The notes under the pieces are model-generated. The model was not told the DNA's origin and did not search any database. It saw only the letters and a list, made by a program, of their open reading frames with translations. The position numbers and the translations under genes are program-made. Positions 1-64,000 of a stretch of 64,000 nt of DNA are shown one piece after another. How positions within the stretch are numbered: position 1 is the first letter of the stretch; each line of letters begins with the position of its first letter. The stretch comes from Paracoccaceae bacterium. GTDB lineage: Bacteria > Pseudomonadota > Alphaproteobacteria > Rhodobacterales > Rhodobacteraceae. The stretch lies in NCBI GenBank assembly GCA_029243395.1, contig JAQWSE010000013.1, positions 186,001 to 250,000 of the forward strand. Direction: 5' to 3'.

Positions 1-2
1 TG

Positions 3-851
3 CCGGCAGGAATGTTTAATTTAATAAATGGAAGAGGTCCTGTTGTAGGTGAGGCAATGTCTGCACATAATGATATTGACATGATGTCCTTTACCGGGTC
101 GACCCGCGGGGGAATTGCTGTAGCTTCCGCTTCAGCAAAAAGTGTGAAAAGAGTATCTCAAGAACTAGGAGGTAAATCCCCCAATATAATTCTGGATGAT
201 GATGATTTTGAGGCTTCAATTTCGAAAGGTGTGATACACGTAATGAGCAATTCTGGTCAATCATGTAATGCTCCTACTAGGATGCTGGTTCCTAAGGACC
301 GACATGATGAGGCTTTAGAAATAGCTAAAACTATAACCGCCGATATTGTTGTGGGAGACCCGATTAATATGACTTCGGATCTAGGCCCATTGGTGAGTGA
401 AGTTCAATATCAAAAAGTACAAAACCTCATTAATACAGGGGTAAATGAAGGCGCCCAATTAGTCATTGGCGGCACAGGAAAGCCAGATGGGTTAAGCAAA
501 GGATTTTATGTGAAGCCAACAGTTTTTGGTCATGTGAGCAATGAAATGACCATAGCAAGAGAAGAAATTTTTGGCCCTGTTTTGTCCATTATCTCTTATA
601 ATAGTTTAGAAGAGGCTATCTTTATAGCTAACGACACGGACTATGGTTTAGCAGCCTATGTCACTGGAAAGGATACTGATAAAGCACTGCAGTTAGCAAG
701 AGGATTGAGAGCAGGGCAGGTAAGCATAAATTACGGCTCCAGTGGTCCCGCTGCACCTTTTGGTGGTTTTAAGCAATCTGGTAATGGGAGAGAAAAAGCT
801 GAATGGGGATTGGGCGAATTTCTAGAAGTGAAGGCTATCATGGGAAAGTAA
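3..851 (+). CDS. NAD(P)-dependent aldehyde dehydrogenase, 3' part only
   Basis: The reading frame is already open at the first complete codon (base 3), so the true start lies outside the window and about 283 C-terminal residues are visible. ALDH-family landmarks are clear: the FTGSTRGG cofactor segment, the general-base glutamate in QELGGKS, the catalytic cysteine in GQSCNA, the EEIFGPV motif and the PFGGFKQSG motif near the end. It should oxidise an aldehyde to an acid in the cytoplasm; the substrate cannot be told. The following gene is an unrelated coiled-coil protein after a 270-base gap, so nothing downstream helps to place it in a pathway. Confidence 0.93.
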   Translation, partial: PAGMFNLINGRGPVVGEAMSAHNDIDMMSFTGSTRGGIAVASASAKSVKRVSQELGGKSPNIILDDDDFEASISKGVIHVMSNSGQSCNAPTRMLVPKDRHDEALEIAKTITADIVVGDPINMTSDLGPLVSEVQYQKVQNLINTGVNEGAQLVIGGTGKPDGLSKGFYVKPTVFGHVSNEMTIAREEIFGPVLSIISYNSLEEAIFIANDTDYGLAAYVTGKDTDKALQLARGLRAGQVSINYGSSGPAAPFGGFKQSGNGREKAEWGLGEFLEVKAIMGK

Positions 852-1119
852 AAATGACTTCCCTCAAGGCACTAAATCTTTAAACATCAAATATTAAAAA
901 TAAGCAGATATTGTAGCATTTTTTAAACTTTTTAAGCTATTATTTGATTGGTTTCTAACTGTTTTTTACCTCAAGAATCGGGAAATTTTAAGATGATTAA
1001 AATAGCTGTTTTTGTGGGGTTTAGACTTAACTTTCGTATTATTTCCATTATAGGGAGATAAGTGGAGCTCTTTTGCACAGTTCTTGCATTGTTACTTACT
1101 CAACTAGTTGTGGGTTAAG

Positions 1120-3714
1120 ATGATGGATGCAGAAGATACCAAAGAGAGAATTCGCCAGCTGCGACAGAAGGTGGGATCAGACCCTACGAGTATTGTTCCA
1201 GGCCAAGCTTTTAGTCCTCTAACAGAAGAAAGACTAAAGGCTGTTAAAAGTTGGCAATCTGTCAAGGCAAGTGAGAAACTTGAATCCATTACTCCAAATA
1301 ATTCAAAGGATAAAATTTATCCTATTATCTCTGATGATGTAGAGGAAGAATTCGAAAATCGGTATCAGGAAAATCTTGCAAATAAGGACCAGGAACCCTT
1401 AGCTAAATCGCGAACACAGATGGATGATTTACAGTTGCTGGGAGAGATAGATGTCCGAATGAGTAACAATTCTAAGGAATTAATTAAGTTCTTGGATGAG
1501 AAAGTTAGAAAAATAAAAGAGGACATTGTATCTAATGAAAGTTTTGATAAATATAAGGAAGAGTTGGAGGGAAGTGTTAACAAAAATAGTGTTCACTTAA
1601 TAGAAACTCTCGAAAGTAAAGTAAGAGAGGTGGAGACTGCTTTATTAGAAAAAAATTCGAATTTAGCCCAACATTTTTCCACTCAATTGCAAGATCTAAC
1701 TGAAAATGCCCAGAATGAAATTGGGAAGGCCTTTCAGCAGTCATCTGTTCTCCAAGCCATACTGCCAGATAAAATGGCTGAAATCGAAAATAAGATCTAC
1801 TCTGAATTCACGGGGAAAATAAATAATTTAAAGGTGGAAATTTCAGGTATAAAAGACTCTTTTTCATTGCGTAATGAAGTAATAGGGTCTGAATTGTGTG
1901 CTCAGATAGATGATTTGGGGAACAAGTTATTAATAGAAAACCAAAAAAATGAAGAGGCCAGGGGATGGATCAAGAGATCCTTGGATGAAAAAATTGACTT
2001 AAGTATGGATAGATTACAAGCTGATATGGTGGAAAATTTATCTAGTATTGAAGGAGATTTAGAGAACACTAAAACTTCATTTACTGCCAGAAATAACGAA
2101 GCAGAATCGGAGTTTAAATCTAAGGTAGAAAATTTAGATAACAAAGTTGGTGCGCTAGTAACATCTGCTCAAACCAATTTTGAAACACAGTTCCAAAAGC
2201 TGGAAAGTGATGTAGTAAATTTAAAAGCCGACTCGGCATTGCAAAGTGAAACCATTAAATCGAATTTAGATGGTAAGTTTCAAAAATTGGAAAGTGAAGT
2301 AAGCGATATCAGGGATTCATTCTCATTGCGAAGCGAAGCTATGTTGTCTGAATTGAGTCTACAAATTGATGATATAAAACAGATGGTTGATTTAACGGCG
2401 GAAAATGCTCAGAAAGAAGATGAGTCTATGCGAGTTCATTTTGATGAACAGGTAGGGTCAATGGCATTAATTGCCCAAACTACTTCGACTGAGAAATATG
2501 GTGAGTTAAGAACTGAACTGGGAAACCTTAGAAACCTTTTTGCATTACGCAGTGAAGCGATATCGTCTGAAATTGGTCTTCGTGTGGATGATTTGGCCGC
2601 TAGTACAGATTTAAATATTAAGAAGCTTAAAAGAGAAAACGATTCTGTTAAAGATTATTTTGAAAAAAATATAGGTGCCACGGAATTGACGCTCCAGACT
2701 TCCTTAGGGCAACGAATGCAAGTTCTGAAAGAGGAGATAAAACAAGCTCAGGATTCATTATACAAACAACTGGAGACGGAGCGTTTTGAATTAAGGGCTC
2801 AGATTGAAGGCATAGAACAGCAAGTAAGTATGAATGCAGTTCAAGCCAAAGAAAACAATCAGAATCTCAAAAATGCGGTAGAGGAACAAATAAGTTCAAA
2901 AATTGTTACAGTAAAATCGTCATTGAGTGAAAAAACTAAAGATATTGATGGGAAGATAACTAACTCAATTGGTGTTTTGGAAGAAAAAATTGATAAAATT
3001 TCTTTAGATTTAGGTGTCCAAGTTAAAGTTTTAGACGAGAAGATGGCATTAGACGCCCAAAAAGGCCGTGATGAGAAGGCGGATCTAAAGCACTCTTTTA
3101 ATCGCATAGAAGAGTTCGTAAAATCTCATCTAGAAAAACTGGAATCGCGATTCAATAAGTTAGATAAGGATTTCGTGGATAATCTAAAAATCATGCAAGT
3201 GGATTTGTCGGAATCTGAGCGAAGGTCACTGGGGATGATCAAGGATAAATATCGCACATTAAAAAGTGTGGTTTGGGAGCAATTAGGATTATTAAAAAAG
3301 AGTGATGTAAAGTTTGATGAGAAGATAGGAAAAATCGAAAAGAGGATGATTAGTTTTGATTCGCTAGGTTCGAAAGTAAGTGATAAACTGAGAACTGAGC
3401 ACAGCCTAATCAAGAAATATCTTAAGAAGGAATTAGAAAAATTGTCGACCTCGTTAAAAGGGGTTAACGATAAAATCTTATCCGAATCAGAGTTGCAGGA
3501 GCTTTTTCAAAATTATACTTTGAATGTTAACATAAGTAGAAATAGTCATTTATTATCAAAGACTAAAAGAGATTTTGAAAAGAAAAATTTTCTTAAAAAA
3601 AATTCTGTAGGAAAGAAAATCTCAAAGACTGTGGCTATAGCGGTTTTACTAGGATCTATATTAATATATTTAAAGACTTTGCTTAAAAACTATTTTTCTT
3701 ATTCTGGCAGTTAG
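1120..3714 (+). CDS. Giant tail-anchored coiled-coil protein, function unknown
   Basis: About 864 residues, almost all charged and heptad-like (rich in E, K, S, L, D, with few aromatics), so most of the chain should be a long coiled coil. A single hydrophobic segment close to the C-terminus (VAIAVLLGSILIYL), followed by a short tail, suggests a tail-anchored membrane protein with the rod facing the cytoplasm. The middle carries at least four degenerate repeats built on an [SL]F[STA][LA]R-x-E-x(4)-E core (SFSLRNEV, SFTARNNE, SFSLRSEA, LFALRSEA), starting near bases 1858, 2077, 2317 and 2540, a period of roughly 73-80 residues. I chose the ATG at 1120; a TTG at 1108 is possible and neither has a strong ribosome-binding site. 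I do not recognise the family. A structural or chromosome/envelope-tethering role is only a guess. Confidence 0.8.
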   Translation: MMDAEDTKERIRQLRQKVGSDPTSIVPGQAFSPLTEERLKAVKSWQSVKASEKLESITPNNSKDKIYPIISDDVEEEFENRYQENLANKDQEPLAKSRTQMDDLQLLGEIDVRMSNNSKELIKFLDEKVRKIKEDIVSNESFDKYKEELEGSVNKNSVHLIETLESKVREVETALLEKNSNLAQHFSTQLQDLTENAQNEIGKAFQQSSVLQAILPDKMAEIENKIYSEFTGKINNLKVEISGIKDSFSLRNEVIGSELCAQIDDLGNKLLIENQKNEEARGWIKRSLDEKIDLSMDRLQADMVENLSSIEGDLENTKTSFTARNNEAESEFKSKVENLDNKVGALVTSAQTNFETQFQKLESDVVNLKADSALQSETIKSNLDGKFQKLESEVSDIRDSFSLRSEAMLSELSLQIDDIKQMVDLTAENAQKEDESMRVHFDEQVGSMALIAQTTSTEKYGELRTELGNLRNLFALRSEAISSEIGLRVDDLAASTDLNIKKLKRENDSVKDYFEKNIGATELTLQTSLGQRMQVLKEEIKQAQDSLYKQLETERFELRAQIEGIEQQVSMNAVQAKENNQNLKNAVEEQISSKIVTVKSSLSEKTKDIDGKITNSIGVLEEKIDKISLDLGVQVKVLDEKMALDAQKGRDEKADLKHSFNRIEEFVKSHLEKLESRFNKLDKDFVDNLKIMQVDLSESERRSLGMIKDKYRTLKSVVWEQLGLLKKSDVKFDEKIGKIEKRMISFDSLGSKVSDKLRTEHSLIKKYLKKELEKLSTSLKGVNDKILSESELQELFQNYTLNVNISRNSHLLSKTKRDFEKKNFLKKNSVGKKISKTVAIAVLLGSILIYLKTLLKNYFSYSGS

Positions 3715-3923
3715 GTTGTTGAGAAAAATCAAGAATTGATTACACCCTAACTTTGTGTTTGGTCTATGAAGACTACTGCAAGAAATTACGCTAAGGAATT
3801 AATTTTAAATAACCTTTAAGTCTGAAATATTCTTGTTCAACTTTTTGGTTGAGGTATTAAGTTAGGTACGTGTGGTTTGAAATGAATCACTGACTAATGG
3901 TCTGGATCAAAACATTTTGAAAC

Positions 3924-3966
3924 GTCAACAAAAATATTTATATTTATTTCAAATATTTTTGTTGAC
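3924..3966. repeat. 16-bp perfect inverted repeat upstream of nrdJ
   Basis: Left arm gtcaacaaaaatattt (3924-3939), 11-base loop, right arm aaatatttttgttgac (3951-3966). The arms match perfectly. It has no GC-rich stem and no T-tract after it, so it is not a typical intrinsic terminator. It could be an operator, or terminate the upstream coiled-coil transcript inefficiently. Confidence 0.7.
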
Positions 3967-4011
3967 CTTAAGGGACAAAAAGCTTCAATTGGTATCCTAC
4001 CAAATTTCCTG

Positions 4012-4027
4012 CCACTATATGTGGTGT
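4012..4027. promoter_or_regulatory. Candidate NrdR box
   Basis: The 16-mer ccactatatgtggtgt agrees with the published NrdR-box consensus acaCwAtATaTwGtgt at 13 positions by eye. It lies about 105 bases before nrdJ, where NrdR, the general repressor of ribonucleotide reductases, would be expected. NrdR boxes normally occur as pairs about 31 bp apart; I did not find a convincing partner, which lowers confidence. Confidence 0.4.
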
Positions 4028-4132
4028 ATCTCCTGAATTTAATGCAGGCTAGTGAGTGTTTATAAAAAGAACATCATGGAGGCAGGTTTTTGTAGCCGAT
4101 CGAGTGGGCAAAGATATAAGAGGAAGTATTAA

Positions 4133-7100
4133 ATGAAAATAACCAGGCATTATACCAAAGATACGAAAGACGCTTATTCAACCATTAAGTTTCGAACTAC
4201 TTCCTCTGAAATTAGGAATCCGGATGGATCTTTAGTTTTTTCGCAAACAGGAGTTGAAGTTCCCGAGAATTGGAGTCAAGTAGCAGCAGATGTACTTGCT
4301 CAGAAATATTTTCGTAAGGCAGGGATACCCACTGCTCTAAAGAGAGTGCCAGAAAAAGGGGTTCCTGGTTTTTTATGGAGATCAGTTCCCGATGAGAGTT
4401 CGAGTGTTACGCAAAAAAAGGAAACTAGCTACAGGGGTGAAAATTCTTGCAAAGAAGTATTTAACCGAATGGTTGGAGCATGGACCTATTGGGGCTGGAA
4501 AGGTGGATACTTTGATAGCGAAAAAGATGCGAAAGCTTACTATGATGAAATGCGATTTATGCTTGCCACTCAACAAGGTGCACCAAATTCTCCACAATGG
4601 TTTAACACTGGTCTCCATTGGGCTTACGGAATTGATGGGCCCAGTCAAGGCCATTACTATGTAGATCACAAAACCAGTAAAATGGTTAAGTCAAATTCTG
4701 CTTATGAACACCCCCAGCCACATGCTTGCTTTATTCAGTCCGTGCAGGATGATTTGGTTAATGAAAATGGCATAATGGATCTATGGACTAGAGAAGCAAG
4801 GTTATTTAAATATGGATCTGGAACAGGAACAAATTTTTCAAATTTAAGAGGATTAAATGAACCTTTGGCAGGTGGCGGGTATTCCTCAGGTATGATGTCT
4901 TTTCTAAAAATTGGTGATAGAGCAGCCGGTGCAATAAAGTCTGGTGGAACGACTAGGCGAGCTGCTAAAATGGTCATATGTGATATGGACCATCCGGACA
5001 TAGAAGAGTTTATAAATTGGAAAGTGGTGGAAGAGCAAAAAGTCGCAGCTTTAGTGGCAGGCTCTAAGTTACATGAGAGAAAGTTAAATAATATTTTTCA
5101 TGCAATAAGAAATTGGGACGGAGCTGAAGAAACCTCATACAAACCTAAGGAAAATAGAGAATTATATTTAGCTATCAAAGACGCTAAAGAATCCATGATA
5201 CCGGATAGTTATATTCAGAGAGTCTTGCAGTATGCAAAACAGGGTTACGCCTCTATAGAATTTCCGACATATGATGTAGATTGGGATTCTGATGCATATC
5301 TCACAGTATCAGGCCAAAATTCCAATAATTCGGTTAGAGTCACAGATAGTTTTTTGAAAGCGGTAAAATCTGATCAAACTTGGAATCTAGTCAATCGTAC
5401 CAATGGCGATATCGCAAAAACAGTTAAAGCAGCAGAATTATGGGAACAAGTGGGGCATGCAGCGTGGGCCTGTGCCGATCCAGGCATACAGTTCCATGAT
5501 ACAATCAACGCATGGCATACGTGTCCTCAGGACGGGGATATACGGGGCTCAAATCCATGCTCAGAGTACATGTTCTTAGATGATACGGCGTGTAATTTGG
5601 CTTCGATGAATCTGTTAGCTTTTCTAAAGGATGGAAAATTTAACGCTAATGCTTTTTGTCACTCTACCCGGCTGTGGACAATTACTTTAGAAATATCAGT
5701 TCTTATGGCACAATTTCCTGCCAGGGAGATTGCGATGCGGTCTTATAAATATAGGACTCTTGGTTTAGGTTATGCAAATATAGGTGGTCTATTCATGAAT
5801 TTGGGACTTGGTTATGATAGTCTTGAGGCCAGAGCCCTCTGTGGTGCCATAACCGCAATTATGACTGGGGTGGCATACAAAACATCAGCTGAAATTGCGA
5901 AGGAATTAGGGTCATTTCCAGGGTATGAGAGAAATAAAAAAGATATGTTGCGCGTGATGCGCAACCATAGGAGAGCAGCAAATGGACAGGTTACCGGGTA
6001 TGAGCAATTGCAAGTTAGACCTATTCCTCTTGATATAAAGAATTGTCCAGATACTGGTCTCTCCCAATTGGCAAAAAAGACTTGGGATAAAGTATTGCAA
6101 TTGGGTGAAAAGGTAGGCTTTAGAAATGCTCAAGTTAGCGTAATTGCCCCAACCGGTACAATAGGTTTGATTATGGATTGTGATACCACCGGTATTGAGC
6201 CTGATTTTTCTTTAGTGAAATTTAAAAAATTGGCAGGAGGCGGTTATTTTAAGATAATAAATCAGTCTGTACCATTCGCTCTAAGTGGATTAGGGTATTC
6301 GTCTAAACAGACCAAAGAAATAATTGCCTTTGCAGTTGGCCATGCAACCCTTAAGGATGCTCCTCACATTAATCATTCCTCCTTAGTTGGGCATGGTTTT
6401 GGAAAAGATGAACTAGAAAAAATAGAGTCGGCGCTGCCTGGTTGTTTTGATATAAGGTATGTTTTTAATCAATGGACGTTAGGTGAAGATTTTTGCAAGC
6501 AGACATTAGGTATACCTGAAACAAAACTAGGGGATCCATCTTTCAATTTATTAAAGCATTTAGGCTTTAAGTCTGAAGAAATAGAGAGAGCTAATATTCA
6601 CGCGTGCGGTACGATGACTGTTGAGGGTGCACCTGGGCTCTCTAAGCAGCATTATTCCGTTTTTGATTGTGCAAATCCCTGTGGCAAAACGGGTACCAGA
6701 TTTTTATCTGTAAAAAGCCATATATATATGATGGCCGCAGCTCAAAGTTTTATATCAGGTGCTATATCAAAAACAATCAATATGCCGTCTACTGCTAGTG
6801 TGGAGGACTGTAAGCAAGCATATGAACTGAGTTGGTCATTAGGTGTCAAAGCAAATGCATTATATCGCGACGGTTCTAAATTATCTCAACCGCTTTCTTC
6901 AGCTTTGATAGAAGAAGAAGTGGATAGTGGTGAGCTAAATGATAATAAGGACGAATCCAAGGTAGCTATGGTAGCTGAGAAAATTGCAGAAAAGGTAATA
7001 ATTAGAGAAATTGCAAAGCAAAGAAATAAGTTACCTGAGAGAAGAAAAGGTTATACCCAGAAAGCTATCGTTGGGGGACATAAAGTATATCTTCGTACTG

Positions 7101-7828
7101 GTGAATACTCTGATGGTAATCTTGGAGAAATTTTTATTGATATGCATAAAGAGGGTGCAGCCTTTAGAGCTATGATGAACAATTTTGCAATAGCAGTATC
7201 AGTCGGATTGCAATATGGTGTGCCGTTAGATGAATTTGTGGAAGCGTTTACATTTACTCGATTTGAACCTGCGGGAATGGTTCAAGGTAATGATAGTATA
7301 AAAAATGCGACATCAATAATCGATTATATTTTTAGAGAACTAGCAATCTCTTATTTAGATAGGACAGATCTTGCTCACGTTAAGCCTTTAGGTGAAGTGT
7401 TTGATGAATTGGGGGATTCTCAATCACAATTTCCTGCTGATGATGATTCAAATGGCTCAATATCAAAAACAAATAGATCGGGAGAAAACCTGGAAATGAT
7501 CAAGAAAGTATCATCAACAGGGTATCTGCGAAAAAGACTTCCAACAGGATTAACATCTACCCCCACAAAGGCTGATTTGCTAACTGATAATCAACACACT
7601 ATGTTTGATAGTCAGGAAAATGAGAAAATTAAAGAGACCGATACTTCTTCAGCCGAACAAGGTAATATTGGTGAGCGTAAACAACAGGATAAAGTGGATC
7701 AGAGAAAAATAGCTAAGTTGCAAGGTTATGAAGGAGATCCTTGCAATGAGTGTGGAAGTTTTACACTTGTAAGGAATGGCACCTGTTTGAAATGTAATAA
7801 CTGCGGCAGCACCACAGGTTGCAGCTAG
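4133..7828 (+). CDS. nrdJ: Adenosylcobalamin-dependent (class II) ribonucleoside-diphosphate reductase
   Basis: Makes deoxyribonucleotides using a B12-generated thiyl radical, so it needs no oxygen or metal-radical subunit. The protein has 1231 residues, usual for the large alphaproteobacterial form. Visible landmarks: [13 protein letters not shown] near residue 240; the active-site motif NPCSEY, with a second cysteine exactly 11 residues later (ACNLASMNL), matching the thiyl/redox cysteine spacing of class II enzymes; and [20 protein letters not shown] in the C-terminal half of the barrel. The C-terminus ends in a cysteine-rich zinc-ribbon-like tail (CNECG...[14 protein letters not shown]), which should deliver reducing equivalents. 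The ATG follows agaggaag. No nrdA/nrdB partner is nearby. The candidate NrdR box upstream suggests NrdR control. Confidence 0.97.
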
Positions 7829-7876
7829 TAAGTTAAACTTCAAAATGGAATAGTAATTTGCTCTGTTATCTGTATA

Positions 7877-8443
7877 TCAGTTTCCACCGCCCCTGGCCAG
7901 GGCAGCAACGCCAGTTCTAGCTATCTCCTTTAACCCTAAGGGCACCATTAAATCAGCAAAAGCATCTATTTTTTCAGGCGTTCCAGTAAGTTCAAATGTA
8001 AAGCTTGCCAAAGTACTATCTACTACTTTAGCTCGAAAAACATCTGCTAATCTTAAGGATTCCACTCTTTTTTCACCTTTTGCAAAAACTTTAAATAGTG
8101 CCAGCTCTCGTTCCACTGATTTGCCTTCAACGGTTAGATCGTGCACGTCATGTACTGGTATCATTCGGGATAACTGAGCTTTGATTTGCTCTATAACTGA
8201 TGGAGTTCCAGATGTAACAATTGTTATTCTTGATAGATTTCCAGTGTGATCAACTTCGGCCACCGTAAGGCTGTCGATATTGTATCCTCGACCAGAAAAT
8301 AGACCTATGACCCTAGCAAGTACTCCGGATTCATTGTCCACAAGAATAGCAAGAGTGTGGCGTTCTGGTTTGTCGTTCTTAGGGTCTCTCAAATTGTAGG
8401 CACTTTTACGAGAGACACCCTTTTTCAGGGACAATTTTTGCAA
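7877..8443 (-). CDS. ilvH: Acetolactate synthase small (regulatory) subunit
   Basis: 188 residues. An N-terminal ACT domain (HTLAILVDNESGVLARVIGLFSGRGYNIDSL... region) is followed by the second, C-terminal IlvH domain. It binds branched-chain amino acids and confers valine feedback on the catalytic subunit in valine/leucine/isoleucine synthesis. The start is TTG, directly preceded by agagag in the 14-base gap after the ilvI stop, so it is translated from the same transcript as ilvI. It converges with nrdJ, 48 bases away. Confidence 0.95.
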   Translation of the reverse strand: MQKLSLKKGVSRKSAYNLRDPKNDKPERHTLAILVDNESGVLARVIGLFSGRGYNIDSLTVAEVDHTGNLSRITIVTSGTPSVIEQIKAQLSRMIPVHDVHDLTVEGKSVERELALFKVFAKGEKRVESLRLADVFRAKVVDSTLASFTFELTGTPEKIDAFADLMVPLGLKEIARTGVAALARGGGN

Positions 8444-8457
8444 ATTAAACTCTCTTT

Positions 8458-10230
8458 CTATACCAAAACAGCTCCAGATTTCTCTATCTTGTTTTCAGGT
8501 TGATTAGCTTCCAATATCATCTCGTTGTGTGCTTTTCCAGACGGTATCATAGGAAAACAATTTTCGTGTTTTTCGACAACACAGTCAAAAATAACTGGCC
8601 CGTCATATTGAATCATCTCCATAATACTTTCTTCTAACTCATCTGGTTTTTCACAGCGAATTCCTTTGATTCCATAGGCTTCAGCCAGTTTCACGAAATC
8701 AGGCAAGGCATCTGACCAACTGTGAGAATATCTTCCGCCATGTAGTAGTTCCTGCCATTGTCTAACCATACCTAATCGCTGGTTGTTGATTATGAACTGT
8801 TTTACTGGCAGTTTATACTGAACGGTAGTACCTAATTCTTGCATGTTCATTAACCAGCTTGCTTCGCCAGCAACATTGATTACGAGTGATTTGGGGTGAG
8901 CTATTTGAACACCAATTGAAGCAGGGAACCCATATCCCATTGTGCCCAGTCCGCCAGATGTCATCCACCTACGCGGTTCTTCGAAACCCATAAATTGGGC
9001 TGCCCACATTTGATGTTGGCCCACTTCTGTAGTCACATATCGATCCATCTTCTTAGTAAGTTTTTCTAAAGTCTGGAGCGCATATTGAGGTTTAATTACT
9101 TTCGTAGAATTGTTGAAATTTAGACAGTCAATTTCCTTCCAGTTCTCAATTTCTTTCCACCAAGATTTAAGTTCTTTAGTATTGCGTTTAGATCCTCTGT
9201 CTTTCCATAATTTAAGAAATTTCTCAATACTAACCTCTATATCTCCAATAATTCCAATATCGACTAGTATATTCTTATTTATGGATGATGGGTCTATGTC
9301 AATATGAACCTTTATTGAGTTTGGGCTAAATTCATCAGTTTTACCTGTTATTCTGTCATCGAACCGGGCTCCTATACAAAACATAAAATCACAGTCATGC
9401 ATTGCCATATTTGCTTCATATGTACCATGCATCCCTAGCATCCCAAGCCAGTTTTTCCCAGATGCAGGATAACATCCAAGCCCCATTAGTGTAGAAGTTA
9501 TTGGAAAGTTGCTTTCAGCTATGAGTTTTCGTATCAGGTTTGAAGCCTGATCACCAGAGTTAACCACTCCACCTCCTGTATATAAGATAGGTTTTTTTGA
9601 ATTTTCAAAAGCTTCCACAGCCCTTAATAGCAATTGATCGCTTGGCACTGTTTGGGGGGCATATCTGTTATTGGGGTGTTTTTTTCGTTTTTGATATTTG
9701 CCAGCCGCAAATTGTACATCTTTGGGTATATCCACAAGTACTGGTCCAGGCCTACCTGTCATAGAAACATGAAACGCTTCATGAATTATTTCTGCTAAGA
9801 TGTCAGTGTCTTTCACAAGCCAGTTATGCTTTGTACAGGGCCGTGTAATTCCAACGGTGTCGGCCTCTTGGAACGCATCATTACCAATCATAAAGGTAGG
9901 TACTTGGCCTGTTAATACAACGATTGGTATACTGTCCATGAGAGCATCAGTCAAACCAGTAACAGCATTGGTAGCACCTGGTCCCGATGTAACTAGAACC
10001 ACACCCGGTCTCCCTGTTGATCTGGCATAGCCTTCTGCAGCGTGCACGGCTCCTTGTTCGTGACGCACTAAAACGTGCTTAATCGTAGTTTGTTTAAATA
10101 TTTCATCGTAAATAGGTAGAACGGCTCCACCTGGATATCCAAAAATAGTGTCTACTCCTTGGTCTATCAAAGCATTTACCACTATCTCTGCCCCTGATGT
10201 AATTTTTTGGGGATTTACTTCTTTTGACAT
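8458..10230 (-). CDS. ilvI: Acetolactate synthase large (catalytic) subunit
   Basis: 590-residue thiamine-diphosphate enzyme that condenses pyruvate with pyruvate or 2-oxobutyrate, the first common step of branched-chain amino-acid synthesis. Signatures: the catalytic glutamate in VRHEQGAVHAAEGYAR, the TSGPGATN loop, and the ThDP/Mg motif around AGEASWLMNMQE. The usual GDG is written GEA here, as is common in alphaproteobacteria. RLGMVRQWQELLHGGRYS follows. The start context is AG-rich (aaagaaagaaacc) rather than a strong Shine-Dalgarno. It forms an operon with ilvH and diverges from the TRAP operon across a 383-base gap. Confidence 0.96.
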   Translation of the reverse strand: MSKEVNPQKITSGAEIVVNALIDQGVDTIFGYPGGAVLPIYDEIFKQTTIKHVLVRHEQGAVHAAEGYARSTGRPGVVLVTSGPGATNAVTGLTDALMDSIPIVVLTGQVPTFMIGNDAFQEADTVGITRPCTKHNWLVKDTDILAEIIHEAFHVSMTGRPGPVLVDIPKDVQFAAGKYQKRKKHPNNRYAPQTVPSDQLLLRAVEAFENSKKPILYTGGGVVNSGDQASNLIRKLIAESNFPITSTLMGLGCYPASGKNWLGMLGMHGTYEANMAMHDCDFMFCIGARFDDRITGKTDEFSPNSIKVHIDIDPSSINKNILVDIGIIGDIEVSIEKFLKLWKDRGSKRNTKELKSWWKEIENWKEIDCLNFNNSTKVIKPQYALQTLEKLTKKMDRYVTTEVGQHQMWAAQFMGFEEPRRWMTSGGLGTMGYGFPASIGVQIAHPKSLVINVAGEASWLMNMQELGTTVQYKLPVKQFIINNQRLGMVRQWQELLHGGRYSHSWSDALPDFVKLAEAYGIKGIRCEKPDELEESIMEMIQYDGPVIFDCVVEKHENCFPMIPSGKAHNEMILEANQPENKIEKSGAVLV

Positions 10231-10613
10231 TGGTTTCTTTCTTTAGAAAATACTATTTTGTAACTTGTGATTAAAATAAGCGTGCGAAAGCATTTTGTAA
10301 ACTGGTAGATTAGAGCTTAATTCTGATAACCCAAATGTCAATAATGGTTCTAAATTTTATGGATTATCCATCATTAATTCAAATCACTAGAGAGAAAATC
10401 ACCAATCTGGATTGATTCTCTTGCTGAGCTAGCACTTTGCCCCTAATAATTAATAAAAATAATGTATGTTGCAGAATTTGATTTGTCTTAATTTGGTTTT
10501 AGATGGAGGCATATCAGCCATCAGGTCAGTTTACACTTTATTTACTATTATTATTAATGTATAGCGAAGCTCTTGGTTGGATGACCAAGTAAATTTAATA
10601 GGGGAGAATTTAA
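10231..10613. promoter_or_regulatory. Divergent promoter region ilvI / TRAP operon
   Basis: Must contain promoters for both divergent operons. A small inverted repeat, cttggt-tggatg-accaag (about 10573-10590), lies just before the dctP ribosome-binding site (aggggagaa) and could fold in the dctP leader. I saw no leader peptide rich in Leu/Val/Ile on the ilv side, so no classical attenuator can be supported. Confidence 0.4.
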
Positions 10614-11708
10614 ATGGATAGAAGAAAATTTATAACAAAAGCTGGCTTAGGCGCTGCTGGTGCAGCAGGTGCTGTTTCACTGGCTAGCCCATCTATTGCG
10701 CAAGAGCGGATTGAAATGGCAATAGTAGCAACTTGGGGACGAGATTTCCCAGGGCTAGGAACTGGAGCTCAAAGGTATGCTCAAAAGATCCAAGATTTAT
10801 CGGGTGGTCGAATCCAAGTGAGCTATTATGCTGCAAATGAGAGGGTAGGAGCTTTTGATAGTTTTGACGAAGTTGCCTCGGGCAATGCCCAAGGTTATCA
10901 TGCTGCAGACTATTACTGGAAAGGAAGACATCCAGGCTGGGCTTATTTTACAGCTGTTCCTTTTGGCATGACATATGATGAAATAAACGCTTGGATCCGC
11001 TACGGTGGAGGTCAAGAATTATGGGACGAATTGGCTGGTGAATTTGGTCTAAAATCGATTATGTGTGGTAATACTGGAACCCAGGCAGGTGGTTGGTTCA
11101 ATAAAGAGATAAACTCTCCCGACGATTTTAACGGCCTGAAAATGCGTATACCTGGCCTTGGTGGCGATGTTATTGGTAAACTCGGAGGATCGCCTGTTAC
11201 TGTGCCTGGGGGTCAAATTTATGAAAATCTAGTTTCAGGAGCTATAGACGCTACCGAGTGGGTTGGTGCTTGGAACGACGAAATCATGAAATTTTATGAA
11301 GCTGCAAAGTTTTATTATACCGCAGGAATGCATGAGCCTGGGTCAATGATAGCGGCTGGCTTTAATGCTAAATGGTGGTCTGATTTATCAGATGGTGACA
11401 AAACCATAATTGAAGCTGCGGCAACCGCCGAAAATGAAATGATGATGAGTGAATATAACGGCAAATCTGGCGCAGCATTTGCGAGGCTTACAAATGATCA
11501 TGGTGTAAAGGTTCGAGCTTTTAATGACGATGTTTGGGATGCTATGGCAGAAGCAGCAGACGAGGTTTTTGAGGAAGCAAGAGCTCACTCCGACCTAGCA
11601 AATAGAATTCATGAAAGCTTTGAAGCAGGATTGAAAGATATAGGTGGCTGGCTTGGAACTACGACTGGAGAATATTTGAATCAGCGTAACCGAATCCGCG
11701 GTATTTAA
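10614..11708 (+). CDS. TRAP transporter periplasmic substrate-binding protein, TakP-like (2-oxo acids)
   Basis: 364 residues with a twin-arginine-type signal (MDRRKFITKAGLGAAGAAGA) and a cleavage region near SIAQE. The body matches the DctP/TakP fold. Typical segments are GWFNKEI, LKMRIPGLGGDV (arginine that binds the substrate carboxylate) and GAIDATEWVG. The GGG and YYWKGRHPGW regions resemble the Rhodobacter TakP branch that binds pyruvate and other 2-oxo acids; that substrate is inferred from remembered similarity, not shown. It heads a dctP-dctQ-dctM operon and is separated from dctQ by a strong hairpin that probably keeps its mRNA abundant relative to the permeases. Confidence 0.92.
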   Translation: MDRRKFITKAGLGAAGAAGAVSLASPSIAQERIEMAIVATWGRDFPGLGTGAQRYAQKIQDLSGGRIQVSYYAANERVGAFDSFDEVASGNAQGYHAADYYWKGRHPGWAYFTAVPFGMTYDEINAWIRYGGGQELWDELAGEFGLKSIMCGNTGTQAGGWFNKEINSPDDFNGLKMRIPGLGGDVIGKLGGSPVTVPGGQIYENLVSGAIDATEWVGAWNDEIMKFYEAAKFYYTAGMHEPGSMIAAGFNAKWWSDLSDGDKTIIEAAATAENEMMMSEYNGKSGAAFARLTNDHGVKVRAFNDDVWDAMAEAADEVFEEARAHSDLANRIHESFEAGLKDIGGWLGTTTGEYLNQRNRIRGI

Positions 11709-11732
11709 TCTCAAACGCAAAAGATACGAAAT

Positions 11733-11756
11733 GCAGAGCCATTTTTATGGCTCTGC
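11733..11756 (+). terminator. Intercistronic hairpin between dctP and dctQ
   Basis: Perfect 10-bp stem GCAGAGCCAT / ATGGCTCTGC with a TTTT loop, 24 bases after the dctP stop. It lacks a following T-tract, so it is more likely an mRNA-stabilising or partial-termination element that raises binding-protein level over permease level, as often seen in binding-protein transporter operons. Confidence 0.8.
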
Positions 11757-11784
11757 AAATTGAGAATGACCGGAGTTCGTCAAA

Positions 11785-12774
11785 ATGAAGACTAACCGGA
11801 CTATGGACTTTTTGCATTACAGTGCGCTAGTCAGCGCCTTTATTGGCGCTGTTTATATTGTAAATAACTTTTTGACTTATATATTTGATTTACCAGGGGT
11901 ATTTGGCACCTTGGCGATGCTAGGTGTTGGTTTTTTTGAAAGTAGAAGCCAAGGATATGATCCAGTCTTCATTATTTTAGGATTAATCCAAACTATTTCT
12001 TTTCTACTAGCTTTTTTTGCTCCAGCATTGATATTACAGAGGAGGGGTGGAGACCGTGATGAAGTTCTACTAAGTAGTTGCTCTGAGGTTGTAGTCTCCT
12101 TCGCGTTTTGGTCAGTGATGCTAATTGGTATTGCCGATGCTGCCATCTCTTTTGTAAGAATCGAAGGCCTTTTACCCAACATAGTGGGTGATGATTTGGC
12201 GTTATCACTTGGAAAGCCAGCATTAAGAGGCGCTTATGTACACATTCCACTATTATTGCTTGGAATGTTAATAGCTCTATACCGAAGAGGAGCCGATTTT
12301 ATTTGGTTGGCATTGTTAATTGTTTTTGGTGAATTGTTAATAGTTATAACACGATTCATTTTTTCGTATGAACAGGCATTTATGGGGGATTTAGTACGGT
12401 TTTGGTATGCTGGACTTTTCCTGTTTTCCAGTGCTTATACCCTAGTCCACGATGGACATGTGCGAGTTGATGTTCTATATGCTAACTTTTCAGAAAAAGG
12501 AAAGGCTTACACCAATATTTGTGGATCTATCCTTCTTGGAATTCCACTTTGCTGGGTTATACTAATTAGAGGTTGTTGGCACGAGACATCTCCATTCAAT
12601 TTGGCTCTTCTTAATTTTGAAGTCACTCAGCAAGGTTTTGGCATGTACGTAAAATATTTAATGTCGGGCTTTTTGGTAATTTTTGCATTGTCAATGTTGT
12701 TTCAATTTTCCAGTTACATTATCCGACATATTAATATACTTGAACGTAAAGAAGAAAATACAATTCATGGTTGA
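11785..12774 (+). CDS. TRAP transporter small permease (DctQ-type), enlarged
   Basis: 329 residues with about six or more hydrophobic segments, larger than the classical ~170-200-residue, four-helix DctQ. The C-terminal half contains the DctQ-like part (RFWYAGLFLFSSAYTLVHDGHVRVDVLY, then helices near residues 240-260 and 285-310). The N-terminal half adds extra membrane segments. The protein should bridge the periplasmic receptor and the DctM transport subunit in the inner membrane. ccggag precedes the ATG. It lies between dctP and dctM, 19 bases before the latter. Confidence 0.88.
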   Translation: MKTNRTMDFLHYSALVSAFIGAVYIVNNFLTYIFDLPGVFGTLAMLGVGFFESRSQGYDPVFIILGLIQTISFLLAFFAPALILQRRGGDRDEVLLSSCSEVVVSFAFWSVMLIGIADAAISFVRIEGLLPNIVGDDLALSLGKPALRGAYVHIPLLLLGMLIALYRRGADFIWLALLIVFGELLIVITRFIFSYEQAFMGDLVRFWYAGLFLFSSAYTLVHDGHVRVDVLYANFSEKGKAYTNICGSILLGIPLCWVILIRGCWHETSPFNLALLNFEVTQQGFGMYVKYLMSGFLVIFALSMLFQFSSYIIRHINILERKEENTIHG

Positions 12775-12793
12775 AGCTAGGCGATAGGTACAT

Positions 12794-15436
12794 ATGGAGC
12801 TTTATTTTTTAGTCTTTTTGTTCATACTTATGATGACAGCGCTAGGTCTTGGGTTTCCTGTAGCGTTTGCATTGCCAGGATCTGCAATACTAAGTATTGG
12901 CCTCGCGGCTATTACTGGCCTAGTTTTTTTTGGCGATGTGAAAGCCTTTTTCGCCCAAGATGGCCCTATCGAATGGCTTTCTGCAGGGGTCATGAATTTC
13001 AGGGCTATTTATTATGACTTTGAAAGGGATACTTTAATAGCAATCCCACTATTTATCTTCATGGGCATTATGTTACAACGCTCGCGTATTGCCGAAGATT
13101 TACTAATGACCATGGCAGGCTTATTCGGCCCAGTACCGGGAGGGTTGGGTATCTCGGTAGTCTTTGTTGGAGCTTTGTTAGCGGCAACAACTGGTATTGT
13201 CGGAGCGACAGTGGTAGCAATGGGGTTAATTTCTTTACCCTCAATGATGAGGAATAAATATTCTCCTTCATTAGCCACAGGTACCATATGTGCTTCTGGA
13301 ACATTGGGTCAAATAATCCCTCCCTCAATAGTCCTTATTATTTTGGCAGATCAACTTGGATCTGCATCCGATCAAGCTTCAGCCATGCGTCAATCATTGT
13401 ATAAAAATGCAACGGGTGAATTTACTATGCCGTCGGCTTTAGATGTAACTTCGACTTCGGCTGGGGACATGTTTTTGGGAGCGTTCTTGCCGGGAATCGT
13501 TTTAGTTCTGGTTTATTTTGCTTACATTTTTGTAACTGCTTTAATAAGACCATCAATGGCTCCGGCTGTACCTAATCCACTCGGTTTTAATAAGCAATTT
13601 CTCTATAAGGTTCTTTTTTCGTTACTGCCCCCATTGGTATTGATATTTCTGGTATTGGGATCGATAATTATGGGTATAGCTACAGTAAATCAAGCTGGGG
13701 CAATTGGTGCAGTTGGCGCTACTATAATGGCTGGATATAAGCTTTGTGAAAATAAAAAGGGAGCGCTATTTCCAGCGGCTCTTGCCATTTTATCGATAAT
13801 AGCCCTCTTGCTACTCATAAATTATTTTGACCTCAATGTAAAAAATTTGGCGGTCACCCAAAATCATCAGGCGGTCTTACTTGCTGTAGGTGCGTCAATT
13901 TTATTAATTATAGCTATAGCTTGGTCAACATGGAGAACTTTTATCATTGATAATACACTGAAAGAGGTAATGATTGAGACATCAAAAACAACTTCAATGG
14001 TGTTTATCATCCTACTGGGTGCAGCAATGCTCACAGCAGCGTTTCGCGGATTTGGAGGCGAAGAATATGTTAAAGATTTTCTCCAAAGTTTGCCTGGAGG
14101 ATTTTGGTCGCAATTTATAGTTGTGATGGCAGTAATTTTTTTATTAGGTTTTTTCCTTGATTTTATTGAAATAGCTGTCGTTGTTGTTCCAATTGTTGCC
14201 CCGATTCTACTAGCTGACCCTGGTGCAAATATTACAGCTGTTTGGTTAGGTGTTATGATTGGGGTTAATATTCAAACTAGCTTTCTTACCCCTCCGTTTG
14301 GTTTTGCATTGTTTTATCTTAGAGGTGTTGCACCTAAGGCTATCAAAACGATTGCTATTTATAAAGGTGTAGTTCCGTTTATAATATTGCAGCTAGTGGC
14401 ATTAGGTATTGTTGGTGCATTTCCTACCCTAGTTAATTATCTTCCAAATCGGTTTTACTTGTCTTCTTTCAATGCTCCACCCCCTATGAATCCTAGATTA
14501 GAGTCTTGTGTCGAAAGCTACCTTGAAGAAACTTTAATTAATGATGAGGAAGCAATTACCCTTTCGATCAATAATTTAAAGAAACTTGATCTGAGTGTAT
14601 TGCCGACAAAAGTTGCTTCGAAAATTGATGATACACATGAGGTTTCCCTAACAATTTTTACAAAGCTGAGTGATGTGATCGAATCGCAAAAAGTACTTGC
14701 AGAAGCTACAAAATTCTATGCACAAACTCATACTGAAGTTCGAATTATCCAAAGGGAAATCCGGAAAATTGATAGTCGTATAAAAAAATTGAAAAGAGAA
14801 AACCAAATTACTGATGATCAAAACACTAAGAATAATATTAGTGATGAGATTGATGAGAGCCTTTTAAAGAAAAAAGAGCTATCCCGTACAATACCTTCAG
14901 ATTGGGAAAAAGTTTCCACTGAATACCAGAAAAAACTTAAATCATTGACAACAGCACAGCGTAAGTATCGGCGGGCTATGGATGATGCTCATGCTGGGGT
15001 AGAGGATACCATAATTACGATAACATCAGGTGCTGGTTTTGCTAATTTTCATAAGTATTTCAATGAATTCAAAGGTACACTTGGGAGCATGGATAATGAA
15101 AAAAAGCAGGAAACTTTAAAGGCCGTGTCAAAGGACCTAAATACTATTCCCGGTGGAAGTGGGGTGAAGTCTCTACTTAATAAAGCTCGCAAGGAATTTA
15201 AGAAAGATAATGATGTTAAGGCAAATGACTATCTAAAAAAAGCCAGCTTATTGTTAGATGAAGAAATTTCTTGGAGGAAAGAAGCTGTCAAAACTATTTT
15301 GCCTATATTAATATCTTTCCAAAAAGATACTGCGACAAATATAGGACTAAGAGGGCAGGACAGATTACCGGCTTTCCTAGTGCCCCGTATATCAAGATGC
15401 CGATCTGTTCACCAAGATATTTCGTTATATTTTTAA
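12794..15436 (+). CDS. TRAP transporter large permease (DctM-type) with a long soluble C-terminal extension
   Basis: 880 residues. Residues 1 to about 560 are the membrane transport domain that moves substrate with sodium. Landmarks are the opening GLGFPVAFALPGSA, LLAATTGIVGATVVAMGL, ASGTLGQIIPPSIVLIILADQ and the C-terminal TSFLTPPFGFALFYLRGVAP. A loop insertion around residues 190-230 makes it longer than the usual ~430 residues. From about residue 565 to 880 there is no membrane segment; the chain is charged, with predicted coiled coil (for example IQREIRKIDSRIKKLKRENQ) and no domain I recognise. The reading frame is continuous, so this looks like a true fusion or lineage-specific extension rather than read-through. 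Confidence 0.9.
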   Translation: MELYFLVFLFILMMTALGLGFPVAFALPGSAILSIGLAAITGLVFFGDVKAFFAQDGPIEWLSAGVMNFRAIYYDFERDTLIAIPLFIFMGIMLQRSRIAEDLLMTMAGLFGPVPGGLGISVVFVGALLAATTGIVGATVVAMGLISLPSMMRNKYSPSLATGTICASGTLGQIIPPSIVLIILADQLGSASDQASAMRQSLYKNATGEFTMPSALDVTSTSAGDMFLGAFLPGIVLVLVYFAYIFVTALIRPSMAPAVPNPLGFNKQFLYKVLFSLLPPLVLIFLVLGSIIMGIATVNQAGAIGAVGATIMAGYKLCENKKGALFPAALAILSIIALLLLINYFDLNVKNLAVTQNHQAVLLAVGASILLIIAIAWSTWRTFIIDNTLKEVMIETSKTTSMVFIILLGAAMLTAAFRGFGGEEYVKDFLQSLPGGFWSQFIVVMAVIFLLGFFLDFIEIAVVVVPIVAPILLADPGANITAVWLGVMIGVNIQTSFLTPPFGFALFYLRGVAPKAIKTIAIYKGVVPFIILQLVALGIVGAFPTLVNYLPNRFYLSSFNAPPPMNPRLESCVESYLEETLINDEEAITLSINNLKKLDLSVLPTKVASKIDDTHEVSLTIFTKLSDVIESQKVLAEATKFYAQTHTEVRIIQREIRKIDSRIKKLKRENQITDDQNTKNNISDEIDESLLKKKELSRTIPSDWEKVSTEYQKKLKSLTTAQRKYRRAMDDAHAGVEDTIITITSGAGFANFHKYFNEFKGTLGSMDNEKKQETLKAVSKDLNTIPGGSGVKSLLNKARKEFKKDNDVKANDYLKKASLLLDEEISWRKEAVKTILPILISFQKDTATNIGLRGQDRLPAFLVPRISRCRSVHQDISLYF

Positions 15437-15578
15437 CAAGAATTTAGATTAACTTTTTCGAAATGAATTCGAATTTGATAGGGTAAGGACTGAAAAGCGA
15501 TAGCCCCATCAATTAAATTGGTTTAAAGGTCTATAAAAGGCCGACTTTGTTATTCTTGTCCTCAAAGAGGAGAAGATG

Positions 15579-16430
15579 TTAGTTAGGATCTGTTGTAAAC
15601 CTAGGTAGTTGAATTATTGTCGCCATATCAGTTGAGTTTGCTTGTATTTCAGGCAATTCGTAACCTGTATCGAGATCAAAGGCCTCTATTTCATGTTCAG
15701 TCAAATTAGTCCACTTATTTAGGTGGTAAACTTCAGATGGTTTATAATCAGCTTTATAGCCCATTTTTTCATTTTGTCTAATCCAATAACCGAGATATAG
15801 GTAATTTAGACCTAATTCCTTAGCTAAATTAATATGGTCAAGTATCATGAATCGTCCTAAGCTTAGAGATTGGTATGCTGGATCATAAAAAGAGTATACC
15901 ATTGAGAGACCATCTACATTTTTATCTGTTAGGCAAACAGCTAAAAGCTTATCTGTCATTACTTCATTATTAATTCTGTATTCATATACTGTGGAGCGAA
16001 CATTGGTTTCTTCAATCATTGCAGAAAATTCCAGAGCATCCATCTCGCTCATTCCGCCATGCAAATGTCTTGAATTCAAGTAAGCTTTAAACACGGAGAA
16101 TTGCTCGTCGGTTGCCTCGGGATCTTTTTCTATACGCTTAATACAATCATTTTTCGAAAGCACGCGTCGTTGCGATTTGGAAGGTTTGAAATCTTTGACA
16201 TTTACCCTGATAGATAAGCATGCAGAGCAATTGGTGCATAAAGGTTTATAAAGAACTTTTTGAGATCTTCTGAAGCCTTGAAGAGAGAGGTCGTCATTTA
16301 GTTGTTCCGAATTTCTCCCATATAATGCAGTGAATAGCTTGCGCTCAGCTTTACCTTTTATATAGGGACATTTTTGAGGAGCTGTTACATAAAATTGTGG
16401 AGTCCTGGGAGGATTATGATGCATATTCAT
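15579..16430 (-). CDS. bpt: Aspartate/glutamate leucyltransferase (Bpt; arginyl-tRNA-protein-transferase family)
   Basis: 283 residues. It transfers leucine from Leu-tRNA to N-terminal Asp or Glu, marking proteins for ClpS/ClpAP degradation (N-end rule). Family features are the N-terminal zinc/catalytic cysteines (QKCPYI and CTNCSACLSIRV) and the GNAT-like C-terminal half with LSMVYSFYDP, SLGRFMILDHI and LGYWIRQNEKMGYKADY. Assignment to Bpt rather than Ate1 rests on it being a bacterial form. It converges with the TRAP operon. Confidence 0.93.
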   Translation of the reverse strand: MNMHHNPPRTPQFYVTAPQKCPYIKGKAERKLFTALYGRNSEQLNDDLSLQGFRRSQKVLYKPLCTNCSACLSIRVNVKDFKPSKSQRRVLSKNDCIKRIEKDPEATDEQFSVFKAYLNSRHLHGGMSEMDALEFSAMIEETNVRSTVYEYRINNEVMTDKLLAVCLTDKNVDGLSMVYSFYDPAYQSLSLGRFMILDHINLAKELGLNYLYLGYWIRQNEKMGYKADYKPSEVYHLNKWTNLTEHEIEAFDLDTGYELPEIQANSTDMATIIQLPRFTTDPN

Positions 16431-16575
16431 TCTTTTTTTTGTTGATGACCGAGAGGTCTCTGTGATCCGTAATATTCTTCAAATTTTTTCGTTTATAATA
16501 TTATTTATCTGTATAGTAAATATCGACAAATTTAAAAAAAAATTTAGTTTTCATAGGGAAAAATGGTAATAAAAT

Positions 16576-17499
16576 CTATCTATGGTACCCAATTAGATTT
16601 ATATCATATGGTGTTTTTTGATATATTTCGTTTATCCAATTTCCAAAAAAAATGTGTGCATTACTACGCCAACGATTCTTAGGTTTTCGATTGGTGTTGT
16701 TTTCATCAAAATAATCTATTGGAATTGAAGATGAGGCAGAGGATTTTAAATCCCTTTGATATTCTTCATTTAGGGAATTAGTTTCATATTCGATATGATT
16801 TAACATGAATAATGTATTTTTTTTACTTTCCTCAATTAGGCAAGGTCCCATATCAGAAGATTCTAACAATAAATCTAACTCAGGGAATTTTTTTATGTCT
16901 TCAGTGTTAATTTTTGTCCAACGGCTGACTGGTATAATAATTTCATCTGAAATTCCTCGAAGATAAGGCGAACTTGGAGATAGGTTATCTTGATGGAAAC
17001 AGCCAAAAGCTTTTGTCTTTAGTGGAAATTTTTTGATTCCAAAACGATAATATAGCATGGCCATTGCACCCCAGCAGACACTTAAAACTGAATGTACATT
17101 ATCTGAAGTCCATGCAAAAATTTCGCACAGTTCCTTCCAATATTTAACATCTTCATATTGTAGTTTTTCTATAGGGGCTCCAGTAATTATAATTCCATCA
17201 AACTTTTTATATTTGATTTCATCAAATGATTTGTAAAATTTACTTAAGTATTCTGGTGCAGTATTCTTGGGAGTATGTTTTGTGATCCGTATTAATGTTA
17301 ATCTGACTTGCAGTGGCGTTGACCCAATCAATCTAGCAAACTGGCGTTCCGTTTTTTCTTTTTCAGGCATTAAATTCAATAAACCGATTTCAAGAGGGCG
17401 AATATCCTGCCTTTCGGCTGTGTCCTCGGACATTAGCAGCACCCCTTCTTTATCCAGAATTTCATAAGCAGGTAAGTTTTGCGGTAATCTTATTGGCAA
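16576..17499 (-). CDS. metAA: Homoserine O-acyltransferase, MetA family, probably acetyl-CoA-specific
   Basis: 307 residues; activates homoserine for methionine synthesis. The N-terminus MPIRLPQNLPAYEIL matches the family and fixes the start as a TTG six bases after the upstream gene's TGA, implying translational coupling. The catalytic cysteine is in SVCWGAMA and the His/Glu dyad in NHIEYE. The residue that sets acyl-CoA choice is glutamate (TGAPIEKL). In characterised MetA enzymes glutamate here favours acetyl-CoA and glycine favours succinyl-CoA, so I infer an O-acetyltransferase despite the metA name. Confidence 0.93.
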   Translation of the reverse strand: MPIRLPQNLPAYEILDKEGVLLMSEDTAERQDIRPLEIGLLNLMPEKEKTERQFARLIGSTPLQVRLTLIRITKHTPKNTAPEYLSKFYKSFDEIKYKKFDGIIITGAPIEKLQYEDVKYWKELCEIFAWTSDNVHSVLSVCWGAMAMLYYRFGIKKFPLKTKAFGCFHQDNLSPSSPYLRGISDEIIIPVSRWTKINTEDIKKFPELDLLLESSDMGPCLIEESKKNTLFMLNHIEYETNSLNEEYQRDLKSSASSSIPIDYFDENNTNRKPKNRWRSNAHIFFGNWINEIYQKTPYDINLIGYHR

Positions 17500-17504
17500 G
17501 GTTT

Positions 17505-18380
17505 TCAGTCTTTTTTGTTACTGTAATTTGCGAGATTGCATGAAATTAGATCTACAAAGTCTTGTTCATCTCTTACTTTAGACACTTCATCCGCCATTAA
17601 AGTTATACCCCAATTTTGTGCGATTTTATCATAAATAGGTGCTCTATGTTCTAGAAGATCTTCGAAGCAGAATAAGGCGAATTTCTCAGGTTCAACTTTG
17701 TGGTCTGGGACTTTATTCAATTTCTTATAACTTTTCCATTTTTCACGGAGAAAAGTTTCGTTGTAATAAATTGGTTTAGGGTCTTTGGCAAATCTTTTTA
17801 CAAGTTCTTGATTATGATTAGCTGTACCTTTTATTAATAAAATTAAAGTATTACTCGAAAGATGGTTCAACACAGGATCTGAAGGGTTTAAAGGATCTAC
17901 TACTTCACATATTGAACCTGAAGTATCGCAGACAAAATTATTATAACCATAAATCCTAATTGATTTTTCAATAAACTTTTTAGTATCTAACACGGAAAAA
18001 ACTTCAGCTTCTTTGTGTTGCTGTTGGCGTCTAATGTAAAGCTCTAATTCCATTCCTCCCAAATTCTTATTTCCGGGAGAGCCAAGGTAACTTGATAGGG
18101 GGGAGAGGTCATTAAAAGTCAAATTCGATGAAATATAAATGCTATCGGACAACAATAGCTCTCTCAGAAAATTATTCTTCATAGCTTCCTGTTTGAAGTT
18201 ATCAACAATATGTTCGCCTAAATAACGGGTGCCTATCCTATAATCTACGGAATAATGAAACCATTGAAATTTTGATTGCAGAATATTTGAAAGACGGGTT
18301 TTCCCAAGGCCGGACATGCCTAGCAGAGAAACTCTCTTACTAGGGCTTTTTAGCCAATCATTTTTATTTTGATAAATCAA
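17505..18380 (-). CDS. P-loop ATPase-like protein of unknown function, coupled to metA
   Basis: 291 residues with a Walker A motif near the N-terminus (GMSGLGKT) and a later FVCDTSGS segment that could serve as a Walker B/substrate region. It resembles a small kinase/shikimate-kinase-like fold more than an AAA+ or ABC protein, but I cannot name a family. The start is TTG with only a weak ribosome-binding site. It is transcribed ahead of metA, whose TTG start follows the stop by six bases, so the two are likely co-expressed. The link to methionine or sulfur metabolism is inference from position only. Confidence 0.75.
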   Translation of the reverse strand: MIYQNKNDWLKSPSKRVSLLGMSGLGKTRLSNILQSKFQWFHYSVDYRIGTRYLGEHIVDNFKQEAMKNNFLRELLLSDSIYISSNLTFNDLSPLSSYLGSPGNKNLGGMELELYIRRQQQHKEAEVFSVLDTKKFIEKSIRIYGYNNFVCDTSGSICEVVDPLNPSDPVLNHLSSNTLILLIKGTANHNQELVKRFAKDPKPIYYNETFLREKWKSYKKLNKVPDHKVEPEKFALFCFEDLLEHRAPIYDKIAQNWGITLMADEVSKVRDEQDFVDLISCNLANYSNKKD

Positions 18381-18482
18381 TTTTTTTGCCCAGACTAGCT
18401 TTTTTAAAATGTCCTAATTATTGCGTAAACTATTGACATAGAAACAATCTTAAAGCCTCATCGATATCAGAAAATGTAAAAA

Positions 18483-18995
18483 CTAGCTAGAAAAATTCTT
18501 CCCAGTCAATTTGTGTAGAGTATCTTCAATCAATTGTTTTAAGTTTTCTCGTTCCTTGGGTGTTAAGAAGGAACCTACTTCTACTTCTTTTCCATTTCCT
18601 CTTAAGGTCAAATAATTTTCTATCGGTCCGTTTTTATAATAATTTACTTGGATCCAAAAAGGATTGGCTGACCAACTTCTTATTCTTCCGGCAGGGTCTG
18701 CTCTTTGTAAAATGACTTTTTGGGGGAATATTTCCAATTTTTCTTTGAGTTTGCCATCGTGGTGATTTTTTTCACCGAAAAGATAAAGTAAAAAAATAGA
18801 AATGAGGGAAAAGGGAAGAATAGCAAACGTTAGCTCTAATTTTAAAAAAAGAAGGGGTGGTAGTAAAAGCGTTAACGCCGTTAATAACGTTATAAAATGA
18901 AAGTTTTCCCTTGTGCAAGATCTATGGGGCCAAATTGTTAGGGATAATATAGCCTTATCTGTTACATTGTTAATTTTAAAGCCAGTAGTCTTTAT
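18483..18995 (-). CDS. DUF2244-family integral membrane protein; start codon not canonical
   Basis: The C-terminal half (SANPFWIQVNYYKNGPIENYLTLRG..., LTPKERENLK) is a clear DUF2244 match. In the same frame upstream are the two expected membrane helices (from about base 18,905 down to 18,790) and the family's N-terminal LTIWPHRS segment, so the gene begins well before the first TTG (18737). The frame is open back to the ctaD stop at 19023, yet that stretch has no ATG, GTG or TTG. An ATA at 18993-18995 preceded by ggag at 8 bases is the best start candidate; ATC and ATA codons right after the ctaD stop are alternatives. The gene follows ctaD directly. DUF2244 genes are often near respiratory genes in alphaproteobacteria; the function is unknown. 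Confidence 0.8.
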   Translation of the reverse strand: MKTTGFKINNVTDKAILSLTIWPHRSCTRENFHFITLLTALTLLLPPLLFLKLELTFAILPFSLISIFLLYLFGEKNHHDGKLKEKLEIFPQKVILQRADPAGRIRSWSANPFWIQVNYYKNGPIENYLTLRGNGKEVEVGSFLTPKERENLKQLIEDTLHKLTGKNFSS

Positions 18996-19022
18996 TGGAA
19001 AATCTCCAAGAAAAAATATGAT

Positions 19023-20663
19023 TTAATGCTGTTGGGTTTTATCCCATTGGTCACGTGTTGGAAGAGTTTCAAACGTATGCTCTGGTGGTGGATTAGGTAG
19101 AGTCCATTCTAGTGTGTCAGCATGTATGCCCCAATAAGCGTTCTCTTTTATCTTTTTTCCCCAGAAAATAGTATAAAATATTATTCCAAAAAATAGCAGA
19201 AAAGATCCAAAAGATAGAAATGCTCCTAGTGAAGAAACATAATTCCAGAGTGCAAACTGCTCAGGGTAATCAATGTATCTACGTGGCATTCCTTGTCTCC
19301 CCAAGAAATGCTGAGGAAAGAAAGTTACGTTTGAACCAATGAACATGAGCCAAAAGTGCAGTTTACCTGCCCATTCAGGGTACTGGCGTCCAGACATTTT
19401 CCCAATCCAATAATATATTCCAGCAAAGATGCAGAACACCGCACCTAGTGACATTACATAGTGAAAGTGAGCAACCACATAGTATGTATCATGATAAGCT
19501 CTATCCACTCCTGCTTGAGCAAGGACAATGCCTGTTACTCCTCCAACCGTAAAAAGAAAAAGAAATCCGAGGCACCAAAGCATGGGTGTTTTGAATTCAA
19601 TTGAGCCTCCCCACATTGTAGCTATCCATGAAAATATTTTTATACCTGTCGGAACCGCTATTACCATAGTGGCTAACATGAAATAGGCTTGTTGTGTAAC
19701 AGACATCCCTACAGTATACATATGGTGAGCCCACACGACAAAGCCTAATGCCCCTATTGCAATCATCGCATAGATCATAGGCAAGTATCCAAAAATTGGT
19801 TTTTTGGAGAATGTAGAAATAATGTGGCTAACTATGCCAAATCCTGGAACTATGATCATATATACCTCTGGATGACCAAAAAACCATAATAAGTGCTGGT
19901 AAAGCACAGGATCTCCACCTCCTGCGGCATCAAAAAACGCAGTTCCAAAATTTCTATCAGTCAGGAGCATAGTTATGGCTCCTGCCAGTACTGGTAGTGA
20001 CAGTAAAATAAGGAAGGCAGTCACCAAAATTGACCAGGGGAAAAGTGGAGTTTTGTGCAAGGTCATTCCTGGAGCTCTCATATTAAGGAAAGTTGTGATC
20101 ATATTTATTGCACTTAAAATTGACGACGCTCCTGACAGATGAACCGCAAAGATGGCCAAGTCCATAGACATCCCCATTTCAGAAGTGGAGAGCGGGGCAT
20201 AAAGAACCCAGCCTACGCCTGATCCAAGTTGTCCGTTTCCACCAGGTACAATGAGTGATAATGTAGCGAGCGATGCGCCTGCCACATAAAGCCAGTATGA
20301 AAGGTTGTTCATTCTTGGAAAGGCCATATCTGGTGCCCCTATCATGAGAGGCATAAAGTAATTGCCAAACCCACCAAAAAGAGCCGGAATAACTACGAAG
20401 AACATCATTAGGATACCATGACCTGTAATGAGTACATTCCAGAGATGCCCATTGGGCTGACCATCAATAGTCATAAACTGAACCCCAGGTTCCATAAGTT
20501 CAAGCCGCATGTAAACCGTAAAGGCCACAGAAATGAAGCCAAAAAAGGCAGCCGTTATAATATAAAGTATCCCAATGTCTTTATGATTTGTTGACATAAA
20601 CCACCTGGTGAAAAAATTTGGCATTTTGCCTTCATGAGTTAGGTCTGTATTGGCTTCTGCCAT
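19023..20663 (-). CDS. ctaD: Cytochrome c oxidase subunit I (aa3 type)
   Basis: 546 residues, about 12 membrane helices; the catalytic subunit that reduces oxygen to water and pumps protons. Metal ligands and channel residues are visible: the low-spin haem histidine in [12 protein letters not shown], the CuB histidine and cross-linked tyrosine in [12 protein letters not shown], the two CuB histidines in [10 protein letters not shown], the haem histidines in [14 protein letters not shown], and the D-channel [21 protein letters not shown] strong ribosome-binding site (ctggagga) precedes the ATG. ctaC is not adjacent: lipB lies upstream and the DUF2244 gene downstream, so the other oxidase subunits must be elsewhere. 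Confidence 0.98.
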
Positions 20664-20807
20664 ATTTTCCTCCAGTAGGGTATTGCAGTATTTAGTTAGT
20701 AGTTAGGATATAATTTAATTTCAATTATATTTCAATATCTTCAGTAACTATATGTGGCATCCTGCCTCAATCCAAGTAATTTTTACACATTGATGATCAC
20801 AGAAATT

Positions 20808-21482
20808 TTAAGGCGAATAGGTTTTTAACAATTTATTAAAATTAGATTTAAGAGACTTATCAAAATCAGCCATGCTTGTTTCTACCCCTTGATCGAAAAC
20901 AGAAGTAACTTTGGCATTCTTGATGCCACAGGGTATAATTCCTTCAAAATTCTGTATATTGGGAGCTATATTTATAGCTAGGCCGTGAAATGCAATTTTA
21001 CGGCGTACTCTCACGCCTATAGAAGCAATTTTATACCGATCACGATGATTGCTCGATTTGGATGTAGAAATCTTGTAGGTCCATACACCTATAGCCTTTT
21101 TCCAGCGATGAGAGGTTATATCAAAATCCTTAAGCGTTTTTATAACTAGATCCTCCAAGAAGTGTACATATTTTCGGATATCATAATCAAATCTATCTAA
21201 CTTTATCATGACATAGACAATTCTTTGTCCAGGTCCATGATATGTGAATTGACCTCCTCGGTTCGTAGTAACTACTGGAAATTTTTTTGGTTCTTTTAGA
21301 TCTCTAAAGTTCGCAGAAGTTCCTGCAGTATAAACATCAGGATGTTCCAAGAGCCAAATAGCTTCATTTTTTTTATCGGCTATAATGTCTTCCACTCGGG
21401 ATTCCATTTTTTTTAGTGCCTCCTGATAATCAATCAGGCCTTTACTAATAATCCAGTCTAGAGGTTTCTTTAAATTAATCAT
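20808..21482 (-). CDS. lipB: Octanoyl-ACP:protein octanoyltransferase
   Basis: 224 residues. It moves octanoate from acyl carrier protein onto lipoyl domains, the first step of lipoate synthesis. The conserved GGQFTYHGPGQRIVYVM segment, the catalytic lysine region KIASIGVRVRRKIAFHGLAINI and the catalytic cysteine in IIPCGIKNAKVTSV are all present. It is in the same direction as ctaD with a 144-base gap, and is the last core gene before the tRNA-Leu integration site on the other strand. Confidence 0.96.
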   Translation of the reverse strand: MINLKKPLDWIISKGLIDYQEALKKMESRVEDIIADKKNEAIWLLEHPDVYTAGTSANFRDLKEPKKFPVVTTNRGGQFTYHGPGQRIVYVMIKLDRFDYDIRKYVHFLEDLVIKTLKDFDITSHRWKKAIGVWTYKISTSKSSNHRDRYKIASIGVRVRRKIAFHGLAINIAPNIQNFEGIIPCGIKNAKVTSVFDQGVETSMADFDKSLKSNFNKLLKTYSP

Positions 21483-21614
21483 TAGAGATGAAATTTCTGA
21501 ATTTAAAATTAGTTTAAATTATTTTATAAATGAATAACTGTTAATCGTTAATATGAAAATACTTTAATAGCTTGCTATTGAATCTACGATAAAAAAAGTT
21601 ACCTTTTAATTAAT

Positions 21615-21701
21615 GCGGCTGTGGCGGAATCGGTAGACGCGCAGCGTTGAGGTCGCTGTGGGGTAAAACCCGTGGAAGTTCAAGTCTTCTCAGCCGCACC
21701 A
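21615..21701 (+). tRNA. tRNA-Leu, anticodon GAG
   Basis: 87 nucleotides folding as a class II tRNA: acceptor arm gcggctg/cagccgc, anticodon stem cagcg/cgctg around loop ttGAGgt, a variable arm (ggggtaaaacccg region), T loop gttcaag and an encoded CCA end. It reads CUC/CUU leucine codons. Its 3' end is the left edge of an integration hotspot: inverted copies of the last ~17 bases plus downstream flank recur at 32.7 kb and, partly, at 31.9 and 37.5 kb. Confidence 0.97.
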
Positions 21702-21766
21702 CACTTATCTGTAACACATTGATATGTAAGCACTTTTGGTGATGCAGATCAGTGGTGTGAAAGAAA
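21684..21766 (+). repeat. Attachment-site-like repeat, copy 1 (tRNA-Leu 3' end plus flank)
   Basis: Begins inside the tRNA (gtcttctcagccgcacca) and continues into the flank through cacttatctgtaacac to about gtgtgaaaga. The reverse complement of 32655-32735 matches it with about four differences over 81 bases. This is the expected layout for a tyrosine-recombinase attachment site at a tRNA 3' end; the integrase remnant begins at its right edge. Confidence 0.8.
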
Positions 21767-22072
21767 TTGAGAAAGAAAAGTGTGGTTAGTCAAGTGATGA
21801 AGCGTGAAAATGTTTTTTATTATGTAAGACCCGTTCCTAAAGATTTAATTGATCATTATAGTGTAAAAAGATTGTGCTTCAGTTTGAAAACAAAATGTGA
21901 GTCTTTAGCTAATCGTTCTTCCAGATCAATAACTCAACGATTAAATGATTACTGGTATGGGGTCAGATTCGCTAAACTGGATGTGCCTATTAGTAATTCA
22001 ATCTCTTCAAACCAGATAGTTGTTCGAAAAAATGCGCTGCAAAATTCAATGTATCTATCACTGTCGATGTAA
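21767..22072 (+). pseudogene. Truncated tyrosine recombinase (integrase), N-terminal part
   Basis: About 101 residues remain (TTG at 21767, or ATG at 21797). The segment VFYYVRPVPKDLIDHYSVKR...FSLKTK is the N-terminal DUF6538-type domain of phage/island integrases, but the core-binding and catalytic (R-H-R-Y) domains are absent. The high-GC ABC-transporter block starts immediately after. Sitting 65 bases past a tRNA gene, it is the decayed integrase of an element once inserted here. A related fragment lies inverted at 37230-37394. Confidence 0.8.
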
Positions 22073-22176
22073 TGATTGTGGATATTGTATTTTCTGGCAG
22101 TCCGTTCGGCTCTCAAATGTTAAGGGTAAAGAGAGGGGCAAAAAGGCTCCATTTGGTTGTAGAAAAGGAGAAAATC

Positions 22177-23205
22177 ATGCATTTGAGAACGAAAATCAAA
22201 GGCCTATTGAAAGTTACGCCTGCGCTCGTTGCTTTAACTTTCGCGGCAGCGTTTAGCGCTGTACCTGTTAATGCAAAAGACAAAATAAACTGCATTTTCC
22301 CATTCTGGTTCGGCTTTGCACCGGTATTTGTCGCACAGGAAGAAGGGTATTTTGCCAGCGAAGATCTGGAAGTGACCACTGCTTTTGACAATGATCGGGC
22401 CAATGTTCTGCCGGCAATGTCGACCGGTGCAATTGAGTGCACAATGCGCACCATAGGCGAATCGATGTCGCGGCCGCGCCAGGCTGATACAACCGGTACC
22501 ATCATTGGTACAATCGACATTTCCGTGGGCGCGGACGGCGTTGTTGCGTCGGGAGATATCAAATCGATCGAGGATCTTATTGGCAAGACGATGGCCGGTG
22601 AAATCAATCACCCCGGCACCACCCTTGTACAGCATGCGCTGGCGCAGATGGGCAAAAGCATTGATGATATAAACATCCAATTGATCGCCACAGACGATTC
22701 AGCCGCCGTGTTCGAAGACCCCAGTGTGTCAGCAGTGGCCACGTGGGAGCCAATGATGGGGTCCATCGTAAAAAACTCTTCGCGCGAAGGCACGCATGTA
22801 CTTCTGTCGTCCGCCGATTACGAGGGGCTGATCACCGATGTCATCATCGTGCGAACGGATGACTACCGGGAGAACCCTGGGAAATATGCCAAATTCCTGC
22901 GTGGCATCTACCGAGCGATCGACCTTTACAATGCGGACCCCGACAAGTTTATCGCGATCTCGGCCCCGTTCTTTGATACACCTGCCGATGAAATGAAAGA
23001 AGCGTTGGCTGGTGTGAAGTACACGTCATACGAGGAAAGCGTGTCCTACCTGCCATCGGCATCCGGTGACGGGCAGCTCAAAGAGGTGTTCGATGCGTTT
23101 AATGACATTAATGTGGTACTGGACCTGCAGGATGGACCACTGGAGTACCAGCCCTACGTTGATGGTGCGGCATTGGATGGTCTGTTTGACGGCCACACCC
23201 GCTGA
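22177..23205 (+). CDS. ABC transporter periplasmic binding protein, NMT1/SsuA-like
   Basis: 342 residues. The start ATG at 22177 follows aaaggag at ideal spacing; upstream in-frame ATGs would extend past the signal peptide and lack such a site. The signal peptide ends near VPVNA-KD. The mature part follows the NMT1/THI5/SsuA pattern: FWFGFAPVFVAQEEGYFASEDLEV near the start and SIEDLIGKTMAG in the first lobe. It delivers a small organic ligand to the permease/ATPase encoded next. The sequence does not reveal the ligand; the linked kinase, phospho-lyase and ureohydrolase suggest an amine or guanidino compound. GC content is clearly higher than in the flanking core genes. Confidence 0.9.
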   Translation: MHLRTKIKGLLKVTPALVALTFAAAFSAVPVNAKDKINCIFPFWFGFAPVFVAQEEGYFASEDLEVTTAFDNDRANVLPAMSTGAIECTMRTIGESMSRPRQADTTGTIIGTIDISVGADGVVASGDIKSIEDLIGKTMAGEINHPGTTLVQHALAQMGKSIDDINIQLIATDDSAAVFEDPSVSAVATWEPMMGSIVKNSSREGTHVLLSSADYEGLITDVIIVRTDDYRENPGKYAKFLRGIYRAIDLYNADPDKFIAISAPFFDTPADEMKEALAGVKYTSYEESVSYLPSASGDGQLKEVFDAFNDINVVLDLQDGPLEYQPYVDGAALDGLFDGHTR

Positions 23206-23281
23206 TACCAAATTGCTCTGGCGGCAATCGCCAGAGCATCAGCCGCTAAGGCATGAATTACTAAGCAGAAAGGTCGGCTAA

Positions 23282-24070
23282 GTGATAAAATCCCTCTTTG
23301 TGTTTCGCGATGCGCTTCCCCGCAAAACCGAAATAATACTGGGCATATTCGGATTTATTTTTTTCCTCACAATCTGGCACATGACTGCATCCTCCGGCGT
23401 GATCCGGCCAGAATTTCTGCCCACACCTTTCGCCGTAGCTCAGGCCTTTGTTCGCCTGTTTACAGAGCGCGATTTTGCATCCGATATTATCGTTAGCGTC
23501 GGCCGCGTTTGGTTTGCATTTCTTTTGTCGGTGGTGATCGCGGTTCCCTTGGGTTTGATGATGAGCACCTACCGGGCGGTTGGCGCCATCCTCGAACCTT
23601 TTATCGACTTTTTGCGATACCTTCCCGTTCCAGCCCTGGTACCGCTGCTGGTGATTTGGTTTGGCGTCGGCGAGACTTCCAAGATCGCGGTACTTTGGAT
23701 GGGCACCTTCTTTCAACTAATACTCCTGATCGCGGATGATACCAAACGTGTGCCGACCGAATACATTGAATCCGGTCATACGCTGGGCGCATCAAACGGG
23801 CAGATCATGCGCCATATCATAATTCCGGCTGCACTGCCTAATATGATTGATAATCTGCGCATCACACTGGGTTGGTGCTGGACATATCTGATCATCGCCG
23901 AAATCGTAGCTGCGAATTCGGGCATTGGTCACATGATCTGGTCACTGCGCCGCTTTGTAAAAACGCCCGAGGTCATGGCCGGTATCATTGCCATCGGCAT
24001 CATTGGTCTTTTGACAGATCAGGCTTTTCGTTTCGCCCATGCGCGGCTTTTCTCGTATCAGCGTAGGTGA
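23282..24070 (+). CDS. ABC transporter permease, SsuC/TauC type
   Basis: 262 residues with about six membrane helices. The EAA loop that docks the ATPase is visible (EYIESGHTLGASNGQIMRHIIIPAALPNM). The GTG start at 23282 is preceded by gaaagg. It is second in the imported operon, 76 bases after the binding-protein gene and 3 bases before the ATPase gene. Confidence 0.92.
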   Translation: MIKSLFVFRDALPRKTEIILGIFGFIFFLTIWHMTASSGVIRPEFLPTPFAVAQAFVRLFTERDFASDIIVSVGRVWFAFLLSVVIAVPLGLMMSTYRAVGAILEPFIDFLRYLPVPALVPLLVIWFGVGETSKIAVLWMGTFFQLILLIADDTKRVPTEYIESGHTLGASNGQIMRHIIIPAALPNMIDNLRITLGWCWTYLIIAEIVAANSGIGHMIWSLRRFVKTPEVMAGIIAIGIIGLLTDQAFRFAHARLFSYQRR

Positions 24071-24073
24071 GAC

Positions 24074-24874
24074 ATGGATAAGTTTATCAAAGTAACTGAT
24101 GTCACCAAAACCTACTGGTCGGAGGATGGAAAAACAGAAACCAAGGTTGTGCTGCCTTTGTCGTTGACCATCGCCGAGGGTGAAATGGTGATGTTTCTAG
24201 GGCCTTCAGGCTGCGGCAAGACAACATTGATGCGCATTATCGGTGGGCTTGAAAAACAAGATCAGGGTAGCATTACACTTGCAGGTGATCTGCTGGCGGG
24301 CCCGGACCGGCGTCGCGGTATGGTGTTTCAGTCTTATTCCTCTTTCCCCTGGCTTCGTGTGCGCGACAATATCAAGTTTGGCACAAGGTATCGCAAAGAT
24401 GTCTCAGCCGCTGAAAAGGAAGAGATTACGGATCATTATATGGACATGGTTGGCCTCTTTGCCTACAGTGATTTCTATACCAATCGGATATCTGGTGGGA
24501 TGCGGCAGCGGGTAGCGATTGCCCGCACATTGGCATCTTCTCCTGATATTTTATTGATGGATGAGCCTTTTGGTGCGCTGGATGCGCAAACTCGTGAGCA
24601 CCTGCAATTTCAATTGATGGACATCAACAAAAGCGAAAAGAAAACCACCATCTTCGTAACCCACGACGTCGAAGAGGCAATTTTGCTGGCGGATCGTGTC
24701 GTGATCTTCTCCGCCCGACCTGCGCGCGTGGTCAAAGAGATTGACGTGAATGCAGTAATCCCGGCAGAAGATCGGCGCAACAACACAGCGGACATGCAAA
24801 AGTTCTTTTCCCTCAGGAATGAGATTCTGAAAATCATCCGTGCCGAATACCGACAAACTATGGAGACGATCTGA
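24074..24874 (+). CDS. ABC transporter ATP-binding protein, SsuB/TauB type
   Basis: 266 residues. Walker A GPSGCGKTT, Q-loop VFQSYSSFPW, signature ISGGMRQRVAIART (first residue I instead of the commoner L), Walker B DILLMDEPFGALD and H-loop FVTHDVEEA are all present, so it should be active. It energises the permease just upstream. The downstream SDR gene's ATG begins one base after this gene's stop. Confidence 0.95.
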   Translation: MDKFIKVTDVTKTYWSEDGKTETKVVLPLSLTIAEGEMVMFLGPSGCGKTTLMRIIGGLEKQDQGSITLAGDLLAGPDRRRGMVFQSYSSFPWLRVRDNIKFGTRYRKDVSAAEKEEITDHYMDMVGLFAYSDFYTNRISGGMRQRVAIARTLASSPDILLMDEPFGALDAQTREHLQFQLMDINKSEKKTTIFVTHDVEEAILLADRVVIFSARPARVVKEIDVNAVIPAEDRRNNTADMQKFFSLRNEILKIIRAEYRQTMETI

Positions 24875-24875
24875 C

Positions 24876-25649
24876 ATGGGCGTTGATCTTGCAGGAAAAA
24901 AGGTTCTGATAACGGGGGCTAATCGAGGCATCGGGTATGGTTTGGCCGAAGGGTTTCTCAAGGCTGGGGCAACGGTTACAATCGTCGCTTTAGAAGAGGA
25001 CGTGACCGAGATCGCGGGGCAATTGAGCGAAACCTATAAGCGGCAGGTGCAAGGCATAACTTGCGATATTGCCGAATTGGATCAGGTTGAACGGATGGCC
25101 GTTCAGGTGGACCAAGTGGATGTGCTGGTCAACAACGCTGGCTTTGAATACATAACTCCAATCACAGATCCGTCCGAGCGGACTGATGAGATTTTTCGTA
25201 GGATCATCGAGATCAACGTCATCGGCACGTTTTCTGTGACCCGTCGGTTACTCGATAAAATCCCAGATGGTGGGCGTATCGTGAACACGGCTTCGATGTG
25301 GGGCAAAACCGCGGTGGCGGAATTCAGCGCCTACTGTGCATCAAAACATGCGGTCATTGGCCTGACGCGGTCGTTGTCACAGGAATTGGCATCTCGTCGT
25401 ATTTCGGTAAATGCAGTGTGTCCCGGATGGGTGCGCACCATGGCCTCGATGCGATCCCTTTCCTTCATGGCGGCACAACAGCAACGCCCCGAGGCAGACA
25501 TGCTGGACGAGATTGTTGCGGCACAGGCGCTGGACGGTCTGATGGAGCCACGTGATATGGTGGACATGTATTTGTTTCTAGCCGGTCCTGCGGCTGACAA
25601 TATCACCGGGCAATCCTTTACCATTGACCGCGGGGAGTTGATGCAATGA
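24876..25649 (+). CDS. Short-chain dehydrogenase/reductase (SDR) 1
   Basis: 257 residues. Rossmann motif TGANRGIG, NNAG, a catalytic Ser...Tyr-x-x-x-Lys (TASMWGK ... YCASK) and the PG motif (CPGWVRT). It oxidises or reduces a hydroxyl/carbonyl group with NAD(P). I chose the ATG at 24876, two bases after the ABC ATPase stop, with ggaga upstream. The tight packing with the transporter and with a second SDR (4-base overlap) points to one pathway; the substrate is unknown. Confidence 0.92.
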   Translation: MGVDLAGKKVLITGANRGIGYGLAEGFLKAGATVTIVALEEDVTEIAGQLSETYKRQVQGITCDIAELDQVERMAVQVDQVDVLVNNAGFEYITPITDPSERTDEIFRRIIEINVIGTFSVTRRLLDKIPDGGRIVNTASMWGKTAVAEFSAYCASKHAVIGLTRSLSQELASRRISVNAVCPGWVRTMASMRSLSFMAAQQQRPEADMLDEIVAAQALDGLMEPRDMVDMYLFLAGPAADNITGQSFTIDRGELMQ

Positions 25650-26389
25650 CCGCAGAACTTATTGGCAAGACAGCTTTGGTGACTGGGGCCGCACAAGGCA
25701 TCGGGGCCGCTGCTGCAAAATCTTTGGCCGAGGCGGGAGCACGTGTCATCCTCTCGGATCGCAGAGACAGCATTGCCACACAAAAAACCATCGAAACTGC
25801 GGGAGGGACCGCGCGCACGGAAGCCGCAGATGTCGCAGATGCTTCAAGTGTGGATGGGTTGTTTCAAAGTATCCTGGAGAATGAAGGAAATCTGGATTTT
25901 GTCGTAAACGCTGCCGGAATCTTGTCGGAAGGCACAATCATCGACATGCCGGTTTCCGAGTTTGACCGAATCATATCGGTTAATCTGCGCGGGTCTTTCC
26001 TGATCGCCCAGGGGGCCGCGCAGATGATGGCGTCTGCCAAATCTGGGAGGATTATTTTGATCTCTTCAGAGCTTGCTTATCTGGGCCGCGCTGAGTTTTC
26101 GGCCTACTGCGCCTCGAAGGCTGGAGTTGTTGGAATGACACGCGCGTTGGCGCGGGAACTGGCGCCAGACGTTCAGGTGAACTCAGTCGCACCCGGACCG
26201 GTTGATACCCCTATGCTGGCACTGGAGAACATGTCCCAGGAATGGATTGACCGTGAAATTGATAATCCGCTTGAACGGGTTGGCAAGCCGCGTGAAATTG
26301 CGGCGTTGGTCCGCTTCCTTTGTGGTCCTGACGCTGGGTTCTTTACGGGCCAGACGCTCAGTCCCAACGGCGGAGCGGTGATGATTTAG
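25646..26389 (+). CDS. Short-chain dehydrogenase/reductase (SDR) 2
   Basis: 247 residues, overlapping SDR 1 by ATGA. Motifs are TGAAQGIG, NAAG, the catalytic serines around ISSELAYLG, YCASK and APGPVDTPM. It resembles the FabG-like oxidoreductase branch. Two different SDRs in tandem suggest successive oxidation steps, or epimerisation by oxidation and re-reduction, on the imported compound. Confidence 0.92.
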   Translation: MTAELIGKTALVTGAAQGIGAAAAKSLAEAGARVILSDRRDSIATQKTIETAGGTARTEAADVADASSVDGLFQSILENEGNLDFVVNAAGILSEGTIIDMPVSEFDRIISVNLRGSFLIAQGAAQMMASAKSGRIILISSELAYLGRAEFSAYCASKAGVVGMTRALARELAPDVQVNSVAPGPVDTPMLALENMSQEWIDREIDNPLERVGKPREIAALVRFLCGPDAGFFTGQTLSPNGGAVMI

Positions 26390-26404
26390 GAGAGGAAATT
26401 TAAA

Positions 26405-27322
26405 ATGCTACAACGACCTGTGCCTTGGCCAAACGGTGCCAAAGTTGCCTGCGCGATCACTCTGGACATGGACGCTGACAGCCTTGTGCATATTCATCAC
26501 GGATCAAACGCTGCGAACAAACTGTCTGCGATATCTTCACTGCGTTATGGTCCCGAAGTTGCCATTCCACGAATTCTGGACACCTACCGAAGACTTGGAC
26601 TGAAGCAGAGTTTTTTCATCCCGGCCTGGTGTATTGAAAATCATCCCAAGGCGATTGATGCCATTGTAAAAGATGGGCATGAGATTGGGTATCACGGCTA
26701 TATCCACGAAGCCCCCAACAGCCTGACTCACAATCAGGAACATGACTGGATGTGCCGGTCGATCGAGATCATTGAGCGTCATACGGGCAAACGACCGCGT
26801 GGCAACCGCGCGCCGCTCTATCACATGTCGGCCAAGACGCCTGAATTGCTGGCGATGGAGGGGTTCCTTTACGACAGCTCGCTGATGGGTGACGAGGTGC
26901 CATATGTGCTGAAAACCCAAAAAGGCAAAGTGATGGAACTGCCAGTCAGTTGGGCCACGGACGACTGGCCACCATACGTGCATGCGCCCGATCTAGATTA
27001 CATGTTTCAAATTCTCGCTCCGGACCGTGCCATGGAAGTTTTCATGGCTGAGTTCGAAGCCCTGAGGGCCTGTCCAGGTGGTCTTTGGATTGGTGTCTGG
27101 CATCCCTTTGTCAGCGGGCGTTTGTCTCGTTGGCATAGGGTTGAAAAGGCGATTGAAGACATGATGTCAACAGGCGACGTTTGGTTTGCCACCATGGAAG
27201 AGATTGCAGCCCATGTGAACACCGTCACTGCCGAGGGAAGATATTCCCCCCGTGTTGATAAGCTGCCTTATCACAGTGAGCCGCAGGTACCGCAGGACCT
27301 AATCGGCAAGGCCGAGGCCTAG
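26405..27322 (+). CDS. NodB-homology polysaccharide-deacetylase family hydrolase (PuuE/HpPgdA-like)
   Basis: 305 residues with an aggagagg ribosome-binding site. NodB motifs: TLDMDADS (metal-binding/catalytic Asp), GHEIGYHGYIHE (HxxxH metal ligands) and RGNRAPLYH. The sequence pattern is that of the cytoplasmic branch that includes PuuE-type allantoinases and Helicobacter PgdA, rather than secreted chitin deacetylases: no signal peptide is present. In this operon it more plausibly hydrolyses a cyclic amide/ureide or N-acyl bond of a small molecule than a polymer. Its 3' end overlaps the convergent PLP-enzyme gene by 4 bases. Confidence 0.88.
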   Translation: MLQRPVPWPNGAKVACAITLDMDADSLVHIHHGSNAANKLSAISSLRYGPEVAIPRILDTYRRLGLKQSFFIPAWCIENHPKAIDAIVKDGHEIGYHGYIHEAPNSLTHNQEHDWMCRSIEIIERHTGKRPRGNRAPLYHMSAKTPELLAMEGFLYDSSLMGDEVPYVLKTQKGKVMELPVSWATDDWPPYVHAPDLDYMFQILAPDRAMEVFMAEFEALRACPGGLWIGVWHPFVSGRLSRWHRVEKAIEDMMSTGDVWFATMEEIAAHVNTVTAEGRYSPRVDKLPYHSEPQVPQDLIGKAEA

Positions 27323-28662
27323 AGGTGCACCGTTTCCAGAGCGCCTTTCAGCTCCGTCAGGAATTGATCAGCGTTCTGGGCGCTGAAGGTCAGAGGAGGG
27401 CGTACTTTAAGGACATTGGCATTGGCTGCCGTTGCGGAAATAAGAACCCGGCGGCGGCGCAATTCATTGACCAATGCCAAAGCTAACGGGCTATCAGGCT
27501 CTCGTGTTTCGCGATCTTTGACAATCTCAATCCCCATATACAGCCCCGAGCCACGCACGTCACCGATGCGTTCATCCCCTTGCATGATGTCGTTCAGGCT
27601 TGAAAGCATCGTTTTGCCAACCACCCTTGAATTGGCAATCAGGTTTTCGTCCTGCAAAACCTCAAGCGTCGAATTGGCTGCGGCCATAGCCACAGTGTTC
27701 CCGCCGAACGTATTGAAATACCGCATGTCATGGCCAAACTTGGATGCTACTTCGGGTCGTACCGCAATGCCCGCCACCGGGTATCCATTGCCCATAGGCT
27801 TGCCCATTGAAACAATGTCGGGCACCACGCCGTGGCGCTGATAACCCCACATGTGTGATCCTGTGCGTGCGAAACCGCATTGCACTTCGTCCGCAACAAA
27901 TATCCCACCCGCGTCGCGGACGACTTTCAGGACAGGCTCAAGAATACTACGGGAATGCGCAAAAATACCGTCAGATGAAAATAGGCTGTCCGCAACAAAG
28001 GCGGCCAGCCCTTGCCCACGCCGTTCCAGATCGCGGATTTGCTCGGTCACCTGTGCGGCAAGCCAATCGCCCATATCGTCCGTATCCACACGGTATGTGT
28101 CAGGGGCCGAGACCCGCCGGACCCATGTGCCCAAGCGCGAGTTTTCACCCATGGAGGGCGAGAAGCCCGAGGTCAGCTCGGAATTACCATGGTAGGCCTC
28201 GGAGGTGACGATTATGCCTTCATGCCCAGTGTGATACTTGGCCATGCGCAGCGCCAGGTCATTCGCCTCGGATCCGGTGCAGGTGAACATCACATGGCCG
28301 ATTTCCTCCTCAAAGGTAGCCAGCAGTTTTTCGGCAAACCCCAGAATACCATCCTGCATATAGCGGGTATGGGTGCACAGCGTGCTCATCTGCGCCATGA
28401 CAGCGGCGTTCACATGTGGGTGGCAATGGCCGACAGAAACCACGTTGTTATAAGCATCCAGATACTCATTACCGTCGGTGTCGTACATGAACACTCCGCT
28501 TGCCCGGCTGAATTCAACTGGATCAGCGTAGAACAACCGGTACGCTGGCCCCAGCAGACGCGCTCGGCGATGGACAAATTCCCTGGTCTGCGCATCCAGC
28601 TGATCGACCTTGGCGGGATCAAATCCATTCACCATCTTGCCACGCTTTGTTTTGATATTCAT
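27319..28662 (-). CDS. Class-III PLP enzyme of the phospho-lyase/aminotransferase type
   Basis: 447 residues. The fold-type I class-III pattern is complete: TGSEANDLALRMAK, ADEVQCGFARTG, and the PLP lysine in DIVSMGKPMGNGYPVAG. The GKPMGNG-[YH]-P form is characteristic of ethanolamine-phosphate and phosphohydroxylysine phospho-lyases as well as some transaminases. It sits directly behind an APH-family kinase gene (stop abuts the start; aaaggag precedes the ATG). Such kinase/lyase pairs phosphorylate a hydroxyl group and then eliminate phosphate and ammonia. I therefore favour phospho-lyase over transaminase, as inference. Confidence 0.85.
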   Translation of the reverse strand: MNIKTKRGKMVNGFDPAKVDQLDAQTREFVHRRARLLGPAYRLFYADPVEFSRASGVFMYDTDGNEYLDAYNNVVSVGHCHPHVNAAVMAQMSTLCTHTRYMQDGILGFAEKLLATFEEEIGHVMFTCTGSEANDLALRMAKYHTGHEGIIVTSEAYHGNSELTSGFSPSMGENSRLGTWVRRVSAPDTYRVDTDDMGDWLAAQVTEQIRDLERRGQGLAAFVADSLFSSDGIFAHSRSILEPVLKVVRDAGGIFVADEVQCGFARTGSHMWGYQRHGVVPDIVSMGKPMGNGYPVAGIAVRPEVASKFGHDMRYFNTFGGNTVAMAAANSTLEVLQDENLIANSRVVGKTMLSSLNDIMQGDERIGDVRGSGLYMGIEIVKDRETREPDSPLALALVNELRRRRVLISATAANANVLKVRPPLTFSAQNADQFLTELKGALETVHL

Positions 28663-29739
28663 CTAAAGGCTCCTTTCACTATTGAAAAAGGGTGTAAGAA
28701 TGTCTGACACTTCTTCAGCCGAGCGCGTCAGAAACCAGTCAAGCTGATGCCAGCCCTGTTCTGTATTGCGTATTATATAGCGTTCGTTTTCTGGAAACAG
28801 CTTGACCCGCCACAGGGTCAGTAGTGCTCGTGTTACAATTCGCCCCATGACCAGATGGGGGATCAGGACCAGCTCTTCATTGGTCAGGTCGGCAATGCTT
28901 AGATAGCCCTTCAGAATGTCGCGCGCGCGGTAGAAAAGGTCCTCATTCGGGGTCTCTGGCAATTGGTTTAGGAGGGCCGTTGCTACATCCACTGCAATCG
29001 CAGTCCTCACCGCATCACCGAAATCAATGACACCTGTCACAAAGGCCGGATTGTCGTGATCCACAATGATATTCGACTTACTGAAATCATTGTGCAGCAC
29101 CTGCTTGCGACACTGGCGCAATTGTATTTCGACTTGACGGAACCTCTCTAACCCCAGTGACAGGGCGCGGCGCTGTGTGTGGTTGTCTACCTCATCCAGC
29201 AGATGCTCCAGTGTCAAAAGATGTTGAACATCCCATCCATAGCACCGATCTTCGTTCTCGTGCGAAAACCCTTCGGTAGCGTATCGCAATCGCGCCAGCA
29301 TCTTGCCAATCTGAACGCGCCCACGGGGATCTGATTGGGTTTCATCCAGCGGCGTTCCTTCAAGAAAGGTTAGCAATCGCACCCAACGCTGCGATCCGTC
29401 AACATCTGTGATCTGGAAAATATCATGTCCTCCCTCAGAATTAATGATACGTGGGACAGGCATAGTTGGATCACGGGTTTCCACATACCGAAGGATGCTG
29501 TTCTGAAAGTCAATCTCCCCGAAAGGTTCATCCGGATTGGCAACTTTCAATATAAATTTTCGGGCGTCCTCGGTTGTGACGCGGAAGGTGTCATCCTTTT
29601 CGGTGTCAAACCGTTTTAGTGCACTGCCCATCATTCCATAGTAGTCTTCCAGAAGCCGTAGGGCACGCTCTTGTGTCATCGGAACATAGGCACAGGCCAG
29701 CCCGTCTGGTTTAGCCGCTGGGTTGGATTGATCTGTCAT
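28663..29739 (-). CDS. APH-family small-molecule kinase (hydroxylysine-kinase-like)
   Basis: 358 residues with the kinase-like fold: the Brenner-type catalytic loop VLHNDFSKSNIIV (HNDxxxxN) and the metal-binding VIDFGDAVRT. Members phosphorylate hydroxyls of small amines (choline, homoserine, hydroxylysine, aminoglycosides). Pairing with a phospho-lyase-type PLP enzyme is the arrangement seen for hydroxylysine breakdown in animals (kinase then lyase), so a hydroxy-amine substrate is likely. aggac precedes the ATG, and the upstream ureohydrolase gene ends 21 bases before. Confidence 0.85.
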   Translation of the reverse strand: MTDQSNPAAKPDGLACAYVPMTQERALRLLEDYYGMMGSALKRFDTEKDDTFRVTTEDARKFILKVANPDEPFGEIDFQNSILRYVETRDPTMPVPRIINSEGGHDIFQITDVDGSQRWVRLLTFLEGTPLDETQSDPRGRVQIGKMLARLRYATEGFSHENEDRCYGWDVQHLLTLEHLLDEVDNHTQRRALSLGLERFRQVEIQLRQCRKQVLHNDFSKSNIIVDHDNPAFVTGVIDFGDAVRTAIAVDVATALLNQLPETPNEDLFYRARDILKGYLSIADLTNEELVLIPHLVMGRIVTRALLTLWRVKLFPENERYIIRNTEQGWHQLDWFLTRSAEEVSDILTPFFNSERSL

Positions 29740-29760
29740 TGCTATCGTCCTGATCCAGCC

Positions 29761-30711
29761 CTAACGCGCACTGACGGCTTCGGCCAAAAGACAGAGCAAT
29801 TCGTACATGACGGTCGCGCCGGTCAGGGATGTCAACCCGCCTACATCAAAAGGCGGCGAAACCTCCACCATATCTGCACCTACATAGTTCAGATTTCGAA
29901 AACCACGGATCAAAGCCATTGCCTCGGGGGTGGTCAGCCCGGCAATCTCGGGTGTGCCAGTGCCTGGGGCAAAGGCTGGATCAATACTGTCGATATCAAA
30001 GCTCATATAAACAGGTGTATTACCAACAATGTTGCGGGTTTCTTCGATAATTGCATCAACACCGCGCTTTTGAACCTCTTCGACAAACATCACACGCATG
30101 CCAGCTGCTTCGGAATAGTCCCAACCCTCTGAGACATTTTGCGCCCCACGAATGCCGATTTGCACAGTTTTAGTCGAATCGATCAACCCTTCCTCGTGGG
30201 CGCGGCGAAACGGGGCGCCGTGGTTGAATTTTGACCCCTGAAAGCTATCCCATGTATCGGTATGAGCGTCGATGTGAATGAACGCGATGGGTTGCGTTGC
30301 AATCGCGCGCATGATGGGCAAGCTGACTGAGTGATCGCCGCCGCAAGATAATGGCATGACACCTGCGGCCACCATGACCGCAATGAAGTCACTGATGTTC
30401 TTGTGCGTCTTTTCTATATCGAATACTGAATGAAACGGGACATCACCAACATCTGCAATCTGGCACAACTCATAGGGATTGATGCGGGTTACATGGTTGA
30501 TGGCACGCATCAGGCTTGACTGATTTCTGACCTCGCGCGGACCATGCCGGGCACCCGGACGGTTCGTCAAAGCCCCGTCATAGGGAATGCCGACCATTCC
30601 TATGTCAATATTTTCAAGGGTTTGTGCGATGGGCGCACGCATGAATGTTGCCAATCCCGAATACCGTGGGGCGGACATATCGGGAGTTATTGGAGAGGTG
30701 TAAACTGACAC
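29761..30711 (-). CDS. Agmatinase/guanidino-acid ureohydrolase family protein
   Basis: The arginase-fold metal motifs are intact: CGGDHS, HIDAHTDTW and SFDIDSIDP. It should hydrolyse a guanidino group to urea plus an amine with a binuclear Mn centre. I prefer the GTG at 30711 (316 residues): aaagg lies 8 bases upstream and it leaves room for a divergent promoter. An ATG at 30786 (341 residues) would sit 33 bases from the lysR start. It is first gene of the minus-strand trio ureohydrolase-kinase-PLP enzyme. The substrate could be agmatine, guanidinobutyrate or a less common guanidino compound. Confidence 0.9.
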   Translation of the reverse strand: MSVYTSPITPDMSAPRYSGLATFMRAPIAQTLENIDIGMVGIPYDGALTNRPGARHGPREVRNQSSLMRAINHVTRINPYELCQIADVGDVPFHSVFDIEKTHKNISDFIAVMVAAGVMPLSCGGDHSVSLPIMRAIATQPIAFIHIDAHTDTWDSFQGSKFNHGAPFRRAHEEGLIDSTKTVQIGIRGAQNVSEGWDYSEAAGMRVMFVEEVQKRGVDAIIEETRNIVGNTPVYMSFDIDSIDPAFAPGTGTPEIAGLTTPEAMALIRGFRNLNYVGADMVEVSPPFDVGGLTSLTGATVMYELLCLLAEAVSAR

Positions 30712-30763
30712 GAGTTGAAGCCTTTCTGTGAATGAGTACTTCAATCTCTCCTCTTGTTTACTG

Positions 30764-30806
30764 CGATACAATCCATTATATAACATGGAAACATTGACGT
30801 GTATCG
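30764..30806. promoter_or_regulatory. Inverted repeat in the lysR/ureohydrolase divergent promoter
   Basis: CGATACA (30764-30770) and TGTATCG (30800-30806) form a perfect 7-bp inverted repeat spaced by 29 bases, between the divergent starts. LysR regulators often bind such dyads to control both themselves and the divergent operon. The spacing is wider than the usual T-N11-A box, so this is tentative. Confidence 0.35.
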
Positions 30807-30818
30807 TAGGAACATATC

Positions 30819-31718
30819 ATGCTTACATCTGTGTCCAACCCTGACCTACATTTGCTGCGCGTGTTCATCGCTGTTGCAGAATCCGGTGGTTTCTCTAAGG
30901 CCCAGATCGCGCTGAATGTCAGTCAGTCTACCATCAGCACGCAGATGATTGACCTGGAGACGCGCCTCGGAATGCGATTGTGTCGCCGTGGGAGGGTTGG
31001 ATTTGGGCTCACGGATGAAGGGCACGAGGTTTTCAAATATGCCAAAGACCTTGTTCAGGATTGCGATGAATTTGTTGGGAAGGTGAACGGGATACGCGGT
31101 GATCTGAGTGGGGAACTAAGAATTGCGACTGCGGATTCGCTGTTGGGAAACAAAGCCTTTCCATTTGAGACAATTTTGGCAGAACTCAGAGAAGCCATGC
31201 CTGCGGTCGTTTTACACTTGAGTGTTATGGATCCCCTAGAGATCGAGAGGCTTGTTCTCGAACAAAAGCTACATATGGGAATTCACACCTTTCCCAATCA
31301 CGTGCCCGGTCTTCGCTATATCAAGATGTTCGATGAAACGCAGATATTGTATTGTGGGCATGATCATCCACTTTTTGATGGCGATCTTACCTATGAAGGC
31401 GCTGAGCTTGAGACATATGATTACGCTGGTCGATCATACTATGGCGGAGCCCTGAGGCCTGGCAATTTGAAAACAAAGAACAACCATATTTATGCGGGTA
31501 GCATGGACGGTATTGCAGCGGCGATTTTATCTGGTCGTTTCCTTGGTCATTTGCCCGTTCAATGTGCTCAGACTTGGGTCGAGCAAGGGAAGATGAAACC
31601 ACTGTCCACTGAATTTCACTCTTATAAGGTGACCTTTGAGTGTGTATTTCCGATTGGCACCCGGATGGCCAACATAAAAAGGGTGCTGGAAGAAGTCATG
31701 TCGAAGTATTCGGCTTGA
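30819..31718 (+). CDS. LysR-family transcriptional regulator
   Basis: 299 residues. N-terminal winged helix-turn-helix (LLRVFIAVAESGGFSKAQIALNVSQSTISTQMIDLE), then the periplasmic-binding-like effector domain. It is divergent from the ureohydrolase operon, the standard layout for a LysR activator of adjacent catabolic genes. The effector is likely the imported compound or an intermediate. It is the last intact gene of the high-GC block, which ends about 80 bases after its stop. Confidence 0.93.
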   Translation: MLTSVSNPDLHLLRVFIAVAESGGFSKAQIALNVSQSTISTQMIDLETRLGMRLCRRGRVGFGLTDEGHEVFKYAKDLVQDCDEFVGKVNGIRGDLSGELRIATADSLLGNKAFPFETILAELREAMPAVVLHLSVMDPLEIERLVLEQKLHMGIHTFPNHVPGLRYIKMFDETQILYCGHDHPLFDGDLTYEGAELETYDYAGRSYYGGALRPGNLKTKNNHIYAGSMDGIAAAILSGRFLGHLPVQCAQTWVEQGKMKPLSTEFHSYKVTFECVFPIGTRMANIKRVLEEVMSKYSA

Positions 31719-31740
31719 AACTGTCGTGCAAAGTATTTCA

Positions 31741-31800
31741 TTACTTATCCTCTTCTGTCTGCGCTTCTTTCAATCGGTCAAAGATGGTAGTCATCGTCTA
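31741..31800 (-). pseudogene. Possible 3' scrap of a gene at the right edge of the high-GC block
   Basis: On the minus strand a short frame (17 codons, MTTIFDRLKEAQTEEDK, then stop) has the base composition of the imported block and ends abruptly where the repeat beginning aacgtgcctgttgac (31802) starts. It may be the tail of a gene cut by the junction. No family can be assigned. Confidence 0.25.
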
Positions 31801-31801
31801 A

Positions 31802-31854
31802 AACGTGCCTGTTGACAGTGACTCACGAATAACTAACTTATTGTAATTGCTTAC
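31802..31854. repeat. 53-bp repeat, inverted copy of 37526-37578
   Basis: The reverse complement of this segment is repeated, with no difference that I could see, at 37526-37578 (from gtaagcaattacaataag to caacaggcacgtt). Its first 15 bases (aacgtgcctgttgac) also form a perfect inverted repeat with 31971-31985. Confidence 0.8.
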
Positions 31855-31890
31855 ATATCAATGTGTTACAGATAAGTATGGTGCGGTTGA
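31849..31890 (-). repeat. Degenerate tRNA-Leu 3'-end/attachment-site copy 3
   Basis: In reverse orientation, gcttacatatcaatgtgttacagataag matches the flank of the tRNA-Leu site (cttatctgtaacacattgatatgtaagc). The adjacent tatggtgcggttga is a mutated tRNA 3' end. Confidence 0.65.
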
Positions 31891-31987
31891 TAAGGCATCA
31901 TTGCCTTATACCAGCCCCAAGTTTATCTTAATATACACAATATCAATAACTTATCTGTAAGGTTCTAGGTGTCAACAGGCACGTTTT
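31850..31987. repeat. 138-bp direct repeat, copy D1
   Basis: Runs from cttacatatcaatgtg to aacaggcacgtttt and is repeated at 32689-32826 with only scattered substitutions. Each copy contains the tRNA-end remnant and the 11-mer ttacagataag in both orientations (left as given, right as cttatctgtaa), a layout reminiscent of integrase arm/core sites. Confidence 0.8.
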
Positions 31988-32147
31988 CTTTCACACTTTC
32001 TTTCACAGTTTAAATAACCGTTACTAGTATAGGGGAGAGCTTACTGCTGGAGGCTCAAATTGAAATTATTATATTTAGCTCTCGTTTTTAAAGATGGATC
32101 TGTTATAAACATAGGGGTGGGTATCTGCCCATTGAATTTGTAACATC

Positions 32148-32531
32148 ATGCGTATCTTTCTAGTCATACCCTTTCTGATAACCCTAGCTACTCAAGCCGC
32201 AGTGGCAGAGACAATAAAAGTTGGCGATGTTTACTATTGCAGTATGAAAGCTTTTGCAGATAGCCTCAGTGAAAATAACTGGGAATTAAAAAAATACAAA
32301 CTAGAGCAGTTCAAATTCAAAGTTGAAGAAGAACAGATTGTCTTTGGTGCAGGGGGTTATTTCACTGATTTAAAGAAACCAATTAGTTTCATTGGATATG
32401 ACCTTTTGGAGGCAAGAAGTCCTTATTCTTTTTTTGTACTGGATACTGAGTCCCAACCTCATACTTTTTCATACGGCATGATAACTTATTCTTCTGCCAT
32501 GCTAACCACAGGCACTTGCGATAAGTTTTAG
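32148..32531 (+). CDS. Small secreted protein, unknown family
   Basis: 127 residues. A clear signal peptide (MRIFLVIPFLITLATQAAVAE) is followed by a ~107-residue soluble domain with cysteines at VYYCSMK and near the C-terminus (GTCDKF) that could pair in the periplasm. I do not recognise the domain. It lies between the two 138-bp repeats, so it may be cargo of a repeat-bounded unit. Base composition is like the core, unlike the preceding high-GC block. Confidence 0.6.
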   Translation: MRIFLVIPFLITLATQAAVAETIKVGDVYYCSMKAFADSLSENNWELKKYKLEQFKFKVEEEQIVFGAGGYFTDLKKPISFIGYDLLEARSPYSFFVLDTESQPHTFSYGMITYSSAMLTTGTCDKF

Positions 32532-32654
32532 CTCCTGAATTAAGCTAAAACCTTTTTAATAATATTTCATCAACTGCTGAACTTGTCGTAATAGCTTTGT
32601 AGGCTCGTTCCAAGCTCGTCAGCTGGGTTGTAACCACACTTTTCTTTCTCATAA

Positions 32655-32735
32655 TCTTTCACACCACTGATCTGTATCGCCAAAAGTTCTTACATATCAA
32701 TGTGTTACAGATAAGTGTGGTGCGACTGAGAAGAC
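32655..32735 (-). repeat. Attachment-site-like repeat, copy 2 (inverted relative to tRNA-Leu)
   Basis: Read on the minus strand it reproduces the tRNA-Leu 3' end (gtcttctcagtcgcacca) and 60+ bases of its downstream flank, about 95% identical to 21684-21766. Together the two copies bracket the imported block, but in inverted rather than direct orientation. Confidence 0.85.
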
Positions 32736-32826
32736 ATCATTGCCTTATACCAGTCCCAAGCTCATCTTAATATACACAATATCAATAACTTATCTGTAAG
32801 GTTCTTGGTGTCAACAGGCACGTTTT
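32689..32826. repeat. 138-bp direct repeat, copy D2
   Basis: Second copy of the repeat described at 31850-31987. Here the tRNA-end remnant is better preserved (gtggtgcgactgagaagac). Confidence 0.8.
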
Positions 32827-32844
32827 GTACATCAGTCTGGATGT

Positions 32845-32955
32845 CTTCCCAAAAATAACAGATACACAGATCTTTAAGGGGGAAAGACCAAAGCAGCCCC
32901 TTATAGATTATGCTTTCAGACTTTCTTTCTAGTTTTGGAGGAGGAGGATCAGTAG
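32845..32955. repeat. ~111-bp direct repeat left of the SBP/enolase cassette
   Basis: From cttcccaaaaataacagata to gaggatcagtag. The same sequence with a few substitutions and indels recurs at 35708-35825, on the other side of the two intact genes at 33091-35615. Confidence 0.8.
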
Positions 32956-33090
32956 ATCTTATCACTTATGGTTTTTTTGAATTTTAAACATATCATTATA
33001 GAAACTAATCATCTTATTGTATGCTTTTAAAGTTAGAAGTAGAAAATTACTGGCGTATAAGATATTGAAGAGAAACATAAGGAAAGTGAA

Positions 33091-34281
33091 ATGTTAAGAC
33101 TCCAAGGAATAACTTGGGAACACAAGCGAGCAGTTCGACCGTTGGAAGCACTTAATCTTGCCTTCAAGAAACAAAGACCTGATGTAGAAATCAATTGGAA
33201 TACGCGTCCTCTATCAGGATTTGAGTTCGATCCAATTGATCATTTGGCTATCAATAATGATCTCATTATTTATGACCATCCATTCTGTGGAAGAGTTCAC
33301 ACGACGGGATGCCTCATAAATATGGATGAAATTTTAGAAATGGCCGGTGGTTCAACTTCTTATGTTGGCCCGAGCATGGATTCATACTGCTACGGCGGGA
33401 ATAGTTGGGCCATCCCAGTCGATGCGGCCTGTCAGGTTGCTGCCTACCGTCCAGACCTTCTGTCTAATCTTGATCATGAAATTCCTTTAACTTGGGATGA
33501 TGCTTGTCTACTAGCGGAAAAATGTGCGACCCGTGGCCTTACAGCATGTATAGGGTTAAATGGGGTACACGCATTAATGACATTTTTTTCGCTATGTGCA
33601 AATCTTGGTCAACCTTTCGCTAGTGACAATTGTGGTCCAAGTGAAAATAACTCAGCTATCCCAGAAGCTTTAGAGCAAATGCGTCGGTTTTTAATTCTTT
33701 GCCGTGCTCCCGTGCTAGATTGGAACAGTATTGAGTTGCAAGAACAACTTTCTTCGTCTGATGAATTAGTTTATTGCCCTGCAGTATATGGTTTCTCGAC
33801 CTATGGTGAAGGTGATCGCCAAAATAAACTAGCCTTTGCTCACTTTCCTGGCCTGGAGAAGTCAAATTCTAATGCTGGATCTACAATTGGTGGCGCAGGT
33901 CTTGGTATTTCAACACGAGTTTTGGATAATCCTTCAAGATGTGAAGCAGCAATAGAATATGCTAGCCTAGCAGCTTCTCCACTGGTGCAGTCATCTGTTT
34001 TTTCTACTCATCATGGACAACCCGCTTGCTTGGAAGCTTGGCGCAATGATCAAATTGATTTAACATTCAATAGATTTTTCTCAGCAACTAAGGCTACCAT
34101 TGAAAGCTCCTGGATACGGCCACGCTATCATGGTTATCTACGATTTCAAGCTATTGGAGGTAATTTGATTGAAGCACATTTAAGAGGAGACTTGAGCGAA
34201 AAAGAATTTTTATTACGCTTATACAAACTCGATGCAGACTGTCGTGATAATCCGAATCCAAATCAGAAAAGCTTGTTTTAG
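33091..34281 (+). CDS. Extracellular-solute-binding-protein-like protein lacking a signal peptide
   Basis: 396 residues. The fold resembles ABC sugar/spermidine-type binding proteins: LNLAFKKQRPDVEINWNTRPL near the start, DLIIYDHPF, GNSWAIPVDAACQVAAYRPDLL, PLTWDDACLLAEKC and a GAGLGIS segment. It begins directly with the mature-type strand (MLRLQGITWEHKRAV), so no secretion signal is visible, and no permease or ATPase gene is near. It may have become a cytoplasmic ligand-binding or enzyme-like protein. It is paired with the enolase-superfamily gene downstream, and both are bracketed by the ~115-bp direct repeats. Confidence 0.75.
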   Translation: MLRLQGITWEHKRAVRPLEALNLAFKKQRPDVEINWNTRPLSGFEFDPIDHLAINNDLIIYDHPFCGRVHTTGCLINMDEILEMAGGSTSYVGPSMDSYCYGGNSWAIPVDAACQVAAYRPDLLSNLDHEIPLTWDDACLLAEKCATRGLTACIGLNGVHALMTFFSLCANLGQPFASDNCGPSENNSAIPEALEQMRRFLILCRAPVLDWNSIELQEQLSSSDELVYCPAVYGFSTYGEGDRQNKLAFAHFPGLEKSNSNAGSTIGGAGLGISTRVLDNPSRCEAAIEYASLAASPLVQSSVFSTHHGQPACLEAWRNDQIDLTFNRFFSATKATIESSWIRPRYHGYLRFQAIGGNLIEAHLRGDLSEKEFLLRLYKLDADCRDNPNPNQKSLF

Positions 34282-34484
34282 ATCTGATTACAATTGAACG
34301 CATCCGATATAAATTAACCTTTTTAGGATAATTTCTTTAGGGACTTTAATTTATTAAAAAAAAAGTAAATAAGAAAAAACCAAATAATTTTCTAAAATTT
34401 TTGTTTTATATAGAAATAGGAAAACTATTTTCTAATTGTAAACCAAAATAAACTTGATATCTTAAAAGCATCTGGGAGGCTATT

Positions 34485-35615
34485 GTGTTGATCACGGAAA
34501 TAGAAGCCATCGAGTTACGCGTGCCGGGTTGGGATGCCAGTGGACTTGATGGATCGTATGATACATGCGTAGTTCGTATTCATACCAACGAAGGTAAAGT
34601 TGGTATATCCGAAACCGACAGTCTTCCCGGAATAATTCGCGCAATTGTTAACGCTAAACCGTCTCATACTGGGGCACGAGGATTACGCGAATTACTTATA
34701 GGACAAAACCCTGACGATATAGAAGGATTGTGGAGGAAGATGTACGATGGTACGTTTTATATAGGGCGGCGAGGAGCCGTAATCCATGCTATTTCTGCAA
34801 TTGATATAGCTTTATGGGACCTCAAAGGGAAGACTGAAAACAAGACAATTGCCGAATTAATAGGTAAGCCAAAACGAGACCGAATTCTGGCATATGGAAC
34901 AGTATACCCACTAGGAAGAACAACTGATGAAGTAAAGAGAAACATCGACCGTGCACTAAACCGAGGCTTGAAAGCAATAAAGATTGTGGCAGATCCACAT
35001 TGGAATGAAGATGTTAAACGCACTGAAAATTTCATTCGTACGGCTAGGAAGCATGTTGGTCATGGCATTAAGTTGATGTGTGATGCGGCTACAGCCTGGA
35101 CAAAAGCTGAACAGGGTCTACCTTTTTTACCCGTTTTCAAAGAATGTAATTTCGAATGGTTGGAAGCACCTCTACCATTGGACGATATTGAGGGGCACGC
35201 CGCGTTTGTTGGACATGGTATTCCCATAACAGGAGGTGATCTTGGACTCACTACTTGCCATGAGTATCGCCAAATCCTAGACCATGGAAACGTAGACATA
35301 GTACAGCCTGATATTTCTATGATGGGCGGTCTCACTGAATTCCAAAAACTGTGTGAAATGGTTCGCCGTAGAAAGCGTCGGTTGGTTACTCACGGGTATA
35401 AGACAAACATTACGATAGCTATGAATCTAAATGTTCTTTCTCAACATTGGGCAGAGGAACCACTAGAATATTCTACTAGCGAGTCGCCACTTCGATGGAC
35501 TCTTACCAACGAACATTTTGAGGTAGGATCAGATGGAAAGGTGCTATGCCCAACGGGTCCTGGTCTAGGGGTTAGCTTGAATAAAGAGGCACTCGAACGT
35601 TTTTCCGTAGCGTGA
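34485..35615 (+). CDS. Mandelate racemase/muconate lactonizing enzyme (enolase superfamily) protein
   Basis: 376 residues. GTG start with gggagg upstream. The capping domain is followed by the barrel with AIKIVAD (catalytic Lys region), metal ligands in LMCDAA, WLEAPLP and TGGDLG (Asp where Glu is commoner), then QPDISMMGG and VTHGYKTN (Asp/His dyad). It probably dehydrates or epimerises an acid sugar or related carboxylate; specificity is unknown. The partner gene upstream encodes a solute-binding-type protein, suggesting use of the same ligand. Confidence 0.88.
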   Translation: MLITEIEAIELRVPGWDASGLDGSYDTCVVRIHTNEGKVGISETDSLPGIIRAIVNAKPSHTGARGLRELLIGQNPDDIEGLWRKMYDGTFYIGRRGAVIHAISAIDIALWDLKGKTENKTIAELIGKPKRDRILAYGTVYPLGRTTDEVKRNIDRALNRGLKAIKIVADPHWNEDVKRTENFIRTARKHVGHGIKLMCDAATAWTKAEQGLPFLPVFKECNFEWLEAPLPLDDIEGHAAFVGHGIPITGGDLGLTTCHEYRQILDHGNVDIVQPDISMMGGLTEFQKLCEMVRRRKRRLVTHGYKTNITIAMNLNVLSQHWAEEPLEYSTSESPLRWTLTNEHFEVGSDGKVLCPTGPGLGVSLNKEALERFSVA

Positions 35616-35707
35616 CCCAAAGAAACCGTTCTTTAAGATAGGGCATTAAAACGGTCTTCTGGTACATAAATGCTTCATCAGAATCACAAAATATCCTACC
35701 CTTTGTC

Positions 35708-35825
35708 CTTCCCAAAAATAACAGATACTCAGACACAAAGACCCTCAATGGAGAAGGACCAAAGCAGCCCTTATAGATTATGCTTTCAGATTTTCTTTCT
35801 AGTTTTGGAGGAAGAGGATCAGTAG
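35708..35825. repeat. ~118-bp direct repeat right of the SBP/enolase cassette
   Basis: Second copy of 32845-32955, with the same order of landmarks (cttcccaaaaataacagata, cttatagattatgctttcag, ctagttttggagg, gaggatcagtag). Confidence 0.8.
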
Positions 35826-35853
35826 TTGTCAGTCTTAAGAAACGCTAAAGAAA

Positions 35854-35939
35854 GTGTAGGGAGTGTAAGCTAAAACCTAAAGTCTCTCGTGAAGAGACTT
35901 ATATAGAAAAGTTATGGTTTGACCCTACACACCCTACAC
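35854..35939. other. Nested palindromic, structure-forming non-coding segment
   Basis: Outer arms gtgtaggg (35854-35861) and ccctacac (35923-35930, repeated at 35932-35939), inner arms aaacc (35873) and ggttt (35916), and a central 7-bp hairpin agtctct-cgtga-agagact (35881-35899). The nested order would fold into one long stem. It could be a small RNA, a recombination site or a decayed replication element. Confidence 0.5.
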
Positions 35940-36001
35940 GTTCCAATGTATTAATTAGAAGTCAGTTGCTGCTTCTGATCTGAGAGAAAGGCCTAGGTAG
36001 A

Positions 36002-36148
36002 TTGTCTCAAGTTTTAACATTTTATCAATGTGAGCAAATCATTAAAAAGGTTAAGGATTGGGATAGTCTTAACGATCTGGTAACTAAGCAAAGCCTTCCC
36101 AAAAATAGGGGCAGAATCTTTGAGAGATTCACTCAACTTTATATGCAA
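36002..36148 (+). pseudogene. N-terminal scrap of a helicase/type ISP-like restriction enzyme
   Basis: About 49 codons (from TTG 36002) with the pattern W-x(2)-L...LPKNRGRIFERFTQLYMQT, which resembles the beginning of large DEAD-box/type ISP restriction-modification proteins. The frame then runs into an unrelated inverted EamA fragment, so only the tip of the gene survives. Family assignment is from remembered sequence pattern only. Confidence 0.4.
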
Positions 36149-36266
36149 ACAAAACCTTGCGTGGGCAATCTGGAGTGGGTGGATACCATCACCGAAAATA
36201 GAACCCCTAAGCTTTTTACTAAAATTGTAGCGCATGCAAAAAAAAAGATGCTGCTAACATAAAACA
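36149..36266 (-). pseudogene. EamA permease N-terminal fragment (frameshifted)
   Basis: On the minus strand, two frames together read FFFACATILVK.LG and then GDGIHPLQIAHARF, nearly the same as the beginning of the intact EamA gene at 40960. The nucleotide match covers about 118 bases with a frameshift. It is therefore a partial inverted duplicate, broken at both ends. Confidence 0.75.
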
Positions 36267-36410
36267 TATTGCCAAAAAGTTTACCATATTTGCAGGCAAC
36301 CACCACACTTATCTTTCTTCCCACTAATTAGTAGATTCTCATCTGGGATTTATTATTGCTCTGGGTAGAGGTGTCTGTCATAGATGACATGATTAATGGC
36401 CATGGTCGCT

Positions 36411-37067
36411 CTAAAAAGCACGATATTTTAAGTAGGCCTCTTGTGGATCCATGCCTTCTCGAATTTCTTTTCTTAATTCACTCTCTGTATTTATGAGATT
36501 TTCTGATTGCTCCAAGATATCTATTACATCTTTTTTTGGGATTATTACAATTCCATCGATATCAGCGATCAGGTAATCTCCCGTATTTATTGATACTCCA
36601 CCAATTTTAATAGAAGTTCCCATGTCAATAGCTTTCCAATACGAAACAATATCCTTTGGAGTATAGAATTTTGACCAAACTGGAAAATCAATCTTGTTAA
36701 TAAATTCTAGGTCACGACAACCACCATCAACAATGTAACCACGAATTCCTTTAATTTTGAGATATTCTGCACTTAACTCACCCATTAGAGCAACAGATTG
36801 ATCGTTTGGTTGACAGACAAGAATTTTGTCACTAGGGGCTTTTGACAGTAGCCCTGTCCAAGCGAGCAATGTTTCGTGTTCATCATATTTAGTATTTGAT
36901 TTTCCATTTATCGTGAAGATTTGACCAGCAATCTTATGCTTTATTAAGTTTGGTTTAATGGATGAATCAATCACAAAATTTCGAAACCCATTTCCCCTCA
37001 TCACGTCATGAACCACACTGCTGAAGCATTTTTCCAATCTATTGGAAATTTCATTTTGATTAATCAT
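36411..37067 (-). CDS. RraA-like/HMG-aldolase family protein
   Basis: 218 residues; aaggag precedes the ATG. The family core is visible: GELSAEYLKIKGIRGYIVDGGCRDLEFI (Arg-Asp of the active site), FPVWSKFYTP, GGVSINTGDYLIADIDGIVIIP. Members act as 4-hydroxy-4-methyl-2-oxoglutarate/oxaloacetate-type aldolases-decarboxylases, or bind RNase E as RraA. In alphaproteobacteria an aldolase/decarboxylase or catabolic role is more usual. It stands alone among repeats and scraps, so its partners cannot be read from context. Confidence 0.85.
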   Translation of the reverse strand: MINQNEISNRLEKCFSSVVHDVMRGNGFRNFVIDSSIKPNLIKHKIAGQIFTINGKSNTKYDEHETLLAWTGLLSKAPSDKILVCQPNDQSVALMGELSAEYLKIKGIRGYIVDGGCRDLEFINKIDFPVWSKFYTPKDIVSYWKAIDMGTSIKIGGVSINTGDYLIADIDGIVIIPKKDVIDILEQSENLINTESELRKEIREGMDPQEAYLKYRAF

Positions 37068-37229
37068 GACTTCAACTCCTTAAACCTAAATCAATTTGGC
37101 ATTTATTAATTACTCCCAAATGACAGTTATTAAAATATCTTTTTTTTATTTAAGAGGTGTTGCTCCTGTTTTACTACATAAACGACAAAGAAGAGAAGAG
37201 GAAGCATACTTAAAGCATAACATAGAGTA

Positions 37230-37394
37230 TTACTTAAAGTATTCATCTTCTCCTTTTAGTTTTGATTTGGTTTTAAGACTGAAACTTATTCTATTAGAAG
37301 AATAATATTTGATGAGATCAGTAGGAACTCTTCTAACAAAATAAAAAATTGAATTGCGCGTAGTAAGATATATTTTTTCTTTTTTGTACATCAT
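37230..37394 (-). pseudogene. Second truncated integrase N-terminus
   Basis: Translates to a start (MMYKKEKIYLTTRN) and IFYFVRRVPTDLIKYYSSNRISFSLKTKSK, the same DUF6538-like integrase N-terminal domain as at 21767, then breaks off. It begins about 80 bases from an inverted tRNA-Leu end remnant (37471-37488), reproducing the tRNA-integrase arrangement at 21.7 kb in mirror image. Confidence 0.7.
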
Positions 37395-37470
37395 TTTGTG
37401 TATCACTTTGAATATAACAATAAAAAACTTCATATATATGAATGAGTTAAACACATTATCTGATGTTATA

Positions 37471-37488
37471 TGATGCGGCTGAGAAGCA
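37471..37488 (-). repeat. tRNA-Leu 3'-end remnant, copy 4
   Basis: tgatgcggctgagaagca is the reverse complement of the tRNA-Leu end (cttctcagccgca core). The long flank conserved in copies 1 and 2 is missing. Confidence 0.55.
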
Positions 37489-37525
37489 CTAGTTTGCCTC
37501 TATGAAGCACCACTCACATCTTAAT

Positions 37526-37615
37526 GTAAGCAATTACAATAAGTTAGTTATTCGTGAGTCACTGTCAACAGGCACGTTTTCTTTCACAGTTAAATAACCG
37601 TTACTAGTATAGGGA
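37526..37615. repeat. Composite repeat shared with 31.8-32.04 kb
   Basis: The first 53 bases are the inverse of 31802-31854. The rest (cacgttttctttcacag...ccgttactagtataggg) matches 31980-32035 in direct orientation. So this copy joins two pieces that lie apart at the other location, which shows past recombination between them. Confidence 0.75.
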
Positions 37616-37650
37616 AAGTGATAACCATTTAGGTGTTAACTCACCCTAGG

Positions 37651-37707
37651 CATGGGGCATACCCCCTCCGTACGTATATATTATCAGTGTGTTACACAGA
37701 TCAGTGA
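37651..37707 (+). repeat. Short dispersed repeat (cataccccc...gttacacagat), copy a
   Basis: gcatggggcataccccctcc, tacgtatatat and gtgttacacagat occur in the same order at 39866-39922. The first part recurs inverted at about 40173-40220. Confidence 0.5.
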
Positions 37708-37783
37708 CACAGATTGGTAACCACTTTAGTGTCTTATTAAGGTTTGCTGTTAGGATGATAGGTCTTTAAGTGCACTCATAATA

Positions 37784-37865
37784 GACTCTCAGTGACTCTA
37801 GGATGACTCAGGAGAGTCACATTGGGTGTCAGGAAGGTATCGGACTCTAAAGATAAACTTGAGTC
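37784..37865. promoter_or_regulatory. Cluster of six GANTC sites
   Basis: GACTC or GAGTC occurs at 37784, 37794, 37805, 37814, 37843 and 37861. GANTC is the target of the CcrM methyltransferase of alphaproteobacteria. Six sites in 82 bases is far more than the roughly one per 300 bases expected at this base composition. Two of them form an inverted repeat (gactctc/gagagtc). It could be a methylation-sensitive control or replication region of a mobile element. Confidence 0.55.
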
Positions 37866-37898
37866 TGTGTGGGCTTTAAAATAGGGGTTAGGTTAAGT

Positions 37899-37982
37899 AT
37901 GATAACAATTAATTTAGGTGCTACTGCTATTGCTAGGCAGTTAAACTGCGACAGAACTAGTGTTTATAGGGTGCTAAGGTGA
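37899..37982 (+). pseudogene. C-terminal helix-turn-helix of a serine recombinase (scrap or micro-ORF)
   Basis: 27 codons ending GATAIARQLNCDRTSVYRVLR-stop, the characteristic C-terminal DNA-binding helix-turn-helix of Tn3-resolvase/Hin-type recombinases. The catalytic domain is missing upstream. It is likely the tail of a lost resolvase/invertase gene. Confidence 0.6.
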
Positions 37983-38068
37983 CTAAAGCCATTTTAATAA
38001 TGATTGGTGTAATAGGCTTATTAACATTTGCCTATTTTACTAGGATTATCTTATTCATCATTATCTGA
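37979..38068 (+). CDS. 29-residue hydrophobic micro-ORF
   Basis: GTG start overlapping the end of the resolvase scrap (GTGA). The product is one hydrophobic helix (ILIMIGVIGLLTFAYF...). It may be a real small membrane peptide of a mobile element or fortuitous. Confidence 0.25.
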   Translation: MTKAILIMIGVIGLLTFAYFTRIILFIII

Positions 38069-38481
38069 TAGATTAATTCCTTCTAGGCAGAGTTGTTCCT
38101 TCCTGTTGATCCAGTGTATTCAACGAGTACATCAATAGTAGAAGTATTGAAGCTTGCATTAAGAATCTCCATCTAAAAATATTTAAGTTGACTGGTGTGT
38201 TCCTAAGAGAACATTGCAAAAACCTAGAAACACACCTAACTGCCATCAAAAGGAAGTGGTGTGTTCCTAGGCGAACGAAGACAAAAACTTAGAAATACAC
38301 CAATACAGTCAATCTCTTCAACATAAGTGAAGTACGCCAGAAAGTATTTGATCTAAGTCAACTAAACGGCCTTGAAATTTTGATATACTGATTTGCCATC
38401 TGGCATGTCTAATGCAATGCGTTTGGTAGCCTTTGGAAAGTCTAGGAAATGTATTGCATAAGGGACGCCAAAGTAATCAAT
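38069..38481. other. Non-coding stretch with a tandem hairpin repeat
   Basis: No ORF that I can support. The only structure is the pair of related ~43-bp hairpin units at 38194-38236 and 38258-38301. Confidence 0.5.
38194..38301. repeat. Two tandem ~43-bp imperfect hairpins
   Basis: Unit 1 (38194-38236) and unit 2 (38258-38301) both open with ggtgtgttccta, pass through gaac...caaaaac and close with tagaaa[ct]acacc. Each can fold on itself (ggtgtgtt pairs with aacacacc). They are separated by 21 bases. Confidence 0.6.
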
Positions 38482-38769
38482 CTAATTCTTCAACTCAATT
38501 TCGATGAAGCTCATTTTTGTTTCAGATGTGTTTATCACATTGTGACGAACTCCTGCATCTCTTCTATATGCGTTTCCTGCTGCAACTACTGCAGTCGTTT
38601 GTGTTCCATCTGGATGTTGTAGCAACATAGAGCAATTAGTAATTGCAGTTATTACGTAGTCATATTCATGGACATGCCAACCAGTTTCTTGATCTGGTTC
38701 AAAGTCAAATCTAGTGACACGTACCTTTTCATCTTCAATAAGAAGATTGGATGAGCATGTAGTAAGCAT
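38482..38769 (-). CDS. Small single-domain cupin
   Basis: 95 residues. Cupin motif 1 is GWHVHEYDYVITAI and motif 2 AYRRDAGVRHNVIN; histidines and Glu/Asp suitable for metal binding are present. The length is that of a single beta-barrel. Such proteins serve as isomerases, dioxygenases or small sensor domains; no context narrows this. The ribosome-binding site is weak. Convergent or co-directional partners are absent. Confidence 0.75.
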   Translation of the reverse strand: MLTTCSSNLLIEDEKVRVTRFDFEPDQETGWHVHEYDYVITAITNCSMLLQHPDGTQTTAVVAAGNAYRRDAGVRHNVINTSETKMSFIEIELKN

Positions 38770-38970
38770 TTTCTTTACTTCAGCTTTCTTTGCATATTAC
38801 GATCACATATATGAACAGGTAAGCATGAAGACAAGGGTAGGATTATGGTTAAGATTTGTTTATTCATTATCAAGCCTGCTATCATGACAGACAGATTGAA
38901 TAATACCTTTATTGCTATCAAAATCATATGAAATACAATAGTAAATTATAAAACTCCTTCAATGGCAGAG

Positions 38971-39603
38971 CTAAGCTTTTTTTGCCCAATAATCTTCTGA
39001 ATTTTTAAAATCTTGCCACTTTGAAGGCGTCTCTGCTCCCTGTACCATCGATGCCCCTGTTCCAATCAAAACTTTATGATGATCAATGTTCAATGTTTTG
39101 AGCCACCTTTGTTGCCCCATTGTTATTGATACAAAGTATCCAATTTCAACAATCTCAGGTTCAGAAAAATACTGATATAATTGTTCCCATAATGCGTCGT
39201 CGCACTCTAAATCCCAAACAATGGCTTGAGTGTATCTCAAAGCGGCTTTTTGCTTCTCGCTGTATCGGAGAGAATTTTCAAAATTTAACAAATCCTTGTA
39301 GTCACTTTCTACCAGACCTTTGTTTTTTGATTGAATTGTCCTTTGGTTTCCACAAGATTCACATTTCACCGAATGTGATACGTAAACTCTACATAATTCT
39401 TTAATTGTGTGCTCGGCAATTCCTTCATGAAAAACCGTTTGCCAAGTATTCGCAAAAGACCAAAAAGCTGCAGGAACATGAGCTCTAATAGCCTGGCTCT
39501 CAGGCCTTGGAGTGCCCCTTACTTTACACCTTTCCATTTCCGCCCGCATGGCATCATCTTCCATTGTTTTGGGGTCAACGTAATTAATTCGTTGTTTTTC
39601 CAT
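38971..39603 (-). CDS. Carboxymuconolactone-decarboxylase/AhpD-like protein
   Basis: 210 residues. The ATG at 39603 is preceded by ttggaggag, a strong site, so the longer TTG start (39615), which overlaps that site, is rejected. The helical CMD core has a CxxC pair (SHSVKCESCGNQRT) like the redox cysteines of AhpD-type proteins, and LRYTQAIVWD, EIGYFVSITMGQQRW. It may act as a peroxidase partner or a lactone decarboxylase. The neighbourhood is non-coding and gives no hint. Confidence 0.8.
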   Translation of the reverse strand: MEKQRINYVDPKTMEDDAMRAEMERCKVRGTPRPESQAIRAHVPAAFWSFANTWQTVFHEGIAEHTIKELCRVYVSHSVKCESCGNQRTIQSKNKGLVESDYKDLLNFENSLRYSEKQKAALRYTQAIVWDLECDDALWEQLYQYFSEPEIVEIGYFVSITMGQQRWLKTLNIDHHKVLIGTGASMVQGAETPSKWQDFKNSEDYWAKKA

Positions 39604-39865
39604 GATCTCCTCCAAAAAATCTTCTTAAAGTTTGCATTTTTAATTGTTAATCAAAAATTGTTAAATTGGATATAGAATTCAGAGTAAACTGATGTAAATA
39701 AAAATGATATAATAAATCATGTTGTTTAGATTAATGACAATATACATTGAGGCTCTAAAAACTAAGGTTACTATTATCGCAACGTTAAGTTTCTAACAAA
39801 AACTATTCTTGACTGAAAACCAAATACTTCAATTCTCTAAATATCTTAAACATATATACCCCTAT

Positions 39866-39922
39866 GCATGAACCATACCCCCTATCCAGGACATGTATAT
39901 ATGAGGTGTTACACAGATGGGT
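39866..39922 (+). repeat. Short dispersed repeat, copy b
   Basis: Copy of the 37651 repeat: cataccccctatcc, catgtatatat, gtgttacacagat in the same order. Confidence 0.5.
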
Positions 39923-39954
39923 GGTATGTGTGTTTAAGACATTTAATGCGTATT

Positions 39955-40053
39955 ATGAGTGAGAAACTACCATTTATAGAAAGAGTTAAAGGATACAAAG
40001 AAAGATTTGCAAAACATAAAAGCTTTTTCTCTGATCTATATCCTGAACAGTAA
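39955..40053 (+). CDS. Possible 32-residue basic micro-ORF
   Basis: Translates to MSEKLPFIERVKGYKERFAK and 12 further residues ending YPEQ. It is charged and helix-like, with an intrinsic-terminator-like hairpin directly after its stop. No ribosome-binding site is evident, and no family is recognised. Confidence 0.3.
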   Translation: MSEKLPFIERVKGYKERFAKHKSFFSDLYPEQ

Positions 40054-40075
40054 GTCCGACATCGGACATTTTTAT
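40054..40075 (+). terminator. Terminator-like hairpin
   Basis: gtccg-acat-cggac followed by atttttatt. Short stem but a proper T-rich tail, immediately after the preceding micro-ORF. Confidence 0.45.
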
Positions 40076-40371
40076 TGTCACATGACAAGATAGACTTGCT
40101 ATATGGCCTCTCACTAGGAGCTGCAGCATCTTCTAGCTCTCCTCTTTAAAAACCTAATCTGTGGCAGAGGTTATGTATACATACGTACAGGGGTGGGGTA
40201 GCATGGAGCATGCATGGGGTGTGAGTGAGGTAGAAGGCTTAGATTTTGTTACCTTCTAGCTTCTTGTTGTATTCTTCATGAATCAATTTTATTTCTGAAT
40301 CTATTGTGTCCTTTAGGCTATCATAATCACTAAATAACTGGCATTGAAATTTCTTTATAGTCTAATATCCA
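40076..40371. other. Stretch without supported gene
   Basis: Contains the inverted copy c of the dispersed repeat (about 40173-40220). On the minus strand at about 40244-40360 is an open frame with a charged, coding-like product (ending KLIHEEYNKKLEGNKI) but no usable start; one inserted or deleted base would join it to an upstream ATG. It may be a frameshifted small gene. Confidence 0.35.
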
Positions 40372-40491
40372 TCAGTCTTTAAAAAAAGCTATGTAAACAC
40401 AAAGAACAATTATGATAAGTTTACCCCAATCCAAATCCCATTGAGTTCCCTCACCAAATGTATTTTTAAAATTTTCAATTTTCTTTTTCAT
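40372..40491 (-). CDS. 39-residue membrane micro-protein
   Basis: aggag precedes the ATG at 5-base spacing. The product has a basic N-terminus, then GEGTQWDLDWGKL and a hydrophobic helix (IIIVLCVYIAFF). Looks like a small single-pass membrane protein of a mobile element; no family recognised. Confidence 0.45.
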   Translation of the reverse strand: MKKKIENFKNTFGEGTQWDLDWGKLIIIVLCVYIAFFKD

Positions 40492-40698
40492 TTAATCTCC
40501 TGTTAAAATTTGATTTTGCTCAGTTATACTTGCCTCTCTACCCTCTTTCTACTTCTTTTAACACACTGTCTAGCTAGTCCCTATAGTTATCCAAGTCTAA
40601 TCATTGATAGAAGTAGATAGGACTATAGTTATAATGCAGATAGAAGTATAGAGAGCCTTACATTAGCAATATATTTTCAAAAGAAAGGATAAATAATC

Positions 40699-40818
40699 AT
40701 GGATTTAGAAGAAGTTTACTTGCGTCAGATAGATCAAAAGTTAAAACAAAACAATGAATTACATGAGGAATCCAATAAACTCCTAAGAGAAATTCTACGA
40801 GAGTTAACAAAGAGCTAG
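40699..40818 (+). CDS. 39-residue helical micro-protein, MDLEEVYLRQ family, copy 1
   Basis: aggata precedes the ATG. The product is one amphipathic, coiled-coil-like helix (MDLEEVYLRQIDQKL then NNELHEESNKLLREIL). A second, diverged copy lies at 43292-43399 on the other strand (MNLEELLLRQ ... EENNKLLREIL) and a truncated copy at 45688. Conservation of the protein while the DNA has diverged suggests it is translated. Function unknown. Confidence 0.55.
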   Translation: MDLEEVYLRQIDQKLKQNNELHEESNKLLREILRELTKS

Positions 40819-40836
40819 AATGTGGTGGGCAGAGAA

Positions 40837-40932
40837 ATGACTAACACTGACATCTATATGATTATAGAAGCTAGTGTATTCCTTGCTTTTGTTGGTTACA
40901 TGTGGTGGAGGTCACAACCACCTAAGAAATAG
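40837..40932 (+). CDS. 31-residue membrane micro-protein
   Basis: Starts 18 bases after the previous micro-ORF. A single hydrophobic helix (SVFLAFVGYMWW) ends in RSQPPKK. It may be co-transcribed with the coiled-coil micro-protein. A weak purine-rich ribosome-binding site is present. Confidence 0.35.
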   Translation: MTNTDIYMIIEASVFLAFVGYMWWRSQPPKK

Positions 40933-40959
40933 GGTAAATATTTTAATAGGGTAAATATT

Positions 40960-41826
40960 TTGGCTATATGTTTTATGTTAGGAGCATCCTTTTTCTTTGC
41001 ATGTGCTACAATTTTGGTAAAAGGTTTAGGGATATCTATTTTCGGTAATGGCATCCATCCTATCCAAATTGCTCACGCAAGGTTCTTTTTTTCTTTTATT
41101 TTGTTGGGCTTTATTTGGTGTTTAATCAGACCTGAAATAAAATCATCTAACCTTAGTCTTCATTTTCTTCGTTCACTATTTGGTTGGTTTGGAGTATCAA
41201 TTTTATTTACTTCAGTTCTTTATATTCCAGTAAGTGATGCAACCGCACTAACGTTTCTTAATCCAATATTTGCTATGATATTTGCAGTACTAATATTTAG
41301 GGAACAAGTTGGTTTAATACGTTGGAGCGCTGCATTGATTTCTTTCTCAGGAGGTTTGTTATTAATTCGTCCAACAACAAATTTTGCTGTCGACCCAGTG
41401 GCTCTTCTTTGCCTGTTTGGTGCCGTAGTTATGGGCTTAGAAATAATCTGCATAAAGGTTTTATCAAACCGAGAACAAGTATTTAAAATACTGTTTTTAA
41501 ATAATTGTTTTGCAATGTGTGTTGGATTCATTTTTTTACCATTTCATTTTGTGGTTCCAAGCTTGCTAGAATTGGGTGTACTATTAATCATTGCTATTTG
41601 TATGCTTTCTGGGCAGTTTTGCTTTATTAATTCTGTTAAACGGGCGGAAACAAGTTTTCTAATGCCTTTCTTTTATACGACCCTTATTTTTGTTATATTG
41701 CTTGACCTGATTGTTTTTAGTTCCTTACCTGATAAAACAAGTTATCTAGGTGCAAGCATTATTATTTTTGGTTCATTTATTGTAGCCTTACGAGAATTGA
41801 AGATAAAAAATGAGAAAGAAGAATGA
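40960..41826 (+). CDS. EamA/DMT-superfamily permease
   Basis: 288 residues, ten hydrophobic helices in two EamA halves (SDATALTFLNPIFAMIFAVLIFREQV is the typical end of the first half). Likely a metabolite or amino-acid exporter. The start is a TTG right at the first helix, preceded by a tandem agggtaaatatttt, so the 5' end may have been rebuilt or trimmed. A broken inverted copy of its 5' end is at 36149-36266. Its stop overlaps the NYN gene start by 4 bases. Confidence 0.85.
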   Translation: MAICFMLGASFFFACATILVKGLGISIFGNGIHPIQIAHARFFFSFILLGFIWCLIRPEIKSSNLSLHFLRSLFGWFGVSILFTSVLYIPVSDATALTFLNPIFAMIFAVLIFREQVGLIRWSAALISFSGGLLLIRPTTNFAVDPVALLCLFGAVVMGLEIICIKVLSNREQVFKILFLNNCFAMCVGFIFLPFHFVVPSLLELGVLLIIAICMLSGQFCFINSVKRAETSFLMPFFYTTLIFVILLDLIVFSSLPDKTSYLGASIIIFGSFIVALRELKIKNEKEE

Positions 41827-42299
41827 AAAAAGTTTCCATTTTTGTTGATGTCCAAAACATCTATTACACAACAAAGCAACAATTTGACTCCAACTTCGAC
41901 TATAACAAATTTTGGAGATTTGTAACACATGAAAGGGAAGTTATTGCTGCAATTGCTTACACGACAAATAGAGGCGATCGAAAGCAAATTCAGTTCCAAA
42001 ACATTCTAAGGGCAATCGGTTTTGAAGTAAGATTGAAACCGTTCATCAAGAGGTCAGATGGTTCGTCAAAAGGTGATTGGGATGTGGGAATTACTATAGA
42101 TATCTTGGAATACGCCCATCAGTCTGATATTATTGTTTTAGCCTCTGGGGATGGTGATTTTGATATATTAATACAAAAAATAAGATCATTATATAATGTG
42201 GATACAGAAGTATTTGGCGTTTCAAGTTTAACTGCTAATTCTTTAAAGAATGCAACAACTAGTTACTTCCCAATTGATAAAGAATTACTCTTGAAATAG
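41823..42299 (+). CDS. NYN-domain (LabA/PIN-like) protein
   Basis: 158 residues. The NYN/PIN nuclease-like fold shows its acidic residues: FVDVQNIYY near the N-terminus, KGDWDVGITIDI in the middle and ASGDGDFDILI. Such proteins are predicted metal-dependent RNases or RNA-binding regulators. Translation is coupled to the EamA permease through an ATGA overlap, an unusual pairing. Confidence 0.88.
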   Translation: MKKVSIFVDVQNIYYTTKQQFDSNFDYNKFWRFVTHEREVIAAIAYTTNRGDRKQIQFQNILRAIGFEVRLKPFIKRSDGSSKGDWDVGITIDILEYAHQSDIIVLASGDGDFDILIQKIRSLYNVDTEVFGVSSLTANSLKNATTSYFPIDKELLLK

Positions 42300-42642
42300 A
42301 TCTATAAAAAGTGTTTAGCCAAAGAATGATATGCAATTTTAACAATGATTAATCCAAAATATAATTCTCAACCTAATACTTCCTAAACCAGTGAATCTAA
42401 GTGCCTGTTCAGACAAAGGCTATGTCCTCAGAGATCGTCCCTACATGGTTGCTGAAAAGCTTAATTGTGTTAAAAAATAGGCTGGAAGTTTGTAAATAGT
42501 TGTTGGGATTGAAACGAAAAACACGCTAACAACAATCATGTTCGCCTTCGCTTAACTTTTTTAAGGTAAAACATAAAAATCTCTGGAATTTATTGTGCAA
42601 AGTTTAAAAACAACCTTACATTACTTTCTCTATTCTAGAGTT
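42300..42642. other. Stretch without a supported gene
   Basis: Short coding-like pieces are present (for example around 42410-42480), but no frame has both a start and a recognisable product. Looks like decayed accessory DNA. Confidence 0.4.
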
Positions 42643-42816
42643 CTAATTATTCGTCTGAACTTCATCATGAATAATTGAACTCAAAACAGAGGCAGTATCA
42701 TTTGTATTTTTTACAATGTGGCTTAATCTGTAACTATTATCGTGGCTATGTTTCGTGTTGGTAAGCTGTATTAATACTAATACCCCAAGCAATACAATAA
42801 TTATATTCTGTTTCAT
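42643..42816 (-). CDS. 57-residue signal-anchored small protein
   Basis: aaggtg precedes the ATG. N-terminal hydrophobic helix (MKQNIIIVLLGVLVLIQL) then a polar segment (NDTASVLSSIIHDEVQ). Could be a small membrane-anchored or secreted protein. No family recognised. Confidence 0.45.
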   Translation of the reverse strand: MKQNIIIVLLGVLVLIQLTNTKHSHDNSYRLSHIVKNTNDTASVLSSIIHDEVQTNN

Positions 42817-43291
42817 TTTCTTAACACCTTATAAGCAATTGTTTTGTCGTAGTCTTATTTTTGTACAATGATAGTTATACTCAATTTTATGCCAATCATA
42901 TTAAAATAAACCGTATGCTAGAGCACAAACTGGTTCAGTTTTATGGACTGAAAGCCAGAATATTTGCTTCTTGTCATAGCTTGCGAATTTCCCGAGAACT
43001 TATAGAGGTGCTGAGAGGGGGTATAGTACGACAGCTTACTGCCTTATATTATATCTAATTACTTGAATATGATTATCAGGGTTGCATGGGAACTACTGCA
43101 CTACTTGTCAGTAAAACATTATTATATTAGTTAATTTTATGACTATTTGATTTATATTAATTATTTATCATTCTATTTCACATCTTTTATACAAAATAAT
43201 ATGAAAAAGAACACATTTTCATCAACTTTTCTAACTTGATTTATTAATTAAGAAACTTTATGTTTCCATTCATCAATTAAAAGAAAAATTT
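42817..43291. other. 475-base AT-rich stretch without a supported gene
   Basis: I see no convincing ORF, repeat or RNA. A 65-codon frame at 42861 lacks a start context and family features. Confidence 0.4.
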
Positions 43292-43399
43292 CTATTTCTT
43301 AATTAATACTTTTAAAATTTCTCTTAATAGTTTGTTGTTTTCTTCCTGCAGATCATTTTGTAGTTTCATTTGTCGTAGTAATAATTCCTCTAAGTTCAT
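43292..43399 (-). CDS. 35-residue helical micro-protein, MDLEEVYLRQ family, copy 2
   Basis: aggata lies before the ATG, as in copy 1 at 40699. The product (MNLEELLLRQMKLQNDLQEE then NNKLLREILKVL) is clearly related to copy 1 along its whole length. It is a single amphipathic helix. Confidence 0.55.
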   Translation of the reverse strand: MNLEELLLRQMKLQNDLQEENNKLLREILKVLIKK

Positions 43400-43425
43400 G
43401 GTTTTTATCCTATTTTTAAAAATGT

Positions 43426-43614
43426 AATGGCTATTTAGGTTTCTATGATTTCCTGTGGTCTAAAATATATCTATCAAGATGGACCTCCAGAATACAAGAC
43501 CCTAAGTACGAGGGATTTGTAGGTTGCATTATATGGTTTTCCCGAATTGGATTCTTGATACCTCAAGTCAGTAAAAAGATTTTTGGAGCTGATGAGTTGC
43601 CTTTAAAGACCTAG
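43426..43614 (+). pseudogene. Start-less coding-like frame, possibly a decayed gene
   Basis: 62 codons of balanced, coding-like composition (SRWTSRIQDPKYEGFVGCII, IPQVSKKIFGADELPLKT-stop) follow an in-frame TAA, with no ATG or GTG start; the only TTG start codons are deep inside. Family unknown. Either truncated by recombination or using a rare start. Confidence 0.25.
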
Positions 43615-43705
43615 GCTATGAAAATCAAGAGTCTTAAAATGGGAATCGTTCAAATTTTAAAAGATTCACATATTGAATCAACTGAAAGTTCAAATTTATA
43701 ATTGC

Positions 43706-44887
43706 CTAACTTGGCTTGAAATTGTTTAATCTTTCAAACATATCTTTTATCTCCGAGGTATTTATATTGGCAAAAGCAATTCTAATGTGCTTCTGTAGAT
43801 CATTATTATTTTGTGGAGTGAATGTTTTTTCAGGCAGAGTAAGTATTGCTTGATTTGAGAGTATTTTTTTGCAAATTATGTCCGAAGAGAAATTAAAAGG
43901 ATGCTCAACGTAGGCAAAATAAGCCCCACATCCTTTTAGTTTCCAATTACTCAGATTTTTAAAACCTTCTTGAATGGCATTTTTTCGATTTAATATTTCT
44001 GATCGTTCGTTTGCCAACCACTCAGATAATTTTTGCAAACCAAAAAGAGCTCCAATTTGTCCAAGCTGATTTGGGCAAATTGTTACAGAATCCAAGAATT
44101 TCTCTATTGCTTTCAATCGGCTTTCACTAGCTATTATTGCTCCAATTCTATGCCCGGTTAGGCGGTAAGATTTTGAAAATGAATAAAGGCTTACCAAAGT
44201 ATTTTCCCATTTATATTCCTTAAACAGGTTGTGAGTTGGATCGTGTCTGGAATGAAAGTCTCGATAGGTTTCATCCACAATTAGTAAGATATTATTCTTT
44301 TTTGCAATTCTATAGAAATCTAATAGCATTCTCTTCGGATATTCTACCCCTGTTGGATTATTCGGGGTTACCAATAATATTGCCTTTGTATTTTTGTCGA
44401 TTAGTTGCTGAGTTTGATTGAGTGGCGGTAACATTTTCTCATCAACTGGGAGTATATTTGTATTTATTGCGGCCATATCTAACCACATTTTATGGTTAAA
44501 ATACCAAGGGCTTGGGACTATTATGTTATCACCCGGACCAGCAACAGTTGCAATTGTTGCGCAGAAGGCCTGATTGCATCCTGATGTGATTCCAATGTTA
44601 CTAGATTCTATCTTTCCTTCATAAAGTTCTTTCCATTTTTTACTTAATTCATGTCGTAAATCTTCATTTCCTAATACTGGACCATAAAAATGGGCTTTAG
44701 GATTATTAATAGATGCATCTGCTATTGCTTGTCGAATTGCTTTGGGTGGAGGTTCGATAGGGGCTGCCTGACTTAAATTCATCAGTTCTAAATCTTTTGG
44801 AATTGCAGTATTTTCTAACCAATTGTACGCTTCAGTGATGGGCGATGAAAAAGTTTTTTTCATAAAAGGATTTAATGGGTATGTCAT
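43706..44887 (-). CDS. Class I/II PLP-dependent aminotransferase
   Basis: About 393 residues from the ATG at 44887 (a GTG at 44902 is possible). Fold-type I aminotransferase signatures: GITSGCNQAF, SPWYFNHKMWLD, VTPNNPTGV, IVDETYRDF, and the PLP lysine in SLYSFSKSYRLTGHRIG. The subtype is unclear; it looks like the aspartate/aromatic-type family Iab. It stands alone and marks the return to ordinary chromosomal genes. Confidence 0.9.
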   Translation of the reverse strand: MTYPLNPFMKKTFSSPITEAYNWLENTAIPKDLELMNLSQAAPIEPPPKAIRQAIADASINNPKAHFYGPVLGNEDLRHELSKKWKELYEGKIESSNIGITSGCNQAFCATIATVAGPGDNIIVPSPWYFNHKMWLDMAAINTNILPVDEKMLPPLNQTQQLIDKNTKAILLVTPNNPTGVEYPKRMLLDFYRIAKKNNILLIVDETYRDFHSRHDPTHNLFKEYKWENTLVSLYSFSKSYRLTGHRIGAIIASESRLKAIEKFLDSVTICPNQLGQIGALFGLQKLSEWLANERSEILNRKNAIQEGFKNLSNWKLKGCGAYFAYVEHPFNFSSDIICKKILSNQAILTLPEKTFTPQNNNDLQKHIRIAFANINTSEIKDMFERLNNFKPS

Positions 44888-44902
44888 TGGAATTATTCTC
44901 AC

Positions 44903-45225
44903 GTTTTAATTCTATTGAACTTGATCTTTTGCCGCCTAATCATAAGAGTTATGTATATATTTCGATATTAAAAATATCTAAGTTAAAATTCAGAACAGGT
45001 ACAATGATTATTGTAAGATCATTAATATTTGTCTTTACGGCCTAGACTTTGGGGAATAATAAAAAACATAGTTTATAAAATGCAAGCTGTATTTAGACTA
45101 TTCTACTAACCCATTAACGTGTTTATAAGCTAAATCTAATACAGCCGTTATGAGAAGGTCTTATGAGCCATGTGGATCTAAATTAGTATGGGAAATAAAT
45201 ATTTTTTCTGTGATGGATAATTGTT
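44903..45225. other. Intergenic region with one inverted repeat
   Basis: CTGTATTTAGA (45087) and TCTAATACAG (45135) pair with one bulge across 37 bases. No gene is seen. Presumably it holds divergent promoters for the aminotransferase and the GFA gene. Confidence 0.35.
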
Positions 45226-45612
45226 ATGATGAAAAAAGGGAAAGTTAGGGCATCATGCCACTGTGGATCAATCCAATTGGATGTTTCTCTGCCGTCAAAT
45301 GGATTAGACAAGATGATGCGTTGCAACTGCTCCATTTGTAGCAGGGGCAAGGGATTTGCAATGATTAGTGTTCCTTTGCAAAATGTTGAGATAATAGAGG
45401 GGAAAAAATCTATAGCAGAATACATTTTTAACACGGCGACTGCACCTCACTTTTTTTGTATAGTTTGTGGAATACACATTTACCATAAAAGTAGGACAAA
45501 CCCTGATTCTTATTGCATCAATGTAGCCTGCATAAACGGGGTCAATGTAAGAGATTATATTGATGTAGTCATAAATTTTGATGGTATAAACCATCCAAGT
45601 GATGTTTCTTAA
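45226..45612 (+). CDS. GFA (CENP-V/GFA) family zinc protein
   Basis: 128 residues. Zinc-binding cysteines are in the expected order: ASCHCGSIQLDV, MRCNCSICSRG and FFCIVCGIHIYH. The family was named for glutathione-dependent formaldehyde activation, but most members have no proven activity. No formaldehyde-oxidation genes are adjacent. Confidence 0.88.
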   Translation: MMKKGKVRASCHCGSIQLDVSLPSNGLDKMMRCNCSICSRGKGFAMISVPLQNVEIIEGKKSIAEYIFNTATAPHFFCIVCGIHIYHKSRTNPDSYCINVACINGVNVRDYIDVVINFDGINHPSDVS

Positions 45613-45687
45613 TTAATTTTACAAATTCTGTGCCATGATAATTGTCAAATTATTGGGTCTAATCCTTGGAAAACAAAAGATTTAGGG

Positions 45688-45741
45688 ATGGATTTAGAAG
45701 AAGTATACTTACGCCTGATACCAAATAGATTAGAAAATTAA
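45688..45741 (+). pseudogene. Truncated copy of the MDLEEVYLRQ micro-protein
   Basis: MDLEEVYLR is identical to copy 1 at 40699, after which the frame diverges and stops (17 codons in all). The DNA match runs through about 30 bases. A broken third copy of the family. Confidence 0.5.
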
Positions 45742-45849
45742 AGTACTAAAATTAATTACCAGAACAAAATAATTATCCAGCACGGGTGATTTTGAAAGCA
45801 GCAAGCACAGATAACAAGGCAAATTGAAAAAAATAAGGAGAATTATAGG

Positions 45850-46086
45850 ATGGTTTTTGATTGGCTAGCAGGAGGAGAACCTATTCAACAAACAAAGAAA
45901 AAGAATTCTATTAAATACGAATATTGTGTATGGCAGTCATATCATTCATTTGGAATTGGTTTGAAAGATTTGAAAGAGCCAAATGAATTGGGAAATAAAG
46001 GATGGGAGTTAGTTTCTGTAACCACAGCATTGACCGACAAAGACCCCCATGACAACTTTTTCTTCAAGAGATTAAAAGAGGAATAA
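45850..46086 (+). CDS. DUF4177-like small protein
   Basis: 78 residues; aaggag precedes the ATG. The segment KYEYCVWQSY...LNELGNKGWELVSVTT...FFFKR is the DUF4177 pattern (NEL-G-x-x-GWELVSV and a terminal FFFKR). Function unknown. Confidence 0.75.
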   Translation: MVFDWLAGGEPIQQTKKKNSIKYEYCVWQSYHSFGIGLKDLKEPNELGNKGWELVSVTTALTDKDPHDNFFFKRLKEE

Positions 46087-46169
46087 AATTAGAATGAAAC
46101 TTATCAAGTTCTTCAATTATTTGAAAGTTATGTGTTTGTTTTCAAAAGATAATATTTCTTCTCGGCGGC

Positions 46170-46976
46170 TTGGAAAAATTCTATGGAAAGGCTTTTTACA
46201 GGGTGTTTAAACCATTTAGACTTCTTAAAAAAAGATTAAAGCACGAATTATTAACACAGTATAGTGTCACAATTATTAAGAAATCAGATAGTTTTGATTT
46301 TTGCGCACATGATGAGGCTTACACTATAATTGAAGGCAAAGTGTTGTCGCATGGTGACCGTAATTTACCTCAAACTTTAAAAACAGATGATCCTATTGGA
46401 TTTGCTCAAGCTATTGTTAATAAAAAAGAATTGTTAACATATAAGAGATTTTGGGATCTAAAGCTATTAACTATTCCAGGAAAGGAAGTCAGGGAGTGTG
46501 CAAATTCATCTAGTATTATAGTGCAATCAATTATTAGGTTTTGCCTGGGTAGAATTCTAGGTGATGGCAAGACAAGGGGACATCATTTGTTTGAGGAAAG
46601 TTTTATTCAAAAAAATTGGGATAAAGTTCGTACTTTTAATTTTCAAGAAGGAGATAAGATCTTTCTGAAGGGACAACCTGCTAAATCACTTTATTACGTG
46701 GAAAAAGGGTCTGTAGATCTAATCGGTGATAATGGAAGACTATTTGCAAAAGTTACAGTTGGAGAATCTTTTGGAGAGGCTGCGATCCTGAGACAACGCT
46801 ATCGAAAGAATTCTGCGATAGCTACTGAGCCAACAGTACTCTATTTGATAGATGGGGAATACTTGATTGCAGAAGTGGATAAAGATCAACTCTTGGCTAA
46901 ATTTGTTCTTCTCAATTTGATTAAACAAGTTGAATTAATGAACCAACTAAGAAAGGCAGATGATTTTTTAACTTAG
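46170..46976 (+). CDS. Protein with a C-terminal cyclic-nucleotide-binding-like domain
   Basis: 268 residues. From about residue 155 a cNMP-binding jelly-roll is visible: FQEGDKIFLKGQPAKSLYYVEKGSVDLI and the phosphate-binding cassette region GESFGEAAILRQRYRKNSAIA. The N-terminal ~150 residues (with GDRNLPQTLKTDDPIGFAQA) match nothing I know. No DNA-binding helix-turn-helix follows, so it is not a CRP-type regulator. The start is TTG with a poor ribosome-binding site. Confidence 0.75.
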   Translation: MEKFYGKAFYRVFKPFRLLKKRLKHELLTQYSVTIIKKSDSFDFCAHDEAYTIIEGKVLSHGDRNLPQTLKTDDPIGFAQAIVNKKELLTYKRFWDLKLLTIPGKEVRECANSSSIIVQSIIRFCLGRILGDGKTRGHHLFEESFIQKNWDKVRTFNFQEGDKIFLKGQPAKSLYYVEKGSVDLIGDNGRLFAKVTVGESFGEAAILRQRYRKNSAIATEPTVLYLIDGEYLIAEVDKDQLLAKFVLLNLIKQVELMNQLRKADDFLT

Positions 46977-47108
46977 CCCATTATCTGGTTAAAATTACCA
47001 ATAAATTATGGATTATTGGATAAAGTACTGTTAAAAAGTTTTTTGACCTTAATTATGGCAAATTGTTGTCTCACTACAAAAGTATTCTTAATTTGTACGG
47101 AAAACGAT

Positions 47109-47558
47109 ATGAATAAAATTTATATTGATGCTGATGCCTGCCCAGTTAAGGAGGAAGTTTATAAAGTGGCAATCAGAAATAAAATTGAAGTAATTGTGGT
47201 TTGCAACGGGGGTATAAGGCCACATCAGCATCCCCTGATAAATATTGTGACAGTAAACCAAGGTTTGGATGTAGCGGATGATTGGATTGCAGCTAACGTA
47301 ATCACTAAAGATTTAGTAGTGACTGATGATATCCCGTTAGCGGCTAGATGCGTAAAGAAAGGAGCTAACGTCATTAAATTTGATGGAAAAATACTTGATA
47401 GTTCTAATATAGGAGCAGTATTAGCTACTAGAAATTTGCTTACAGAAATAAGAGGTGCAAATCCTTTTTTTAAAGGCAAGGGAAAAGAATTTTCAAATAG
47501 GGACAGATCAAAATTTTTGAATGCATTGGATTCTGAACTTAGCAAAAGCTTTTTATAA
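47109..47558 (+). CDS. UPF0178 (YaiI/YqxD) family protein
   Basis: 149 residues. The N-terminus MNKIYIDADACPVKEEVYKVA is the family hallmark, so the ATG at 47109 is the start even though the frame is open further upstream. The conserved VTDDIPLAARCVKKGA and FSNRDRSKF segments are present. PIN/NYN-like fold; biological role unknown. Confidence 0.92.
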   Translation: MNKIYIDADACPVKEEVYKVAIRNKIEVIVVCNGGIRPHQHPLINIVTVNQGLDVADDWIAANVITKDLVVTDDIPLAARCVKKGANVIKFDGKILDSSNIGAVLATRNLLTEIRGANPFFKGKGKEFSNRDRSKFLNALDSELSKSFL

Positions 47559-47573
47559 AGGAGTAATAAGAGA

Positions 47574-47954
47574 GTGGAAAAAATATTTGTATCCCACATT
47601 AAACATTGTAGGTGGCAACAAAGATTAGAATTTAGAAATTTTCGATGGAAATATTTGGTAGATAGTTCAGAGAACAATTGCCATGGTTTGTCCTGTGGTT
47701 TAGTTGAAATTCCAGTTGGAGAGGAACTGGAATTACATTCCCATTCTCCGCAAGAAATTTATCTAATTCGTTCTGGTGAAGGCCTTCTCTTAAGGGGTGA
47801 CTTGGAGAATAAAAAATTGTCGAAAGATTCTATAGTTTATATACCCGGAAAACAGTCTCATGGTTTAAGAAATTCAGGAAAGGTTCCTTTAGAGGTGATA
47901 TGGATATTTCCTACAGACTGTTGGGAAGACGTAAAGTATGTTTTTGACAAATAA
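47574..47954 (+). CDS. Single-domain cupin protein
   Basis: 126 residues. GTG start with aaaggag upstream. Cupin motifs are GEELELHSHSPQEIYLIRSGEG and SIVYIPGKQSHGLRNSG, with His, His, Glu and His available for metal. It lies 15 bases after the UPF0178 gene, so they probably share a transcript. No substrate can be proposed. Confidence 0.82.
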   Translation: MEKIFVSHIKHCRWQQRLEFRNFRWKYLVDSSENNCHGLSCGLVEIPVGEELELHSHSPQEIYLIRSGEGLLLRGDLENKKLSKDSIVYIPGKQSHGLRNSGKVPLEVIWIFPTDCWEDVKYVFDK

Positions 47955-48048
47955 CAGGATAAAGATACTTTTAACTCGGTAGTTATAATTTGGCACTGTA
48001 GTTATTTCATGTTACGCTTGTGTATTAACGGTAAAATATTGGAATAAG

Positions 48049-48474
48049 ATGAGAAATCAGAACAAAAAAAAAGTAAAGCACCTTATATACAGTTCTAACC
48101 CGGTTGGCTTTGATGACAATGTCATAAAGGAAATTTTGGCTGTTTCTAGGGATAACAATACAAAAAACGATATAACTGGTGCGCTGATTTATCGACAGGA
48201 TTTGTATCTTCAGTTTCTAGAAAGACCAGAGGATGAAGTTGACAACACTTATAAAAAAATCATGACTGATAAAAGGCATAATGATTTGCACAAATTAAGT
48301 GAAAGCATCGATTCTAGGCGATTATTTTCTACTTCGGCTATGAGAGGAGATCCAGTCGAGACTTGGATGTGGTCCTATGAAGAAGTCAAAGGCGGCCTCC
48401 TGAAGAATCTATCTGCAGAAGAGGCCAGTGCAGCATTTGAAAAATTTTCTAAAAATGTGGATCAGTTTAATTAG
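48049..48474 (+). CDS. BLUF-domain blue-light photoreceptor protein
   Basis: 141 residues, essentially one BLUF domain. Key flavin residues are in place: the tyrosine in LIYSSNP, the asparagines in SRDNNTKNDITGALIY and the glutamine in LYLQFLERP. RRLF in the last strand is followed by TSAMRGD instead of the common W-S-M. There is no attached output domain, so it must signal through a partner protein. The conventional effectors (EAL, cyclase or anti-repressor) are not adjacent. Confidence 0.9.
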   Translation: MRNQNKKKVKHLIYSSNPVGFDDNVIKEILAVSRDNNTKNDITGALIYRQDLYLQFLERPEDEVDNTYKKIMTDKRHNDLHKLSESIDSRRLFSTSAMRGDPVETWMWSYEEVKGGLLKNLSAEEASAAFEKFSKNVDQFN

Positions 48475-48846
48475 TTTCTAAAAACCTATTGGGAGAAATT
48501 CTTTATTTTGAATTCCTAGGTTAAAAGATAGATCTGTCTAAACTTTCTAATTGTGTAGTAAGATCTTGTCACTAGCATTAAATTTATTAATTCAAGCGTA
48601 TTGTGTGATTAAGCTCCAATATTTAGACCTTTCTTAACTAAAGTCACATAATCTAATTTATAGAGTATTCCTTAAATAGTGTGCTTGGCACATTTCCTAT
48701 ATAGAATAATATTGACTTAACCGTATATCTTTAATCAGTTCTCTAACTTGTGTTATGAAAATTAATACAATATCGCTTGCTTTTTATTTATTGATTTAAT
48801 ACACAGAATTTCTAACACTAAGATCTGTATCTATAATAAGGAAATT
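48475..48846. other. AT-rich intergenic region
   Basis: No gene or structured RNA that I can support between the BLUF gene and the cspA-type promoter. Confidence 0.4.
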
Positions 48847-48876
48847 TTGACAAGCTGCACATTTAGATAATAATAA
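48847..48876 (+). promoter_or_regulatory. Likely promoter of the cold-shock gene
   Basis: TTGACA (48847-48852) followed at about 18 bases by TAATAA, giving a leader of roughly 90 bases before the ATG. Confidence 0.5.
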
Positions 48877-48908
48877 ATTGGGATGTCCAGATATTTTAAT
48901 CCAGGTTT

Positions 48909-48945
48909 TCACTTTTTTGTGATCAGGCAATGGTGATAGGTCACC
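48909..48945 (+). promoter_or_regulatory. Structured cold-shock mRNA leader
   Basis: Two small hairpins in the leader: tcac-tttttt-gtga (48909-48922) and ggtga-tagg-tcacc (48932-48945). Cold-shock mRNAs often use leader structure to control translation with temperature. Confidence 0.4.
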
Positions 48946-48974
48946 TACTTACTTAATTTTTAAAGGAAAATAAA

Positions 48975-49184
48975 ATGGCAAATGGAACGGTAAAATGGTT
49001 TAACACAGCAAAGGGGTATGGCTTTATCGCTCCGGAAGATGGATCTAAGGATGTCTTTGTTCATATTACGGCACTAGAGAAGGCTGGTTTGAGAAGGTTA
49101 GATGATGGTCAAAAAGTGACTTTTGAACTAGCTACAGAAAAAGGAAAAACATCTGCTGTCCATATTCAATTGCAAGATGATTAA
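48975..49184 (+). CDS. CspA-family cold-shock protein
   Basis: 69 residues. Both RNA-binding motifs are present ([11 protein letters not shown] and VFVHI), along with the N-terminal NGTVKWFN. Single-stranded nucleic-acid chaperone. aaagga precedes the ATG. The stop is followed by a weak aacca/tggtt hairpin. Confidence 0.95.
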
Positions 49185-49478
49185 CCAATTTTGGTTCTTT
49201 GATGCTCAATTAATGAGTGTCATTTCCATTTGAAACAATTCGTCTGGGTAAAACCTTAAAATTTTTGTCTTTAGGTGATCATAAAGCGGTTGCCTAAAGA
49301 AAATCATTGGCTCTTAGGACTATAAAGGGAGACTCGGTTGATGGAGTACTCCTTATCCATGGTTTGTAGTGTATTCTATATCTAAAGAAAATATCTGTGA
49401 CTGATTAGTTATTGGATCTTAGGGAAAAATAATAGCAAATTTCAATAAGACATTAGTTTCCCAGGATTTGATTAGGTT

Positions 49479-49631
49479 ATGAAAATAACGAGAGATCAAA
49501 CAAGAATGAAGGATTCCGTTAGATATACTGATGGTGTGGGCTATTTTAGAATTAATGATGCTTCAAAAGTGGCATGCTTAATGCAAGTTTTCTGTCACAG
49601 AAAACAGGGTGGGAATTGTCATGAAAGCTGA
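49479..49631 (+). CDS. Possible 50-residue protein, unknown
   Basis: ATG with an aggattt-like purine stretch upstream. The product includes YTDGVGYFRINDASKVACLM and ends HRKQGGNCHES. It overlaps the next small ORF. No family recognised. Confidence 0.3.
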   Translation: MKITRDQTRMKDSVRYTDGVGYFRINDASKVACLMQVFCHRKQGGNCHES

Positions 49632-49791
49632 GATCGGTGCAAAGTCAAAAAAGTTGATAGAAGACAAATTATTCTTTAAATTTGTTTCTTTCAATAAGGC
49701 AAATGAAGAAGAAATAAAAAAAACCATAGCTTTAACAAATTTTCTTAAGGAAGATGGAGAGCGGATTATGCATTCAAAAAAGGCAAAATAG
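49621..49791 (+). CDS. Possible 56-residue basic protein, unknown
   Basis: ATG preceded by agggtggg. Lysine-rich, helix-like (KSKKLIEDKLFFKFVSFNKA then EEEIKKTIALTNFLKEDGER). Too short to assign. Confidence 0.4.
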   Translation: MKAEIGAKSKKLIEDKLFFKFVSFNKANEEEIKKTIALTNFLKEDGERIMHSKKAK

Positions 49792-50045
49792 TCTTACATA
49801 TTCTTTAACTGTCTTGATCAGTATTTCTATCTACCCATCAAATATGTGTAATAACTTGATACTTCATAAGCTGTGTCTTTTCTCTGGTTATTTTTAAAAT
49901 TTTGAGTGTGTTTCTAGTTATAGCTAAAAATATGGTTATGTGATAAGGAATTTGTGTAGTCGAATAAAATTTGCATGTGAGGAATTAGGGTTAAACCTAG
50001 GAAGAATTAGTAACTTTTCTCTATATTGGTACTATTTTAATAAAG

Positions 50046-50408
50046 ATGGAATCATATCAACTAATTATTAAATTAAATTGTACTATCAAAATTAGGGTTG
50101 GCAAATTAGGGGTTTATGAATTTTTTAAAGGGTTCTACGTTTATACCGGTTCGGCTAAGAAGAACATGGAATCTAGAATTGAAAGACATTTAAAGAAGTC
50201 TAAGAAACTTCATTGGCATATAGATTATTTGCTTACAGACATAAATACAAATATAATTCCCGTAAAAAGGGCGCTAGATAGTGAATGCAAGCTGAATGAA
50301 AAGGGGAAGGGGAAGGTACTTGTTCCAGGCTTTGGCAGTTCAGATTGCATAAACAAATGTGTGTCGCATTTAAAATTTATTGAATCATACAATTATTTAT
50401 CTTTGTAA
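50046..50408 (+). CDS. DUF123 (GIY-YIG-related) family protein
   Basis: 120 residues. Matches DUF123: [22 protein letters not shown] (GIY-YIG-like core, with YVYTGSA), [20 protein letters not shown] and VPGFGSSDC. The family is related to GIY-YIG nucleases and is sometimes fused to endonuclease III. A DNA-related role is likely but unproven. Confidence 0.88.
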
Positions 50409-50557
50409 TTGGCCGAAAATAGGCTGTATAAAGAAATTTATATTTGTGTTTTCTGGTAACAGGAAATTTGACCTTTGAAGCACTAGGCTTGTTGAATGGG
50501 AGTTAAAAAAGCATTAAATTTGTAGACCAGGGGGAAATATATTGTGGATGGTGATGT

Positions 50558-50782
50558 ATGATTAGGCTTTTGATGATAGGACTAATTATCATAGTTTTTA
50601 TTTGGATCTTGAATAATTTTTACTACAAAAATAAAACGCCCTTATTAAGAAAGATTAACCCTGCACTTAGAGTGCTGTTTTTTCTATTACTACTGCTTGT
50701 AGCTTTCAAATTATTTCCCAAATTAGGACTTAATCCATTGCTGGTACTTCAAAAGTTACCAACATTACTCGGGATCATTTGA
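50558..50782 (+). CDS. Small two-helix membrane protein
   Basis: 74 residues with two hydrophobic helices (LLMIGLIIIVFIWIL and LRVLFFLLLLLVAFKLF) and a basic linker. Resembles the short hypothetical membrane proteins common in alphaproteobacteria; no function known. Confidence 0.6.
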   Translation: MIRLLMIGLIIIVFIWILNNFYYKNKTPLLRKINPALRVLFFLLLLLVAFKLFPKLGLNPLLVLQKLPTLLGII

Positions 50783-50955
50783 TTTGATTGGAGTAGTGAG
50801 ATGAAAATGATTAATATCAAGTTCATAAAATCATGGTTGCAAGTGTGGTGAATTCGAACTACGCATATTTAATCCTGATAAATTCATAGATTTTATATAT
50901 GGTTTTCATATGATTGTAGTTGTTGAAGAAGAACCTATTAAGTATTTTTAAGGCT

Positions 50956-52065
50956 ATGGTAAATAAAAAAAAGACCGGGTTCTTCTGGAATGAAAAATGT
51001 TTTTGGCATGGAGCCGGAAACTTTGCGTTTCTTGTACCAGTCGGAAAATGCGTAGAACCCTCTAGCACATCTCGTTTTCCAGAAACTCCTGAAAGTAAGA
51101 GAAGATTGAAAAATCTTATTGAAATCAGCGGTTTATCAAATGATTTGGATGTTGTTTCTGTAACTAAAAGAGTATCCTATCAAGATCTTTTTGCAGTTCA
51201 TACAAAGGCTTATATTAAAAAATTTAAAGAACTCTCTGATCAAGATGGTGGAGAACTAGGGCTTAGGGCTCCTTTCGGCCCAGGAGGATTTGATATTGCG
51301 TGTATTTCGGCCGGTTTGGTAAAAGAAGCTTTATTTTCAGTATTGAACGGTAAACATCAACATAGTTATGCTCTTTCAAGACCTCCTGGTCATCATTGTT
51401 TAGCAGATTTTCCAAATGGTTTTTGCTTGCTAAATAATATAGCTATTGCGGTTGAATCCGCGATTCAGGCCAAAAAAGTGGAAAGAGTTGCTATTGTTGA
51501 TTGGGATGTTCACCATGGAAATGGTACTGAAAAAATATTTTACAATAGAGCAGATGTTCTCACCATATCCATTCATCAAGAACGAAATTATCCTACTGAT
51601 AGTGGGCATATAAATGACTTGGGTGGACCAGGGGCTCATTTATCAAACTTAAATATTCCTCTCTTCCCTGGAGGAGGACACTCCGTTTATACTTATGCAT
51701 TTGATAAGATTGTTATTCCAAAAATAAAAAAATTTCAGCCAGATATTGTTATTGTTGCTTGTGGTTTTGATGCTTCGGGAGTAGATCCCTTGTCTCGGAT
51801 GTTGTGTGGTTCAAATACTTTTGCAGATTTAACTGAAAGATTAATAGATTATGTAGATAGTGGATTAGTTTTTGCTCACGAAGGGGGTTATAGTGAATTG
51901 CATGTGCCCTTTTGTGGCCATTCTGTTTTGCAAACGCTCAGTAGGTCAGCTGTGATTGTCGAGGATCCTCTGGCTAATCGTATTAATTCACAACAACCAG
52001 ACATTATTTTTAATAATTTGCAATATGAGAGAATTAATGAAATAGCTGATTTGCATGAGCTTTAA
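50956..52065 (+). CDS. Histone-deacetylase-family hydrolase (acetylpolyamine amidohydrolase type)
   Basis: 369 residues from the ATG at 50956; the family's N-terminus (KTGFFWNEKCFWHGAG) follows it, so the TTG at 50920 is less likely. Zinc and catalytic residues are visible: SRPPGHHCLADFPNGFCLLNN, DWDVHHGNG, GFDASGVDPL and HEGGYSE. Bacterial members deacetylate polyamines or other N-acetylated small molecules. It is alone in its transcription unit. Confidence 0.9.
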   Translation: MVNKKKTGFFWNEKCFWHGAGNFAFLVPVGKCVEPSSTSRFPETPESKRRLKNLIEISGLSNDLDVVSVTKRVSYQDLFAVHTKAYIKKFKELSDQDGGELGLRAPFGPGGFDIACISAGLVKEALFSVLNGKHQHSYALSRPPGHHCLADFPNGFCLLNNIAIAVESAIQAKKVERVAIVDWDVHHGNGTEKIFYNRADVLTISIHQERNYPTDSGHINDLGGPGAHLSNLNIPLFPGGGHSVYTYAFDKIVIPKIKKFQPDIVIVACGFDASGVDPLSRMLCGSNTFADLTERLIDYVDSGLVFAHEGGYSELHVPFCGHSVLQTLSRSAVIVEDPLANRINSQQPDIIFNNLQYERINEIADLHEL

Positions 52066-52186
52066 CCAACTTTTGAAGTTTTAATTGAGTACTTAGCTGA
52101 AATTAGACAAAGGGCGTCTGGAATAACCTTAACTCTAGCAAACGGTAGAATTCTGTTTGGACTTTAATAGAGGGAGTAATGTTTAA

Positions 52187-53059
52187 ATTAGGAACGGTGA
52201 GCAAACTATTAAATCTGCTAGGCATAGCCTCATTTTTGCAGCATTCATTATAAGTTTTAGTGGGCTAATCATAAGAAATATTGAGAGTGCTGGTTCTTGG
52301 ACGATCATATTTTATAGAGCGATGGCTTTTACATTCGCTGTATTTTGCTATGCACTATTTAAACACCGATCGAAAGTCTTTCAACAGTTTAGTCATGTAG
52401 GCAGACTAGGAGTGGCAGGGGGGATAATTTTAGGTTTAACAAATATTACATATATTGTAGCAATCACCAATACCACAGTTGCTAACACTTTGTTTACTGT
52501 TAGTTTAATACCTTTTATTTCTGCATCACTAGCATTTCTATTAATAAAGGAAAGAATTCCAATGACCACGGTCTTGGCTATGTTTGTGGCTTTATTAGGA
52601 ATTATTGTCATGTTTCGCGGTAGTATTGTTCAAGGCCAATTATTTGGAAATTTAATGGCATTAATAACAGCCTTTTTATTTTCTACTTTTGCTGTCTTAA
52701 TAAGAATTAATAAGAAAATTGAAATGTTACCTAGTCTTATTATTGGTGGAATGGTAAGTCTTTTGGTAGCACTTGTGGTCACTCAAATTAAGCTAGAGGC
52801 TTCTCTTCATGACATTTTGTTATGTTTCGTATTGGGGGGGGCATTGTCGGGTTTTGCCAACACCGTTTTCACACTGGCTACTAGGTATGTAGCAGCTGGT
52901 GAAGCCACATTTTATATGTTTATTGAATTTGCCTTAGGGCCCTTCTGGGTTTGGCTTTTTGTTTACGAAAAACCTTCAAATACTACATTATATGGCGGCT
53001 TAATTATTTTCTCTGCACTCTTAACCAAGGTAATTGCAGATAGTCGGAAAGTTATATAA
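52187..53059 (+). CDS. EamA/DMT-superfamily permease, start codon not canonical
   Basis: From the first ATG in frame (52322) the protein has 245 residues, but the frame upstream encodes the missing first helix (LIFAAFIISFSGLIIRNIES) and has no ATG, GTG or TTG back to a stop. An ATT at 52187 lies 10 bases after gggag and would give a 290-residue, full-length permease. The visible ATG at 52179 is only 2 bases from that site and is in another frame. Either ATT initiation or a one-base indel near 52185 explains this. Ten helices; likely metabolite exporter. Confidence 0.8.
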   Translation: MRNGEQTIKSARHSLIFAAFIISFSGLIIRNIESAGSWTIIFYRAMAFTFAVFCYALFKHRSKVFQQFSHVGRLGVAGGIILGLTNITYIVAITNTTVANTLFTVSLIPFISASLAFLLIKERIPMTTVLAMFVALLGIIVMFRGSIVQGQLFGNLMALITAFLFSTFAVLIRINKKIEMLPSLIIGGMVSLLVALVVTQIKLEASLHDILLCFVLGGALSGFANTVFTLATRYVAAGEATFYMFIEFALGPFWVWLFVYEKPSNTTLYGGLIIFSALLTKVIADSRKVI

Positions 53060-53102
53060 TGATCCCCATGAAGATTCATGATTTTAAATATTGTCTGAAG
53101 GA

Positions 53103-54155
53103 TTATACGCATGGATTGGGGTCAGATAGATGGATATCATTTATTTTCTGAACAATGCTTGAATCAAGAGTTATATCAATACTATCGATGTTCTCCTTTA
53201 GCTGTTCCATGGAGGTGGCTCCTATAATGTTACTGGTTACAAAAGGTCGATCATTAACAAAAGCATTAGCAAAAGTTGCGGGAGTAATGCCGCATTCGTG
53301 AGCAAGTTTTACGTAAGTCTCTATTGCTTTCTCACCCCGCAATGTGTGGTGTCTAGAAAACCTGCGTGGCCACAGGGTATATCTTGCATTTGCCGGGTTC
53401 TTATTGCCAATATATTTTCCGCTTAATCTTCCGCCAGCCAGAGGGGAATAGGCTAACAAGCCACACTGTTCTCTAATTGCTATCTCTGAATTTGCAATAT
53501 CAAATACGCGATTAACCAAATTGTAAACATTTTGGATTGAGATTACTCTAGGAAGATTTTTTTCCTTTGCTAATTGAAGAAACTTTGCTACTCCCCATGG
53601 AGTTTCATTAGATAGTCCAATGTACTTAATTTTTCCTTCTTGCACCAGCATTTGCAAATTTTCCAAGACTTCTTGTATTGGTGTCCAGTCTGTATCACCC
53701 TCATCATAATCAAAATCTAAAGTTCCAAATTGTGGTACTTGTCGTTCTGGCCAGTGGAGTTGGTAAAGATCGATATAATCTGTTTGTAATCGCTTTAAAC
53801 TTGAATCAATTGCTGAATTCAGATTAGCTTTATCAAAACCAAGATGTTTCGAGCCTTTTCTAATCCAATTTAATCCTTCTGATTTAGATGCAATTTTTGA
53901 GGCTAGGAAAACACTAGATCTATTCCGTTTTTGTTTAAACCAATTTCCAATAATTTCTTCAGTTCTTCCATAGGTTTCTTTTCTGGGCATGACTGAATAT
54001 AATTCGGCGGTGTCAAAAAAATTTATGCCTCGTTCCATGGAGTAGTCCATTTGTTGAAATGCTTCTTCTTGGGAATTTTGCTCTCCCCATGTCATGGTGC
54101 CCAAACAAATGACACTAACCTCAACATCTGTATTGCCTAGTTTTCTGTATCGCAT
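53103..54155 (-). CDS. tas: Aldo/keto reductase, Tas-like
   Basis: 350 residues; NADP(H)-dependent. Catalytic tetrad: Asp and Tyr in FFDTAELYS, Lys in FLASKIASKS, His in YQLHWPER. The Tas-type long loop (WPERQVPQFGTLDFDY) and the C-terminal NADP-binding SNIIGATSMEQLKENI are visible. Cytoplasmic carbonyl reductase; natural substrate unknown. Confidence 0.9.
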   Translation of the reverse strand: MRYRKLGNTDVEVSVICLGTMTWGEQNSQEEAFQQMDYSMERGINFFDTAELYSVMPRKETYGRTEEIIGNWFKQKRNRSSVFLASKIASKSEGLNWIRKGSKHLGFDKANLNSAIDSSLKRLQTDYIDLYQLHWPERQVPQFGTLDFDYDEGDTDWTPIQEVLENLQMLVQEGKIKYIGLSNETPWGVAKFLQLAKEKNLPRVISIQNVYNLVNRVFDIANSEIAIREQCGLLAYSPLAGGRLSGKYIGNKNPANARYTLWPRRFSRHHTLRGEKAIETYVKLAHECGITPATFANAFVNDRPFVTSNIIGATSMEQLKENIDSIDITLDSSIVQKINDIHLSDPNPCV

Positions 54156-54399
54156 ATAAATCTCTTAATTTGTATGTCGTTAATTTTAATTGGATGGAAT
54201 GATTGCAATAAATCAAAAGAAGGTATTAAATTCAATAGGGAGCAACAAATAATTCTTTAAATATCAAAATAAATTTACTGGGAATTTAAGTACAATGTGC
54301 AAATCATTTAAAACATAGTGATTTTTTGTCTTAAAAAATCTGATTAATGATTTGATTAATGATAATGTGAACAATTTGAGCCAGAACTGGAGAGATTTA

Positions 54400-54996
54400 A
54401 TGTTCCGAGAAAGTTTCTTCTTATTTGTGACACTGATAGTTACAATGATTTGCAGCTTAAGTTTGGCTGGTGATTTCATAATTGGCTTAAAAGCATTTAA
54501 GAAACAAGATTATGCGACGGCATATGAGGAATTCATTTCTTTGGCTAATACAGGGGATATTCGAGCACAGACTTATATTGGAATGATGCATTTCAATGGG
54601 TTATCTGTGCCAAGAAATTTTGAGATAGCAGCTAAATGGTATGGACAAGCTGCAGAAAAGGGGCATCCACATGCTCAATTTCATTTGGGTTGGATGTATG
54701 ATAACGGTAAAGGTTTAGAGAAAAATAAAAATCTGGCATTCCATTGGCTTGAATCTGCAGCTTTACAAGGGCATCCCAGAGCCCAAAATAATCTTGGTGC
54801 AATGTATTTTAGGGGTGAAGGAGTTGAAAAGGATATCTTATTAGCCCAAATGTGGTACATGATTTCTGCATCAAAAGGTATGGTTGAGGCTACAGAAAAT
54901 TTGAATGGGCTTAAAGGTAGTCTAAGCTCTAAACAGATGTCCGTAGTGAAGGAAATGGTCAAGAAGTGTCTTACGAGTAATTATAGTGATTGTTAA
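54400..54996 (+). CDS. Secreted Sel1-repeat (TPR-like) protein
   Basis: 198 residues. The ATG at 54400 follows ggagag. Signal peptide-like N-terminus (LFVTLIVTMICSLSLAGD). Three to four Sel1 repeats follow (for example AQTYIGMMHFNGLSVPRNFE, AQFHLGWMYDNGKGLEKN, AQNNLGAMYFRGEGVEKD). It probably mediates protein-protein contacts in the periplasm. Confidence 0.88.
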   Translation: MFRESFFLFVTLIVTMICSLSLAGDFIIGLKAFKKQDYATAYEEFISLANTGDIRAQTYIGMMHFNGLSVPRNFEIAAKWYGQAAEKGHPHAQFHLGWMYDNGKGLEKNKNLAFHWLESAALQGHPRAQNNLGAMYFRGEGVEKDILLAQMWYMISASKGMVEATENLNGLKGSLSSKQMSVVKEMVKKCLTSNYSDC

Positions 54997-55083
54997 AGGC
55001 CTAGTAATGAATTTAAGACATTCTCTCTTGCCTTTAATCGCTGATGTGAATGCAAATAATTAATTATTATCAATTTCCAAAAC

Positions 55084-55599
55084 ATGCACTCATCACAAGA
55101 AAAGAATTATCATTTTGGGCAGATAATTTTGCATTGGTTAATTGCTGTTCTTGTTTTTTATCAATACGTATCAAGTAACGGATTTTCTGATGACAAGCTG
55201 AACAAATGTAAAAATTCGGAACTAGCTTCCGTTGAATGTGATTTTTTCGCCAGTCACTACCAAGTTGGATTATTTATTTTTGGGTTGATGATTTTGCGAG
55301 TAGGAATGCGCCTTTATTTCGGAGCTCCTATGCTATCCAACAAAGTACCTTCTATTATTAAGGTGTTAGGAAAAATTTCTCATTTAGCCTTATACTTATT
55401 AGTAATTGCAATGCCAATCACTGGTCTTTTAGGTTGGTATGTTGATTCAGGGACAGTTTTACCTATTCACAAGGGGTTATCAAACGTACTTTTGTCACTT
55501 ATTCTAATTCATATATGTGCGGTTGGCTTTCATGAAGGGGTCCTGGGTTCTAGTTTAATTCAAAGGATGGTGGCTTTTAATACAAAGTTAAAAAAATAA
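55084..55599 (+). CDS. Cytochrome b561-family membrane protein
   Basis: 171 residues with four membrane helices and haem-ligand histidines in ILHWLIAVLVF, ASHYQVGLFIFG, and the IHKGLSNV ... LILIHICAVGFHE helix. A quinol- or superoxide-linked b-type cytochrome of the YodB/CybB type. Confidence 0.88.
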   Translation: MHSSQEKNYHFGQIILHWLIAVLVFYQYVSSNGFSDDKLNKCKNSELASVECDFFASHYQVGLFIFGLMILRVGMRLYFGAPMLSNKVPSIIKVLGKISHLALYLLVIAMPITGLLGWYVDSGTVLPIHKGLSNVLLSLILIHICAVGFHEGVLGSSLIQRMVAFNTKLKK

Positions 55600-55628
55600 T
55601 ATTCATCATTTATTATTGGCTTGATTTA

Positions 55629-56033
55629 TCAAGGCTTAACTATAGGGTGACCTTTTTTAATCCATTCAGTAATCCCGTCTGTAACATCATAAATTTTCTT
55701 ATAACCTAACTTTTTATCTAAGAAATTAGCTACTATTCCTGTTCTTCTACCTGTACGGCAAATGAGTATGAAAGGGTCTTCCTTGCTTGCCAGCAAATCT
55801 AATTGTTGTAACCATTGTTTTACATCAGCTTTGCCATCTTTATTGAAAAATGTCATTAAGAAACTATCCTTGACAATGCCGGTTTGTTGCCATTCTTCCT
55901 TTCTCCTAATATCAATAATGGGCACACCAGCTTCTATTAGTAACATTAATTTTTTGTTGTCTATTTTTGTTACGTCTGCTTGAACTAACGTGCCATAGGT
56001 AGACAACAAAAGTATGATAACGATATTTTTCAT
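55629..56033 (-). CDS. Periplasmic rhodanese-domain protein
   Basis: 134 residues with a signal peptide (MKNIVIILLLSTYGTLVQAD). Single rhodanese domain with active-site loop LICRTGRRTG, so the catalytic cysteine is present. Handles sulfane sulfur or acts as a sulfurtransferase in the periplasm. Convergent with the b561 gene. Confidence 0.88.
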   Translation of the reverse strand: MKNIVIILLLSTYGTLVQADVTKIDNKKLMLLIEAGVPIIDIRRKEEWQQTGIVKDSFLMTFFNKDGKADVKQWLQQLDLLASKEDPFILICRTGRRTGIVANFLDKKLGYKKIYDVTDGITEWIKKGHPIVKP

Positions 56034-56178
56034 TTTAATTTCCAGTGTATAATTTATAATTTGGTCTTAGAGTATAGTTGGAAAATTGCTTAATTAAAGG
56101 TTTTATAGGTCTATGAGTGATTTCCTGGATTACGATATTTAAATACATAAAGCATACAAATTTTTGTTGAGGGTTTAA

Positions 56179-57324
56179 ATGGTTGAGATCTTAAAATGTC
56201 AGCGACACCTTTTTAATATTCCAGAAGATGTTGTTTACTTAAATACGGCATATATCTCACCGATTTCATTTAGTGTTTTGGAGGCAATTAGACGCGGTTC
56301 AACATTAGAATCACGCCCATGGGAGATATCTCCGAAAAAGCAATTTTTTGACGATTTAGAAGAAGTAAAGTCTGCATTTGCAAAATTATTCAACATAGAT
56401 TCAAAGAATGTAGCTTTAATTCCATCTACATCTTATGGAATTTCTTCAGCAGCCAAGAATATTCAGATCAATTCTGATCAAAGAATAATTGTACTGAAAG
56501 ATCAGTTCCCTTCAAACGTTTATCCTTGGTTTGATTTGGCAAAACACAGTGGCGGCTCTGTAGAAATGCTTGATGTCGGATATGGTGGAAACATTACAGC
56601 TAATCTCATCAATGCAATCGATGAACGTGTGGCTGCTGTCGCTATTCCCAATGTTAGGTGGACCGATGGAGCTCTTTTAAATCTTAATCAGATTAAAGAG
56701 GCCTGCAATGGAGCAGGCGCAAAGTTGATACTAGACTTGACTCAATCAGCAGGCGCGATGGTAACGGACCTCTCTTTAGTTCAACCAGATTTTGCAGTTA
56801 TAGCAAATTATAAATGGATGTTAGGTCCTTATTCTACCGCTTTCTTATATGTCAGTGATAAGTTTTTGGAAGGTAGCCCCCTGGAGCAAACTTGGTCAGG
56901 AAGAAAAGATAGTGATGATTTTTCTAAGTTGACAGACTATAAATTTGAGTATCAGCCTGGAGCAAGTAAATTTGATATGGGAGAGCGAGCCAATTTTTCT
57001 TTACTGCCTGGTGTTAAGGCGTCACTGGATCAACTTGCTGACTGGGGAATTGAAAATGTGCAAAATACGCTTCAGAATAATTCCAGGATGCTTTGTGCGG
57101 AATTGGACAAATTGGGATTAACTACTCTAAGTGAGAAACAGCGTGCACCACATTTTATTGGCGTAAAACTGCCAAATAATGACAGTTCACGAATATTGTC
57201 AAAATTTCGAGAAGACAAGATTTACTTGTCTGAACGTTCTGGATATTTGCGGATAACACCGCATTTGTGGAATAGTCCGGAAGATTTTACCAAATTCCTT
57301 AGTGCTCTGGGTGCTTTGATTTAG
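56179..57324 (+). CDS. Class V PLP-dependent aminotransferase/desulfurase-family protein
   Basis: 381 residues. YLNTAYISPIS at the N-terminus, VALIPSTSYGISSAAK, AIPNVRWTDGALL, LDLTQSAGAM and the PLP lysine in VIANYKWMLGPYSTA. It is the NifS/kynureninase-like branch, but no cysteine loop typical of desulfurases is evident, so an isopenicillin-epimerase or kynureninase-like reaction is possible. Confidence 0.87.
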   Translation: MVEILKCQRHLFNIPEDVVYLNTAYISPISFSVLEAIRRGSTLESRPWEISPKKQFFDDLEEVKSAFAKLFNIDSKNVALIPSTSYGISSAAKNIQINSDQRIIVLKDQFPSNVYPWFDLAKHSGGSVEMLDVGYGGNITANLINAIDERVAAVAIPNVRWTDGALLNLNQIKEACNGAGAKLILDLTQSAGAMVTDLSLVQPDFAVIANYKWMLGPYSTAFLYVSDKFLEGSPLEQTWSGRKDSDDFSKLTDYKFEYQPGASKFDMGERANFSLLPGVKASLDQLADWGIENVQNTLQNNSRMLCAELDKLGLTTLSEKQRAPHFIGVKLPNNDSSRILSKFREDKIYLSERSGYLRITPHLWNSPEDFTKFLSALGALI

Positions 57325-57395
57325 TGTTGCAAGCAAAGTTGGCAACCCCAAAGTCTCCATATCCCAAATTGGTGTTAAGTTTTTGAGATAGTTGG

Positions 57396-58304
57396 TTAAG
57401 AAATATTTTTCTTGTGCCTATTTTTGATCAATAGGGTAGAATTATAACAAATAGCTATCAATAGGATTATCCCCCCTAAGAAAGTCATTTGGCTAGCCTT
57501 TTCTCCTAAGAAAAGCCATACCCAAATAGGCCCTAATAGCACTTCAGATAGCGAAAGTAGGGTTAATTCAGCAGCAGGAACAGACTTTGAGCCTATGGTA
57601 TATAAAACTAACCCGATTCCTACTTGGAAAATTCCTAAGCCTAATGCGAACATTGCGTCTGAACGGTTCAATAGTAGGCTCATTCCTTGGTAGTAACATA
57701 TTGGAATTGTCAAGGTAATTGCCAGTAATCCTGACAAAAAAACTGCTGGTAGCATATCTGTCTGTTTCCCCCACCGGAGAGAAATAGTAAAAATGGAGAA
57801 TCCAAAGGCTGATATGACCCCAGCAGCACTACCCCTTAACGTATTACTACCTACACTTTCAAAGACCATTATAGCAATTCCAAACATAGCAAAGCCTATA
57901 GCTATTATAGTGTAATTAGGAACTTTCTCTCCGAGACAAAGATAACCCAGAATTGCTGTTATAAATGGGGCAGAAGCAAACAGAAGCATAGCATTTGCGA
58001 CAGTAGTATTTTGGACTGCATAGATCCCTCCGGAGTAGGCCATAAAAAGCCCTGCTGCCGCAAAAAATGCTGGAGTTTGTGCGCGATACATTAAAAGGAA
58101 GGGGTTTTTCTTATTTTTGATTTGTAAGACTACGTATAGAAATACAACTAAACTTGCTGATCGATACAAAAGTATCTGCCAAACATTAGCGCTCTCGATT
58201 AATCTTATGCCAATACCCATCATAGACCAAAGAATACCGGCAGCTATGACATAATAAATTCCGTGTGTAGTTTTGTGGTGCTTCGGCATTTCTATTTTAA
58301 GCAT
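57396..58304 (-). CDS. EamA/DMT-superfamily permease
   Basis: About 302 residues from the ATG at 58304 (a TTG at 58331 is possible). Ten helices in two EamA repeats; NTTVANAMLLFASAPFITAILGYLCLGE closes the first and LSLSEVLLGPIWVWLFLGEKAS the second. Putative exporter of an amino acid or metabolite. Confidence 0.9.
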   Translation of the reverse strand: MLKIEMPKHHKTTHGIYYVIAAGILWSMMGIGIRLIESANVWQILLYRSASLVVFLYVVLQIKNKKNPFLLMYRAQTPAFFAAAGLFMAYSGGIYAVQNTTVANAMLLFASAPFITAILGYLCLGEKVPNYTIIAIGFAMFGIAIMVFESVGSNTLRGSAAGVISAFGFSIFTISLRWGKQTDMLPAVFLSGLLAITLTIPICYYQGMSLLLNRSDAMFALGLGIFQVGIGLVLYTIGSKSVPAAELTLLSLSEVLLGPIWVWLFLGEKASQMTFLGGIILLIAICYNSTLLIKNRHKKNIS

Positions 58305-58469
58305 GTCTGAAATGTGGAGGACTTTCCTCAAGTAAACAAATAACTTGTTAAAAAGTGTATTTAAAATTTCTGTGAGTGTACATTGATAATTTTGAGTTTA
58401 TTTCAATTGTCTAGTTATTTTGGTTATACTCTGGTAGGAAAACGAACAGCAATATATTTGCGAGGTAAA

Positions 58470-59084
58470 ATGGACAAATACAAAATTCTAGGCCGATCTG
58501 GTGCGGGGTCTTTAATTCCAGAATTTCTTTTGACAGAACTAGGTGTAGAGTATGGGATAGATTTTTCCAAACCAACGGATCTAAGTGACCTCAGTAATGA
58601 AAGATTTAATCCTTTAGGTCGCATCCCTGTTTTAATTTGTCCAAACGGAGTTAAGATCTTTGAAACTGTCGCAATTGTCACGCATATCACTAGTCAATTC
58701 CCAGGATTAACTCCTGAGACAAAAGAACCGGAGTTTATGCTTTACTGGCAAGTTCTAGCTCTTTTATCAACCACTATCTACCCAGCATATCATCGGCAAC
58801 ATCATTCTATAGCATATGTTGATGAAATTGGTTGTCAGAGTCTTCTAGTAAAGGCCCAGGAAGAACAATCTATAGTTTTTGATTATCTGGAAGGATTGTT
58901 TTCCCCGTTTTTGTGTGGAAATCAGATATCGGCCGTTGATTTTTATTTTTATACCCTCAGTCGCTGGGATTTAAATAAAGCACGATTAAGGGAAGGGCGA
59001 CCTAATTTGACAGCATTTTTGGATAAAATGAGATCAAGAGACACTGTTGACAAAGTATTAAAAAATCAACCAAAAAGAAAATAA
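58470..59084 (+). CDS. Glutathione S-transferase-like protein
   Basis: 204 residues. The ATG at 58470 with gaggt upstream gives the normal GST start (MDKYKILGRSGAGSLIPEFLL). Thioredoxin-like N-terminal half with NPLGRIPVLICPNGVKIFETVAI (cis-Pro and glutathione-binding E-[TS]), helical C-terminal half with ISAVDFYFYTLSRW. Substrate unknown. Confidence 0.87.
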   Translation: MDKYKILGRSGAGSLIPEFLLTELGVEYGIDFSKPTDLSDLSNERFNPLGRIPVLICPNGVKIFETVAIVTHITSQFPGLTPETKEPEFMLYWQVLALLSTTIYPAYHRQHHSIAYVDEIGCQSLLVKAQEEQSIVFDYLEGLFSPFLCGNQISAVDFYFYTLSRWDLNKARLREGRPNLTAFLDKMRSRDTVDKVLKNQPKRK

Positions 59085-59112
59085 TTTAAAAATTAAATTT
59101 TTGGGAGCAGAG

Positions 59113-59598
59113 ATGCCAAGTTTTGACATTGTAAGTAAAGTAGATGTAAGCGAGCTAAAAAATGCAGTTTCAAATTCCATGAAGGAAATTGGGCAACGAT
59201 ATGATTTTAAGGGATCAATTTCAGATGTGCAATTGGAGACGGATTTCTTAGTGGTTATGACTGAGGATGATTTAAAAGCGAAGCAAGTATACGAGATATT
59301 GATAGCTAATATTGTTAGGAGAAAAATTGACCCTAAAGTTCTTCTTGAAATTAGTCGTGAATCAGCTTCTGGAAATACTATCCGAATCCGATTTGAAATT
59401 GTGCAAGGAATCCAGCAAGAAGAGGCTAAAATTATCAATACAGAAATTAAAAAATCTAAACTAAAGGTAAAAAGTCAAATACAAGGAGATGAGATAAGGG
59501 TGTCAGGGCAAAAGAGAGATGATTTACAAAGAGTCATTCAAATGATCAAAGCCTTGCACCTTCAAACCCCCACTCAATTTATCAATTTTCGTGATTGA
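59113..59598 (+). CDS. YajQ-family nucleotide-binding protein
   Basis: 161 residues. The ATG at 59113 follows gggag, and MPSFDIVSKVDVSELKNAV is the family N-terminus. RYDFKGS and the C-terminal QIQGDEIRVSGQKRDDLQ are present. YajQ proteins bind tRNA/nucleotides, and some bind cyclic di-GMP. Confidence 0.95.
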   Translation: MPSFDIVSKVDVSELKNAVSNSMKEIGQRYDFKGSISDVQLETDFLVVMTEDDLKAKQVYEILIANIVRRKIDPKVLLEISRESASGNTIRIRFEIVQGIQQEEAKIINTEIKKSKLKVKSQIQGDEIRVSGQKRDDLQRVIQMIKALHLQTPTQFINFRD

Positions 59599-59647
59599 AG
59601 ATATTCCCAATAAACTTTTTTATAAGGTATAGTGAAAGGAGAATATA

Positions 59648-61348
59648 TTGCTTTGTAAAATTCCAGAACTATTTGCTCAAGATGAAGAACTTGAGTATCT
59701 CAAAGAAAAAGCTCCTACCCTTAAATCATGGCATCTTACAGTTCGTCAGGCGTGTGATTTAGATTTGTTACTGAATGGTGCTTTTCATCCTCTAACAGGT
59801 TTTTTAAACAAAGACGAATATAATTCAGTTTGTGAAAATATGTGCCTAACTAGTGGTGAGCTATGGCCCATCCCAATAAACCTAGATGTTTCAGAAAACT
59901 TTTCTCAAATAGTTAAGCCAGGTGAAGAAATAGCTCTTAGGGATCAAGAAGGTGTTATCTTGGCAATTTTGACTGTAGAAGATATTTGGTCGCCAGACAA
60001 ACCTTTTGAAGCGGAAAATGTTTTTGGTAGTAATGATGCGGAACACCCTGGAGTAAGTTATCTAAAACAGAAAGCTGGACCAGTTTATGTTGGCGGGTCA
60101 GTCATTGGAGTAAATAAGCCCACATTTTATGATTTCAAAACTCTTCGGGATACACCTAATGAATTGAGGAAGAAATTTAATGAAGTTGGTTGGTCTAGAA
60201 TTGTTGCGTTTCAAACTAGGAATCCTCTACATCGTGCTCATTATGAACTGACTCATCGAGCATCAGAAGAATTCCAGGCTAATTTATTAATTCATCCGGT
60301 TGTAGGGATGACTAAACCTGGTGATATTGACCACTTTACCAGGGTTCGCTGTTATGAAGCAATACTTCACCAATATCCTAGATCCAGCACCTGTCTTTCC
60401 TTATTAAATTTAGCAATGAGGATGGCTGGTCCCAGAGAAGCTATCTTGCATGGCCTTATTAGGGCCAATTATGGTTGTACGCATTTCATTATAGGTAGAG
60501 ATCATGCTGGCCCAGGGTTGAACAGCGACAATAAGCCTTTTTATGAACCATACAAGGCCCAGGAAATTTTTGAAAGGTATCAGGACAAAATTAATATCAA
60601 CTTGATTAAATTTAAAAATTTTGTGTATGTTGAAGATAAAGCTCAATTTGAAGCTATTAATGAGGTTCCTAGTGGAGCAAAAACCCTAGAGATATCTGGA
60701 ACCGAATTGAGGAGAAGATTGAACAATGATCTTCCCATCCCTGAATGGTTTTCTTTTCCGGACGTTATCAGGGAGTTAAGGCGTTCAAGGCCACCAAGAA
60801 ATCAACAGGGTTTTACAGTATTTTTCACTGGGCTGTCTGGGTCTGGTAAGTCTACAATAGCAAATGCCTTGCTAAATATGCTTTTAGAAATTGGAGATCG
60901 TCCGGTTACATTGCTTGATGGTGATATAGTTCGAAAGAGGCTTAGCTCTGAGCTTGGTTTTTCTAAAGAACATAGAGACTTAAATATTCGACGGATAGGT
61001 TATGTCGCTATGGAAATAGTAAAGAATGGTGGCATAGCTATTTGTGCTCCTATCGCACCTTATGAACAGACAAGAAAGGCTGTGAGAGAAGAGATTCAGT
61101 CTTTTGGTTCATTTGTTGAGGTGTATTTATCTACTACTTTAGAAGTTTGTGAGAGACGAGATCGAAAAGGGCTTTATAAATTAGCAAGGTTAGGAAAAAT
61201 AAAGGAATTTACAGGTATTTCAGATCCATATGAAGTTCCTCAAAGTCCTGAACTTGAAATTGACTCTGAGAACTCTTCTGTAGAACATTGTGCGTCTGAA
61301 ATCATGCTAAAGCTAAGGAGCCTAGGTTTACTGGGTGCAAGGGTATGA
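59648..61348 (+). CDS. Bifunctional sulfate adenylyltransferase / adenylylsulfate kinase
   Basis: 566 residues. TTG start with aaaggag at ideal distance. Residues 1 to about 385 are ATP sulfurylase, with the active-site QTRNPLHRAHYEL and the GRDHAGPG loop. The rest is APS kinase, with P-loop FTGLSGSGKST, LDGDIVRKRL and CAPIAPYEQTRKAVR. It makes PAPS from sulfate and ATP in two steps on one chain (Sat-CysC fusion), for sulfate assimilation or sulfation. cysQ follows 52 bases downstream. Confidence 0.96.
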   Translation: MLCKIPELFAQDEELEYLKEKAPTLKSWHLTVRQACDLDLLLNGAFHPLTGFLNKDEYNSVCENMCLTSGELWPIPINLDVSENFSQIVKPGEEIALRDQEGVILAILTVEDIWSPDKPFEAENVFGSNDAEHPGVSYLKQKAGPVYVGGSVIGVNKPTFYDFKTLRDTPNELRKKFNEVGWSRIVAFQTRNPLHRAHYELTHRASEEFQANLLIHPVVGMTKPGDIDHFTRVRCYEAILHQYPRSSTCLSLLNLAMRMAGPREAILHGLIRANYGCTHFIIGRDHAGPGLNSDNKPFYEPYKAQEIFERYQDKININLIKFKNFVYVEDKAQFEAINEVPSGAKTLEISGTELRRRLNNDLPIPEWFSFPDVIRELRRSRPPRNQQGFTVFFTGLSGSGKSTIANALLNMLLEIGDRPVTLLDGDIVRKRLSSELGFSKEHRDLNIRRIGYVAMEIVKNGGIAICAPIAPYEQTRKAVREEIQSFGSFVEVYLSTTLEVCERRDRKGLYKLARLGKIKEFTGISDPYEVPQSPELEIDSENSSVEHCASEIMLKLRSLGLLGARV

Positions 61349-61400
61349 ATTTTTCGCACTATTATTTTTTAATAGATACTTCCAACTTTGTGATGATTAA

Positions 61401-62201
61401 ATGAACTTAGAATCCCTTATATCCAAGCTTAAACCAATCATGCGTAGGGCTGGGGAGGCGATAATGGATATTTATAGGGTTGGAGTTAAACCTAATTTTA
61501 AGGAAGATGGATCACCTGTCACATTGGCTGATAAGAGATCTGAGGAAATTCTTTTAAAAGCGTTGAAAAGAATTTCACCTGAAATTCCAGTTATTAGTGA
61601 GGAAGATTCTAAAAGTCACACACTTGAGGTTCATAGTAAATATTTTTTGGTTGACCCTCTTGATGGAACAAAAGGGTTCTTAGATTTTGATGGCAGAGGA
61701 AGTTTTACGGTAAATATTGGTCTCATATCAAATGGAGATCCTCTTCTGGGTCTTATCTATGTCCCAGTTACCAAACAAATGTTCTTTGGTATAAGCAAGA
61801 GTGGCTCATACATTGAAGAAAAAGAAGGATTTATCAAGCCTATCAAAGTCAGAATAAGCGATTGGAATGGAGCCATTGCAGTAGCTAGCGAAAAGCATCG
61901 TTCTCAAAAAACAGATCAATGGCTTAAGAATAAAAATATAACGGATATAGTTTCTGCCAGTTCTTCAATGAAATTTTGTTCTCTTGCAAAAGGGGAAGCA
62001 GATGTTTATCCAAGATTTGGACCAACAATGGAATGGGATACCGCAGCTGGCCATGCAATTCTATTGGGGGCTGGAGGATTTGTAACTTTGGGCGATAGTA
62101 AAACAGTCCTTCGTTATGGGAAGGAGAATTATAGGAATGGAGATTTCATAGCATGGGGAGGATTAAGTCCACAGACTTGTTCTCAAACCAATGCAAGTTA
62201 A
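61401..62201 (+). CDS. cysQ: 3'(2'),5'-bisphosphate nucleotidase
   Basis: 266 residues of the inositol-monophosphatase fold. Metal ligands are in EEDSK, the hallmark DPLDGTKGF and EWDTAAGHAIL. It removes the 3'-phosphate of PAP/PAPS, relieving PAP build-up. Position directly behind the PAPS-synthesising Sat-CysC gene supports this role. Confidence 0.94.
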   Translation: MNLESLISKLKPIMRRAGEAIMDIYRVGVKPNFKEDGSPVTLADKRSEEILLKALKRISPEIPVISEEDSKSHTLEVHSKYFLVDPLDGTKGFLDFDGRGSFTVNIGLISNGDPLLGLIYVPVTKQMFFGISKSGSYIEEKEGFIKPIKVRISDWNGAIAVASEKHRSQKTDQWLKNKNITDIVSASSSMKFCSLAKGEADVYPRFGPTMEWDTAAGHAILLGAGGFVTLGDSKTVLRYGKENYRNGDFIAWGGLSPQTCSQTNAS

Positions 62202-62229
62202 TATTTTATTCTTTAGAAAGTATGAATGA

Positions 62230-62856
62230 GTGTCTCAGATGCTAATAGACCATTTGGTGGTATCGGGAAGCCATTTAAAAGAAACTTGTGAGTACGTCGA
62301 AGATTCGCTAGGAGTGCGAATGGAGGATGGAGGCAAGCACAAGTTATTTGGAACGCACAATAAGCTATTAGGGTTAAATGATGGCCTTTACCTAGAATGT
62401 ATTGCTGTAGATCCTAGTGTGCCAAAACCTCCATATTCCCGTTGGTTCAATTTAGATAATTTTTCTGGTAACCCACGTTTAACCAATTGGGTTTGTTCTT
62501 GCGAAAATCTTAATGAAAAATTGGCTAAGCTCCCTATTAAAGTAGGTGAAATACTGAATGTTTCTAGAGGAAAACTTAATTGGGAGATTATCGTTCCGGA
62601 AAGCGGACTATTACCTTTTGATGGCTTGTTTCCAGCATTTATTAAGTGGCAGTCTATGCACAATCATCCATCAAAAAAATTAAAACCAAATGATTATTAT
62701 TTGAGTAATCTAAACATTACACATCCTGAGGGAGAGCAAATCAAGTATTTATTGAGAGATTTGGATGATAAACGCGTTTCCATTGAAGTGGGTAAAGATT
62801 TTGGTCTTACAGCCGAATTTAGTAATAATTTTGGCAAGAAAGTTATTTTAAGGTGA
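62230..62856 (+). CDS. VOC-superfamily (glyoxalase-like domain) protein
   Basis: 208 residues. IDHLVVSGSHLKETCEYVEDSLGV at the N-terminus and LGLNDGLYLECIAVDP are the glyoxalase-like-3 pattern. GTG at 62230 or ATG at 62239 are alternative starts. Enzyme activity unknown. Confidence 0.82.
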   Translation: MSQMLIDHLVVSGSHLKETCEYVEDSLGVRMEDGGKHKLFGTHNKLLGLNDGLYLECIAVDPSVPKPPYSRWFNLDNFSGNPRLTNWVCSCENLNEKLAKLPIKVGEILNVSRGKLNWEIIVPESGLLPFDGLFPAFIKWQSMHNHPSKKLKPNDYYLSNLNITHPEGEQIKYLLRDLDDKRVSIEVGKDFGLTAEFSNNFGKKVILR

Positions 62857-63020
62857 CAAGGTGATTATAGAGCTCAATTTTTATTAAATTAGAAAAAGTT
62901 TGTTAGTTTTATCAATTTGGGTAGATTGAATGGCTCTCTCTAAATATGGTATCTGGGGAATCACGATGTTATACTGATGGCTATTTAAATTAAAATAATT
63001 CAGATACAGAGGGAACAGGC

Positions 63021-63560
63021 ATGCATTATTCAGCAATAACTCAATTTTGGTTTGATGAAATAAAACCTGATAAATGGTTTGAAAAAGATGAAAATTTTGA
63101 CTCCATTTTATCTAAAAAATTTTCAAACCAGGTACTGTTAGCTCTAGCAAACAAGTTGGACCATTGGGAAAAAAATTTGGAGAGTTGTATTAGTTTAATT
63201 CTATTGTTGGATCAGTTTACAAGGAATATTTATAGAGATAAAGCAAAGGCTTTTTCAGGGGATCCAAAGGCTTTAGATTTAAGCTTGCATGCAATTAAAA
63301 ATGACTATTTACAAAGTGAAAATGGGGCATGGAGACATTTCATACTAATGCCTATGATGCATAGCGAAAATCTTGCTATTCAGGAAATGTCCTTACCTCT
63401 TTTTAAAAAATATACTAATCAGAGAACCTTTGAATTTGCAAAAAAACATCATGATATTATATGTAAATTTAATAGATTTCCCCATAGAAATCAGATGCTT
63501 GGAAGAAAATCCTCAAATGAGGAACTGCTCTTTCTAAGTGAACCAGGTTCCTCATTTTAA
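63021..63560 (+). CDS. DUF924-family protein
   Basis: 179 residues. ITQFWFDEIKPDKWF, LLLDQFTRNIYRDKAKAFSGD, MPMMHSE and the C-terminal RFPHRNQMLGRKSSNEELLFL are the family signature (TPR-like helical fold). Found in many bacteria, function unknown. Confidence 0.92.
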   Translation: MHYSAITQFWFDEIKPDKWFEKDENFDSILSKKFSNQVLLALANKLDHWEKNLESCISLILLLDQFTRNIYRDKAKAFSGDPKALDLSLHAIKNDYLQSENGAWRHFILMPMMHSENLAIQEMSLPLFKKYTNQRTFEFAKKHHDIICKFNRFPHRNQMLGRKSSNEELLFLSEPGSSF

Positions 63561-63604
63561 TTAGACTGGCAATCATTACTTATCGAAGGTATTGGAAAAA
63601 ATAA

Positions 63605-64000
63605 ATGTGGATGCCCTCAAAATCTGTCTTAAGTGGTCACATTTCCATGCTAAGTTTTTCTATATTAGTCTCGGTTTCCTTTGTTGCAGGTTCAAGAATA
63701 GCTAATGATATCGAACCGAATGCGGTGACGTTTTCACGTTTTCTGATAGCTCTAATTTTCATTTCAATTGTCCTCACCATCCAGGATAAGTGGACGCACT
63801 CTAAATTATTGTCTTTTTGGAAATCAGCTATTTTGGGTTCATTAATAGCTATTTACTTCATCACCATGTTTGAAGGTTTGAAAACGGCTTCTTCGACCTC
63901 TATGGCTGTGGTTTTTACGCTTACCCCGGTATTAGCTGGGTTCTTTGATTTATTCTTTTCTGGTCGTAGGATGTTAGGAAAAGTTTGGACTATTGTTTTG
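63605..64000 (+). CDS. EamA/DMT-superfamily permease, cut by the window end
   Basis: The first 132 codons are visible, starting at ATG 63605 (ATG 63611 is possible). Helices and the EamA half-repeat pattern are recognisable (NAVTFSRFLIALIFISIVL, SSTSMAVVFTLTPVLAGFFDLFF). The rest lies beyond base 64000. Confidence 0.85.
   Translation, partial: MWMPSKSVLSGHISMLSFSILVSVSFVAGSRIANDIEPNAVTFSRFLIALIFISIVLTIQDKWTHSKLLSFWKSAILGSLIAIYFITMFEGLKTASSTSMAVVFTLTPVLAGFFDLFFSGRRMLGKVWTIVL

Follow-up and report, generated by a model that had tools for sequence, protein, structure and literature searches.

Gene content and layout of the cassette

The window (the whole 64,000-nucleotide stretch of marine bacterial DNA that was analysed) carries ten uninterrupted reading frames between 22177 and 31718. 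A sequence-only reading had named a kinase, a phospholyase-type PLP enzyme, a ureohydrolase, a NodB hydrolase, two short-chain dehydrogenases (SDRs) and an ABC importer in this interval; all of these gene types are there, each as an open frame with a significant family match.

22177..23205, + strand: SBP, periplasmic binding protein of the NMT1/THI5-SsuA type (PF09084, E 2.8e-20)
23282..24070, + strand: PERM, ABC permease of the TauC/SsuC type (PF00528, E 3.2e-25)
24074..24874, + strand: ATP, ABC ATPase (PF00005, E 2.8e-30)
24840..25649, + strand: SDR1, short-chain dehydrogenase (PF00106, E 3.7e-49)
25646..26389, + strand: SDR2, short-chain dehydrogenase (PF13561, E 1e-56)
26405..27322, + strand: NODB, NodB-fold hydrolase, kin of PuuE allantoinase and cyclic imidases (Polysacc_deac_1, PF01522, E 1.5e-15)
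27319..28662, - strand: PLP, class III PLP enzyme (Aminotran_3) of the ammonia-phospholyase type, with GKPMGNG (PDB 5g4i, 6tor)
28663..29739, - strand: KIN, APH-fold small-molecule kinase (PF01636, E 1.6e-26)
29761..30786, - strand: URE1, ureohydrolase (Arginase family) of the guanidino-acid type (best PDB match 3nip)
30819..31718, + strand: LYSR, LysR regulator, divergent from URE1 (PF00126, PF03466)

SBP also matched the SsuA_fam model (E 2.9e-24) and PERM matched PRK10160 (E 4.3e-45), both under the cut-off; the AlphaFold2 model of SBP had a pLDDT of 88.3. The real start of SDR1 probably lies near 24876, and by-eye comparison with homologues places that of URE1 probably near 30678. The catalytic Tyr and Lys of SDR1 fall within invariant columns of a 29-sequence alignment; SDR2 was aligned across 30 sequences. 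The ten genes are under selection, with dN/dS of 0.05-0.17 against the homologous locus of another genome (L033).

Recurrence of the cassette as two blocks

We collected 80 NodB-homologue loci using the NodB protein alone as query. Recurrence in other genomes was the check that the sequence-only reading had named, and in 7 of the 80 loci the remaining nine cassette genes adjoin NodB. Each of these full loci has two blocks, SBP-PERM-ATP-SDR1-SDR2-NODB and URE-KIN-PLP, whose layouts are interchangeable among the seven, so that two operons shift as units. Because nine other genes join NodB in this way in loci gathered with NodB alone, the association of the cassette genes is above chance. LYSR was found in 7/7 full loci; in one of them, a MAG locus (L036), the URE frame is broken into two. 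The full loci belong to seven other bacterial genomes, and Ruegeria halocynthiae DSM 27839 and Pseudohalocynthiibacter aestuariivivens RR4-35 each have the complete set.

A core of SDR1, SDR2 and NODB is present in 30 of the 80 loci, 27 of which also have a ureohydrolase in the DNA examined around the locus. In one locus (L132) the frame at the SDR2 position looks damaged or strongly diverged.

The cassette lies in a high-GC island

The GC content of the cassette is 0.520, against 0.368 and 0.369 in its flanks. It is shared with L033 at high identity, and comparison of L033 with positions 19000-36000 of the window gave no further match outside the shared segment. The cassette has apparently moved between genomes and been acquired horizontally.

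22035..31722: extent of the cassette common to L033 (90.0% DNA identity over 9690 bases)
21615..21701, + strand: tRNA-Leu(GAG), flanking the island on the left
21684..21788, + strand: arm of an inverted repeat that overlaps the 3' end of the tRNA (93% complementary to 32631-32735)
31845..31987, + strand: 143-nt repeat to the right of the island (second copy at 32684-32826, 92%)

A congener (G003) matches the window at 95% as far as 21701, and its next 392 comparable contig bases are without match. A search of 11 further genomes of the genus turned up copies similar to the 143-nt repeat in 4. Neither the high-GC island nor its tRNA-Leu neighbour had been mentioned in the sequence-only reading.

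The ureohydrolase and a probable link to guanidino compounds

The best PDB match of URE1 is the 3-guanidinopropionase GpuA (3nip, 353 bits), followed by GbuA (276 bits); the protein of 7esr/7oi1, which we take to be GdmH, scored 164 bits. All six metal-binding His/Asp residues are kept in the window URE1, and no site is lost in more than one of the 48 aligned rows. R94 of URE1 lies at the site of GbuA R72, where Arg occurs in 21/21 URE rows of at least 43% identity (window included) and Ser or Ala in 22/22 URE2 rows; the remaining 5 of the 48 rows carry Gly, Asp or Phe. R72 is described as a residue that could contact the substrate carboxylate (PMC9772407). The positions of GpuA N154 and Y157 are W179 and F182 in URE1, and W/F is found at these sites in 15/15 URE1 rows of at least 59% identity. 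Tyr157, presumably a specificity residue of GpuA, is therefore not matched in the window URE1, and the replacement of N154/Y157 by W/F suggests that the specificity of URE1 probably differs from that of GpuA.

Genes near some NodB relatives also point to guanidines, in line with the guanidino function proposed earlier: these include agmatine-deiminase-like, N-carbamoylputrescine amidase, DUF1989 and creatininase-family genes. In deltaproteobacterial loci NODB occurs with agmatine-deiminase-like proteins (L085, L095, L103), joined by N-carbamoylputrescine amidase in the first two, and agmatine-deiminase-type enzymes are found in some related loci where the ureohydrolase is missing. The NodB family is not linked to guanidines everywhere, since 28 of the 80 loci, Bacillota ones (with RidA, HpaB and NCS1 permease) included, have none of the guanidino-type enzymes searched.

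URE2, a second ureohydrolase, lies close to the core in other loci and elsewhere in this genome. It is enriched with NODB (26 of 29 hand-tabulated NODB genomes; Fisher p 2e-6), but we rejected it as a specific cluster member because it is common in the family (146/295 genomes). Nor did its usual surroundings suggest a substrate, as no neighbour family occurred in more than 4 of 16 URE2 neighbourhoods. Neither a urease alpha subunit nor a urea carboxylase above cut-off turned up in a search of the genome, so urea produced by the cassette would be lost.

NODB as a candidate ring opener

The best NCBIfam model for NODB is PuuE (E 7.8e-23), at 80.9 bits against a cut-off of 424.6 that it does not reach; 7 of the 8 NCBIfam models matched are polysaccharide, chitooligosaccharide or peptidoglycan-type deacetylases. 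Its PDB matches include 3rxz, 3qbu and 3cl6, with PuuE and 3qbu among the five best, and its Asp/His motifs are invariant across 80 aligned sequences. The second-best match, 3qbu, is the structure closest to HxnM. The dehydrogenase HxnW of the fungal nicotinate pathway makes a cyclic imide, whose ring is opened by the NodB-fold cyclic imidase HxnM (PMC9304392). The earlier suggestion of a ring-opening NodB-type hydrolase thus has a family precedent, and we lean slightly towards NODB opening a ring.

The kinase and phospholyase pair

The best PDB matches of PLP are the phospholyase 5g4i (E 5.6e-99) and ETNPPL (6tor, E 7.4e-96); the sole further PDB match inside the 1e-50 limit is a decarboxylase (6.4e-51). 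We take the GKPMGNG of PLP to be the motif around the PLP lysine. Class III ammonia-phospholyases split phosphate and ammonia off a vicinal amino-alcohol phosphate, the chemistry predicted for PLP. KIN conserves the HND...N and DFGD motifs and gave a structure model of pLDDT 89.3, and it is related only distantly to any solved kinase. Both family assignments are borne out, and the pair stays together in other genomes. Separate pairs occur in Sinorhizobium, Aminobacter, Paracoccus, Thioclava, Azospirillum and Agrobacterium, with GntR, hydantoinase, amidase and other neighbours; adjacency is kept on plasmids, close to HyuAB in Paracoccus and to amidases in Thioclava.

The sequence-only reading had compared this pair with hydroxylysine breakdown. 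In that route an APH-type hydroxylysine kinase and PHYKPL act on 5-hydroxylysine. The family pair is indeed present, and the comparison was kept as an analogy only: as the pathway itself, hydroxylysine breakdown seems improbable, since the cassette genes beyond the kinase and lyase do not fit it and the guanidino context favours a different substrate.

A proposed pathway

We propose that the cassette is a horizontally acquired catabolic unit for an imported guanidino compound, and give this reading, working by the steps below, a probability of roughly 0.42. Its parts differ in strength. That the genes form one functional unit is very likely, and that the substrate is a guanidino compound is likely; this is probably a small ring containing the guanidine. 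The full order of steps falls somewhat short of an even chance.

In the pathway as we infer it from sequence, for its substrate, order and regulation and for every reaction, the ABC importer would take up the guanidino compound. SDR1 and SDR2 would oxidise a hydroxyl or hemiaminal carbon, leaving the ring as a cyclic amide (acyl-guanidine or imide-like), which NODB would open to a guanidino acid. URE1 would then strip the guanidine carbon as urea to give an amino acid. In the window subtype this product would bear a hydroxyl next to the amine-bearing carbon; KIN would phosphorylate it, and PLP would eliminate ammonia and phosphate to yield an aldehyde or ketone acid. The cassette would be under LysR control. 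Overall, the earlier interpretation is supported in part and appears largely right.

A broader version, which we regard as doubtful, would make the NodB subfamily a cyclic acyl-guanidine hydrolase, the common ring-opening step of undescribed guanidine-heterocycle pathways in Pseudomonadota and deltaproteobacterial lineages. The oxidants acting before this step (SDR pair, molybdenum hydroxylase, GMC) and the enzymes that strip the guanidine after it (URE1, URE2, AguA/AguB) would be swappable, with the kinase-phospholyase finish added in the window subtype. In some related loci that lack one or both SDRs, a molybdenum hydroxylase or a flavin monooxygenase is present instead.

Guanidino compounds are rich in nitrogen, and little is known about which of them serve marine bacteria. 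Being compact, mobile and recurrent, and having a ureohydrolase with an unusual pocket, the cassette offers a directly testable lead to a new substrate. Should the ring-opening reading hold, a widespread NodB subgroup whose sole present annotation is polysaccharide deacetylase would gain a function, and a bacterial pathway would come to light that uses a kinase and a phospholyase to clear the amino alcohol remaining once urea is gone.

Alternative explanations

The cassette might hold two pathways, the core (ABC, SDR1, SDR2, NODB, URE1) serving a guanidino compound while KIN and PLP act on an unrelated amino alcohol, co-travelling and co-regulated. Of the 30 core loci, 23 lack KIN and PLP. In other genera the two form a pair of their own with other neighbours; within cassettes they are confined to one NODB clade and were therefore probably gained once, later. 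Against this, they sit within the URE block of the seven full loci in the order URE-KIN-PLP, as consecutive steps predict. We consider two pathways unlikely, if by no means far-fetched, and think it reasonably probable that the kinase and lyase finish the same molecule as the core.

The other alternatives reinterpret single enzymes. NODB could be a true de-N-acetylase on a guanidino-bearing N-acyl amino sugar or aminocyclitol, with KIN as a sugar or aminocyclitol kinase. The deacetylase models matched by NODB and the membership of KIN in the aminoglycoside phosphotransferase superfamily are consistent with this; the ranking of PuuE first of the eight models, the placing of PuuE and 3qbu among PDB matches, the lack of a glycosidase among 20 neighbour-family representatives scanned, and the occurrence of NCS1 and PnrA-type importers and HpaB or molybdenum oxidases at other NODB loci make it quite improbable. 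We give a marginally smaller chance to ureohydrolases that, like HutG, attack a formimino or amidine group, the substrate then being an imidazole or pyrimidine without a guanidine. URE1 and URE2 match the HutG model (under its cut-off), an aromatic amino-acid lyase lies close to NODB and a URE in one locus (L041), and nucleobase-type importers adjoin other NODB loci, but the nearest relatives of URE1 are guanidino-acid hydrolases, whose carboxylate-facing Arg it shares, and the agmatine-deiminase-like and AguB partners indicate guanidines. Least probable of all is the known use of 3-guanidinopropionate or 4-guanidinobutyrate through a dedicated importer with the other enzymes accessory: it would suit the ranking of GpuA and then GbuA as nearest to URE1, but not the conserved W/F replacement, and neither acid would call for a pair of SDRs, a NodB hydrolase, a kinase or a phospholyase.

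Comparison with known systems

Our literature search found no description of such a gene set or pathway and nothing relevant on guanidino-hydroxy acids; saxitoxin, considered for its guanidine and bacterial degradation, was dropped for want of a gene-level lead there.

Known guanidine utilisation proceeds through GdmH or through guanidine carboxylase/CgdAB, and a metformin hydrolase is also known. The cassette has the ureohydrolase superfamily in common with these systems, and DUF1989 genes lie near some NodB relatives. Carboxylation of guanidine or urea was rejected: genome-wide, 11 partial matches to guanidine/urea carboxylase included none above the TIGR02712 cut-off (weak matches occur also in 14/14 control genomes), and an Rfam search of window positions 20500-34500 at E up to 5 found no guanidine riboswitch, just a tRNA. 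The metformin-hydrolase heteromer is described as pairing subunits of which one lacks metal ligands (PMC11399263); this arrangement was rejected as the ligands are kept in URE1 and likewise in the URE2 that lies nearby in other loci.

The other known way of guanidine removal is agmatine deiminase plus N-carbamoylputrescine amidase. This AguA/AguB pair is absent from the cassette and adjoins NODB in L085 and L095, where the DNA examined has no ureohydrolase.

GpuA and GbuA of P. aeruginosa are the nearest solved ureohydrolases. URE1 keeps their metal ligands and carboxylate-facing Arg but departs from GpuA in the W179/F182 pair, and is surrounded by SDRs, NodB, kinase and phospholyase. PuuE allantoinase shares the fold of NODB and supplies its best NCBIfam model, with NODB far under the cut-off. 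HxnW-HxnM resembles the cassette in placing a dehydrogenase before a NodB-fold hydrolase, but it is fungal, has neither guanidine nor ureohydrolase, and continues with an amidase (PMC9304392). Among the ammonia-phospholyases (ETNPPL, PHYKPL and bacterial 5g4i) with an APH-type kinase, PLP is nearest 5g4i/6tor and has an adjoining kinase gene; unlike hydroxylysine-type kinase/phospholyase systems, the pair sits in a guanidino context. Taken together, the ten-gene cassette looks like an undescribed route for the import and dismantling of a guanidine-bearing compound.

Gene content and layout of the cassette

The sequence-only reading had proposed that ten genes at 22177-31718 constitute an unassigned pathway. 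An ORF check of the window found all ten frames uninterrupted and their positions right. Family scans assigned them to an NMT1/THI5-SsuA type binding protein (SBP), a permease (PERM), an ATPase (ATP), two short-chain dehydrogenases (SDR1 and SDR2), a NodB/polysaccharide-deacetylase hydrolase (NODB), a class III PLP enzyme (PLP), an APH-fold kinase (KIN), an arginase-family ureohydrolase (URE1) and a LysR regulator. The first six genes, SBP to NODB, are on the + strand and PLP-KIN-URE1 on the - strand, with LysR divergent from URE1. By eye, 7 of 9 aligned loci have a TMGATGTA-like block 5' of SBP (window 22020-22176), and 4 of 9 have CATCGAC, part of that block's complement, 5' of LysR (window 30679-30818); these blocks offer a weak lead to a possible shared LysR site.

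The cassette lies on an island with a GC content of 0.520, compared with 0.368 and 0.369 in the two flanking 10-kb stretches. Repeats of ~105-143 nt that include the 3' end of a tRNA-Leu gene (at 21701) flank it.

Island and flanking repeats (inverted across the island, direct on its right side)
21684-21788, repeat, left of the island
22035-31722, island
31845-31987, repeat, right of the island
32684-32826, repeat, right of the island

The right-side copies enclose a 127-aa frame and lie at a spacing of 839 bases. The sequence of a congener, G003, aligns with the window at 95% as far as 21701, and no match to the window was found over the remaining 392 bases of its contig. A search of 11 other genomes of the genus found similar repeat copies in four, and the tRNA-Leu repeats may mark an insertion hot spot. 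Directly right of the repeats, frames resembling a solute-binding protein and an enolase-superfamily enzyme were seen by eye at 33091-35615; comparison with locus L033 places them outside the shared cassette.

L033 (also recovered as L131), from another genome of the same family (G615), carries 22035-31722 at 90% DNA identity, and outside this segment its 810 bases on one flank and ~5.4 kb on the other had no match in window 19000-36000. Between the window and L033, dN/dS was 0.05-0.17 for the ten genes, a sign that each is under purifying selection.

Recurrence of the gene set

A NODB alignment profile, searched against a collection of 84,980 species genomes, yielded 326 relatives, and the analysis went on with the best 80 loci. 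These are the nearest relatives rather than a random sample, the census has no random-neighbour control, and ORF calls in the related loci were mechanical, leaving some frames overextended. Co-occurrence was scored for nine proteins; LysR was excluded and was seen separately in the locus gene maps. The proposed set does recur in other genomes, the remaining genes adjoining NODB in 7 of the 80 best loci of the 326.

Loci carrying the full set
L033, marine MAG
L034, Pseudohalocynthiibacter
L035, Rhodobacteraceae CCMM004
L036-L038, Ruegeria
L039, Tepidamorphus

Because SBP-PERM-ATP-SDR1-SDR2-NODB and URE-KIN-PLP each keep their internal order yet vary in position and orientation among loci, the arrangement argues for two operons with one purpose. 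L036, a MAG locus, has its URE frame broken into two parts. In genome G704, a locus found via KIN (L132) is complete except for an intact SDR2, whose position is damaged or strongly diverged. Of 394 family genomes, 7 had KIN at E <=1e-50, four of these at >=60% identity (window, G615, G704, G736); at 1e-70 it was detected in 2 of 385 genomes of the class, the window counted.

A recurrent core and a KIN-PLP add-on

SDR1, SDR2 and NODB occur together in 30 of the 80 best NODB loci, and a ureohydrolase was present in the available contig DNA of 27 of these 30. Among the exceptions (L040, L047 and L063), the L040 contig ends within a URE1 fragment (71% identity) and the L063 genome has a second ureohydrolase type, URE2, elsewhere. 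Plasmids of Gemmobacter, Roseovarius and Shinella have the order URE2-SDR1-SDR2-NODB, and seven core loci include a GMC oxidoreductase.

KIN and PLP, at >=50% identity, accompany NODB in 7 of the 80 loci. In a NODB tree with 80 rows (the window and 79 loci; L059 was too short and was left out), these seven loci group together with the window (support 99/98, one change), so the pair was probably gained once. KIN and PLP also occur without the core: on Paracoccus plasmids beside HyuAB-type hydantoinases and an ABC importer, with amidases on Thioclava plasmids, and with GntR or other genes on plasmids of Sinorhizobium, Aminobacter, Azospirillum and Agrobacterium.

Two types of ureohydrolase

URE1 and URE2 differ in motif (DAHTDTW versus DAHLDFVD). 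In 16 of 30 core loci, URE2 adjoins the SDR pair; it also lies on another contig of the window's genome (C5:99946-100884, 72%) and was found in 13 of 16 genomes chosen from the 80 loci. Across 295 family genomes, URE2 was present in 146 and NODB in 29, and 26 of the 29 NODB genomes had URE2 (tabulated by hand; Fisher p 2e-6); thus URE2 is enriched with NODB, yet is a common enzyme.

The URE alignment comprised 48 rows, frames of <=290 aa (6 of 53) being left out. All six metal ligands are present in the window URE1, and each is present in at least 47 of 48 rows. The best solved relative of URE1 is 3-guanidinopropionase (353 bits), followed by guanidinobutyrase (276 bits), in which R72 is described as a possible contact with the substrate carboxylate (PMC9772407). 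The R72 site is Arg in URE1 (R94) and in 21 of 21 rows at >=43% identity, versus Ser or Ala in 22 of 22 URE2 rows. Beside the metal site, alignment with GpuA placed URE1 W179 and F182 at GpuA N154 and Y157, and both are kept in 15 of 15 URE rows at >=59% identity; we take GpuA Y157 to be a specificity residue. With Arg at the R72 site and these two substitutions, URE1 appears to be a guanidino-acid hydrolase with a distinctive pocket.

The window's genome has seven ureohydrolase matches in 2.49 Mb. One (L003 1438-3778, contig C9) is followed directly, by eye, by a glutamine-synthetase-like gene, possibly another guanidino or polyamine route.

Varying partners of NODB

A ureohydrolase, agmatine-deiminase-like, DUF1989 or creatininase-family gene was found in 52 of the 80 NODB loci; none of these was found in the other 28, several of which are short contigs. 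Agmatine-deiminase-like proteins lie beside NODB in L085, L095 and L103, with no ureohydrolase in the DNA covered (short contigs in two of the three cases), and together with URE2 in L069; those scanned (L069, L085, L095) fell below the AguA cut-off. AguB is present in L085 and L095, the L095 copy above its NCBIfam equivalog cut-off. L070 and L088 keep SDR2 and URE2 without SDR1 and have a molybdenum hydroxylase, as does L095.

In L095 (Desulfobacterales; 69-7434), the molybdenum hydroxylase, NODB relative, agmatine-deiminase-like protein, N-carbamoylputrescine amidase, isochorismatase-fold protein and putrescine/ornithine carbamoyltransferase-like gene stand in a row. L041 3277-14420 combines an aromatic amino-acid (histidine-type) lyase with a PnrA-type ABC importer, DUF1989, a NODB relative, a ureohydrolase and a creatininase-family gene. 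In L061 (500-3854), a di-iron phenol-hydroxylase-type oxygenase and its reductase adjoin a triple RidA protein and a NODB relative.

Bacillota loci (L074, L079, L089) have RidA, a NODB relative and HpaB, with a flavin reductase and an NCS1 permease. None of the guanidino-type enzymes looked for turned up in the Bacillota loci, from which we conclude that, judged by gene content, NODB family substrates vary. The RidA-NODB-HpaB core is present in two copies in L089.

A proposed pathway and its relation to known systems

A kinase and phospholyase pair of this kind would convert a vicinal amino alcohol to aldehyde, ammonia and phosphate. In a PDB search, the nearest relatives of PLP were a phospholyase (5g4i) and ETNPPL (6tor); few lyases are known among class III PLP enzymes, according to PMC8154272. 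KIN had no close solved relative in the search (2ppq at E 1e-5), and its APH catalytic motifs are conserved.

Beside the observed family assignments and recurrence, we infer a substrate, step order and set of reactions. The substrate would be imported and oxidized by the SDRs to a cyclic amide, whose ring NODB would open to give a guanidino acid; URE1 would release urea, and KIN and then PLP would act on the hydroxy-amine. Because no urease alpha subunit was found in the window's genome (97.9% complete), nor any urea carboxylase over cut-off, the organism probably gains carbon skeleton and amine rather than urea, which it seems to discard. No description of this gene combination was found among the open-access papers searched.

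NODB matched the PuuE allantoinase model below cut-off, and its PDB matches included 3rxz, 3qbu and PuuE. HxnM, a cyclic imidase of fungi with 3qbu as its closest structure, acts on a hydroxy-piperidinedione that the dehydrogenase HxnW produces, and opens it (PMC9304392). The fungal HxnW-to-HxnM sequence is the model for the proposed action of an SDR before NODB in the cassette.
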